Shown here in pieces: positions 1 through 44,010 of a stretch of 44,010 nt of DNA. The translations under genes and the position numbers were made by a program. Numbering within the stretch: the stretch's first letter is position 1; each line of letters starts with the position of its first letter. The notes below the pieces were generated by a model. That model made no database searches. It saw nothing but the letters and a program-made list of their open reading frames with translations, and was not told the DNA's origin. The DNA is from a virus. Where the stretch lies: positions 6,696 to 50,705 of the IMG/VR virus record IMGVR_UViG_3300030380_003863, one strand, 5' to 3'.

Positions 1-2
1 GA

Positions 3-365
3 GTTCATGTCTATACTATTGCACACATGAAATCCACATATGATGGTGAAGGCAATATCGTCGAGGGTCAAGAGATACCAGGATGGCTCAAGGATAGCGA
101 TGGCGATCTTCAACAAGTTGTACTCATGGAATTGATTGAGGAGAGAGATGAGTTGGGCAGAAGGACAGGAGTCATAGATTCATATGCAGTTTTAACGAAG
201 AACAGAACATCACTTGACCTTCCAGGAAGACATCAAGTCTTCCACAGAGCACCACCAGAATTAGGTGGTTCAACATGGTATGGTTGGCCTAGCCTCAAGC
301 ATGGAAGATTTGAAACAGATCAGGGGCAGGGTTTGAATGGTACTCAAACTGAGATTTCCTCGTAA
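3..365 (+). CDS. Unknown protein, 5' end outside the window
   Basis: I do not recognise this protein. The frame is open from the window edge, and the first ATG (27) has no purine-rich ribosome binding site before it. The gene therefore probably starts upstream, and only its last 120 or so residues are seen. The visible part is mixed and charged (an acidic ELIEERDELGRR stretch, then LDLPGRHQVFHRAP and a Trp/Gly-rich STWYGWPSLKHGRF). There is no signal peptide, membrane segment or cysteine motif. Its 3' end overlaps the next gene by 29 bases in another frame, which suggests the two are co-translated. By position it belongs to the replication and nuclease operon. Confidence 0.6.
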   Translation, partial: VHVYTIAHMKSTYDGEGNIVEGQEIPGWLKDSDGDLQQVVLMELIEERDELGRRTGVIDSYAVLTKNRTSLDLPGRHQVFHRAPPELGGSTWYGWPSLKHGRFETDQGQGLNGTQTEISS

Positions 366-1362
366 TTCTTATCCTATTCCAATTGAGGAGTACAAAGGAT
401 ATCAATCATCATACGGATGGTGGCCAGGCTCGCCCACGAACATTTTGCCAAGATTCACTAAATCATCGGTTGGAGCTTCCAACTTCTGCCCTCAACAGTA
501 TTTCATCAAATACCCGCTAGGAGTAAAGGAACCAGAAAATGACAACATGATTAGAGGAACTAATGTCCATGATGCAGTAGAGCAATTCTATCATGATGTT
601 GATTTGGATGTCATTGATGAATTGAATGGTGTTGGAAATGATTTGCATGAATTGCATAATTATTTCATGAGCATAATACCAAACATGGATCGTTATGAGT
701 TAGGAGAAGAAGAACACATTCGAAAGTACCTCTTGGCAGAGGCTATGAGGGCGATGGATTGTGATCTTGATTTGTTTCTTCCTGTTGGTAATGAGATTAC
801 ATTACACGGAGTAGTTGAGATTCAAGATCAAAAAATACACATTACAGGCATGATTGATAGGCTCTTTGTTGATAACGAAGGCAGATATCATGTTCATGAG
901 TTGAAGACGGGTGTGTTCAATCCTAAGAAGGACAGAAAGTGGGAGCATATGCGTCAAGAGTTGGCTTACTATGTATTTCTGATGAAGCATTGTGATAACA
1001 AGTTGTATGACCGAGATAACAATGTAATTGGAGAATTGCCTCTATCAGATGCCAATGTCGCTTGGTGGGGATGGGATCACACAGGAGGCGAGGGAATATA
1101 CAGAGGCAAAGAATCTGTTCGGACCAGGGAGATGGCACTTATGCTTAGGAGTTTAGAAGACCTTCTAAGATATCATAGGAATTACAATGGAGATACAGAC
1201 GGCATTCAATTTCCCTTGTTGCATCCAAACAAAACTAACTTTCTCTGCGAACCCTGGTGTGCCTTGAAGGGATTCTGCCCCCGTTATGATAAGCCACTTA
1301 TGCCTTACAACGCTAGAGTGTTTAATAGTAAAACGCAACTTGAAGGGGGCGAGAGTGGATGA
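337..1362 (+). CDS. Cas4/RecB-like PD-(D/E)XK nuclease with Fe-S cysteines
   Basis: This is a predicted DNA exonuclease of the Cas4/RecB-nuclease (PDDEXK_1) family, 341 residues. The family signature is visible in order: a lone N-terminal Cys (C51, NFCPQQYF), an RGTNVHDAVEQF helix with the G-x4-H motif (H79), the metal-binding Asp in GMIDRLF (D174), the E-x-K pair in HELKTG (E188, K190), a QELAYYVFL helix (Q207, Y211), and three C-terminal cysteines (C304, C308, C314). The four cysteines are the arrangement that holds a 4Fe-4S cluster in Cas4 and AddB. No CRISPR array or other cas gene is nearby, so a role in viral recombination or end processing is more likely than spacer acquisition. It overlaps the methyltransferase gene by 4 bases (ATGA). 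Confidence 0.85.
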   Translation: MVLKLRFPRNSYPIPIEEYKGYQSSYGWWPGSPTNILPRFTKSSVGASNFCPQQYFIKYPLGVKEPENDNMIRGTNVHDAVEQFYHDVDLDVIDELNGVGNDLHELHNYFMSIIPNMDRYELGEEEHIRKYLLAEAMRAMDCDLDLFLPVGNEITLHGVVEIQDQKIHITGMIDRLFVDNEGRYHVHELKTGVFNPKKDRKWEHMRQELAYYVFLMKHCDNKLYDRDNNVIGELPLSDANVAWWGWDHTGGEGIYRGKESVRTREMALMLRSLEDLLRYHRNYNGDTDGIQFPLLHPNKTNFLCEPWCALKGFCPRYDKPLMPYNARVFNSKTQLEGGESG

Positions 1363-3365
1363 AGTATGTTAGTTTGTTTTCAGGAATTGAAGCCGCATCA
1401 GAAGCATGGCATATACTCGGATGGCAACCATTGGCATTCGCAGACATTGACAGATTCCCCTCTGCCGTACTCGCACATCATTACCCTGATGTGCCGAATG
1501 TCGGAAATGTTGAGGAGGTAGATTGGAGTGAATACAAAGGAAAAGCAGATCTCATTGTCGGAGGAAGCCCATGTCAATCATTTTCCGTTGCGGGAAAAAG
1601 ACTTGGAATGGATGACCCTCGTGGTAACTTGGCCCTCGAATACCTTAGAGCTGTTAAGGAGATTCAACCAACGTGGTTCGTCTTTGAAAATGTCCCAGGA
1701 CTTTTGTCATCTGAGGGGGGATCGGACTTTGGTAAGTTCCTCGGAGAGGTGGCAAGTATCGGGTATGGGTTCGCCTGGAGAGTTTTGGACTCTCAATTCT
1801 TCGGAGTCCCGCAAAGACGTAGAAGACTCTTTGTTGTCGGACATATTGGAGGAGATTGGCGAAGTGCCGCTGCGGTATTATTTGAGTCCGAGAGCTTGCA
1901 ATGGCATACTGAGGAGAGCACAGAGGAGGGGCAAAGCCTTGCCGCCTTCTTTGGAAGCGGCTTTGCAGGAGAGAGCGAAGCATTACGAGGAGGAGGAGGA
2001 GTAAGTGAATCCTCACAAGAGAATTGGGATGGAACACAAAAGACAGGCACTCTAACTACAAGAAGCCTAGATCAATCCATGCCCGATAAATCAAACTTCA
2101 TGGGCATTGTTGAACGTGATCTGCATGAACCAGATAATATCTTTGAAAGTTCAAAGAGTCGTAAGGACTTGAGTCCTCCATTAGATGCAAGAGATCAGGG
2201 CAGTACGGGCAAACCTGTACTTACAGAGAGAGTTATACCGATTCATGATAAAGCCACTAGGTACAAGGGTGGCGGAGATACTAGAAACAATGATGGTGCA
2301 GGTAACGGATTAGGAATTGGCAAAGAGGGCGACCCTATGCCAACACTAGATACGGCATCAAACCATGCCATAGCACAACCGACTTCATATCGTAAATCAA
2401 GAAGGGCACAGAGTACAGAAGACAATGAAACATGGGTAAAGGATGACGTTAGCAATACCCTAAACACATTTGACATAGGAGATGCGAGAACTACTCAGAT
2501 TATACAAGAACCAATTGCCTTTGAGCAGAATCAAAGATCCGAGATTAGAGATCTTGGCACAAAATCAACATCTCTCAAGGCACAACCAGGCACTAACCAA
2601 CAGACATTCATTGCACATGGAGAACAAACCCCGTTGCATGGCGATGATGTATCTCCAACATTGGATGCGAGTTATGGGAAGGGACCAGGAGAAAGAGCAG
2701 GTATTGAACGCCAAGTCATAGGGGAAGTCATAGGATTCTCTCATACTCAAGGTCTTGATGCTCAACCATCAACAGAGCACTTTCCCACTTTGAGAGCCGA
2801 AGGCCAGGGTCATGCCATTGGTTTTGATTGGAAAAATACGGGACAGACTAATTTTTCAAAATTGAATACAGGAGCTCCTTTGACGGCAGAAGGGGGTCTT
2901 GCAGTTGGCATCGATCAGCAAGTGTATGAAAATCATCCATCTGATGGCAGGGTTAGCGAAGTGCATACTAGCCCCACCATAACTGCAAAGGCAGGTACGG
3001 GCGGGGGAAATCTCCCATTGGTAAAAGAAAACGAGGTAGCACCCACATTAACGGCAAGAGATATGTACGATGGTCAAGCAAGTCACACGGTTCAGCAACA
3101 ACACATGGCAGTTAGGAGGCTGACTCCTCTTGAGTGTGAGAGGTTACAGGGTTTCCCTGATAATTATACCAAGATACCATACAGAGGCAAACCTGCCGAG
3201 AAATGCCCCGATGGACCAAGATACAAAGCACTAGGCAATTCAATGGCAGTACCTGTTATGAGATGGATAGGGGAGGGCATACAACAGGTGGATGATCTTC
3301 TCCAAACAATAGAAGAAAGACCAGAGCCTCAACAAGTCATCCAAAAATCTATTTTTGATTTCTGA
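1359..3365 (+). CDS. DNA (cytosine-5) methyltransferase with repeat-rich target region
   Basis: This is a C5-cytosine DNA methyltransferase, 668 residues against a usual 320-450. Motif I (LFSGIEAASEAW), motif IV with the catalytic Cys (GGSPCQSFSVAGKR), motif VI (FVFENVPGL), motif VIII (QRRRRLFVVG), motif IX (LTPLECERLQGFPDNY) and motif X (ALGNSMAVPV) are all present and intact. The extra length lies between motifs VIII and IX, where the target recognition domain sits. There about ten degenerate repeats of the form (S/A)PTL(T/D)A occur, spaced 30-50 residues apart. The protein probably methylates viral DNA to evade host restriction. No restriction endonuclease is seen next to it. The ATG overlaps the upstream stop, with a G-rich stretch (GGGGGCGAGAG) before it. 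Confidence 0.93.
   Translation: MKYVSLFSGIEAASEAWHILGWQPLAFADIDRFPSAVLAHHYPDVPNVGNVEEVDWSEYKGKADLIVGGSPCQSFSVAGKRLGMDDPRGNLALEYLRAVKEIQPTWFVFENVPGLLSSEGGSDFGKFLGEVASIGYGFAWRVLDSQFFGVPQRRRRLFVVGHIGGDWRSAAAVLFESESLQWHTEESTEEGQSLAAFFGSGFAGESEALRGGGGVSESSQENWDGTQKTGTLTTRSLDQSMPDKSNFMGIVERDLHEPDNIFESSKSRKDLSPPLDARDQGSTGKPVLTERVIPIHDKATRYKGGGDTRNNDGAGNGLGIGKEGDPMPTLDTASNHAIAQPTSYRKSRRAQSTEDNETWVKDDVSNTLNTFDIGDARTTQIIQEPIAFEQNQRSEIRDLGTKSTSLKAQPGTNQQTFIAHGEQTPLHGDDVSPTLDASYGKGPGERAGIERQVIGEVIGFSHTQGLDAQPSTEHFPTLRAEGQGHAIGFDWKNTGQTNFSKLNTGAPLTAEGGLAVGIDQQVYENHPSDGRVSEVHTSPTITAKAGTGGGNLPLVKENEVAPTLTARDMYDGQASHTVQQQHMAVRRLTPLECERLQGFPDNYTKIPYRGKPAEKCPDGPRYKALGNSMAVPVMRWIGEGIQQVDDLLQTIEERPEPQQVIQKSIFDF
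2040..3065 (+). repeat. About ten degenerate PTLTA-type repeats inside the methyltransferase
   Basis: Within the methyltransferase, short motifs recur in the same frame: TGTLTTR, SPPLDARD, MPTLDTAS, SNTLNTFD, STSLKAQP, SPTLDASY, FPTLRAEG, GAPLTAEG, SPTITAKAG and APTLTARD. Most are followed by a Gly/Asp/Gln-rich loop. The DNA copies have diverged and only the protein pattern is conserved. The repeats fill the region that normally contacts the target base. I cannot tell whether they are recognition modules or a scaffold. Confidence 0.75.
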
Positions 3366-3374
3366 GGTGAATGA

Positions 3375-4475
3375 ATGGGGCATTTGTTCAACGACTTTCC
3401 TCGTGAGATTGACATGAAAGCAAGAAAAGTCATTAGAAATATGAAACAGTTGCAGAGGTATGTTGAGAAAACGAATGGCCGAGATAATCTCACGACTACT
3501 GTATATGGTTTCAGAGATCTCAAGACGAAGGGCAATCGTTGTGAGTATAGTACCGCAATCATACCCCACTTCGTAGTTGATTTGGATAAAGGCAGGGCTA
3601 GTGAGATACTAGACATGGATGGCGATGCAGGTGGCCAACGATGCACGGATGATACTTTGATTCTAGTCAGATACCTGGAGGAGAGAGAGATACGCCATGC
3701 TACTTGGATGAGTGGTGGGGGATATCATGTATGGATTATGTTAGATCAGGTGTATAACTTAGAGCCTAGAGATACCAATGACCTGTTATTCTCTGGTCGT
3801 GCGATGATTAACAAGTGGATTAACGACATGAGTTTAGTCACGATAGATCCTGTTGTTTCTTTCCGCCCTGATCGTCACATAAGAATACCAAACACATACA
3901 ACACAAAGAGAGAGTTATGGAGCATACCTGTTGATTCAAATGATTTGGAAAAGGGTTGGAAGTATATCACAGACAAAGCAAAGAATCCATCTGGTGGTAT
4001 GAAAGTAAAGGGCAAAAAGGGTTTGAAGATCGATATTGTTGAGAGCGACCCAGGAAATCAGTATATGTCAAGTATGACAGGATTTTTCGGGAAGTTTGAG
4101 GCGGCGGAAATATCTGTATCGTCAAGGAACATAGCAGGTATTCCGATGTTGCCATGTCTTGATGCGGCTTGTTGCACCAAAGGAGATAACCCTCCTCATT
4201 TGCCTCGTTCCTATCTGTCCATGTATCTCTTGGACTACTTTCACAACTTTGCAAGACCTCGAAGCTCAAGCAAAGTAAAGCCGTATGATGCAGTTGCGGA
4301 GGCTCATGCATTCATCCGTGATTTGGAATGGGCGGATTACAATCCTAAGATTACCCAAGAGCAATTGATTCATGCATCAAGCCGTGAATATCTCACGCCC
4401 ACTTGCCCCACTATATTTAGACAAGGAATGTGTATTGGCAGATGTCCATTTTACGATCAGAAGGGAGTGGAGTGA
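3375..4475 (+). CDS. Archaeal-type primase, PriS-like catalytic domain fused to PriL-like Fe-S domain
   Basis: This is a predicted primase/primase-polymerase of the archaeo-eukaryotic primase superfamily, 366 residues. Catalytic motif I is HFVVDLDKG (D69-x-D71), motif II is SGGGYHVW (S113 to H118), and a basic motif III-like segment is RHIRIPNTYNTKRELW (about 168-182). After a Lys/Gly-rich linker (200-218), the C-terminal part resembles the large-subunit Fe-S domain. It has LPCLDAACC (C261, C266, C267), HLPRSYLSMYLL (275-286), and then YLTPTCPTIF with C344, C353 and C357. Fused PriS-PriL proteins are known from archaeal mobile elements such as the pTN2-type plasmids. The start follows a GAGGTGA ribosome binding site 9 bases after the previous stop. 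It most likely primes virus replication together with the ATPase downstream. Confidence 0.85.
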   Translation: MGHLFNDFPREIDMKARKVIRNMKQLQRYVEKTNGRDNLTTTVYGFRDLKTKGNRCEYSTAIIPHFVVDLDKGRASEILDMDGDAGGQRCTDDTLILVRYLEEREIRHATWMSGGGYHVWIMLDQVYNLEPRDTNDLLFSGRAMINKWINDMSLVTIDPVVSFRPDRHIRIPNTYNTKRELWSIPVDSNDLEKGWKYITDKAKNPSGGMKVKGKKGLKIDIVESDPGNQYMSSMTGFFGKFEAAEISVSSRNIAGIPMLPCLDAACCTKGDNPPHLPRSYLSMYLLDYFHNFARPRSSSKVKPYDAVAEAHAFIRDLEWADYNPKITQEQLIHASSREYLTPTCPTIFRQGMCIGRCPFYDQKGVE

Positions 4476-4515
4476 TGCTCATGAGAAAGAGTATTCATAA
4501 TGAAAGCGTTAGTGT

Positions 4516-4520
4516 GGAGG
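4516..4520 (+). promoter_or_regulatory. Ribosome binding site that sets the start at 4527
   Basis: GGAGG lies 6 bases before the ATG at 4527. The upstream in-frame ATG at 4500 has no such site, so the shorter protein is preferred. Confidence 0.7.
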
Positions 4521-4526
4521 CTTACT

Positions 4527-4808
4527 ATGACAGAGGACATTGAGGAGATCAGGAAACAAAGACAGTTGAAACTTGCTCAAACTTTGAGCAAATTGGATGG
4601 AAACGATGAATCCGAGCGTAAGGAAGTATTGGATTCATTACCCTGGTCTTTTCGTTATAACACTAATACAGGGTTCTGCGAAATATTGCAACAAGGCAAC
4701 ATGGTTGCCATCACTCAAGATGAGAAGTTTGCCGATCAGGTATGCGAGGTTTTCAATCGTATGACATTGATTAGCGAATACACGGAGGGATTAGATGACA
4801 ATCAATAA
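4527..4808 (+). CDS. Small unknown protein (93 aa)
   Basis: I do not recognise this protein. It begins with a charged helix (MTEDIEEIRKQRQLKLAQTLSKL) and has a compact middle (SLPWSFRYNTNTGFCEILQQG) and an acidic C-terminus. There are two cysteines but no paired CxxC motif, no membrane segment and no signal peptide. The ATG at 4527 is chosen over the in-frame ATG at 4500 because GGAGG precedes it at the right distance. The end overlaps the next tiny gene by 14 bases. It sits between primase and nuclease genes, so an accessory replication role is possible, but nothing in the sequence shows one. Confidence 0.7.
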   Translation: MTEDIEEIRKQRQLKLAQTLSKLDGNDESERKEVLDSLPWSFRYNTNTGFCEILQQGNMVAITQDEKFADQVCEVFNRMTLISEYTEGLDDNQ

Positions 4809-4932
4809 GTATCAACAACTTACTTGTGTGGATTGCAAACGCAGAAGGAATCTCGTTTGGGATCCAGAACACGAGAGGTGTTATGATTGCTTCATGAAAA
4901 GGAGGGTTGAAAATGAAAATCATGTTCATTGA
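4795..4932 (+). CDS. 45-residue zinc-ribbon protein
   Basis: A very short gene, supported by three things. GGAGGG (4784-4789) lies 5 bases before its ATG, it overlaps both neighbours as coupled genes do, and the product has two clean CxxC pairs. The pairs are TCVDCKRRR and, 15 residues later, RCYDCFMKRR, which together would bind one zinc ion. The rest is basic with a His-containing tail. Small zinc ribbons of this kind often bind nucleic acid or a partner protein. The exact role is unknown. Confidence 0.7.
   Translation: MTINKYQQLTCVDCKRRRNLVWDPEHERCYDCFMKRRVENENHVH
4901..4906 (+). promoter_or_regulatory. Ribosome binding site that sets the ERCC4 nuclease start at 4913
   Basis: GGAGGG lies 6 bases before the ATG at 4913. 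A TTG at 4907 is in the same frame but directly abuts the site, which leaves no spacer, so ATG 4913 is the likely start. Confidence 0.7.
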
Positions 4933-5614
4933 TTATAGAGAGCGTTCCGGTTTAGAAAAATTAGTCATGAAGTATCTTGACAAAAATGAACTCAAGTATC
5001 AAATGAAAGAGAACATGATTACTGATTATGCATTTGCAAATGTGGGAATTGAGGCCAAGACAATTCAAGATTACATGGGTAGTCTGTATAGTGGCCACCT
5101 GGAGAAGCAATTGCAGAACCTTGATGACAATTACACGCAGATGTACCTCGTTGTTCATGGTAGTTTAGATTCATACATAGCAGGTGCAAGGAGAGGAGGA
5201 AAAAAGATACCGTATGCAAAGGCATTCAATGTGTTTCTTGGATCGCTTGCAAGATTCTCAACGGATTACGATATCAACATCTGTCATTTCCAAACTCCCT
5301 CCGAAGCTGCTCGATTTATTTGTAAGCGATTTGAGAAGGATGGAACTCTTGGTAAATCGTCTGCTTATCGTTTGATGAGAAAAACCGCATCAGAAGATAA
5401 GAGAATAGATGTGTTAAGAACGGCAGGTTGTACAGAAGCGGTAGCCAAGATACTCTTGAAAGAATACGGTTCAATTAGTGAAATTGTATCTGTTTCTCCG
5501 TCAGAATTACAAACCTTACCAGGCATTGGAAAGATTACCGCAACGAAGATTCTCAATTGCTTCATCAGCGAGAATCCTATTGTGGATGAGAAAATAAAAA
5601 TGAAGAGGGCATAA
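4913..5614 (+). CDS. XPF/ERCC4-type structure-specific nuclease with HhH domain
   Basis: This is a predicted branched-DNA nuclease of the XPF/Mus81/Hef family, 233 residues, close to the size of short archaeal XPF proteins. The N-terminal nuclease domain has FIDYRER (D8, near 5-11), then TDYAF (D38) and GIEAKTIQDY (E47, K49, D53). The last matches the family core V-E-R-K-x-x-x-D, with Ala in place of Arg. Residues 165-222 form a tandem helix-hairpin-helix (LRTAGCTEAVAKILL, then LPGIGKITATKIL), the usual dimerisation and DNA-binding tail. It probably resolves forks or recombination intermediates in virus replication. The start is set by GGAGGG. The gene overlaps the zinc-ribbon gene and ends one base before the ATPase gene. 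Confidence 0.88.
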   Translation: MKIMFIDYRERSGLEKLVMKYLDKNELKYQMKENMITDYAFANVGIEAKTIQDYMGSLYSGHLEKQLQNLDDNYTQMYLVVHGSLDSYIAGARRGGKKIPYAKAFNVFLGSLARFSTDYDINICHFQTPSEAARFICKRFEKDGTLGKSSAYRLMRKTASEDKRIDVLRTAGCTEAVAKILLKEYGSISEIVSVSPSELQTLPGIGKITATKILNCFISENPIVDEKIKMKRA

Positions 5615-5615
5615 T

Positions 5616-7067
5616 ATGGTAATCACAAAGGAGCAAAGAGATACCACTAGGAAGTGGCATGACTACCAAGTTGTAACTAGCCCTTATGACGGAAGCAAGT
5701 TCCTTCGTCAGTATGTTGAGCGTTTCAGCACGGTCAGTTTCTTCAATGAGTATGCAGGTCTGTTGTCATACTATTACATCCTAGCTGCATCCTTAGCCCC
5801 TTATGTTCGTATCCCAATTCATGGTTCTTTCATTGATTGCAGACTTCATGTCTTTTGGATACAACCTGCTAGATCAGGGAAGTCAATTGCTTACGAGTTC
5901 ATGTCTAAGATTCTAAAACTGTTAGAGATTGACACAGAGAAGTTTAGTGCAGGTTCAGATAGCAGATTGATTGGATCTGTCGAAACGATCCAGAAGTTGA
6001 ATGATAATGGCAAACCAACAGGAGAGATAGAGAACAAGATTATTCCAGGTTTATTGAATGGATACAAGACTCTCCTCTTTGACGAGGCAAGCATATTACT
6101 CAACGACAAGAAGGCTTACTTCTCTGACAAGATTCTATTTCTCCAACAATCTATGGCCCCTATTGGTTCGGAAACAAATGTGCTAGTCAATCATTTGAAA
6201 GGTGCTTCGGTTCATACCCCATCAGGAATATCTTTGTGGGCTACGACATTCCCTCCAAAAGATATCATGGCTCATGTTCTTGACAAGGGATTCTTTCAAA
6301 GAGTATATCTTTTCCAAAACGATGTCACTCCCGAAACCAGGCAGACAACGAGTGAGCATAGAGTATCTGGTGCCTATCAGCCTGTTCCATCAAGGATATG
6401 GTCTTACGAAGACATAGCGGGTGAGATTGATGCGATACGAACAGAGGTTAAGCAGAGGTTGCTTGATTCAGCAGGGCTAACTCATGAAGAATGGGATAAC
6501 CTAACAGATGAGGAAAGAGAGATTACATCTCAAGAACACGCATATGACATATTTACTCCTGGTCCTAATTATCTACCTGCTTTGTTGAATGCGGTTGATG
6601 ACTACTACTCTTTAGTTCATGCAATACAGGATGAAAACATAAGGTCTGTTGCCATAGGCTTCATTCCGAACATAGAGAATTACACTATGATTTTTGGCAA
6701 TCTAATTGCTGCTACTATGAGATCATCAGTAATTACTGCCGAGCATATACAGATGGCTAGTGAGATGATTTACGACAATTTTAGCAATCTAATCATATGG
6801 CTAGAGCAGAAGCAAGACCTCAAGTCTGGGAAGAAAAGAGCTGCTGAATTGCGTGGATGGAGAGAGGCATATAACAAGTGCAACAGAAGTGTTCATGACA
6901 GGACACAGAGAGAAGTCGTAAGAAAGTCTGATTTAGAAAGGGTGTATTCCCAATTACATGGCGTTAGTCCAAAGACGGCAAGGAGAAGGTTGGACAACAT
7001 ATTGAAATCGGGTGTTGCTACAAGAATTGCAGAGGGAAGAAACGCATACATAGCATTGGATGTATAA
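5616..7067 (+). CDS. P-loop (AAA+-like) ATPase, probable replicative helicase
   Basis: The protein has 483 residues. A P-loop lies at WIQPARSGKSIAYEF (81-95) and has the GKS core, but Gln stands where the first Gly of the classic Walker A motif would be. Walker B is KTLLFDEASILL (D156, E157). LWATTFPP (208-214) fits sensor 1, and GFFQRVYLFQND (225-236) looks like the arginine-bearing segment of MCM-type AAA+ proteins. Residues about 410-483 look like a winged helix (SDLERVYSQLHG, SPKTARRRLDNILKSG, then a beta hairpin). Lying next to the primase and nuclease genes, a replicative helicase or helicase loader is the best guess. A DUF3987-like ATPase is an alternative. The start has GAGGG 6 bases upstream. 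Confidence 0.65.
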   Translation: MVITKEQRDTTRKWHDYQVVTSPYDGSKFLRQYVERFSTVSFFNEYAGLLSYYYILAASLAPYVRIPIHGSFIDCRLHVFWIQPARSGKSIAYEFMSKILKLLEIDTEKFSAGSDSRLIGSVETIQKLNDNGKPTGEIENKIIPGLLNGYKTLLFDEASILLNDKKAYFSDKILFLQQSMAPIGSETNVLVNHLKGASVHTPSGISLWATTFPPKDIMAHVLDKGFFQRVYLFQNDVTPETRQTTSEHRVSGAYQPVPSRIWSYEDIAGEIDAIRTEVKQRLLDSAGLTHEEWDNLTDEEREITSQEHAYDIFTPGPNYLPALLNAVDDYYSLVHAIQDENIRSVAIGFIPNIENYTMIFGNLIAATMRSSVITAEHIQMASEMIYDNFSNLIIWLEQKQDLKSGKKRAAELRGWREAYNKCNRSVHDRTQREVVRKSDLERVYSQLHGVSPKTARRRLDNILKSGVATRIAEGRNAYIALDV

Positions 7068-7069
7068 CT

Positions 7070-7822
7070 ATGGAAGGATTAGGCAGTTGGATGCAACAGT
7101 ATGGCATAGTAGCATACAAAGTGTTCTCCTCAACTGATGCGAGTGATCTTCCATTAGGTTGGATCGAGCCAAGAGAGTTCAGCCTGGATGGTGTAGTATT
7201 CTATGATGGAGTGAATATGACTGTCTTTACCGATGTTGTTCATTCAGTTCTTGTAAAAGATAAGAAGACTCAGACTAAGGATATTGGACAACTACAAGAT
7301 TGGATTGATAATAGATTTACAGATCACAACGCACCATATACATTAGTCAGTTATGGTTCAAGGACATTTGATGCACCCCTCCTTCATAATGAATATGAGA
7401 TACCTACTACTGTTGGCCAGGTTGATCTGAGAGAAATGGTTGCAGACGCTTGTATGGATCATCATGGTGAATCATATGGTAGAAGATACGACATCAGAAC
7501 ATTAGCATCAATCAACAAAACAAAACAAACTGCCATACCTCATCTTTCATTTCTGTTGAAACCGATTGAATTGTTAGCAGAGTGGCAAAGGGGAATGGAG
7601 AGAAATGTGCTGAAAACACTAGCGGCAGAGGTTGAGTTGATCGCAGAATTATATTGCAGTATGGTAGTTAGAGAAGAACTCAGAATAATTGACAGGAGAA
7701 CGGAACGAGCTGCAACTGTTCAATGCGATTTCGTTAGAGATATGACGAATTACAGATTCGTGCCTGATCCCGAAGAATTGGATAAAGCCGTAAAGGAATA
7801 CAAAGAGAAACTTATCTCTTAG
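7070..7822 (+). CDS. DnaQ/RNase H-fold exonuclease-like protein, possibly degenerate
   Basis: The protein has 250 residues. The segment LVSYGSRTFDAPLLHNEY (92-109) matches the ExoII region of DnaQ and PolB-type 3'-5' exonucleases (F-D-x-P). VDLREMVADA (118-127) follows at the usual place, and a C-terminal helix (LAAEVELIAELYCSM, 184-198) sits where ExoIII would be. I cannot find the D-x-E pair of ExoI; the corresponding strand reads VVFYDGVNMTVF. The ExoIII Asp also seems to be replaced. It may be an inactive fold or a distant relative. It is the last gene of the plus-strand block. It starts 2 bases after the ATPase gene and its 3' end overlaps the convergent gene by 11 bases. Confidence 0.6.
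   Translation: MEGLGSWMQQYGIVAYKVFSSTDASDLPLGWIEPREFSLDGVVFYDGVNMTVFTDVVHSVLVKDKKTQTKDIGQLQDWIDNRFTDHNAPYTLVSYGSRTFDAPLLHNEYEIPTTVGQVDLREMVADACMDHHGESYGRRYDIRTLASINKTKQTAIPHLSFLLKPIELLAEWQRGMERNVLKTLAAEVELIAELYCSMVVREELRIIDRRTERAATVQCDFVRDMTNYRFVPDPEELDKAVKEYKEKLIS
7803..7820. terminator. Short inverted repeat at the convergent gene junction
   Basis: AAGAGA and TCTCTT flank a 6-base loop exactly where the plus-strand and minus-strand operons meet. The symmetry could serve both directions, but the stem has only 6 AT-rich pairs and no long T tract follows. It could be chance. Confidence 0.25.
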
Positions 7823-8072
7823 TTTCCTTGCGACTACCGCCCGCACCGAGTTGTCTTCTCATCTTAGGTCGGACATTGCCTCTAGTCTTATTCCTAGCAT
7901 ATCGCTTACGAGTTCTGCCACGTTTGACCTTTCGGCTTTGATTCCATGCTCTAGCCTTGCTTGCCCTCTCAGACCTGCCACTTACAGTATTCTTTGAATA
8001 GCCCTGGAACTTGCCTTTCTCCTCGGCCTTTTCATCCTTAGCCAATGTCCAAGCAATCTCAAATATACTCAT
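7812..8072 (-). CDS. Very basic small protein with FE-x-AW-x-x-AKD N-terminus
   Basis: This is an unknown 86-residue protein. After MSIFEIAWTLAKDEKAEEKG the rest is strongly basic, with Arg and Lys making up well over a third of residues 25-86 (for example KVKRGRTRKRYARNKTRG). It would bind nucleic acid or an acidic surface. The first 12 residues match the start of the 156-residue protein encoded at 9677-10147 (IFEKAWAIAKD). The gene overlaps the upstream zinc-ribbon gene by ATGA, with GGTGG shortly before the ATG, and is the last gene of the virion block. A virion-packaged DNA-binding protein is possible, but that is inference. Confidence 0.65.
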   Translation of the reverse strand: MSIFEIAWTLAKDEKAEEKGKFQGYSKNTVSGRSERASKARAWNQSRKVKRGRTRKRYARNKTRGNVRPKMRRQLGAGGSRKETKR

Positions 8073-8245
8073 GATGCCACCTTCAATCTAGGCTTGAGTT
8101 TCTTCCATACCTCGTGACAAACAGGACACTCCCACAGGAAGACTCTATCTCTTGAACCTGCATAGAAACCATTGATTCGAATGGCGAGAACACGAGTATG
8201 GCAATGAGGACAGTCTTGACTAATCTTATCCTGGTAATGCTTCAC
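8069..8245 (-). CDS. 58-residue zinc-ribbon protein with GTG start
   Basis: A short gene between the last tail-tip gene and the basic protein. It starts with GTG overlapping the upstream TGA (GTGA) and ends in ATGA with the next start, and a GGAG lies 10 bases before the GTG. The product has two CPxCH knuckles, DCPHCHTRV (12-16) and ECPVCHEVW (40-44), separated by a short beta-rich stretch. This is a typical zinc ribbon, and the C-terminus is basic. With no gene here, the stretch would be an unusual 170-base gap in a tightly packed operon. Function unknown; nucleic acid binding or a virion assembly role is possible. Confidence 0.7.
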   Translation of the reverse strand: MKHYQDKISQDCPHCHTRVLAIRINGFYAGSRDRVFLWECPVCHEVWKKLKPRLKVAS

Positions 8246-9336
8246 GGGGATACATCTCCTGTATGACCTGCATGAGTATATGTTATCTGAACATGAGTTG
8301 GTGTTCCCGTATAACCAAGACTAGCATTGATTGTTACTTCATTGTTTGAAACGGTATAGTCCGAACCCTGTACGAGAGTGGCTATGTGTCTAGGAGTTCC
8401 CGACTTGTACATCTGAACGCTAATGAGTTTCGTTGTCGCTTCATCTTGAGATTCCAATGGACTGTATGCTAGTGTGATAGTCTTCTGCGAACCTGTGTAT
8501 GTGTCAGTCTTGATTGATTGCCTGTGAGTGGGAGTAATCTGGTATGCACCACCCATGCCCGATTGATTGATTCTAAGATCGGATTGATAGAACAGGTGTG
8601 TAGCACCTCTGCCGTCTGCGTATGAGCCAAGCCCTGCGGGATCACGGGCGAATATGAATCCGAGATCAGTTATTGGAAGATTAGCATTATTGCCGGAGAG
8701 CATATTGTTAGCGGGCATTGCTGCGGCAGACCCATCAATCAGCGAAGATACAGGGTACGGACCAGGGCGAACAAACACTCTCTTGTCTTCAAGAGATGCA
8801 ATCTCAACTTGGCTATTGTTATAATGCAAGCGAGCTGATGCCAACACTATTGTTTGATTTGCTAAGTGTGCAGATGGACTTTGAGGATATGCACCGGATG
8901 ATGTATCAATGGCATTTCCATATATGAATCCGATATTGTTGGTGATTGCAGGATCGAAATAAACTAACAGTATGCGTTCTTGATTCGCAGACAATGTGGG
9001 TGCGGTGCTTGAGTTGTGAGTTGCATACTGTGCAGTTACAGTTGCGGCATTGAGTGTAGCCGTAGTGATGGAATAGAACTGTCCATCAACACATAATGTA
9101 CCTGCCGCTATGACAATTGATTGAGAACCGGATGTGGAACAAGCACAGTTTCCAGATGTTGAGTTGTTACGGCTACCAGAATCGTAATCATTGCTGATGA
9201 TTGGAACTACGCCATTCAACAATCCTCTCTCATTGAAGTTGGTTAGAGTGGGGCTTGCAAGCACATCTGTATCTCTCAAGCCGTCAGTCTGATATGATTG
9301 AAAGGCGGTTTCATGTCCTTGTCCTAGTCCTGCCAT
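8242..9336 (-). CDS. Tail-tip or fibre-like structural protein
   Basis: The protein has 364 residues and is mostly beta-rich, Ser/Thr/Asn/Gly-rich and low in Cys, apart from a CACSTSG cluster near residue 65. The order suggests an N-terminal attachment part (GHETAFQSYQTDGL), then strands with YFDPA and EIASLEDKRVFVRPGPYP, and a C-terminal Ig-like end (VQITYTHAGHTG). This layout and its place after the baseplate genes fit a phage baseplate or fibre-attachment protein. I do not recognise a named family. The ATG at 9336 is used rather than the in-frame TTG at 9339, because GGAGGTG is correctly spaced only for the ATG, which also overlaps the upstream stop (TGATG). Confidence 0.7.
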   Translation of the reverse strand: MAGLGQGHETAFQSYQTDGLRDTDVLASPTLTNFNERGLLNGVVPIISNDYDSGSRNNSTSGNCACSTSGSQSIVIAAGTLCVDGQFYSITTATLNAATVTAQYATHNSSTAPTLSANQERILLVYFDPAITNNIGFIYGNAIDTSSGAYPQSPSAHLANQTIVLASARLHYNNSQVEIASLEDKRVFVRPGPYPVSSLIDGSAAAMPANNMLSGNNANLPITDLGFIFARDPAGLGSYADGRGATHLFYQSDLRINQSGMGGAYQITPTHRQSIKTDTYTGSQKTITLAYSPLESQDEATTKLISVQMYKSGTPRHIATLVQGSDYTVSNNEVTINASLGYTGTPTHVQITYTHAGHTGDVSP

Positions 9337-9677
9337 CAACGCACCTCCATCAATACATCAACTCTGATTTCGTTTGTGCTGCCCTTATCAATGGGTAAGA
9401 ATGTTGCCCGATAAGCAGGTGTGTCTAAGGCAGTATCTCCATGTAACGCTACTTCCTTGATAGCCTGGGATGAGGTTTGTTGAGTATCAAAGTTAGCGGT
9501 GATGGCTATGGTTCTGTCATCTATCTTGGTGACTTGTGGTGTGACTGTGATTTGAGGAGTACCTGCACCGCCATCCCTGCTTGATGCATCCCCTCCGCTA
9601 GATCCAAGAGTCATGCGAGTAACCAATGTGGATAAGTGATCGGTCAATGCAGATTTAAGTGAGTCAAGAACAGGCAT
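9336..9677 (-). CDS. Small baseplate or fibre-connector-like protein
   Basis: The protein has 113 residues. A helical N-terminus (VLDSLKSALTDHLSTLVTRM) is followed by a Gly/Ser linker and a beta domain that ends in AIKEVALHGD, AYRATFLPID and NEIRVDVLMEV. The C-terminal pattern (KE-G/A-L, then R-x-x-F, then the final strand) is the one seen in small tail proteins that precede phage fibres. Its position just before the 364-residue tail-tip protein agrees. It starts at a TAATG overlap with a strong GGAGGTGA site 9 bases upstream. A connector between baseplate and fibre is inferred, not shown. Confidence 0.6.
   Translation of the reverse strand: MPVLDSLKSALTDHLSTLVTRMTLGSSGGDASSRDGGAGTPQITVTPQVTKIDDRTIAITANFDTQQTSSQAIKEVALHGDTALDTPAYRATFLPIDKGSTNEIRVDVLMEVR
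9342..9348 (-). promoter_or_regulatory. Ribosome binding site that sets the start at 9336
   Basis: GGAGGTG reads on the minus strand 5 bases before the ATG at 9336 and only 2 bases before the alternative TTG at 9339. Confidence 0.7.
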
Positions 9678-10147
9678 TACTCTAAATCACCTCCTCCAAG
9701 TCTAGTGGTCATGACTCCTCTTTCATTATCCATTCTTCTTGTTTCAGGATGATTTCTAGTATGGAATGTTCCTCTCATGTCTGCGAATGCTGCTTCATCC
9801 AAAGCCTCCTCTATCTCTCTCTCACTCACAATCCCTGCATCCATGAGTGCTCTTACTAAACTTGCTCTTTCTATCTCATCCATGACTTGTCTAACATTAT
9901 GTTGAGGAGATATGAATGAGTTTGCCTTTGTGCCTTCGTGCATAGCCTCTCCAAAATCTCCTACCTCAAATTGACCTGCACTTGTAGGAAGTCCTATTGT
10001 TTTTTCATGCGTATGAATCATAGGAATCTTTGAACCATGAAAGGCTAAAACCGCATTTGGGTCTGTATATTTAGTAGGAGGATCAATAGGTCTTGGTATT
10101 CTAAAATCCACATCTTTAGCAATAGCCCAAGCCTTTTCAAAAATCAT
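9677..10147 (-). CDS. Unknown virion-block protein with FE-x-AW-x-x-AKD N-terminus
   Basis: This is an unknown 156-residue protein. It starts MIFEKAWAIAKDVDFRIP, the same opening as the 86-residue basic protein at 7812-8072. A Pro-rich stretch follows (RPIDPPTKYTDP), then an acidic helical part (RQVMDEIERASLVRALMDAG, EREIEEALDEAAF) and a basic, His-containing end (TFHTRNHPETRRMDNERG). There is no membrane segment. It starts at a TAATG overlap with the giant hub gene and has GAGGTGA before it. Position suggests a tail-tip or virion-associated role, but the sequence alone does not show function. Confidence 0.65.
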   Translation of the reverse strand: MIFEKAWAIAKDVDFRIPRPIDPPTKYTDPNAVLAFHGSKIPMIHTHEKTIGLPTSAGQFEVGDFGEAMHEGTKANSFISPQHNVRQVMDEIERASLVRALMDAGIVSEREIEEALDEAAFADMRGTFHTRNHPETRRMDNERGVMTTRLGGGDLE

Positions 10148-13100
10148 TATTTCACCTCGTAGTACAGACTCTTACTCGCACCAATTGGCCGACTCCGCTT
10201 ATTCCCATCACGAACTCCTATTTTTCCCATTCCATTAGTGTGTTTCGCCCCGATAATGAATCCGGTGTTGCTTACATTGCGAACAAATACTTTGTGTATT
10301 GCTACTATGTTGATGCCACTTGACATAGATATCTCTGCCACATCAACTACTGTTCCAGCAGCTTGATCCAGGGGAGATGAGTTGCCGGAAACTGCTTGTA
10401 GGTCTGATAGTATGCCTTCAATTCCCTTATCATACTGTGCGACTATGAAATTGCTCATCATAGTTCCATAATTGTGCATTGCTTCGAATACTGCAAAGTC
10501 ACCTCTTAGGCCATGCGTTGGCAGATCGAGTTTGATTATCTCTCCTGGTTGAATAGTTGAGGCTTTGAATGCACCTTCTAATGTGACTAGAGGAGCACCA
10601 TTTTCTGCACGGGCTAGAATGGCCTTTGCCAAACGCAATGCTTCTTTGTTAGTCTTGAGTCCTGGAATGTCTTGGCGTAGTGTTCTGACCATGTTTGACT
10701 TCGCACCTTTGCTTGCCTCATTCTTCATTCTCTCTAAGTCCTTGACAACAACAAAGACTCTCTCGTTGTTAGCCAATCCATCGCCAACTACGACTATCTC
10801 ATTAGGAGAGTCCAACATCTTGCTCACGCTTACTGATCGGATTGCACTTCCTAATCCTAGAACATTTCCTCTGCTATTGAAACTGTCCGAAGCATAGACC
10901 AAAGCACCATTGCTTTCATTCACAAGTTGCTTTCCATCAATCTGAGTTAGATTCCTAATTATCTCCATGATGTTTAGACCTCTTGTCTTACGGGCAGTAT
11001 ATACATTTGAGTGATCGGTAATTAGGCGAAGCGATGGATGTGCATCCAATGTGGATGATACTTCTCTATCCTTACCGAGAAGTGATTTTGTTGGCGTTAC
11101 ATTGAATCCTGCCAACTCTGAACCTGCATCATTCAATAGATTCATAGCTGCATCGCTTGTCCTTATTCCAACGAATCCCAATTGACCCATTAGTATGTGT
11201 CCTTGCGTGAGTCCTGCATCTGCTAGACTATCTGCTTCTATGTTCCTAAATTGTAGGAATGTGGATAACTCATCTGTTTCAACTCCTGCAACCCTCAACA
11301 CGAATCCTTTGGAATCATATACATATGGTGGGAAGTACGATGAAGATATTTCTTTTCCATCAAACCGAATGGCGTTGATTGAAGATGAAGATGTTTTGAT
11401 TTGAGCAGTTGTCTTTCCATTCTCAATCAATATTGGGCGTTGATTGATCATCATGAAATCACCAGGGTCATACTCTAACAATCCTCTGAATGATAGCGTG
11501 GTTTGTTTCACCTTATCGTTAGTTGCATCATATCTATTCCATAGAGAAGATACCTGTTTAGCGAGAACTACGGTGTTGTCTATGTATGTGGGAGATATCA
11601 GATGAGGGAGTGTTAAGGAACGCATATCTGATAATGCAGACGGGCTACTCTCTGTTGTATAACGAAGTATCTGACCTTCCAAATCTCCTATGCCTGTGCT
11701 ATTGGTGACACCTGTTAGTTTGTTCTTTGTTTTGCCTGTGTATGTGATCTTTCCTTTGCCTACAACAAACATAGTACCGGATGCAGGAAGCAAAGAACCG
11801 TCTTCCAAATATACATTGGTGCTAACGTGCTTTGTGACTTTGAATTGAGGATATAGCCTCATTGCAGTATCCATGTGAATATGTGTCACTCCATTAGGAG
11901 TTGTTTGCTTTACGAAGTCACCCGATATTCCTGTACCATTTGCCGTGTATCGTGTTTCTGATTGATATAGCCTCTCTCCTCCGCCTGGATGAGTTGTTTG
12001 AGAATATCTAGCTTCAATTTCTGGGTTGAACTCTCCATCTACTGTTTTCCTTACTGCATCGGATTTGAAGAATTGCAACATAGATGTGCTTGGCAACAGA
12101 TGGAATACTGAATCTAACTCGTTGGAATTAGGCCAAGTCATCTCAAAGACTCCTTCTGCGGTGCTGATGAACTCAAGAGTGCCAAGTGTTTGTTCCATGT
12201 CAGACTCAAACACACCATATCTATTGTCACGGGTAAAAGGCTGATACTCGGTGTTGGAATCTCCTAATGATGACCTTGCTCCTAACACCCATCCATCCTG
12301 CAATAGATCCGATGCGAAGCCATATAGTTTCAATGGCCTTACAGGTCTTACAAAATAATCAATTGACTTTCTTTTCTGATTGGATGTCGTAGCATTTCCT
12401 GATGTTCCAAATACTTCAGTAGTAAGGCTACCCTCTTCCGTTCTGTTTAGGTATGTCTTTCGAAGAATGTATGTACCTCCCCATGCAGGTAGGTCTGCTG
12501 AACCTCTAACTGACCAGATATCTTTAGCATGAGTTTTAGCAGCAATTGTGACTGTGCTTCCTCCTTTGTCATCCTTTGAATCAGGACTCCATGTTGGCAA
12601 GGTGTATGGATTAGATATGGTTTGGGAATCTGGGCTACTTGGATCGAGTGTCATGTTCTCTGTTGTAAATCTAGTATTGACAGACCAAGAAGGCAATACA
12701 GGGAAATGTTGCCCTACAATCAGATCGCTATGTAGTGATGCCGCTTTGGTTGATAGGACTGAATATTGAATACTCTTATTGTCTATTCTTTCACTTTCTG
12801 TTTCAATAACGAATCCTAATCTTGGCTCAGTTCTCGCCTGGACTTGTCTATGATCACTTATCTCGGACAGAGGAATGGGGGTAAGACTGTTGATTGTAGC
12901 ATTTGTATGGGTCGCTAATCCCCAACCTGTGGTAGGGTAATGAACATAAGATGTGTTTGAGTGATCTATTGCAGATGCGTTTGTATGAAGGGCATTTCCT
13001 CTAAGGTGATGGAATCCGCCACTCACTCCAAACTGTGTAGAACTAACGGCAGAAGGTGAATTGGATTGGCTATACGTGTTTGACCCTGTATATTGAACCA

Positions 13101-16100
13101 GATCAACAAACGGGTCTGAACCCTTATTCATTGGTACGGCTTTCAACGGTAGATTGGAGTTTGTGTTATTTGGGTCTAATTTAGATTCCCAATTACCTGC
13201 GGGCAAAGCAGTAGGATCAACAAGACCTGCTGATTCTATTCCAAGTGTCAAACCTAATCCAATAGGTTGCTCTGATGCGAGTGGTTTTGTGTTGCTTCTT
13301 CGAACAACGCTTGTGAAAGGAGTGGCCTCTGCCGTATGTGCAGTTAGGATTGCTCCGATTGGCATTGTCCTCTCAACACCATTGTAGTCTGAGGGGAATA
13401 CCCATGAATCGCCATATGTTGTGGCATTGGGTAGTTTATTCATGGAGTCGTGGATACCGCCATCAAATCGGCCTTTCCCATATATTGGTTGATTAGCAGA
13501 TTGATTCTCATTTGGATCACCTGCGAGCATATCCAAAGCATCGGAACTTGTTCTAAAGCCCCATGCTCTAACAGGCAATCTTCTGCTCAGATCATATGCG
13601 ACCATACTATCTAATATGGACACATATTCTGTGAAGGACACGCCATCTGTATCAGTATCATAAGATATGGTCACTCCTGTTCTTTCTGGATTCAACCCAT
13701 CTCCTATACCTTCTCCTCTAGTGTGTCGTATATTCTCAAACTCCTTTAGCAATCGGAGAGTACCTTGTGCCTCCCTTACAGTAGTATGACCCATGAGAAC
13801 GGAGTTAGCAGACTTGAGTCCGACTATATTCCCATGCCCTCCTGCATTCAATCCGTTGTATCCATAGTTCTGTAACCATTGTGTGACGTATATTCTTTCA
13901 AAGGGTAAGGCATTCTCTGCTTGTGCAGTAGTAGTAGGGTTAGAGTGATTGCGTAAGTACAAACCCCTAGTCGGGGGGTAGTTTAGTGATCTAGGGCTAC
14001 CTGCCTCTCTGTATCGGAAGGTCATGTAGTGTTCTCGGCTCGTTCCGAGGATAGCAGGGTGACTATACTCAGCCAACCAATGACATAGGAATGCGTCTGG
14101 AACGCACCCTGTACCTGTGTTGGCCTTGTCTAGTAGTGCAAAGTCACCGTTTGTAGCCGTTATACCACCACTACCTCCTGGTGTAAGGGCAGCTAGATTG
14201 AGATATTCGGGGTCGTGGCACAAGAGAGGAGGCACAGTAGCCAATTCAGTACCAGAACGGGGTACTGCGACCCCTTCTTCAAGTCCAATCATGAAGTAAG
14301 CAGACGATCCAACATCAATTACAGGGGCGATTGGGCGACCTCCTGAGAGTGAATAGTCGCCAATCATAAATCCATTCGTTATGATTTCAGAACTCGTGTT
14401 ATATCGGCTTCCACCACTCAAAGCATTGGCAAAAGTGAGCCTAGTTGCCCCCGAATTAGTGCTAGTTGTACGGCTTGGAGATGCCCTTCTGACGAGATGA
14501 CCTGCTCCTATCGTTGCAGTTTGTTCCTGTCCAGGGGCTACGAGGTAGTCAATGTCCGTTCTCGGAGTCACACCAGAATAAACTGCTTTCACATCTGGTA
14601 GCCTAAATCCGCTTAATTCACTCATTGGGATACCGTCTGAGGAAAATGAGCCATTTGCTCGATATCCACTTTCATCTTTGACTTCTAATGTGTCCAATTC
14701 AAAGACAGTTGAAGAGTTAGTGGATTTAGCAGAACCAAAGCCATGATGCTTGTGTTCTGTTTCTGCCTCAAACAACAAAGAATAGGAAGAACCGTGAGAA
14801 CGGTGCAATTGTCGCCTCATAGAGGCAGGAGTACCCCTCTGGGTCATAGGAGTCACGAAAGAGTGTCCTTGCCTTGCAAAGCGTATTCTATGGTGTGGAA
14901 ACGGGTATCCTGTGGATGTGCCGTTGTTAGTTTGAGTAAGCACAGAACCTCGCTCTGCGTGGTCAGTAATTCTGTGAGCTGCAAATAAGCGTGTTGTACC
15001 GCTTGGAACTGCACCAGCAGTAGTGTGGGGGGTTAGACCCTGTTTCGTGGCCATATCGGGATGCAGAAGCCTCTGTACATGGAAAATTAACATCCTGTCG
15101 TGAGTATCAAACTGAGATGCACCTCCTGACGCTTCTGCAACGCCTGGTTTGCGAGGATCAGGAGCAGTTAGCCCTCCCAACCCCCAAGTCATGTTTGAGT
15201 AGGCTTGAATGCGGTCATGGCTACTTCTAACAAATACCTCTCCAGGTATCTCTGATGGATCAGGAAGTTGAATCTGCATATTTGGAGTCAATCTTCCATC
15301 CGTTGTGGATGGTCCTGTAATCTCTTCTCCCGTTGTTGGATCTATTCGGGTATTCTGTATTGAGTAGTCTTTGATTACAACTCCCAATGGCGATTTACCG
15401 AAAAGAGTCAGCCTGTTACCCTGGTCGTCTGTTGTGATAATATCTTCAAACACTTTTTCTTCATTACTGATTTGAAGTCCTGTGACTCTTGTTGAGTTAA
15501 TCGTCTTTGATGAGAATATGGGGCGAGGCACATTTACACTATCATCTCCATCAATTCCAGCAGTTTCAAAATTGCCAACATATGTGATGTTAGTCAAATT
15601 GTCACGAGAATCGGAGAGCATATTATTGGAATTGCTTGTTGCCGTTGCCCTATATCCGTTACTTAGGTGGAACATATCTCCAGATGTAGCGGGAAAGTCA
15701 GTACCATATTCCATTTCTGCTAATTTTATGTTGCTTGATCCCGTAGTATCTGAATCAACTTTAGTAATATGGGCAAGCGATGGTTTTGTCACCGCATAAT
15801 CAGGTGGAGGTATCTCTGGAAGGTTGCAAGAATTGAGTCCTTCTATGCTAAAACGAACATAACCATGACCAGAACTGTGAGCCACCGCAGTTGAACCTCT
15901 TGAATCGTAATTAGGAGCAGGGATACCCATGTTGCCTCCATCCATCGGTTTTGAGGTTAGATACCAAGTAGGTACTGATGCTCCTAAGCCTTGAATTACA
16001 GGTCCTGCATTTGCCGCCGCCCAATATCCACCTGCTGAATTAGGCGTTGTAGCCTCCCATGTGAGAACAACGGTATGTTTTGCAGGTTCAGCAGGAATAG

Positions 16101-16857
16101 TAACCGTTGCAGTTGAAGCGTTCAATTCTTCGGGATAAGAACCTGTATTCACTTGACTTATCTGAGATTCTAGCGTTCCTCCACTTATTGTGAAATCAAC
16201 AAAAGACTCAGAAGTAACGGGTAGTCCATTGAATCTTTGTGGGCCGTATCTAAATGTGTTAATGGCGGTGTATGATAAGGAAAGACCCGTGTGATCGTTA
16301 TCCGTGTAGGATATAGTTCCTGATTGAGGCAAATCAGAAGGGTATCCATTTTTGAAAGTACCATTCAACGAAACCCTCAGAGTTTGAGCTGCCTTTGCCA
16401 AAGTAGCCGTTCCAGTGTATTCCGGCCTTCCCGACATCCTAACATACCTTGCTCGAAGATAACGAGTCTTGCTATGCTCTCCGATTTGCTTGACCCTTCT
16501 GCTATTTATTTTGGCCGCTATGAGTCTAGTGGCTTCCTCTGTTCCTAGATTGTAGGTCTTGCTATTGCTATCATCTGTTGCGGCTTGTTTGAGATCCACT
16601 ATGATGACGTTCTTAGCCTCAGACGGAGCAGATGCGGTTGCTAATGGTGTTCTTATGATTACAGTCAAACCCTGCCCCCATTGGTCGCCTGTGTTCGTTC
16701 CATACTCCCAATCGGTTACGGCATCACCGTATTCAGTATCGGGGTATGTGATGTGCATAGCAAAGAATCCACTTGCAGGATAACCTACCGTGCTTGATGC
16801 GTCTTCACCCATTGGAACTACCTTAGCAGGGTATATCTGCTTCGTATAACGAGTCAT
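10147..16857 (-). CDS. Giant baseplate/tail-hub-like protein (2236 aa)
   Basis: The main body is beta-rich, Ser/Thr/Gly/Asn-rich sequence without recognisable enzyme motifs. Near residues 1700-1720 there is a phage-type module ending in KITYTGKTKNKLTGV. The last 300 or so residues look like a tail hub of the gp27/Tal type: an RGLNIMEIIRNLTQIDGKQL helix, EIVVVGDG, KTNKEALRLAKAILARAENG, then IQPGEIIKLDLPTHGLRGDF and IVAQYDKGIEGILSDL. The order tape measure, distal-tail-like, giant 1, giant 2 supports a baseplate hub with an elaborated N-terminus. The ATG at 16857 forms TAATG with the upstream stop and is preferred; an in-frame GTG at 16863 is the alternative. Host recognition or cell-wall interaction by the N-terminal part is inference. 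Confidence 0.7.
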   Translation of the reverse strand: MTRYTKQIYPAKVVPMGEDASSTVGYPASGFFAMHITYPDTEYGDAVTDWEYGTNTGDQWGQGLTVIIRTPLATASAPSEAKNVIIVDLKQAATDDSNSKTYNLGTEEATRLIAAKINSRRVKQIGEHSKTRYLRARYVRMSGRPEYTGTATLAKAAQTLRVSLNGTFKNGYPSDLPQSGTISYTDNDHTGLSLSYTAINTFRYGPQRFNGLPVTSESFVDFTISGGTLESQISQVNTGSYPEELNASTATVTIPAEPAKHTVVLTWEATTPNSAGGYWAAANAGPVIQGLGASVPTWYLTSKPMDGGNMGIPAPNYDSRGSTAVAHSSGHGYVRFSIEGLNSCNLPEIPPPDYAVTKPSLAHITKVDSDTTGSSNIKLAEMEYGTDFPATSGDMFHLSNGYRATATSNSNNMLSDSRDNLTNITYVGNFETAGIDGDDSVNVPRPIFSSKTINSTRVTGLQISNEEKVFEDIITTDDQGNRLTLFGKSPLGVVIKDYSIQNTRIDPTTGEEITGPSTTDGRLTPNMQIQLPDPSEIPGEVFVRSSHDRIQAYSNMTWGLGGLTAPDPRKPGVAEASGGASQFDTHDRMLIFHVQRLLHPDMATKQGLTPHTTAGAVPSGTTRLFAAHRITDHAERGSVLTQTNNGTSTGYPFPHHRIRFARQGHSFVTPMTQRGTPASMRRQLHRSHGSSYSLLFEAETEHKHHGFGSAKSTNSSTVFELDTLEVKDESGYRANGSFSSDGIPMSELSGFRLPDVKAVYSGVTPRTDIDYLVAPGQEQTATIGAGHLVRRASPSRTTSTNSGATRLTFANALSGGSRYNTSSEIITNGFMIGDYSLSGGRPIAPVIDVGSSAYFMIGLEEGVAVPRSGTELATVPPLLCHDPEYLNLAALTPGGSGGITATNGDFALLDKANTGTGCVPDAFLCHWLAEYSHPAILGTSREHYMTFRYREAGSPRSLNYPPTRGLYLRNHSNPTTTAQAENALPFERIYVTQWLQNYGYNGLNAGGHGNIVGLKSANSVLMGHTTVREAQGTLRLLKEFENIRHTRGEGIGDGLNPERTGVTISYDTDTDGVSFTEYVSILDSMVAYDLSRRLPVRAWGFRTSSDALDMLAGDPNENQSANQPIYGKGRFDGGIHDSMNKLPNATTYGDSWVFPSDYNGVERTMPIGAILTAHTAEATPFTSVVRRSNTKPLASEQPIGLGLTLGIESAGLVDPTALPAGNWESKLDPNNTNSNLPLKAVPMNKGSDPFVDLVQYTGSNTYSQSNSPSAVSSTQFGVSGGFHHLRGNALHTNASAIDHSNTSYVHYPTTGWGLATHTNATINSLTPIPLSEISDHRQVQARTEPRLGFVIETESERIDNKSIQYSVLSTKAASLHSDLIVGQHFPVLPSWSVNTRFTTENMTLDPSSPDSQTISNPYTLPTWSPDSKDDKGGSTVTIAAKTHAKDIWSVRGSADLPAWGGTYILRKTYLNRTEEGSLTTEVFGTSGNATTSNQKRKSIDYFVRPVRPLKLYGFASDLLQDGWVLGARSSLGDSNTEYQPFTRDNRYGVFESDMEQTLGTLEFISTAEGVFEMTWPNSNELDSVFHLLPSTSMLQFFKSDAVRKTVDGEFNPEIEARYSQTTHPGGGERLYQSETRYTANGTGISGDFVKQTTPNGVTHIHMDTAMRLYPQFKVTKHVSTNVYLEDGSLLPASGTMFVVGKGKITYTGKTKNKLTGVTNSTGIGDLEGQILRYTTESSPSALSDMRSLTLPHLISPTYIDNTVVLAKQVSSLWNRYDATNDKVKQTTLSFRGLLEYDPGDFMMINQRPILIENGKTTAQIKTSSSSINAIRFDGKEISSSYFPPYVYDSKGFVLRVAGVETDELSTFLQFRNIEADSLADAGLTQGHILMGQLGFVGIRTSDAAMNLLNDAGSELAGFNVTPTKSLLGKDREVSSTLDAHPSLRLITDHSNVYTARKTRGLNIMEIIRNLTQIDGKQLVNESNGALVYASDSFNSRGNVLGLGSAIRSVSVSKMLDSPNEIVVVGDGLANNERVFVVVKDLERMKNEASKGAKSNMVRTLRQDIPGLKTNKEALRLAKAILARAENGAPLVTLEGAFKASTIQPGEIIKLDLPTHGLRGDFAVFEAMHNYGTMMSNFIVAQYDKGIEGILSDLQAVSGNSSPLDQAAGTVVDVAEISMSSGINIVAIHKVFVRNVSNTGFIIGAKHTNGMGKIGVRDGNKRSRPIGASKSLYYEVK

Positions 16858-19800
16858 TACCACACCGCCCTCGCTGCAAACATCTCTTGGACATCTGCCA
16901 AACTGAATACATAATCAAAGACTCCAATCTCACCCATCGTCATGTTCCATGCCCAAATCTGGTCATTGTTCGTGTTAGTTGTGGTGTATGCAGTTGCTCC
17001 ATCCGTGCAACCACAGGCCATGTTGTATGTTGAGCCATTGATTGTATAGATTGACATCGGACCGTTGGTGGCCGTTGGTGCTTGGTCAATAGCACCTGCC
17101 GCAGATAAGCCAATGAAACACATACCTGTCTGTGTTAGATCTCCGAGATACTTAGGCAGTTTCCCCTGGATTGGTGTGCCTGTGCCACCTACTAATGTAT
17201 TTACTGACGATGATGTGAATGTGTGAGTGGTGTCTATCTTCTGCGTACTGCCTACATAGAACTCTTCACCACTAAGTCTGAAAGTCACATTCGTTCCTGA
17301 TTTAGACATCGTGAGGTTATGCCATTTGCCCCTAAGGACCCTAACTCCGTCTGCTTGAGCTGCATTTGTCACCGACCTTATGTTTGAGCCATCATGGAAA
17401 AGGAAGAAGAAGCAAGCCTGTTGGTAATCACTTCCTGTACCATCTCCCGTCACCGAGTTTTGCCCTGCTAGGTACAATCCCCAATACCTTCCGGCGGCAT
17501 CACGACCTGTAATCAACGGACCGGATGCCGCTTCCACATTCGCATTGCCAAAGTTAGAACCAAAGTTCGGTTTGAACCAGACGCTTATCGTGTAATCTCC
17601 TGTGCAATCAAAATCTCCCATTGGTCCGTACTCTTTATTCACGGCAGAGCCTGTCCAAAAGTGGGTTGCCACAGTTTGCAAACCATGAAAGTCAAGTCCT
17701 TTAGATGTAGTATCAACTGAGTAAGCAGGACCATTCTGCACATCCATTGTAGCGTGATCTGTTGTTTTTATTGATGCTACCTCAACACCTGCATCAACTG
17801 CCGCTAATCCACTTACACCCGTCAAAGTGTGAGGACTACCGCCTGTACTCTTTCCTGTGTATGTGAAGAAATCTCCACCTGCAATTGCATTGTTCGTGCC
17901 ACTTGATTCAAAGTCAGTAGCATCAACAACATTGAGTGTGCTTCCACTTGAGTAATTGCTTTGCACAGTTGTTGCGGCTTTTCCTCTTGAAACTCTAAGA
18001 GGAGAACCATATATTGCCTCTGTCAAATCCTGTCCTTGATTGTACGATGTGTTGGCAGAAGCAACCTCCTGATCTAATCTAGCATACAAAAGACATCTTT
18101 TGAGAGAACCGTCTTCTTCCTTCAAACGATGATGTATCCCTTGCAATGTGTCCTCATTGATGGTGTCGTTGTTGGTTATATTTGTGAAGTCCAATACCGC
18201 AGAAGCCGTGCTTACCTCATGTAGGTTTTGAAAGCCGGAGAACCCTGTTGGTCCTTTGGAATAGTGATGAAGGAAATCATCGCTATAATCATTTGATGTC
18301 CCATCACTTATGTCAAAGGTGACTCCTGTGTGCCCTCCTCCGAAATACACAATGCCCTCCTCCTCTGTACCAGGATATAGCAATTCAACTTCTATGCCGT
18401 TGATTGCGTTTCCATCCGAATCATAGAACAACTCAATGAAATCAGTAAGACTACCATATGGCACTATACTCCTAATCATAAAAGCATTAGTCACTACATC
18501 TGACGATAAGGTAGTTTTCTGTTGGTCTATTCCTTGAAACGATGCTAATGCACCCTTGACTCTAAGCACACCCTGCATCAATGGACCAGGAGTCTTTGTA
18601 ATACGCTTGAGGTAATCAGTTGCCGTGATGCTAACTGCAAGGTGATTTATGTCTGTATCACTTGAGGGGTTAAATGCTGACAGGGTAGGAGATGTCATAT
18701 CTGGAGCAGTTGCACTTGCACCAAGCAATGTTTCTGCGGTAGGGCTTGATACTGTCGTAACCGTAAATGATCCGCCTAGTCCGTTATAAGACCTCAAATT
18801 ATTAGCAGAATCAAGGGTACTGCCCGCAACCGCACCTTTGAATGTACTAATTGGAACAAATGTTTCTCCGTCTGCACCGATTGGCATAGGAGCTGCAAAT
18901 GAGTTAGTTTGGTATAGCCTACTGTTAGTGGTTATGGGAGCACCATACCCTACTACTTGTGCAGGTTTGTAGGCATATGGTGTTCTATTGCTAAGTCTAA
19001 CATTGAAATTACGCCCCGATGCACCAGGGATTGTGCTATGGATCACTATTGAGATTCCCGATTCACCATCTCTGCTTTCAGTAACAGTTCCTACGAATGC
19101 TCGAACATAACCCATGTGCGTTCCCGTATCTGTGTTAGTTGCAGATACGGGGAATATCGCAGGAGGATCAAAGGCACTACCTCCTGCACTATTTTTTGCT
19201 TGAGGATGCCCTGCCATGTTGATTCTCCTTATGACCTCCTCAACGCAGACATTGAAATCAGAGGTGGTGTTTGCTATTGAGTTGAAATCAATATCCAACG
19301 GCCTAACATATTCAAGTGCTGAACCATCGGCTTTCTTTCCCTTCAATGAAAGAAAACTTGTACGACATAGTATGGGATGCAGAGATTGCCTGTCGTTTGC
19401 CGACTCGTGTGCCGATTGTACATCCCACTCAAAAGCCTCCATGTTCGGTCCGTCTAGGATTAGTATTCTCGCACTATTATTCGGATCTGCATGAACTGCA
19501 TCTGCATTCAATCCTATGATAGCCTTTACAGACTCCCCCAATGCTTCGGCTACAAGTATTCGATCTGATAGTCCTAAAGGCGTTTCACCTGTGGTTATTC
19601 CTGCTATATCCGCTACTGACAATATGATCGGAGAAGAGTCATTGGCAACATTAGTATTGGTATCCACTACTATGAATCCGCCAAGCGTTACAGTCATACC
19701 TGCATCTATGTTTCCTAGATTGCTACTTTCATTGCTTGATGTATCAAGTGGATTCCAGGTTTCAGAAGTTGTGATGGTCAAAGAAGTTCCGTTGTTGTAT

Positions 19801-22800
19801 GCGGCTTTAGCGACAATACCATATCCACTATTCAAGACACCTTCTCCGATTGTGACATAGAAGTTGTCTGCACAATTTGCTTCCAATCCCCTTTCACCTG
19901 TTGTCTTTAGGAATGCAGAGGCATCATCCACATTCAATGTCCCACTACTGTACGATGTAACTACTGCTTGAACAGATGGCCTTTGACATCTTATGAGTGT
20001 CCTAGAGGCAGCTAGCCAATCATAGAGTTGGTCTGTAATCTCAAAGGATGCTACGGGGCTATGTTGCCCCCAATCAACCGCAAACCTAGATTCGTTCTCT
20101 CTCATCTCTGGTCGGTTTATCGCCATTGTACAATCAATACTCATCTTGAATGATTTGTCTGATGGTATTGGTGTTCTCGCATCGTTATCCGAAGCCAACA
20201 AACTATCCACATCATAGAACATAGAGGGGAATAATGGCAATTCAGTCAAGGCTCTAGTGGATGCGTAGTAAGTTGAAGTCTGCTTATCATTACGGACAGA
20301 CGCATTTCCTGATCCTACAATCTTGTCTTTCCAACCAGGCATGAATGGATGTTCTGCAAAGACGGGTTGGATATCCACTCCTCCTTGACCCAAGCCTCCC
20401 AAAGTCATTGTAACTGTGGGAGTTCCAAGATCGCCAATCTCTTTCACGGGCGTTCCTTGACCTAAATTGAAATCTCTTGTAGAGCGATGGTCTAGTATAT
20501 CCATCAAAAGGGAACGGCCTTTGATAGATACCTTTGATTCATCTTCACCGCCTAATTGGGGAGTTATTTCTTCAACCCTGCCTCTCATCAATACCTTCTC
20601 AACATTTGCTTGAAGAACATCAAGAGGGGAGTTTGAAGAATGCGACACATCATCGAGCATAGCAAAACTCGTTCTCTTTGCTGGATGAACTAAAACGAAG
20701 TTAGCATTCCCTGTCAGCTCATTGTCAATGACATCCATAAATGAAAGATTGGATCGTCTAAATGATGAAGGAGTAACTTTGTCATCAGTATGTGTCTTCC
20801 TGTTACTGCCTCCTCCTCCTACTATGTGCATGATGTGGTAATCAGAATTGCTTGTATCATCAGGAGTGTTTGTGCTTGGTATCGCCTTTGGTATAGAGTA
20901 TCCTCGTATTCCTGTGCCTAAACCATATACCGTGTCCTCAATGTTGATGAAAGGAGAGGGAGTGATGTCACCTGTTGGATTGGATGACAAGGTGTGTGAT
21001 GCGGGTTTATCGTTGAAACTGCTTGTAGGAAGGCTCACAAGACCTCCAGGTGCAGTTACTGTGAGAGTTATAGCAGAGGCATCTGTCTGACTACCCGAAT
21101 AAGGCCGTCTAAGCCAATCTGAGAGTGTCCGACCACCAAATACGGCACTACCACAAGGAACAGTCTTAGACACGACTAGATAGGCCGCATTTCCCGTAAC
21201 ATGATCAGGCCGGAACTTGGTACTAACATCTGCCGTTGCTAGGCTTGTACCTGCGACCACTTCTCCTGTCAAGTCTATTGCATTGTAATGAACTTGAATC
21301 TGCCTCGGACCACCTGCACTAATCAATACCGAAGGAGAATCAATTATGGCAATTCTGCTAGTGTCTTCAGGAGTTAAGTGTCTAATGTAATTATCATTTG
21401 TTGGCGAGCCATTTACGAAATCAGCAGTATGCTCTATGTCCAACCCTTTCAACATAAATGGTTTTACATTGCTAACTGCAATAGCGACTATCTCATCCCT
21501 TGTTGAGGAATATACATTCTGACTAAGCGAAGAATCATAGAATCCAACGCCCGATTCAGTCACTATTCGATTGAATACGTTTGAGCTGCTACTGCCCGAA
21601 TCAGTTGCACCGATTGTTGATGCTTTGTTGATTACCTTTGATATCTCTCCATGAAAAACCAATTCTGTGACTTTCACCCTTTCATTCTCTGCGATAAGAG
21701 TATGGATATTTACATCCTCATTAACATAATCAAAGGTGTTTGCGATCCCTTGCACAGTTTGTTTAACCACTTGTTCATCGGGCATCGGTAGCATTTTCAA
21801 GAAGAAATCTCCTTCAATCAAGTTGTATGCAGTTACCGCCCCCATGCCACCGTATGTTTCGCTTGGAGCATACAATGTGTCAGCATCCGTTGAATCTGTG
21901 CTACGACTTTTGGTTGAGAAAAAGAATGCATCATTTGAAAATCCAGAACTGTCTTCAAATCTTTGACCCTGTGTATAATGTGCTAGAGTGAATGTATCTC
22001 TCTTTCTCTTTCTTTGTCCTGTGACTGAATCAGAAACTTCTTTGTTGCCTGGATCAATGAATAAGTCTGCCCTTCCAATTGTAAAATAAACAGGGGTGTT
22101 GTCTGTATGTGCAAATATATGTCCTTGTGTCGTTGGCAGATTATCCACCGTTCCATTGGCCGCATCGTTAGCCAAATGTACAGATGTACAATTTAGACGA
22201 TTATTAGCAAAATCAATTCCGGTTATTCTAATTCGTTCTATACGATTGATAGATGGATTAAGGGTTGATGTGCTTGAAGTGGAGAGTACAGAATTATCTG
22301 AAAACCTCACATTCTGCGAATCTGGGGGCGTTATAACGCCTGTGGAGGGGCTTGTTCCTGCTTGATTGATTACCGCATTAAGCACCGTTGATTTCACACT
22401 TGAGAAATACGCTTGGTCTGTTAAGTCAAGAGTTGAAGAATACCAGGATTGGTCTTTCACTTCTTCCAAAGGTATGCCTTGAGTCAGAGATGCTAGTTTC
22501 TCTAAAGCAGAATACCTGTCAGTAACCCCCCCTGGATTTGCAGGGTAATCTCTAATCTTGAAGTGCGTAGTGCTGAAACTATGCCCTATTGCCACCATAG
22601 GTATATCCAACAATCCATCAAGTCTGTCCGTTCCATCTCTGCCTTGATTGGTAGCTCCTGATCTTGCATGGTCAAAGAAATACACTTCGGGAATATCATA
22701 ATCATCGTCAAATCTCCACAAGCCAAAGGTGTTTTGCATCTTCGTCAAGGGTTCTATTTTTGGATCAACAATTCCTTGAGTGATACGAATGCTCTCAATA

Positions 22801-23420
22801 GCACCTCGAAACTCTCCTCCTCTCCCTCCAATAAATATGTCAGATGATGATTCTTGCAGTAATCCTCCTTCCCCTCCAAGATTGAGTTCGGCTACTATAT
22901 CTCCATTGATGAAACACTTAATTTCAGATTGAGTGTATTGTGCAGTTACTAGAACTAATCCTTGTTGCCCGAATGTCAAATCTTGAGGGCGATGGGCATT
23001 TGATGAAGATGAATAGACTCCCGAATTGCTTACAGTATGAACAGGAGCATTGAATGAGGTGGATAGAGTATAGGGTCTATCGGCAGTATATACTTCAAAC
23101 AGTAATTTGCCATTAGCAAAAGGTTCTCCATACTTCAATCTAAACGATCCTGGTTTCTCAACAATCACTCCTCCATAATCAGGAATAATATATGCATCTA
23201 TTGTGAAAGAGCCTCTGAGTGCGTTCAATGGATTTGATTGTGAATCAATATGTTTTCTTCCAACTTTAGTTGCATGGCTCTTTGTTGATTTGACTGTTCC
23301 TGAGAATTGCTTTGGTCTAAGGTCTATTCCCGATTCTCTATTTCTCCCCGTAGGAACAACCAACCCATCGGTGAAACCGTTTAGACGAAGTGCTTTGCCA
23401 TGAAATCTTACGATGCCCAT
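16857..23420 (-). CDS. Giant baseplate protein with LamG/ConA-like domains at both ends (2187 aa)
   Basis: A concanavalin/LamG-like domain is visible near residues 70-235: SFTIDAYIIPDYGGVIVEK, then LVLVTAQYTQSEIKCFINGD, DIFIGGRGGEFRGAIESIRI, and FGLWRFDDDYDIPE. A second covers about 1910-2187: YTISVWFKPNFGS, GKWHNLTMSKSGTNVTFRLS, and an ending MGEIGVFDYVFSLADVQEMF. Such domains often bind glycans. Between them lie long beta-rich stretches and two small phage-type modules, SSGTLNVDDASAF (about 1150) and STLNVVDATDF with FFTYTGKSTGG (about 1820-1870). It follows the distal-tail gene by one base and overlaps the next giant gene by TAATG. It is likely a baseplate or receptor-binding protein. Its exact place in the tail tip is unknown. 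Confidence 0.7.
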   Translation of the reverse strand: MGIVRFHGKALRLNGFTDGLVVPTGRNRESGIDLRPKQFSGTVKSTKSHATKVGRKHIDSQSNPLNALRGSFTIDAYIIPDYGGVIVEKPGSFRLKYGEPFANGKLLFEVYTADRPYTLSTSFNAPVHTVSNSGVYSSSSNAHRPQDLTFGQQGLVLVTAQYTQSEIKCFINGDIVAELNLGGEGGLLQESSSDIFIGGRGGEFRGAIESIRITQGIVDPKIEPLTKMQNTFGLWRFDDDYDIPEVYFFDHARSGATNQGRDGTDRLDGLLDIPMVAIGHSFSTTHFKIRDYPANPGGVTDRYSALEKLASLTQGIPLEEVKDQSWYSSTLDLTDQAYFSSVKSTVLNAVINQAGTSPSTGVITPPDSQNVRFSDNSVLSTSSTSTLNPSINRIERIRITGIDFANNRLNCTSVHLANDAANGTVDNLPTTQGHIFAHTDNTPVYFTIGRADLFIDPGNKEVSDSVTGQRKRKRDTFTLAHYTQGQRFEDSSGFSNDAFFFSTKSRSTDSTDADTLYAPSETYGGMGAVTAYNLIEGDFFLKMLPMPDEQVVKQTVQGIANTFDYVNEDVNIHTLIAENERVKVTELVFHGEISKVINKASTIGATDSGSSSSNVFNRIVTESGVGFYDSSLSQNVYSSTRDEIVAIAVSNVKPFMLKGLDIEHTADFVNGSPTNDNYIRHLTPEDTSRIAIIDSPSVLISAGGPRQIQVHYNAIDLTGEVVAGTSLATADVSTKFRPDHVTGNAAYLVVSKTVPCGSAVFGGRTLSDWLRRPYSGSQTDASAITLTVTAPGGLVSLPTSSFNDKPASHTLSSNPTGDITPSPFINIEDTVYGLGTGIRGYSIPKAIPSTNTPDDTSNSDYHIMHIVGGGGSNRKTHTDDKVTPSSFRRSNLSFMDVIDNELTGNANFVLVHPAKRTSFAMLDDVSHSSNSPLDVLQANVEKVLMRGRVEEITPQLGGEDESKVSIKGRSLLMDILDHRSTRDFNLGQGTPVKEIGDLGTPTVTMTLGGLGQGGVDIQPVFAEHPFMPGWKDKIVGSGNASVRNDKQTSTYYASTRALTELPLFPSMFYDVDSLLASDNDARTPIPSDKSFKMSIDCTMAINRPEMRENESRFAVDWGQHSPVASFEITDQLYDWLAASRTLIRCQRPSVQAVVTSYSSGTLNVDDASAFLKTTGERGLEANCADNFYVTIGEGVLNSGYGIVAKAAYNNGTSLTITTSETWNPLDTSSNESSNLGNIDAGMTVTLGGFIVVDTNTNVANDSSPIILSVADIAGITTGETPLGLSDRILVAEALGESVKAIIGLNADAVHADPNNSARILILDGPNMEAFEWDVQSAHESANDRQSLHPILCRTSFLSLKGKKADGSALEYVRPLDIDFNSIANTTSDFNVCVEEVIRRINMAGHPQAKNSAGGSAFDPPAIFPVSATNTDTGTHMGYVRAFVGTVTESRDGESGISIVIHSTIPGASGRNFNVRLSNRTPYAYKPAQVVGYGAPITTNSRLYQTNSFAAPMPIGADGETFVPISTFKGAVAGSTLDSANNLRSYNGLGGSFTVTTVSSPTAETLLGASATAPDMTSPTLSAFNPSSDTDINHLAVSITATDYLKRITKTPGPLMQGVLRVKGALASFQGIDQQKTTLSSDVVTNAFMIRSIVPYGSLTDFIELFYDSDGNAINGIEVELLYPGTEEEGIVYFGGGHTGVTFDISDGTSNDYSDDFLHHYSKGPTGFSGFQNLHEVSTASAVLDFTNITNNDTINEDTLQGIHHRLKEEDGSLKRCLLYARLDQEVASANTSYNQGQDLTEAIYGSPLRVSRGKAATTVQSNYSSGSTLNVVDATDFESSGTNNAIAGGDFFTYTGKSTGGSPHTLTGVSGLAAVDAGVEVASIKTTDHATMDVQNGPAYSVDTTSKGLDFHGLQTVATHFWTGSAVNKEYGPMGDFDCTGDYTISVWFKPNFGSNFGNANVEAASGPLITGRDAAGRYWGLYLAGQNSVTGDGTGSDYQQACFFFLFHDGSNIRSVTNAAQADGVRVLRGKWHNLTMSKSGTNVTFRLSGEEFYVGSTQKIDTTHTFTSSSVNTLVGGTGTPIQGKLPKYLGDLTQTGMCFIGLSAAGAIDQAPTATNGPMSIYTINGSTYNMACGCTDGATAYTTTNTNNDQIWAWNMTMGEIGVFDYVFSLADVQEMFAARAVW

Positions 23421-23421
23421 A

Positions 23422-24651
23422 TCATATACCCACCAATTGCTCCACCGCAGTAAAGGTCATCTCATATGACCAAAAGCCATCACCTGCACTATATGATGGG
23501 CTAAACATTGTTAGAACAACAGGTATTGCGACACCTTGTTCTAGGTATGGATTTGGCCTAATGGTTTCATTATTCACTACTATTGTTGGATCGAAAGACT
23601 TTGTATTTTGATCGGAGGAGAAGTCTGTTCCTATTCCCGATGGTATGAGATATTGCCTCAATACCTTGTTGCCATCTGTTGATGAGGCCAATGACTCATA
23701 TGGAACACGAAGTCCTACGATATACTTCTTGACGACATTTGCATTATCCACTCTAAGGAATCTTGAAGCATCTAAGGAAGCAACCCCTTCTGGTATATCC
23801 ACAACCGAACCACCTAATGCATTTGGCGAAATCAATGCCCCACCTGCACTCATGTTTGATAGATTCAACAAATCCTGTACCTTATCTTCCATAGTTAGTT
23901 GAGTAGCTGCAACTCCTCCTACTGCATTTGTCACAAGGAATTGCTTTGTCCAATCCTGTCCTGCATTATCTTTTGATACGGTTACTGTGTGGTTGCCCGC
24001 AGAACCTACGGTCTTGTTTGTAATGGTGATTTTCTCTCCGTTGAATCCTGATCCACTCTGAGAATCTTGAGAGAGAGTTTCAAGTTGGCCGGATGATTGG
24101 GATGTGGTGAATATATCTGAGAAGTTCGTAGTAGTTGTATCCACTTTGACTTGAGCACTTCCCAATGCAGTTGCTATTGTGTCGGAAAGGCTATCGCTAC
24201 TTGTGGTTGAAGATATATTCACCACAATGATACTGTTTGTTGCAACTGTGGAAGAACCGCTACCATTCTTCAACTGTATTGTAATGTCTTCTCCTAATCC
24301 TGCGTTGATTTGGCCGATGCTCTTGAAGTTGATTTCAACTCCGTCTAATTCGGTTTTAACAGTATTCCAACTACTAAACAATTCATACCAAGTTGCTTCT
24401 AATGATTGACTACCATTGATTGATGTGTCAATAGTGAATGCTGAACCAACACCTGGAGTTTGTTGGTCATCGTCTGTAAATATGCCTTGAAGAGTTATGC
24501 CAATTTGTGTTTGATTGAGATCAAGTGCAACACGAGTATTGAGTATTGGAAGGGGATAAGCAGTAATTATCCTGGTCAAATCAAATGTTATACTGTCTGC
24601 ATCCAATTCCATGATGCTACTATCTCTTCGAATGAGTTGTATTCTTGGCAT
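23422..24651 (-). CDS. Distal-tail (Dit)-like baseplate protein
   Basis: The protein has 409 residues and lies directly after the tape measure gene (TGATG overlap), the usual place of the distal tail protein that caps the tube. The N-terminus (IQLIRRDSSIMELDADSITF, then RIITAYPLPIL and RVALDLNQTQIGITLQGIF) and the C-terminus (GFWSYEMTFTAVEQLVG) form a beta domain of the type found in such proteins. In between is a large Ser/Thr/Gly-rich insertion (about residues 110-235). I name it by position and fold pattern. A match to a specific Dit family has not been tested. A GAGAGGA site precedes the ATG. Confidence 0.65.
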   Translation of the reverse strand: MPRIQLIRRDSSIMELDADSITFDLTRIITAYPLPILNTRVALDLNQTQIGITLQGIFTDDDQQTPGVGSAFTIDTSINGSQSLEATWYELFSSWNTVKTELDGVEINFKSIGQINAGLGEDITIQLKNGSGSSTVATNSIIVVNISSTTSSDSLSDTIATALGSAQVKVDTTTTNFSDIFTTSQSSGQLETLSQDSQSGSGFNGEKITITNKTVGSAGNHTVTVSKDNAGQDWTKQFLVTNAVGGVAATQLTMEDKVQDLLNLSNMSAGGALISPNALGGSVVDIPEGVASLDASRFLRVDNANVVKKYIVGLRVPYESLASSTDGNKVLRQYLIPSGIGTDFSSDQNTKSFDPTIVVNNETIRPNPYLEQGVAIPVVLTMFSPSYSAGDGFWSYEMTFTAVEQLVGI

Positions 24652-26258
24652 CAGATTCCTCTCCCATATCCACCTGATCTTGATCGTGATTTGAATACAC
24701 GCTGAACTTCTTTGCTAACTGCCTTTGCAATATCTTGAGGATTGCCATTCGCACCACTAACCGTGATATTGACCGTGTTTTCATTTAGTGTGTTATCGTT
24801 GGTTATGTTTGTAGTGCCTCCACCACCCATTCCTTCTCCTTCTATTGCAACAGGTATGCTCCTGCCATCGGGAAGTGGCACTACTGCCTCAGTACCATGT
24901 AGTATAGCAGGATAACCACTTGTTGGTCCTGTTGCTACTCCTCCACCAGAACCGCTAAATATTCCGCCAATAGATCCTCCAATAGAACCTACGAAATCAG
25001 ATACGCCTCCTACTACATCTCCAAAGTCAGGAATCATGTCAAATATTTCTTGTACGGCATCAAGAAAGCCTTCAAAGATACCTACTATTCCATCAATCGC
25101 AAATTGAATTGCATCCCCTGCTCCGTCTAACATAGTAGAGAAAGCATTGCCAACTGCCTCAATTGGAGGTGTTATGAACTCAAATATTGCATCCTTAATG
25201 CCTACCATTTTATTTATTATCCAATCAACTTTGTTGCCCGCTACTTCGGCCAATGCGTCAAATGGATTCTCTGCCGTGAATATGTAAAGGAGATCGTTTA
25301 GGAATGTATTCATCCAGGAAAGAAGTCCTGTAAAGATACTAATGATGCCTGTTATAACCCCCTCTATTAAGCCTAAGAATGTCATGAAAGCACCTCCTGC
25401 ACCCGCATCTCCTAAAGCCCCGCCAATCTCCACCGCAAGATAAACGACTAACTCAATCAATTTGCCGAATATGACACCTGCTACTTCAAACAACAGACCG
25501 AGAGTTTCTATGAATAGCACTATGAAATCAACTATTCCACTATCAACTAAGAAACTTCCAAACTTGTTGAATGCAGAGGTTAGACTAGATGTCACACTAC
25601 CCCCTGTTATACCTAAATCTTCAAACGCCTTTTGGAATGAGCCAAATATTGCACTTATACCTGCCCAAATGCCCATGAATACCGCAAGCAATGCATGGAA
25701 TACTCCGTGATCGTACATTGCTTCAACCACACTCAACCATGTTGATATCCACCAAGTAAGTATTTCCACCATCAAAGTGACTACTGATACGAAGAATGTT
25801 CCAAACTCGGTAAGAACCGACTTCGCCATTTCAATAGCTGGTCCGAAATCAAAAGCCATTATCTGTTGAATGACTCCTATGAGGATGTCTTTCAAACCGC
25901 TTAAAGCGGATACCAATTCGCCTGTACCACCACCTGCCGAACCAACAGATGAAGTGAGATATGCAAAGACGGATATTACTGTGAATAATATTCCAATCAT
26001 CCCTAGAAAGGACATTCTTATACCATCAACTGTCTTCTCCATAATTCCTAAAGGAACTAACAGACCCTTCATCGGAGCGAGAACTGCTCCAATTCCTGTT
26101 TTTAGTTTAAGCCATAGATTGTAAAACGGGCCAAGAAGTTTATTGAAGATTACAACTTTAGTATAGGATTTTGTCATGGCTTTGCCAAAGTCTTTGTCCA
26201 AAGCCATACCTGCGGCAGAAACTTGTTTTGTCCAATCCGCTAAGTTTGTATCAGCCAT
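24651..26258 (-). CDS. Tail tape measure protein
   Basis: The protein has 535 residues. It begins with an amphipathic helical part (ADWTKQVSAAGMALDKDFGK), followed by at least five long hydrophobic helices (for example MSFLGMIGILFTVISVFAYL, FFVSVVTLMVEILTWWIST and FIVLFIETLGLLFEVAGVIF). It then has a Gly-rich stretch ending in GVATGPTSGYPAILHGTEAV and VPLPDGRSIPV. The GPT...G-x-EAVVPL signature is common near the end of tape measure proteins. At about 0.15 nm per residue it predicts a tail near 80 nm. It starts inside the end of the chaperone frameshift gene and is followed by the distal-tail gene, as in most siphoviruses. The hydrophobic helices may act in membrane passage of DNA. Confidence 0.88.
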   Translation of the reverse strand: MADTNLADWTKQVSAAGMALDKDFGKAMTKSYTKVVIFNKLLGPFYNLWLKLKTGIGAVLAPMKGLLVPLGIMEKTVDGIRMSFLGMIGILFTVISVFAYLTSSVGSAGGGTGELVSALSGLKDILIGVIQQIMAFDFGPAIEMAKSVLTEFGTFFVSVVTLMVEILTWWISTWLSVVEAMYDHGVFHALLAVFMGIWAGISAIFGSFQKAFEDLGITGGSVTSSLTSAFNKFGSFLVDSGIVDFIVLFIETLGLLFEVAGVIFGKLIELVVYLAVEIGGALGDAGAGGAFMTFLGLIEGVITGIISIFTGLLSWMNTFLNDLLYIFTAENPFDALAEVAGNKVDWIINKMVGIKDAIFEFITPPIEAVGNAFSTMLDGAGDAIQFAIDGIVGIFEGFLDAVQEIFDMIPDFGDVVGGVSDFVGSIGGSIGGIFSGSGGGVATGPTSGYPAILHGTEAVVPLPDGRSIPVAIEGEGMGGGGTTNITNDNTLNENTVNITVSGANGNPQDIAKAVSKEVQRVFKSRSRSGGYGRGI

Positions 26259-26616
26259 CCTGCTCCCTCAATTTCTGGTTCATCAGATCGAAACTATCTT
26301 GTAGGGTGGCACTATCACTTGTTGTCCGTATATGCCTCCCTTTATTTTGATTTCCTTGAGCGTTATAACGAGATCTTTGTTTTTCAAGCCGTTTTGACTC
26401 CTCTGCTTGCTTTTCTTGATGTGCCCGAACAAAGTTATACAGAAAATATACACGCTCAGGTGGTTGGTCATCCCAAGAGTGTGGAGGACAATTAAAATGA
26501 CTACCCAATACATAGGTTATAGCCTGGTACGAGAGCATGATGCTCTGTTTAGGAGTGAAGTGACCTACCCTGCCATCTGAATTGAGAAACCTTCGGAGTT
26601 CAGGGTAGGTTATTCC
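26251..26616 (-). CDS. Tail assembly chaperone, -1 frameshift extension (GT-like)
   Basis: This frame is open from the slippery site of the upstream chaperone down to the tape measure gene and encodes 121 residues (ITYPELRRFLNSDGRVG onward, through SHFNCPPHSWDDQPPERVYF and a basic helix with KQAEESKRLEKQRSRYN). It has no start codon with a ribosome binding site; the ATG at 26538 lies inside and has none. It is best read as the -1 extension of the 119-residue protein, giving a fused protein of about 239 residues, like gpG-T of lambda. Such fused chaperones bind the tape measure and help tail tube assembly. The coding sequence would join 26969-26616 to 26616-26251. Confidence 0.82.
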   Translation of the reverse strand, partial: GITYPELRRFLNSDGRVGHFTPKQSIMLSYQAITYVLGSHFNCPPHSWDDQPPERVYFLYNFVRAHQEKQAEESKRLEKQRSRYNAQGNQNKGRHIRTTSDSATLQDSFDLMNQKLREQDG

Positions 26617-26969
26617 AAAGGGGCTTGCTCACCGCCAGCGAATGCTTCCATCAAAGATTCAAGTGATGGCAAGACCTTGATTAGTTCCTTGCCCACTTCA
26701 GGACTTAATTTTAGAATGTCTTTCTTAGATATTGCAGGATCAGTTTTCTCTATACAATTTGTAAGAACATACGAATAGTATCCTCCAAAATCAATTGAAG
26801 GAGCAGGTTCGCCATCAACCATTTGGAAATCAACAAACCTAGATATCGCTTCTTGTTGCTGAATCCAAGTGAGTGGTTTTACGAAAACCACTAAAACGCC
26901 TTTTTCTGTTTCAACCTCGTGCCTAACCGAACTTGATACGGTTAGAAAATCATTCGCCTTCAACGCCAT
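26610..26969 (-). CDS. Tail assembly chaperone (G-like)
   Basis: The protein has 119 residues: a beta-rich N-terminus (KANDFLTVSSSVRHEVETEK, GVLVVFVKPLTWIQQQEAI), then helices (KKDILKLSPEVGKELIKVLP and SLESLMEAFAGGEQ). Size and position, between the tail tube and tape measure, are those of siphovirus tail assembly chaperones. A slippery CCCTTTG lies one codon before the stop. The ATG at 26969 is preferred because AAGGAG is 9 bases upstream of it, while the in-frame ATG at 26978 directly abuts that site. Its start lies inside the end of the SAP-protein gene. Confidence 0.8.
   Translation of the reverse strand: MALKANDFLTVSSSVRHEVETEKGVLVVFVKPLTWIQQQEAISRFVDFQMVDGEPAPSIDFGGYYSYVLTNCIEKTDPAISKKDILKLSPEVGKELIKVLPSLESLMEAFAGGEQAPLE
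26616..26622 (-). promoter_or_regulatory. Programmed -1 ribosomal frameshift site CCCTTTG
   Basis: On the minus strand the heptamer reads C CCT TTG in the chaperone frame. It has the form X XXY YYZ, so both tRNAs can re-pair one base back on CCC TTT. The zero frame ends one codon later (GAA TAA), while the -1 frame stays open for 121 codons to the tape measure gene. Position and frame direction match the frameshift of lambda G/T and most long-tailed phages. Confidence 0.8.
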
Positions 26970-27357
26970 CTGTTTCATCTCCTTCTGTTAGAGGCGTTTC
27001 GTCTGTGGCACTTGCCTCTGTTACGGTATCTGCTTCAACTAAGGTTTCAACCTGGTCTGAGCTAGTTGTGGAATTGGTGGCATCCCATGCCCTCAACCGT
27101 TCTATCAACTGTTCTTTGTTTCCATAGATCGGTTCTCCCGCCTGTTGCAACAAGACTTTCAAATCGGTAACAGTCAAATCTTCATAGCCATCTGTATAGA
27201 CTATTTCTTCTTCTTCATGTACTAATGGCGTGTAAGCACCTTCAACTGCTATTTCACTTGAAGATAGCCCTGGTCCATCAGTTATCTCATCGCCATTGAT
27301 TGTCCAATCAATCCTTGCTCTTGTGCCATTGACCGAAACGAATCCCGTTAGCCTCAT
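26950..27357 (-). CDS. SAP-domain protein of the tail gene block
   Basis: The protein has 135 residues. It has an N-terminal beta part (LTGFVSVNGTRARIDWTING) and an acidic linker (HEEEEIVYTDGYED). A clear SAP motif follows near residues 69-100 (LTVTDLKVLLQQAGEPIYG then NKEQLIERLRAW), and an acidic Thr/Glu tail ends the protein. SAP domains usually bind DNA and are also found in virion proteins of some tailed viruses. It sits between the tail tube and the chaperone, a slot often used by small tail proteins, and overlaps the chaperone gene by 20 bases. Its function is unknown. GGGAG lies 5 bases before the ATG. Confidence 0.72.
   Translation of the reverse strand: MRLTGFVSVNGTRARIDWTINGDEITDGPGLSSSEIAVEGAYTPLVHEEEEIVYTDGYEDLTVTDLKVLLQQAGEPIYGNKEQLIERLRAWDATNSTTSSDQVETLVEADTVTEASATDETPLTEGDETDGVEGE
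26979..26984 (-). promoter_or_regulatory. Ribosome binding site that sets the chaperone start at 26969
   Basis: AAGGAG directly abuts the ATG at 26978, which leaves no spacer, but lies 9 bases before the in-frame ATG at 26969. The shorter start is therefore preferred. Confidence 0.55.
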
Positions 27358-27396
27358 TATAACTCCCTCATGTTCAATGGTTATTCAAGCATTCCC

Positions 27397-29568
27397 TCAT
27401 AATATGAAATATGGATTGTTTTCTGTCACCTTCATATGGCGAACCACCAACTCAACATCAGCGAATATTGGCCCCTTGTCTGATGGTATCTGATGATCCG
27501 CTTTTGTGATGGTGTAATCCTCCAAAGTTATAGTAGCGGTTTGCCGAGTAGTTGCACTACCTGCTTTGGTCATTGTGAATGTAATGTCGTTTGTGTTCTG
27601 GTGATGTCTTCGAGTTCTGACTTCATCCCATAGTCTATCATCCTCAACTAAAGCCTTGAATGAGAATGTGTATTCCCTCACTCCTTCTGTGATATCCAAT
27701 GGAGTCTGCGTTGCTCCGTGTTGAACCTGATCTGTATCGGATGTTGCACCTTCAAAGCCTCTAATGTACCATCTAGCCGTGTTAGTGTTTGCTAGTCCTA
27801 AACTAAACTCTGTTGCTCTAAGCACAGGTCTTCCAAATATCTGTATGCTTATATCTTGGAATAGATATGGTTTTTCGCCATCAACCGCTATACCGCTAAC
27901 TTTTCTGTTCGCTGCGGTGTTTGCAGTATTGTCAAACATTCGGTGCGGGGAGAACATATCGCCTGTATCAGTATAGTGTCTTGCAGCTTGATACTCACAA
28001 CTAATCTTCAATTCTCCCTCAGTATCTGCTGATATATTTGCAGATCCAACCTTGCAACCGCTATACAATCTAAGCAATTGTTCTCCACCAGGAGTAGTAT
28101 CATTATTCCTAAACGATTGTTCAACGGTGAAAGACGGTACAACATTGTGTCCAAAGAGTGTATGTGTAACTCCATTTTGAAGTTCTTTTGTTGATGCTAC
28201 AATGTTTGGACTACCTTTTGATGCATCAGATGTGTATCTCAATCTATCAACGCCACAAGAAGCAACTGCGTGAGCAAAAGTGAATGGTTCTTCAACATGA
28301 ACGTGATCACCGCCAACTGCAATTACTCTCCTAATTTCATGCTTGAATATTGTAGGTGGTGTTCCATCTTGACCTGGAATCTGATGTGTGTCTTTATCAA
28401 TAATCTGAATGTAATCTCCCACCGAGAACATTGCACGAACTGTCGCCCCCACATCCACTCTTGTATCTCCAATGGATACTGCTCCTGCAAGTGGTGGCAT
28501 AAGGACAACACATTTGTTAGCCGTAAGAGCCAATGCAGCCGCACCAGAATCAATATCTGCTATGCCTTGAACATCGTTGGAAGATATTGATGCGTATGAT
28601 GCGTATTTCGTAGTGCCACTATCATTCACTTTGAGAACACCTGCGGCAGTTCCGCTTGTTACGGAAAAAACAGTCTTTGCCGTTAAAGTAATGTCATCGC
28701 TACTTGTTGATGCTACCTTAGCACCAATCATGAAGTTAGTTCCTGTTGTAGTTGAGAGGCTATCTAAGCCCGTAAGAACAGTTCCTGATGATGCTATTGC
28801 AGTATAATCACCCGCAGTTCCAGAAGCCGATTGTAATTCTGCTCTACCCGTTACGGTTGCATCATCGCCTAAATTGAATAATTTCTCAGAAATAGTGTTA
28901 CTTCCGCTTGCTAAAGTGGCTAGAGAGCCGTTGCCCTTTGCGGTATGGCCTCCTAATGCGTACTTCAACCACCTCATACTGTGAGCATTTACCTCTATTG
29001 AACCCCCTTCTAAGGTTTCACGCCCACTTGTAATTACATTGACATCCCTGCCCATGCCAATAACGTGTTGTTGCCTAACATCAATTGATGGCTCAGGCAG
29101 AGCAAACTCGTTCAGTAATCCTAGAAATTGATCGGTTCGAACTTTTTGACCATTGGTCGCATCACTCATAGATGAATCAAAAGTTGGGCAACGATATGCC
29201 TCTATCACTAGACTATCTGATGAACCTGCCGCTTGGCTTGCAGATGTAGCCAAAGCGGGTTGAACGGTAATTGTTCCAGCAGTTGTGTCATTTGCCGTTA
29301 TGTAGTATGTTCTTCGAGTTGCGGCATAATCATCGGAAGCAAAATTACTGCCTCCTGTAATCTTAACAACACAACCAACCAATATATTATCAGGGATTTC
29401 AACATCAGTTCCTGATCCTGTATGCCAATAAGCTCCTGTTCCTACTGTAATTAAACTCGTACTATTGGTGCTTGAAGTGAGTGTCCAGGTAGCACCATCA
29501 CACCGTAGCCCTGTTTCTTTACCGAATGATACTTCGGCCAAATCTCCTTTGTATAGTGCATTCGCCAT
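27397..29568 (-). CDS. Major tail tube-like protein (723 aa)
   Basis: The N-terminus (ANALYKGDLAEVSFGKETGL) and the core (LNEFALPEPSIDVRQQHVIG, then GMGRDVNVITSGRETLEGGS) with SIEVNAHSMRWLKYALGG resemble tail tube proteins. The C-terminal beta domain (REYTFSFKALVEDDRLWDEV, then TFTMTKAGS and VELVVRHMKVTENNPYFIL) agrees. It stands at the right place, two genes before the chaperone pair. At 723 residues it is several times longer than usual tube subunits, because of Ser/Thr/Ala-rich beta insertions near residues 30-120 and 215-420, which may decorate the tail surface. I see no strong ribosome binding site before the ATG. A tail sheath is less likely, as no contractile baseplate genes are seen. 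Confidence 0.68.
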   Translation of the reverse strand: MANALYKGDLAEVSFGKETGLRCDGATWTLTSSTNSTSLITVGTGAYWHTGSGTDVEIPDNILVGCVVKITGGSNFASDDYAATRRTYYITANDTTAGTITVQPALATSASQAAGSSDSLVIEAYRCPTFDSSMSDATNGQKVRTDQFLGLLNEFALPEPSIDVRQQHVIGMGRDVNVITSGRETLEGGSIEVNAHSMRWLKYALGGHTAKGNGSLATLASGSNTISEKLFNLGDDATVTGRAELQSASGTAGDYTAIASSGTVLTGLDSLSTTTGTNFMIGAKVASTSSDDITLTAKTVFSVTSGTAAGVLKVNDSGTTKYASYASISSNDVQGIADIDSGAAALALTANKCVVLMPPLAGAVSIGDTRVDVGATVRAMFSVGDYIQIIDKDTHQIPGQDGTPPTIFKHEIRRVIAVGGDHVHVEEPFTFAHAVASCGVDRLRYTSDASKGSPNIVASTKELQNGVTHTLFGHNVVPSFTVEQSFRNNDTTPGGEQLLRLYSGCKVGSANISADTEGELKISCEYQAARHYTDTGDMFSPHRMFDNTANTAANRKVSGIAVDGEKPYLFQDISIQIFGRPVLRATEFSLGLANTNTARWYIRGFEGATSDTDQVQHGATQTPLDITEGVREYTFSFKALVEDDRLWDEVRTRRHHQNTNDITFTMTKAGSATTRQTATITLEDYTITKADHQIPSDKGPIFADVELVVRHMKVTENNPYFIL

Positions 29569-29612
29569 GTTCTATCAAAGGTGGCTAAACGGTCAATGCT
29601 ATTTAGCAACTA

Positions 29613-29894
29613 TCACTCAGAATCCTTATCTGCGTCTTTTGACTTGGTTTTGGACTTGGTTTCCTCTTTAGGAGGCGTTATAATGGCTTGAGATTGCCTT
29701 TGTGCTCTTATTTTCTGAGCCTCTGCAACTTCTGCTAGATCTCTTGAAAGTTGAGCAGTTCTCTGATTGATGTAATTAACGATGTCTTGAGTACAAGCCT
29801 GGTGTAGCCTAAATAAAACCAATCGATCTGCTGATTGTTCTTGTAAGGCTAGTAGTGCTTGTTCTGGGGTAAGAGTCACTTCTTCGGAGGTCAT
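29613..29894 (-). CDS. Small helical protein with charged tail
   Basis: This is an unknown 93-residue protein. The N-terminal two thirds is helical and may form a coiled coil (LTPEQALLALQEQSADRLVL, then NYINQRTAQLSRDLAEVAEA). The last 25 residues are Lys/Glu/Asp-rich and probably unstructured (KEETKSKTKSKDADKDSE). It lies between the methyltransferase and tail tube genes. GAGGA precedes the ATG. The sequence gives no firm function; a small assembly factor is possible. Confidence 0.65.
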   Translation of the reverse strand: MTSEEVTLTPEQALLALQEQSADRLVLFRLHQACTQDIVNYINQRTAQLSRDLAEVAEAQKIRAQRQSQAIITPPKEETKSKTKSKDADKDSE

Positions 29895-29944
29895 TATGCT
29901 TCCTCAGATGTATCTGGTTCATAAAGTTGTCAATTCTGTTAGGT

Positions 29945-30514
29945 TTATTCTGTCCAATTCCAACCACCTATCTCTGTTACGATAGAACCATATTTCTCTT
30001 GTATTAGATTCTTGTAGCCTTCAATCCCTATTATGTTTCCATCCTCATCAAAATCTGTCGTAAGCCATGTGTCAAACCACCCCACATCCCAAGTTTTATC
30101 GGGATTCCAGGTGTGAATATCTGCATGGATAATTGTAAATCTATCATCCTTAGCACAGTCACTCCATACCAAATCTATGACATCTTGCTCACTTTCAACT
30201 ACTGTTACGCTAGTCACATCATCTGACTCAAGCAATGGGATGTGGATCACACCTAAACCAAGACCTGCAATTAGGATATCACCAGACATACGAGGCATAA
30301 GCCATTGATGCTCATCATATTCTTGATCTGTGTCTTGCATGATATTGAGCCAAGATTCACCGAACTTTCTATACAGTACAGTATAATCTCCCTCTGCTAT
30401 GTTTCTATAATTGACATAGTTCAACCAAGATGGTTCTCCGGTAGTGGTGGTGCATCGCTCAACCTTGTAGTCGCCACTCTCCCCATCGGGTATCCCTGTC
30501 ACTTCCCATCTCAT
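29945..30514 (-). CDS. SAM-dependent methyltransferase-like protein
   Basis: The protein has 189 residues with a Rossmann-type core: DILIAGLGLGVIHIPLLES (motif I with GLGLG), then SVTVVESEQDVIDLVW with the acidic residue after strand 2, and TIIHADIHTW (Asp after strand 3). The pattern is closest to the spermidine synthase-like class I methyltransferases seen in many marine phages. It overlaps the upstream adhesin-like gene by ATGA. Its place among tail genes suggests that it modifies a virion or host component, but the substrate cannot be read from the sequence. The N-terminal 60 residues are unlike the core and may be substrate-specific. Confidence 0.75.
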   Translation of the reverse strand: MRWEVTGIPDGESGDYKVERCTTTTGEPSWLNYVNYRNIAEGDYTVLYRKFGESWLNIMQDTDQEYDEHQWLMPRMSGDILIAGLGLGVIHIPLLESDDVTSVTVVESEQDVIDLVWSDCAKDDRFTIIHADIHTWNPDKTWDVGWFDTWLTTDFDEDGNIIGIEGYKNLIQEKYGSIVTEIGGWNWTE

Positions 30515-31113
30515 GGTATCATCACCCTCGGTGTTATTGTTGGAGATGCCGGAGTAGTGCCATTGGAATTGATAGCCTCACAATTCACAGACCAGCTGAC
30601 TCCATCACCTGATACTTGTAACATCAAATAACCTCTCCCTCCTGAATTGTGTGTGATATTTGCGAAAACTCCAATATGCGTGGAAGTACAGTCTTGTGCA
30701 GTAGAACCACTACCACTCTTGGCAGTACCACTTACTGCACCAAAGGTGTCTGACACTACCGAAGGAGTTCCTGCACCCCATCCGAAGGAAGTTGCTCCTG
30801 TCGCTCTGCAATATCCGAAGGTTCTGAATTGAAGAACACCGCTATTGCCATTCAAAGCATTAGAGTAAGAAGGGCCAAAAATCAATTCAATATCTCCTGT
30901 ACCATTAGAAAAGGTGCTACCTGAGTTTGCAGCTAGCACCCCTGGTCCTGTGGGGCAATCAACTATTACGGCATCGTCAAAGTTGCCACTAGACGAGGTA
31001 GCCACACTAACATTCGTTGGTGCAGAACTACCCCCACCGCCACCGCCACCGCCACCGCTACCGGATTGCCCTTGTTGTGCGATTGTTCCGACTAGAGATG
31101 TGTAAATAGACAT
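30511..31113 (-). CDS. Gly-linker adhesin-like virion protein (200 aa)
   Basis: A short N-terminal segment (MSIYTSLVGTIAQQ) is followed by a linker with nine consecutive Gly residues (about 20-28) and then a beta-rich domain (FDDAVIVDCPTGPG, GDIELIFGPSYSNAL, RGYLMLQVSGDGVSWSVNC). The arrangement of a small anchor, flexible linker and compact beta domain is typical of short fibres or decoration proteins. It follows the giant fibre gene by 4 bases with a GGGTGA site, so it may be a fibre tip, an adhesin or a fibre chaperone. The linker DNA is a 6-base tandem repeat. I do not recognise the family. Confidence 0.65.
   Translation of the reverse strand: MSIYTSLVGTIAQQGQSGSGGGGGGGGGSSAPTNVSVATSSSGNFDDAVIVDCPTGPGVLAANSGSTFSNGTGDIELIFGPSYSNALNGNSGVLQFRTFGYCRATGATSFGWGAGTPSVVSDTFGAVSGTAKSGSGSTAQDCTSTHIGVFANITHNSGGRGYLMLQVSGDGVSWSVNCEAINSNGTTPASPTITPRVMIP
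31032..31062 (-). repeat. Six-base tandem repeat coding for poly-Gly
   Basis: About four near-perfect units of ACCGCC (GGCGGT on the coding strand) encode the Gly run of the 200-residue protein. Loss or gain of units would keep the reading frame and change only the linker length. Confidence 0.8.
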
Positions 31114-31117
31114 GACT

Positions 31118-34100
31118 TCACCCTAGAACTATCCACTCGCTGTCGCTTACTGCAATGCAGGTCTTCGCCTCGTATCTCGTGGTAATCGTTAGATTGGTAG
31201 TTGAACCGTTCATAGTGTCCGACCCGTCTGCTGAGATTGTTACTGTTCCTGTTGTGTTGCTCATTATGATGTACTGCTCGCCTCTGTGTGGAGAAGCAGG
31301 TAGGTTGAACGTCATTGCACTTGTCGCTAATAGATACAGGCCAGCATGGTCGGCTCTAGTCATAGTTAGGTTGCTACTGAATGTCCTCAACTGCCCTGCC
31401 TTCGCAGCGACACCTGCTGCGGGCGTATCTCCATGTGCGTTGGGATCTGAGCCGATAGATAGGAAGTCCGTATGCGAGTCTTTTCTGAGTGCGGAGATCA
31501 TCATGTATCCATCTGCGTTACCGGAAGTCACATCAGTCGTCTTGACCTTTATCTTAGCATAGTCCCTCAAATCCTCAACATCAGAGCCTGTGGGACTGTC
31601 ATCCATAGCCATGAACTTGAGTTGTCCTATGTTGTCATCGTCTGCCTCGCTTGAGTGCTTTCTCATAAGGGCTAGAGTAGGCCCAGAGGTATTTGTTGTA
31701 TCATCATTGACGAAAACGAACTGACCCAATCCCTTTGTCTTGAACGCTAATGCTACGTTATCGTTGGGTCCTGTGGCCGCGAATCCTGGCCCTACTGAAG
31801 TAAGTGCATTGCCTTGATTTGTTCCCACTACATCACTACCAAACAAGGTATTGACGGTGGTGTTGTTGGCTACTGCGTTATGCACCTCTATGTAAGAATC
31901 GGCATTAGCGGTCTTCTCAAAGATTAACATCTCATTGCTAGAGTCATCAAGAATACCATGAGCATCATCAATTATGATGTTTTGACTGTTAGTATCTAAG
32001 TTCCCTCCGATTGTGATTCCTGCATTGAAAGTGGCAGCTCCCGCTGCTGAACCATCTAAAATGAGGGCATTGACATTGGAGTTGTTGTCTTTGACCATGA
32101 AATACATATCTGCATCATTTACAACTGCTTTAATCTTGAAATCACCGCCATCATGTGCAAGGTTTCCATAAGTCGTTCCAGCATCTTTGAGTCTTATATC
32201 CGCACCATCGGCATCAAGAGATATATCTCCCGAAGAATCTATTGTGAAGTCACCGACAACGAGTGTATCAAGGCTCGATATAGTCAAATCCCCACTTGAG
32301 TATGTGACATCCGATAGATCGTTGAGTGCAGAAGCACCACCACCTCCTGCATTTGCATCCACATATGCCTTGATGGATTGCTGAGTTGCTAGAGCAGTAT
32401 CGGAGTCGGAAGCCATGTTATCCTCATTTAGGATTGTGGTGACTCTACTGTTAGCACCGCCCAATCTGACACCGCTATCGCTTATGTCCAAGCGTGATGA
32501 ACCACCTGTTTCGAATGTCTGTGTATCTGTGCCGAATGCTATTGAGTTGTTCGTATCGCCCGAATGCCTAATCTCACCAGGGATTGTTAGATTGCCACTA
32601 AATATTGCCTCACCTGCATTAGATGCGTCAAATCGCAAGAAGTCGGTAGTGACACCACCATCAATCCCTCTGAGATAGAGGTCTTTGTCGTCAGTTGTGT
32701 TCTGCAAGACAATATCGCCTGAAGAAATCATGGCGATACGGAAGTATTCTGTTCCTGCTGATTTGAATCTCCAGGTAGGGCTACCCGCATCAAGGGATAT
32801 GTCACCTGATCCATCAATAGTGAAATTGCCCACAACATCAAGCTCTGGTGTTGAGTCTAAGTTGAATTGGAATCTTGTAGTCCCTGCGTCTTTGAAATAC
32901 ACTTGACTTCCATCTGCATCTAATGTGATATCTCCTCCGACATCAAACTCCAAGTTGCTTGATGCAACTATTTTGTCTAAACTGCTAATTGTCAAATCGC
33001 CATTTGAATAAGATACATCAGATAAACCATCAAGATCAGAAGCACCACCACTTGCTCCTGATACCTCTGCATCCACATACGCTTTGATAGACTGTTGAGT
33101 TGCCAAAGCAGTAGCAGAATCAGAAGCCATGTTGTCTTCATCTAAGATAGCGGTCATGGTTGCCGCACTAGAGTTGGTAGCACCAATGCTCAATCCGACT
33201 GTTGATACGCTAGACCATCTCTTTGAATCATTACCCAAATCGATATCATTGCTAGTCAAAGGTCTGAGTATGCCGTCAGAAAGCCTAATTTGATTCGTAT
33301 TGTCTATATGAAAATCAATGTGATTATCGTTAGCGAAGGTGATGTAGGCATCTGATGCTCCATATCCTAACTTCAAGGAGGAGTTGAGAACGGAGGTTAT
33401 TCCTGTCTGTGCCGCAGTTATTGCTACATCATTCGCATTTGCAGTTATTCCTGTTCCTCCAACTACATTCAATGTAGCAGATCCACTCGTAGCTCCTCCT
33501 GTTAGCCCATCCCCTGCTACTACGGCAGTTATGTCGCCTGTGTTTGTTGTGTAATTGAACGATTCTATCCTATCGTTAATCGCTTTAGCCGTCATCAATT
33601 GAGTATCTGAATCAGCAAATGATTCTGATGATAGAAGGATAGAACCTGCGGCTAATTCAGATACAGTCAAACCGCCTACATTGAGGGTATCTCCACTAAG
33701 ACTGATTCCCGTTCCTGCGACTAAATTGGTATCATCGCTAATATCTATTTGACCGAGTGTAATCGCCTGGCTTGATATGCTAAGGTAATCGTGACTAGAA
33801 GTAACCAATGTTACATCCGTTGAGTTATCCGTACCTGCTGCATCAACACCGAGGTTGCTTCTTGCAGTTGCCGCGTTAGCCAAGTCGGACAAATTGCTAG
33901 ACTTGGCTAGTTTAGTTCCTATGCTTGTAGCGATAGTAGTTGAGAAGGATGCATCATCTCCAAGAGCTGCGGCCAACTCATTCAATGTGTTCAATGCTCC
34001 AGGTGCAGAATCAACAATTCCCGCAACTTCCGCATCCACATATGCCTTGATTGACTGTTGCGATGCAGCAGCGGTGGCACTATTGGAACTCATATTGTCC

Positions 34101-37100
34101 TGATCGAGCAAAGTCAATTGCGTGTTGGTATCTGTTGCGGCTATTGTTACCGAACCACCGGATTCAGTTATTGTTACATTACTACCTGCCGTGAATGCAA
34201 GAGTTTCGCTTGATCCTAATGTGTTGCCCCCCGCAGTTACTGTTCTAAATGTGTTAGTGTTAGTATCAGTTGATGCTATTGTTACTGCTCCACCTGACTC
34301 TGTTATAGTTACATTAGAACCAGCAGTAAAGGCTAGTGTTTCACTTGAACCAAGAGTATTGCCTCCCGCAGTTACTGTTCTAAATGTATTAGTATCTGCG
34401 GTCATATCATCTACAACTAAATCAATAGTGCCATCACCATCTTGATATGTTGCACTAATTCTAGTTTCGGTGTTGCCACCAAACATAGCCCCGACTATAT
34501 CTTGAACCTGCTCTGTTGATAGTTGAGTATTAGTATCAGTAGCAGCGAGAGTCAAAGTTCCTGCGGCATCATCATAAGTCTTAGTGATGTTAGATCCTGC
34601 CGTGATTACCCCTGCTACAAAGTCTTCAACCTGTTCTTGCGATAATTGCGTATCGGAAAGAGAAATAGTACCGCTACTAGAAGGAATTGTAAGGTTGCTA
34701 ATTACATTGCCATCACTACCAACGAAAGATAGAGTTGCCCCACTTGATGCTGCTACTCCTGTTGTGAATCTAGGATTGTTTGATGTACCTGCCGTCAATG
34801 AAACATTGTGAGCAGATAGCACTATCCCATCGGTGGAAGTAGATACGAATCCTGCCGCAGTAAGTTTGCCTGTCGTTGTATCATCAGCATCGTTCTTCAA
34901 GAAAGCATCATCCACATTGAAAGTAGTGCCACTTAATGAGATGTTAGTACCTGCTGAATACTCGGTGTTAGTATCGGTGGATGCAAATGTGATCGTGTCA
35001 GAACTTGCATTCGTTGTAATGGTAACATTTGACCCTCCGGCAAAGGTTAGCGTATCTGCGGCAGCATCGGCTACAACATCAGATTGACCACTAACTGAGA
35101 TAGTTTTGAAAGCCTCTCCTGCCCCACCGGATGCAGTAGTGTCAATGGAATCCTGCAAGTTATCAAGGGTCATGTACTTCCAGGAGGAAGCAGACTCATC
35201 CCAAAGCAGAATCTTATCATCAGTAGCATCCGTGCTTTCATTCAACTCAGACAAGTTTGCAGGGTCGTCTAACTTGAGGCCACTTGCCTCTTGAGCCAAA
35301 CCATTACCTGCCGCAACGCTGAAAGTGGTGGAGGATAGGGCTATACCGCTACCTGCTGAATATTGAGTGTTGGTGTCGGTTGATGCGATAGTCACCGCAC
35401 CGCCACTCTCTGTAATGGTGACATTACTACCTGCCGTAAATGCAAGCGTTTCACCACTTGCCAATGTATTTCCGCCAGCAGTAACCGATCTAACGGCAGT
35501 AATGTATGAACCGAGATCACTAATTTGTGACTCCGTAATTGATAGTGCTGCTTGATGCTGAGTTACGCTTCCCTCAGATATTCTTCCATTGGCAAAAGTT
35601 CCGCTTGTAATCTTCGAAGTTGCCAAAGAGGGTATGTCTGATGCAGATAAACCACCGTCTAGTATGTTTATCTCCGCTAATGATGCAGTTATGCCTAGAT
35701 TCGTAAGGGCGTTTCCTTGTTGTGTTGAGTTCAATCCCTGGTTGCTAACATCAACTCTCAACCTGTTGCCCAATGATGTTGCGGTTGTTGTTGAGAATGA
35801 CGCATCATCTCCAAGAGCTGCAGCGAGTTCGTTTAGAGTATTCAATGCACCAGGAGCAGAATCAACAAGACCCGATACTTCTGCATCAACATATGCTTTG
35901 ATAGATTGCTGAGAGGCGGCCGCAGTAGCACTATTGGAAGCAAAGTTGTCCTCATCAAGAAGGGACAATTGAGTATTCGTGTCTGTGGATGCTATTGTTA
36001 CTGCACCTCCACTCTCCGTTATCGTCACATTAGATCCCGCAGTAAAGGCAAGAGTTTCAGTTGAAGCAAGAGTGTTGCCACCTGCGGTTATGGTTCTAGG
36101 AGTCATGTCATCCACTACCAAATCAATAGTGCCGTCACCATCCTCATAGGTAGCAGATATTCTCGTTTCGGTATTTCCAGAGAACATTCCGCCTACTATG
36201 TCTTGAACCTGTTCGGTGGAGAGTTGTGTATTAGTGTCGGTGGAAGCAAGAGTCAGCGTTCCTGCCGCGTCATCATATGTCTTGGTTATGTTAGAACCTG
36301 CTACGATTACACCCGCTACGAAGTCCTCAACCTGCTCTTGCGATAGTTGAGTGTTGGTATCTGTGGATGCAATGGTAACGGTATCGCTAGATGCATTAGT
36401 CGTAAGTGTCACATTAGAACCCGCTGCAAATGTTAGCGTATCGGTTGTTCCATCTGCAACTACATCGCTTTGCCCAGATACTGATACGGTGCTGAAAGCG
36501 TTCTGATTGTTCTCTCCACCTGCACCTGCGGCAATCCAGGTAAATCCACCACTAGCCTGATCATAACTCAAAATGTAGTTATCAACAGGGGAGTTTGTTA
36601 CATTGAGGTGCGATTCATCAACTGCACCGTCTTTCAATTCAGAACTATCAACTGCATTTGCATCAATCTGCCCTGCGGCAACTGAGTCAAGAGTAGCCAA
36701 TGCACCAAGAGCCGTGCCGTTCAATGTAATAGCATCTGCTTCCACCGTACCATCAAAGTAAGCATTCTTGAATTGTAGCGATGCCGTTCCAAGATCTATG
36801 TCGTTATTCGTCACGGGTTGTATCGCACCATTGATGAAATCAACCTGGTCCTCACCATCAACAACGACTCGTAAGACATCGGCACTACTTACTTGTGAGA
36901 ATCGCAATCCTAGATCGGTGACACCATGAAATGAGTAGGCAGGGAAGGTGTTTGAACCAGCACCAACTCGTACTATTTCTCCTACTTTCAAAATCTCATT
37001 AGACGAATCAAAGGTAAAATTAGCATCGCCCGCTATGTTCGTGCTATTGCCAAACGCTACTTGTGTATCGGCTATGCTTCCTCCAATACCTCCCGCAGCT

Positions 37101-40100
37101 CCTGTAATAGTTACTGCACCCCCGCTTTCTGTAATCGTGATATTGCTACCTGCGGTGAATGCAAGGGTTTCACCGTTGGCTAATGTATTGCCACCTGCGG
37201 TTATTGTTCTAGGAGCAGTTAAGTAGGATTGAAGATCACTTATCTGGGATTCTGTTATAGAAAGGGCGGCTTGGTGTTGAGTTACGCTTCCTTGAGATAT
37301 TCTAGCATTCGCAAATGTACCAGATGTTATTTTGCTTGTTCCTAAACTAGGTATGTCGGATGCGGATAATCCGCCATCAAGAATATTGATTTCTGCTAAG
37401 GATGCAGTAATGCCCAAGTTGGTCAGACCTTGTGCTTGTTGTGTGCTATTGAGGGATTGATTGTCATCAATTCTCAATCTGTTGCCCAAAGAGGTAGCAG
37501 TTGTTGTTGAGAAACTAGCATCATCGTTTAGAGCCGCAGCCAACTCATTCAGAGTATCCAGGGCGGCAGGAGCAGAATCAACTATGGATGCGGTTTTACT
37601 GTCTATGTATGCCTTGATTGATTGTTGTGTTGCTAAGTTGGTAGCCGAGTTAGAGGCCATGTTGTCTTCATCCAATACAGGAACAACGAAGTCTATGTTG
37701 CCATCAGTATCATCATAACTTACAGAGATGAATGTTTCAGTACCATCAAGCATACCTCCAACAAAATCTTCCACTTGCTCTTGTGTTAGTTGAGTGTTAG
37801 TATCTGTTGATGCGATTGTTAGCGTTCCTGCTGCATCATCGTAAGTAGCAGTAACATTTGTTCCTGCGGTGATTACTCCTGCTACGAAATCCTCCACTTG
37901 CTCTTGTGTTAGTTGAGTGTTAGTATCGGTAGAAGAAAGCGTTAGTGTTCCTGCCGTATCGTCATAAGTAGCGGTAACATTTGTACCGCCTACAATTAGA
38001 CCATTAACAAAATCTTCGACTTGTTCTTGAGTTAGTTGCGTATCTGTATTAGTGGTAAAGGTTAGATTGCTTTGCATATAACTCTGCAATACAGATGTAT
38101 CCATTCTTTTGAGATTACCTCCATCACTTATGACAAACTCATCACCAGAAGCAAGCCCGCTTGTTAGAGCCGTTTGCCCTGTGATATCTTCTATTACAAA
38201 GTTGGATGACCCCGATGTAGCAAAGTTTTGAGCTGCGATGTAATCAAACACGGCATTGCCCGTTACCAAATCTCCCTCGCCATCGGCAACACCGCCCGAT
38301 CCATCAGTAGCAACGCCCTTTACTGCTGCAGCCCCTAACCCCAAGTTTGTTCGAGCCGTTCCTGCATTGGCTAAATCTGAAAGATTGCTCGCCTTTGCAA
38401 GTTTAGTTCCTATGCTTGTGGTAATGGTTGTTGAGAAACTAGCATCATCTCCCAATGCTGCCGCTAACTCATTCAATGTGTTCAATGCACCAGGGGCTGA
38501 ATCCACCAATCCTGCTACTTCTGCATCAACATACGCTTTGATGGATTGTTGGCTTGCCGCCGCAGTAGCACTATTTGATGACATATCATCCTGATCGAGC
38601 AGAGTCAATTGCGTGTTAGTGTCTGTTGAAACAAAGTCTAGTTTTCCATTGGTGTCATCATATGTAACTGCAATATTTGTTTCAGTATTACCAGAAACCA
38701 TCGCTCCGATTATGTCCTGGACTTGTTCAGTTGTTAGTTGAGTATTCGTATCCGTTGAGGCAAGAGTTAGAGTACCTGCGGCATCATCATATGTCTTCGT
38801 TATGTTACTGCCCGCTACCACTAAACTAGCCACGATATCTTCTATTTCTTCTTGCGTCTTCCCGCTAGATGAAATCGTCACCGCACCTCCCGATTCAGAG
38901 ATAGTGACATTTGTTCCTGCGGTAAAGGCAAGAGTTTCGCTATTTGCTAGGGTGTTACCTCCTGCGGTAACAGATCTAGGAGCAGTAATGTATGAACCAA
39001 GATCGCTAATTTGTGATTCAGTTATTGACAATGATGCTTGATGTTGTGTGATGTTTGATGCGGCAATCCGTGCATCTGCAAAAGTACCGGATGTTATCTT
39101 TGAAGTTGCTAGATTGGGTATGTTTGACGCACTTAGGTTTGCACTAATTGTATCTCCCGATAATGCGAGTCCTGATCCTACGGATAGATTAGTATCATCA
39201 CTAATGTCTATCGTACCCAATGTGATTGCTTGATTGGATATTGAAAGGTAATCATGATTGTCAGTAACGAGAGTGACATCAGTTGAATTGTCAGTTCCTG
39301 CTGCATCTACGCCTAGATTGCTTCTTGCAGTTGCGGCATTGGCTAAATCGGATAGGTTACTTGCCTTTGCAAGTTTAGTTCCGATGTTAGTGGCAATGGT
39401 CGTGGAAAAAGAAGCATCATCGTTTATTGCTGCAGCTAATTCATTCAAGGTGTCTAACGCACCAGGGGCAGAATCAACTAACGCAGAAACCTCTGAATCA
39501 ACATAGGCTTTGATGGATTGTTGTGATGCCGCATGAGTAGCGGAATTAGATGCCATGTTGTCTTCATCTTTCAGATCAAGATTCAATGTAGCCGCACCGC
39601 TTGTTGCCCCACCAGATAGCCCTGTTCCTGCTACTACTGATGTGATATCTCCTGTGTTTGTAGTGTAGCCATACGAGAGTATCTTATCCTCAATTGCCGC
39701 CGATGTCATCAAAGATGTATCATTATTTGCAAAAGATTCACTACTGATTTGCAGACTGTCTGCTGCTAATTCAGATACTGTAATCCCGCTAACATTCAAT
39801 GTAACTGTTCCACTTGCACCTCCACCGGACAACCCTGTTCCTGCGGTTACTCCTGTGATATCGCCTGTATCTGTTGTATATCCATATGAAAGAATCTTAT
39901 CCTCAATTGCTGCCGAAGTCATCAAGGAAGTATCATTGTCAGTAAATGATTCTGCACTCGTTTGAATACTGCTACCTGCAAACTCAGAGATGGTTAAACC
40001 ACCTACATTCAGAGTAACTGCACCCTCTGTTGCACTTCCTGTTATTCCCGTTCCGGCAGTTATGCTTGAAACTATACCGGAAACACCTGATAGTGATCCT

Positions 40101-40762
40101 CCTGTGATGCTAACATTGTCTGATGCTTGAGTAGCCATAGTGCCTAAACCAAGCGATGCTCTTGCCGTTGCTCCGCTTTCGGCTACCCATGTACCAGGAG
40201 AAGAACCATCTCCTACAATGAATACTCCGTCAGAGGGCACTAGATTGGCCAAAGCCGTCAAATCACCATCAAGTGTTTGATATACATTAGAGCCAACAAC
40301 TGAACCATCTGCCGGATTTACAACAGGGTCGTCTGCTCCTGCTACCAAACTGAATGTGATTACCTCAACCTGGATGGTGTATCTGAATAGTTTCTTAGAG
40401 CGATCTGAAAGGTCGGTCCTAGTCTTGTAAATCAAACGGTCAAAGTTAGTGTTGTCGCCTTTTCTGAATGCCTGTACGATTCTTCTAACCTCATTACGCA
40501 TCTCAGACAGTCTTTCTCGACTCTGTACTGTTCTGCAATCTATGGTGATATTAACGTGTTCATTAACGAAATCATAAACAAGTTCTGGTTGAGCCTCGTT
40601 ATGTGCCGTTTCAAATATACGGATGACATCGGTATCAAGTAGCCTAACTCTTTTTGCATCTCCCTTATCCACATCTGCAATATCCTCTATGGATGGTGCA
40701 GGTGGCTTAGACCAATTTGTTGCGAGAATATCCCGTAACGCACCTATTGCATCTTTAGCCAT
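31118..40762 (-). CDS. Giant tail fibre (3214 aa) with tail-terminator-like N-terminus
   Basis: Residues 1-155 form an alpha/beta domain (IGALRDILATNW, PELVYDFVNEHVNITIDCRT, RLSEMRNEVRRIVQAFRKGD, KKLFRYTIQVEVITFS). It lies in the slot where siphoviruses encode the tail terminator. From about 160 to 2600 the protein is built of fibre repeats: (D/E)(D/N)MASNSAT with QQSIKAYVDAEV (seven copies), LNTLNELAAALGDDASFSTT (five), LAFTAGSNVTITESGGAVTI (six or more) and QLTQEQVEDFV (about eight). Residues 2600-3140 hold other fibre repeats (GDITLDADGSQVYFKDAG), and the end (AMTFNLPASPHRGEQYIIMS to SEWIVLG) is a fibre tip common in marine phages. It starts after a strong GGAGGTG site and overlaps the 88-residue gene by 8 bases. 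It is clearly a fibre; the terminator reading of the N-terminus is inference from position and pattern. Confidence 0.85.
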   Translation of the reverse strand: MAKDAIGALRDILATNWSKPPAPSIEDIADVDKGDAKRVRLLDTDVIRIFETAHNEAQPELVYDFVNEHVNITIDCRTVQSRERLSEMRNEVRRIVQAFRKGDNTNFDRLIYKTRTDLSDRSKKLFRYTIQVEVITFSLVAGADDPVVNPADGSVVGSNVYQTLDGDLTALANLVPSDGVFIVGDGSSPGTWVAESGATARASLGLGTMATQASDNVSITGGSLSGVSGIVSSITAGTGITGSATEGAVTLNVGGLTISEFAGSSIQTSAESFTDNDTSLMTSAAIEDKILSYGYTTDTGDITGVTAGTGLSGGGASGTVTLNVSGITVSELAADSLQISSESFANNDTSLMTSAAIEDKILSYGYTTNTGDITSVVAGTGLSGGATSGAATLNLDLKDEDNMASNSATHAASQQSIKAYVDSEVSALVDSAPGALDTLNELAAAINDDASFSTTIATNIGTKLAKASNLSDLANAATARSNLGVDAAGTDNSTDVTLVTDNHDYLSISNQAITLGTIDISDDTNLSVGSGLALSGDTISANLSASNIPNLATSKITSGTFADARIAASNITQHQASLSITESQISDLGSYITAPRSVTAGGNTLANSETLAFTAGTNVTISESGGAVTISSSGKTQEEIEDIVASLVVAGSNITKTYDDAAGTLTLASTDTNTQLTTEQVQDIIGAMVSGNTETNIAVTYDDTNGKLDFVSTDTNTQLTLLDQDDMSSNSATAAASQQSIKAYVDAEVAGLVDSAPGALNTLNELAAALGDDASFSTTITTSIGTKLAKASNLSDLANAGTARTNLGLGAAAVKGVATDGSGGVADGEGDLVTGNAVFDYIAAQNFATSGSSNFVIEDITGQTALTSGLASGDEFVISDGGNLKRMDTSVLQSYMQSNLTFTTNTDTQLTQEQVEDFVNGLIVGGTNVTATYDDTAGTLTLSSTDTNTQLTQEQVEDFVAGVITAGTNVTATYDDAAGTLTIASTDTNTQLTQEQVEDFVGGMLDGTETFISVSYDDTDGNIDFVVPVLDEDNMASNSATNLATQQSIKAYIDSKTASIVDSAPAALDTLNELAAALNDDASFSTTTATSLGNRLRIDDNQSLNSTQQAQGLTNLGITASLAEINILDGGLSASDIPSLGTSKITSGTFANARISQGSVTQHQAALSITESQISDLQSYLTAPRTITAGGNTLANGETLAFTAGSNITITESGGAVTITGAAGGIGGSIADTQVAFGNSTNIAGDANFTFDSSNEILKVGEIVRVGAGSNTFPAYSFHGVTDLGLRFSQVSSADVLRVVVDGEDQVDFINGAIQPVTNNDIDLGTASLQFKNAYFDGTVEADAITLNGTALGALATLDSVAAGQIDANAVDSSELKDGAVDESHLNVTNSPVDNYILSYDQASGGFTWIAAGAGGENNQNAFSTVSVSGQSDVVADGTTDTLTFAAGSNVTLTTNASSDTVTIASTDTNTQLSQEQVEDFVAGVIVAGSNITKTYDDAAGTLTLASTDTNTQLSTEQVQDIVGGMFSGNTETRISATYEDGDGTIDLVVDDMTPRTITAGGNTLASTETLAFTAGSNVTITESGGAVTIASTDTNTQLSLLDEDNFASNSATAAASQQSIKAYVDAEVSGLVDSAPGALNTLNELAAALGDDASFSTTTATSLGNRLRVDVSNQGLNSTQQGNALTNLGITASLAEINILDGGLSASDIPSLATSKITSGTFANGRISEGSVTQHQAALSITESQISDLGSYITAVRSVTAGGNTLASGETLAFTAGSNVTITESGGAVTIASTDTNTQYSAGSGIALSSTTFSVAAGNGLAQEASGLKLDDPANLSELNESTDATDDKILLWDESASSWKYMTLDNLQDSIDTTASGGAGEAFKTISVSGQSDVVADAAADTLTFAGGSNVTITTNASSDTITFASTDTNTEYSAGTNISLSGTTFNVDDAFLKNDADDTTTGKLTAAGFVSTSTDGIVLSAHNVSLTAGTSNNPRFTTGVAASSGATLSFVGSDGNVISNLTIPSSSGTISLSDTQLSQEQVEDFVAGVITAGSNITKTYDDAAGTLTLAATDTNTQLSTEQVQDIVGAMFGGNTETRISATYQDGDGTIDLVVDDMTADTNTFRTVTAGGNTLGSSETLAFTAGSNVTITESGGAVTIASTDTNTNTFRTVTAGGNTLGSSETLAFTAGSNVTITESGGSVTIAATDTNTQLTLLDQDNMSSNSATAAASQQSIKAYVDAEVAGIVDSAPGALNTLNELAAALGDDASFSTTIATSIGTKLAKSSNLSDLANAATARSNLGVDAAGTDNSTDVTLVTSSHDYLSISSQAITLGQIDISDDTNLVAGTGISLSGDTLNVGGLTVSELAAGSILLSSESFADSDTQLMTAKAINDRIESFNYTTNTGDITAVVAGDGLTGGATSGSATLNVVGGTGITANANDVAITAAQTGITSVLNSSLKLGYGASDAYITFANDNHIDFHIDNTNQIRLSDGILRPLTSNDIDLGNDSKRWSSVSTVGLSIGATNSSAATMTAILDEDNMASDSATALATQQSIKAYVDAEVSGASGGASDLDGLSDVSYSNGDLTISSLDKIVASSNLEFDVGGDITLDADGSQVYFKDAGTTRFQFNLDSTPELDVVGNFTIDGSGDISLDAGSPTWRFKSAGTEYFRIAMISSGDIVLQNTTDDKDLYLRGIDGGVTTDFLRFDASNAGEAIFSGNLTIPGEIRHSGDTNNSIAFGTDTQTFETGGSSRLDISDSGVRLGGANSRVTTILNEDNMASDSDTALATQQSIKAYVDANAGGGGASALNDLSDVTYSSGDLTISSLDTLVVGDFTIDSSGDISLDADGADIRLKDAGTTYGNLAHDGGDFKIKAVVNDADMYFMVKDNNSNVNALILDGSAAGAATFNAGITIGGNLDTNSQNIIIDDAHGILDDSSNEMLIFEKTANADSYIEVHNAVANNTTVNTLFGSDVVGTNQGNALTSVGPGFAATGPNDNVALAFKTKGLGQFVFVNDDTTNTSGPTLALMRKHSSEADDDNIGQLKFMAMDDSPTGSDVEDLRDYAKIKVKTTDVTSGNADGYMMISALRKDSHTDFLSIGSDPNAHGDTPAAGVAAKAGQLRTFSSNLTMTRADHAGLYLLATSAMTFNLPASPHRGEQYIIMSNTTGTVTISADGSDTMNGSTTNLTITTRYEAKTCIAVSDSEWIVLG
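32344..39570 (-). repeat. Array of coding repeats in the fibre gene
   Basis: Seven copies of the QQSIKAYVD unit are encoded near 32344-32430, 33061-33150, 34021-34110, 35872-35965, 37590-37680, 38511-38600 and 39490-39570. TESGG units lie near 34150, 34290, 35400, 36010, 37110 and 38890. The protein units are very similar, but the DNA copies differ at many third codon positions. Confidence 0.8.
34124..34395 (-). repeat. Tandem pair of near-identical 45-residue units
   Basis: Two adjacent units, each starting TNTFRTVTAGGNTLGSSETL and ending in TITESGG(A/S)VTI, differ at only 2 of about 45 residues. By hand alignment the DNA differs at about 26 of 129 bases, almost all silent. Confidence 0.75.
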
Positions 40763-41021
40763 TCATCAACACCTCCGAAAAATTGTCTTTTGCGGCCTTC
40801 AAAGCCACCCTGAAGGCATTATTTTCAATTTGTTTCATTACATTTGCTTCTATTTCTTCATCCGTGAAGCCAAGTCCGTCTGCGGTAGCCATTTGCCTTT
40901 CTTGAGATAGGAGCATCTTATACATGGCTGGCTCGTTTTGTTCAACGGCCTTCAAAGCCCTTGACACTTGCCTCTCTGCGTCTTGCAGGGATTTGAGATA
41001 CTTCACTAAATCTGAAACCAC
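40755..41021 (-). CDS. Small helical protein in the neck region
   Basis: This is an unknown 88-residue protein, almost wholly helical and charged (LVKYLKSLQDAERQVSRALK, then AMYKMLLSQERQMATADGLG and FTDEEIEANVMKQIEN). It starts with GTG three bases after the connector gene stop and ends 8 bases inside the fibre gene, so translation is probably coupled on both sides. Its slot, between connector and terminator, is where head-closure proteins are often encoded, but those are usually beta-rich, so I do not assign it. A small assembly factor is possible. Confidence 0.6.
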   Translation of the reverse strand: MVSDLVKYLKSLQDAERQVSRALKAVEQNEPAMYKMLLSQERQMATADGLGFTDEEIEANVMKQIENNAFRVALKAAKDNFSEVLMNG

Positions 41022-41024
41022 AGC

Positions 41025-42620
41025 TCAACCACCCATACCTGCGACTATTATTCCTTCTTGGTATGGGATTAGGATTCTCTTTACCTCTTCTTCTAACTTT
41101 TGAATCTTGGAAGGGAGATCCACATTCTGCGTACCTTCTGGAAACATAGCAGTATAATCGTCAGTCATCATGATGTCCAAAGCAACTAACTTGGTACAAG
41201 CATCTTCTATTGCCTTGTCAAGATATCTTTCGCCATAAATATAGGATAACTTGAGGCTATGATTCTCAAAGAATGGATATTGATTGTTGAACATGATTGC
41301 ACCATTGTCTTCCATTGACCACCAATCTTGTTGCCTCTGCTCATCGGTAGCATCGCTATCAAACCTAGTCTGATATACTTCGGTGCTTGCAGATATGTTT
41401 GCTACGAAATCAGATGTCAAGTCATCTGCAACTGTTATTGTATTGCCACTTCTAGTACATCTTGCTACTCGGATGGTAGCTCCTGTACCGTAGTAGTACA
41501 GACCATTTCCTTGAACAAACGCAGAGGCATCATCTAACACAAAACTACTACCTGATACAGATGAAACTGTGTCGTTAATGGTGTTTGATAATCCAAAAGC
41601 AAATGTGTTAAGATTAGTAACTGCTATTGTTGTATCTTCACCCTCATCAGTTGATCTCATACTACTGATTAGCACAACTCCATCGCCCTCATCGCTATTG
41701 GCAGTAGCCAAGAACTCATGACTGACATTGAGGGCTTTGCTATCTTCTGTCATAGTCCCTATTTGAATAGAGGTTTTTCCTGTTGCATCATCTTCATTGA
41801 TTAGATTGCCAATCTGACTTGCAATAGTCTTGACTCCGAAATCCTTCGCCCAGGTAGTAGCAGTACCGCCACTTGACAAAGTTGCAGTATGTGCTATGTT
41901 TGGACATAGGAATATTTTATCTGTATTGTTGAATAGATGAGGATCACGCACAGTTAATTCCACACGAGATGATGCTAACTCTCGATAGTGATCTCCTTGC
42001 CACACACCCATTCGCAATATCCTTTGGATTGAACGGTTTCTGAGATATACTGCTCCAACGTAGTCGGTATAGTATCTTCTGCGATATGGTTTGAATGTAG
42101 TAAAGTTTTGATATTCATCGGTGACAAGTCTTGGCCTCCATGACATTCTAGTAATTTTGTCAATGTAATCCTGCCTTCTTTGAATTAGTTGTTCAACTTG
42201 TGATTTGCTTATGCCTCTCTGCGAGGAGTTAGAAAGTATGGAACTAGGTTGAACATACGCACTATTGGCTTTGGTATATGACGTTCCAGGATTAGCTGCT
42301 TTGAGAACAACTCCTCCACTTGATCCTAATGATGCAATTCCTGTGAGAGTCAATGTGCTTCCCAATGCATCCACATCATCATAGACAGTAACCGAATCTC
42401 CACTTGCAAACCCCCATCTTCTGTAATCAGCCCCTGCTATTGGTATCTTGATTGTATCAACACCACTTTCGGTTGCCGTGCTTGTATCGGCAATGAGTTC
42501 TGTTGGTTTAGCATCAGGTAGTTGTAGGTATGATTCAACCTTTGCAACAGTAGTATATACTAATTCGGAAGGATAGAGAGGTTGGTCGGGTCTATGCCCT
42601 GGTGTGAATACTCGTGGCAT
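41025..42620 (-). CDS. Head-tail connector (adaptor)-like protein
   Basis: The protein has 531 residues. Helical segments at its start and end resemble gp6-type head-tail adaptors: YTTVAKVESYLQLPD (23-37), SQVEQLIQRRQDYIDKITRM (about 139-158) and, near the end, AIEDACTKLVALDIMMTDDY with KIQKLEEEVKRILIPY. Adaptors of this family are usually 100-150 residues. Here two large beta-rich insertions lie between the helices, including one with SGSSFVLDDASAF (about 347-359) like a module in the 2187-residue baseplate protein. Its position before the terminator slot fits. A GGGAGGATG site precedes the ATG. The call is by pattern and order. Confidence 0.55.
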   Translation of the reverse strand: MPRVFTPGHRPDQPLYPSELVYTTVAKVESYLQLPDAKPTELIADTSTATESGVDTIKIPIAGADYRRWGFASGDSVTVYDDVDALGSTLTLTGIASLGSSGGVVLKAANPGTSYTKANSAYVQPSSILSNSSQRGISKSQVEQLIQRRQDYIDKITRMSWRPRLVTDEYQNFTTFKPYRRRYYTDYVGAVYLRNRSIQRILRMGVWQGDHYRELASSRVELTVRDPHLFNNTDKIFLCPNIAHTATLSSGGTATTWAKDFGVKTIASQIGNLINEDDATGKTSIQIGTMTEDSKALNVSHEFLATANSDEGDGVVLISSMRSTDEGEDTTIAVTNLNTFAFGLSNTINDTVSSVSGSSFVLDDASAFVQGNGLYYYGTGATIRVARCTRSGNTITVADDLTSDFVANISASTEVYQTRFDSDATDEQRQQDWWSMEDNGAIMFNNQYPFFENHSLKLSYIYGERYLDKAIEDACTKLVALDIMMTDDYTAMFPEGTQNVDLPSKIQKLEEEVKRILIPYQEGIIVAGMGG

Positions 42621-42635
42621 TGCTATTCATCCTCC

Positions 42636-42938
42636 CTATCTCCCTAAATTGTAATCCATATCACACCCACATCCCGCACAACTTGGTGTCCAACAGAAAT
42701 GGAGCAGACCGCACTCTTTGCATCGTGTGCCTGATCCAATGTTTTGAATGTCATATCTTTCCCTTCCTCGAATCTTCACACGGATAGTTTCGGCTTTGGC
42801 CAGGTTCTCCTTACTAAACGGAGAATCGTCTGTTTTTATTGACCCTTCGTTTGTAGCAATCTCTGCCATCCGTGTTTTACGGCGGCGTTCTATCGCATGG
42901 GCTTCTTCAAAGCAAATCTCGTCAAGTTCTAAGGCCAC
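42636..42938 (-). CDS. Zinc-ribbon protein with charged helix
   Basis: The protein has 100 residues. The N-terminal half is a charged helix (FEEAHAIERRRKTRMAEIAT). The C-terminal half holds a zinc ribbon, CKECGLLHFCWTP followed by SCAGCGCDM (Cys pairs 73/76 and 88/91, with further Cys at 82 and 93). It starts with GTG about 8 bases after a GGGGGC stretch, and lies between the connector and a small virion protein. The zinc ribbon suggests nucleic acid or protein binding. I do not recognise the family. Confidence 0.68.
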   Translation of the reverse strand: MALELDEICFEEAHAIERRRKTRMAEIATNEGSIKTDDSPFSKENLAKAETIRVKIRGRERYDIQNIGSGTRCKECGLLHFCWTPSCAGCGCDMDYNLGR

Positions 42939-42953
42939 ACGGCAAGCCCCCTA

Positions 42954-43265
42954 TCAGGCTCGCCCACCTGTGACTGTAACAAACGTCACGGTTGAAGAGA
43001 GGTTAGTTGCACTTGCGACCTCATCTAAAGCCGCAGAGTCTGCTCCTGCTTCATACGCCAAAACTTTCTTGTTGGATCTATCGTATTGGAATACATATCC
43101 TCCACTAACTTCAACATGAACGGTTTCTATGTTTGATACATATGTCGTCAAATCCAATGGTTCTCCGCCCGTTGGATACGAGCTATCAAATGTGATTTTC
43201 AGAGCAACAGTCAAGCGGTTGCCTGTTACGTTTGTTCTTCCCAATTGCTCTACTGTCAATGCCAT
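42954..43265 (-). CDS. Small virion protein of a type common in marine phages
   Basis: The protein has 103 residues. The pattern MALTVEQLGR, then LTVALKITFDSSYPTGGEPL, VSGGYVFQYDRSNKKVLAYE and a closing ATNLSSTVTFVTVTGG is one I associate with small beta-rich virion proteins encoded near the capsid gene in many marine phage genomes. The function there is usually not known; capsid decoration or a neck protein are options. An AGGTGAG site precedes the ATG. The 40 bases upstream are AT-rich and might hold a promoter, but I cannot support one. Confidence 0.65.
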   Translation of the reverse strand: MALTVEQLGRTNVTGNRLTVALKITFDSSYPTGGEPLDLTTYVSNIETVHVEVSGGYVFQYDRSNKKVLAYEAGADSAALDEVASATNLSSTVTFVTVTGGRA

Positions 43266-43305
43266 ACTGAACTCACCTTTGATTCAATCCTATTTAACTA
43301 CTATT

Positions 43306-43833
43306 TTACTCATGAAGTATGACTATGCGGGCAGTTCCACCCGAAAAAGTGCCATTGGAGGTCGCTAGGGTAAATCTTACCCTTCCACAGACCAATCCGT
43401 TCCATGCAGCAGGTTCGTCAATTGTTTTACCGCCAACGGTGCTACTTGCAGGTGCGGTTACTGTGAAATGAAGACCACTTGTATTGCCTCCATCTGCATT
43501 CATGTTGCCCCCTTCTGATGTTTGGAAATTGTAAGGAACAGTTACTGCGGTTCTAACATCAAAGTTTGCAAGGGTATCGCAGTAAGGATACTCAACACCT
43601 TCGCTATCTTCAACATCCATAGCAATCTTCAATGAACCTGTTGTACCTGCATTTGCATTGCAAGTTAGCCTGGAACAATCTAATACGAGTCTTCCTATCT
43701 TGCCATTAAGATCCAAAGTTCCACTCAATGAGTTGGTGCTATCAGCAGTTAGAGTTAGCACTCTTCGGTTTGCACGAACACGGCTCGCATATCGGCCTGA
43801 TCCATCATCAATGTCTGCGAATGAATCAGTCAA
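43306..43833 (-). CDS. Unknown beta-rich virion-block protein
   Basis: The protein has 175 residues and is mostly beta strands (ANRRVLTLTADSTNSLSGTL, IGRLVLDCSRLTCNANAG, SLKIAMDVEDSEGVEYPY, CGRVRFTLATSNGTFSGG). It has four or so cysteines, not in zinc-binding pairs. The start is a TTG overlapping the upstream TGA by 4 bases, with a run of five G's 7 bases before it. Composition and position, between capsid-side genes and the connector, fit a decoration or neck protein. I do not recognise the family. Confidence 0.6.
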   Translation of the reverse strand: MTDSFADIDDGSGRYASRVRANRRVLTLTADSTNSLSGTLDLNGKIGRLVLDCSRLTCNANAGTTGSLKIAMDVEDSEGVEYPYCDTLANFDVRTAVTVPYNFQTSEGGNMNADGGNTSGLHFTVTAPASSTVGGKTIDEPAAWNGLVCGRVRFTLATSNGTFSGGTARIVILHE

Positions 43834-44010
43834 GCACTAGCCCCCGTGATGTACTCACGGGCTAGGTCAGTCATGGATGCTTTGGTTGATCTGTTATTTA
43901 CAGGCAATCCTTTCTCTGAACACCATGCCATCATTTGTGCCCGTGTTAATTGACTATCGAATCCGGCTGCAGCTAAGAGAATATCCACATCAACTTCCTG
44001 GTCAGTTACG
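43830..44010 (-). CDS. SAP/HeH-like domain protein, 5' part outside the window
   Basis: Only the last 59 residues are seen. They contain a helix-turn-helix of the SAP/HeH type: VDILLAAAGFDSQLTRAQMM, then AWCSEKGLPVNNRSTKASMT and a DLAREYI helix. The reading frame is open to the window edge and stops at TGA, overlapping the TTG start of the next gene. A second SAP-like protein is encoded at 26950-27357. The gene lies on the capsid side of the virion block, so the rest of the protein could be structural, but this cannot be seen here. Confidence 0.6.
   Translation of the reverse strand, partial: VTDQEVDVDILLAAAGFDSQLTRAQMMAWCSEKGLPVNNRSTKASMTDLAREYITGASA

Follow-up and report, generated by a model that had tools for sequence, protein, structure and literature searches.

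In HFTV1, the ring between the head-tail connector and the tail tube is a hexamer of gp29 (PMC12494034), a 157-residue protein annotated as an SPP1 gp17-like tail completion protein, with the connector gp26 before it and the tube gp35 after it. The N-terminal domain of the protein analyzed here resembles HFTV1 gp29, T5 p142, and lambda gpU (and SPP1 gp17, by the HFTV1 annotation) in fold, domain size, and place between connector and tube. The known terminator chains, however, carry no fibre, the longest among the best 50 fold matches per model having fewer than 290 residues.

Fibres at the head-tail joint have been described as well. They include T4 wac, the gp40 spikes of XM1, and phi29 gp12 (as cited in PMC10491603), the gp82-gp81-gp80 assembly of A-1(L), with five trimers on a 15-subunit ring (PMC10966104), and the lactococcal NPS, for which a ring of 18 subunits with six trimers has been modelled (PMC6669499). 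In these accounts the neck fibres are separate proteins on a collar, the neck, or a portal-associated ring, whereas the fibre described here is part of the terminator chain, and we infer its position at the neck from the terminator domain and from known virion architecture. Adhesion modules mounted on a structural brick are likewise reported for the 936 phages, in the extended Dit, MTP-TpeX, and NPS; there the bricks are distal tail, tube, and neck passage proteins, while here the brick is the terminator (PMC6669499). Excerpts of the open-licence literature, among the matches listed, describe no terminator-fibre fusion, which does not establish its absence from print; the terminator and fibre parts were already known, and it is their combination that is new.

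The window, i.e., the whole stretch of 44,010 nucleotides that was analyzed, spans positions 6696-50705 of a 50,705-base virus record. Reading its open frames, we found on the minus strand a single frame of 3,214 residues at 31118-40762, with an ATG at 40762 that is preceded by GGAGGTG, a ribosome-site-like stretch, and a start that overlaps the end of an upstream 88-aa ORF. An earlier sequence-only reading had described a giant fibre fused to a presumed terminator at residues 1-155, and the coordinates and the frame of this ORF were confirmed. Its placing of a terminator in the N-terminus also held, unlike the boundary: as the stand-alone versions described below stop at 143-145 residues, we set the domain end near residue 142. 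The protein can then be divided into a tail terminator domain (residues 1-142, 40337..40762, minus strand), assigned from AlphaFold2 models with a PDB fold search and from stand-alone relatives; a linker of about residues 143-160 (40283..40336, minus strand), with a V/I-N-P followed by a glycine in most of the sequences compared; and a modular tail-fibre region (residues 161-3214, 31118..40282, minus strand), recognized by PHROG families, PDB fibre chains, and repeated motifs. The linker is missing from the stand-alone versions.

Two AlphaFold2 models of the N-terminus were made, both of moderate confidence. The first, of residues 1-155 built from 12 sequences, reached a mean pLDDT of 74.7 and a pTM of 0.70. 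Foldseek placed chain 9fkb_Pa of the HFTV1 tail on top for this model (E 5.2e-7), with tail terminators making up nearly all of the matches that followed; 2gjv and 4acv, whose titles are uninformative, are terminator crystals according to PMC11784142. Structural alignment of this model gave a Z of 15.0 with 9fkb_Pa (139 residues, 2.8 A), followed by T5 p142 (13.9), GTA (13.9), gpU (12.2), and T4 gp15 (10.9). The second model, of residues 1-330 from 38 sequences, had a mean pLDDT of 65.4 and a pTM of 0.41, with blocks of 68-91 in the terminator part, except one of 50. It again ranked 9fkb_Pa first (Z 15.2), and did not resolve the structure of residues from about 145 to 330, the linker included, where blocks were below 70. 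The comparison of the N-terminus with terminators, for which the sequence-only reading had named lambda gpU and SPP1 gp17, thus came out in favor of a terminator in both models, with the HFTV1 chain ahead of T5 p142 and gpU. Chain 9fkb_Pa is probably gp29 itself, since it has 156 residues and is aligned up to residue 157, against the 157 residues of gp29. By analogy, the domain of the window would form a terminator-type hexameric ring.

Sequence searches gave fainter signals. The N-terminal domain matched three PHROG families, phrog_19972 (0.0018, function unknown), phrog_347 (tail terminator, 0.029), and phrog_18109 (0.1, unknown), of which phrog_347 was not reported for the fusion protein at a limit of 0.01. 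Neither Pfam nor NCBIfam returned a match to the domain, and a PDB profile search returned chance hits only; the present analysis supplies a terminator call for this virus group. When the domain was searched by tblastn against 50,697 phage records, HCTV-1 gene 119 came first (E 2, with 25.5% identity over 85% of the query), at a lax limit at which 16 records matched; in ten of these the match, listed at E 3, fell within a Vibrio phage terminase gene. The stand-alone relative L024, used as a query, again had HCTV-1 on top (E 0.1), and as a single comparison the domain and gene 119 gave an E of 2e-7, with RT.SRERL and RKGD..FD stretches in common. A search of gene 119 against PDB sequences gave one hit that is not meaningful, an endonuclease at E 0.26. 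Not significant on its own in the whole collection, the HCTV-1 match becomes meaningful through gene position and fold. Since similarity to named terminators is weak, it is fold and gene position that carry the terminator case.

That position is the same in two of the Druskaviridae. HCTV-1 gene 119 (162 aa, about 25% identical over the domain) and HVTV-1 gene 127 (156 aa, likened to the domain by position and size only) occupy the same slot, but as stand-alone genes. Gene 119 precedes gene 121 with a single small gene in between, and the HCTV-16 counterpart of gene 121 is annotated as tail tube and is followed by the tail assembly chaperone and the tape measure; gene 127 lies directly before gene 128, which matches the tube of the window. 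Gene 119 is a weak homologue that occupies the terminator slot in a halovirus.

To place the fusion among its relatives, viral contigs were scanned with a profile, yielding 101 relatives, of which 80 were kept; 79 of these, the window, and five other loci made up the 85 sequences examined. A sequence was counted as fused when its frame continued at least about 119 residues past the domain. The frame crosses the same terminator-fibre junction in 31 of the 85, while the remaining 54 end after 143-145 residues (164 in HCTV-1). HCTV-1 aside, the stand-alone domains are 62-71% identical to that of the window, and in all 53 of these loci (the 54th stand-alone sequence being HCTV-1) a tail tube homologue starts 10-15 bases later. 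Relatives lacking the fibre encode this domain by itself, in the gene that immediately precedes the tail tube.

Taken together, the predicted fold and these stand-alone relatives make the N-terminal domain almost certainly a tail terminator. An N-terminal domain that merely resembles a terminator and anchors the fibre, with another protein acting as the real terminator, appears very improbable. According to PMC11784142, the folds of terminator and tail tube are related, which would leave room for such a resemblance, yet relatives carry the same domain as a stand-alone gene immediately before the tube, and the extra genes between fibre and tube in the window encode methyltransferase-like, glycine-run, and 93-aa proteins. 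The earlier statement that no separate terminator gene is seen was borne out in that a search of 13 records, mostly fragments, met the domain exactly once in every one of them; this search covered only the terminator family of the window and would miss other families, a limit that favors the anchor explanation.

In a tree of the 85 sequences, the 31 fused ones form one clade (support 100/100) that takes a single change, as in 100% of 200 bootstrap trees. Apart from the window itself and one contig from a Poseidoniales single cell, they carry 27 distinct IMG dataset numbers. A junction common to so many datasets argues against an assembly accident, and a lost stop codon or a chimeric assembly joining two genes is the least credible explanation of all, with nothing found in its favor and next to no chance of being right. 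Complete fusions have 3,214 (window), 3,212 (G001), 2,574 (G009), and 4,047 residues (G003), so the fibre attached to the terminator is about 2,400 to 3,900 residues long in this lineage; in the 85-sequence survey, the frame closes in 3 of the 31 and runs off the end of the DNA examined in 28. The simplest history is one in-frame fusion, with the fibre kept since. The ancestor of the clade would have gained the fibre by an extension of an ordinary terminator gene at its end. The tree was rooted on HCTV-1, by a long branch of unsure placement, and a single loss of the fibre by all other sequences would also fit the unrooted tree; gain is favored because the halovirus slot is also stand-alone.

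The two parts of the protein evolve very differently. Pairwise dN/dS of the terminator domain, usable only at dS between 0.15 and 1.5, had a median of 0.020 (highest 0.126) among the fused sequences (27 distinct, 26 usable of 351 pairs) and of 0.072 (highest 0.175) among the stand-alone ones (39 distinct, 76 usable of 741 pairs). Judged from these sequence comparisons, the domain is under strong purifying selection and its function is kept, while the fibre diverges greatly. The first 200 residues are 62-96% identical to those of four relatives. In the three more distant relatives, identity drops to about 20-40% over most blocks of the fibre, although some islands reach as much as 82%, a patchiness which suggests that fibre modules are shuffled. 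In the near twin G001, 11 of 17 blocks exceed 80% and four drop to 31-67%. The C-terminal part of the fibre is variable among relatives. A conserved receptor-binding domain at the fibre C-terminus was considered and rejected, the last 260 residues being matched in 3 of 18 records (the window included, one of them weakly).

The fibre region is, by sequence homology to known fibres, a modular tail fibre. It matched 13 PHROG families, the best being a "tail protein" (1.2e-73) and six being named "tail fiber protein" (down to 2.4e-42), and 11 of the 13 align to 4-6 stretches of it; no Pfam match above cut-offs was found. Residues 155-587 match 373 phage records, chiefly of Mycobacterium (285) and Gordonia (37) phages, the best 25 covering 16-34% of the query and often being named tail or fibre proteins, and the last 420 residues match four records, from Roseobacter and Pelagibacter phages. 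The motifs SAPGALxTLNEL, QSIKAYV, EQVxDxV, and TAGGNTL recur along the fibre; the unit SAPxALxTLxEL has 5 copies, and six other motifs have 3-8. Among PDB entries, matches included a fibre chain (1.4e-9) and orf22 (7e-19). The four matched molecules, gp4 "tail collar fibers" of 9d93 (9 chains; probably Bxb1, by the neighboring entry 9d94), orf22 (18), the gp92 short tail fibre (18), and "Fiber Upper" (12), all list multiples of three chains, which is suggestive of a fibre that seems to be trimeric. Fibres built of SAPxxLDTLNELAAALGDD units (9d93 gp4, the cyanophage PSS2 fibre, and 6v8i "Fiber Upper") have modules homologous to those of the window but, according to their annotation, are not fused to a terminator. 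As such modules occur in unfused fibre and tail proteins of other phages, they say nothing about where on the virion this fibre sits.

On the minus strand, a putative connector is followed by the 88-aa gene, the fusion, three genes, the tail tube, small genes, and the tape measure. The sequence-only reading had given the order as connector, small protein, this gene, tube, chaperone, and tape measure, and this stands except that the tube does not follow at once, the three genes lying in between. The putative head-tail connector (41025..42620, minus strand, 531 aa; phrog_17057 of unknown function, 3.5e-20) owes its presumed role to its place; the C-terminal part of its counterpart in locus L004 is 29% identical to an HCTV-1 ORF shortly before the HCTV-1 terminator candidate. 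The 88-aa protein between connector and terminator (40755..41021, minus strand) has an L004 counterpart with a 32% match on the Poseidoniales single-cell contig. Also in the neck cluster is a cysteine-rich gene (42636-42938), zinc-ribbon-like by eye; in HFTV1, gp28, a CCHC zinc finger gene, sits just before the terminator.

Directly after the fibre comes a gene for a 200-aa protein with a glycine run (30511..31113, minus strand). In the fused virus G017, a 650-aa protein is encoded at this place, and its C-terminal part shares 43% identity with the 200-aa product; L002 has there a protein of about 646 aa with a similar start, fn3 domains, and tail-fibre-J-like matches. The 200-aa product may be a partner or the tip of the fibre. 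The next gene between fibre and tube (29945..30514, minus strand) is methyltransferase-like (phrog_15480, 2.8e-17; no Pfam match above cut-off). It is present in the window, G001, and G017, L002 has an ORF with a similar start, and no such ORF was listed at this place in G003 or in the three stand-alone viruses compared. Elsewhere in the window, 1359-3365 encodes a 668-aa protein that by eye resembles a C5 DNA methyltransferase whose middle part is very long. No family match was found for the third gene between fibre and tube, of 93 aa (29613..29894, minus strand).

The 723-aa product of 27397..29568 (minus strand) is called the tail tube protein because its C-terminal third matches halovirus tail tube genes, residues 470-714 aligning with HCTV-5 127 and the HVTV-2 "tail tube" at 22-23% identity (E 7e-9 and 3e-7). 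Small genes follow at the tail assembly chaperone position, and the one that was scanned matched chaperone PHROGs only at E 0.23 and 0.42. Two frames there (26251-26978) overlap near 26610-26628, as in haloviruses, and for the overlapping chaperone frames of HCTV-16 a programmed -1 frameshift is annotated. The tape measure protein (24651..26258, minus strand) was identified by PHROG tape-measure families, the best at 1.6e-12.

Beyond the tape measure lie two giant genes of 2,238 and 2,187 aa (10147..23420, minus strand), which have homologues in relatives and, from this place, are presumed to form the tail tip; neither protein had a Pfam or PHROG match. The order tube, tape measure, giant tip genes is collinear in three stand-alone viruses (G018, G020, and G021) and four fused ones (the window, G001, G003, and G017), the giant genes being partly split into more ORFs in the stand-alone viruses. 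As the tip genes persist in both kinds of virus, the most natural reading of the fibre is as an addition, one that would join an existing tail-tip apparatus. A transfer of tail-tip genes to the neck was considered and rejected, these genes being kept in fused and stand-alone viruses. The SAP-type fibre motif was not seen in the three stand-alone modules, a weak test, as the count is also zero in the fused G017 fibre. For a 371-residue ORF (8242-9339), no homologue was listed in G018 or in the examined stretch of G003.

We consider it likely that the protein is, as a whole, a terminator with a fused giant fibre that stays uncleaved, sits at the neck, and was gained once as an addition. Six N-terminal domains would form a hexameric ring that seals the upper end of the tail tube, like HFTV1 gp29, lambda gpU, and T5 p142. 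Each subunit of this ring would bear a fibre of about 3,050 residues, and the fibres would thus project as whiskers, covalently anchored, from the neck, where head and tail join. The tunnel of HFTV1 measures 36 A (PMC12494034); chains of about 3,000 residues would hardly fit such a tunnel and would have to exit outward. In contractile tails, the terminator C-terminus is reported to extend beyond the tube as far as the sheath (PMC10491603, PMC12886913). When the T5 terminator was tagged at its C-terminus, however, aberrant polymers resulted, and the authors suggest that the tag may fold into the lumen (PMC11784142); an outward C-terminus is thus not guaranteed for the terminator fold.

An uncleaved neck fibre is about as probable as the reading as a whole. 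If instead the protein were a precursor whose linker is cut by a viral protease, the terminator would act alone and the freed fibre would be built into the tail tip or elsewhere. The linker of about 18 residues would offer a site, and a viral protease is likely to be at hand, as the L004 ORF before the capsid gene matches an HCTV-1 ORF at that place, where the HVTV-1 gene is annotated as prohead protease. Nevertheless, all 31 sequences of the fused clade keep terminator and fibre in one frame, and none has them as separate genes, although the fibre itself was reshuffled. We therefore regard cleavage as unlikely.

Six tethered chains have to be reconciled with an apparently trimeric fibre, a symmetry puzzle which the sequence-only reading had raised and which stands. 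Two trimers would be the simplest solution, although some parts of the fibre may be non-trimeric. This six-versus-three problem would disappear in a mixed ring, in which some subunits lack the fibre or free fibre chains are made from an internal start in numbers fitting trimers, and the lactococcal 936 phages are reported to extend their major tail proteins by programmed frameshift (PMC6669499). Yet of 25 distinct fused sequences only 2, the window not among them, have a slippery heptamer within codons 118-200, and a search around the start of the fibre (about codons 139-260, 25 sequences) revealed no conserved in-frame start with a ribosome-site-like stretch, although a few sequences have one. 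A mixed ring is thus improbable, and less credible than cleavage of a precursor. Returning to uncleaved chains, we lean, with some reserve, towards six of them from one hexamer joining as two trimeric or otherwise symmetry-breaking neck whiskers, a second adhesion device independent of the tip. The fibre would presumably bind the host, and its fast-changing modules might best be read as those of an accessory adhesin.

The host can be approached through the fused relative L113, a 106-kb contig of the Poseidoniales single-cell genome AG-422-I20 whose head module is collinear with that of L004. This contig suggests a Poseidoniales host, an adsorbed or stray virus being possible as well. Among phage records, the L004 MCP is closest to the Druskaviridae (32-33% to HVTV-1, HCTV-1, and HCTV-5), a family described as related to the magroviruses (PMC12999244; PMC10768690). 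Poseidoniales viruses are known from metagenomes, and a "tail fibre protein" is named for them without detail (PMC12999244); the word "terminator" is absent from PMC10768690 and PMC10160649. The fused clade probably infects the Poseidoniales, abundant archaea of the ocean.

In this clade, evolution wrote a fibre into the ring protein that closes the tail, apparently once, and all its sequences have retained the fusion, which can serve as a sequence marker for possibly neck-fibred Poseidoniales viruses. The uncleaved neck fibre predicts six tethered chains at the neck and raises a concrete six-against-three symmetry question. If this reading is true, these archaeal viruses would carry an adhesion device at the head end, built covalently into the tail, with outer modules that change freely.
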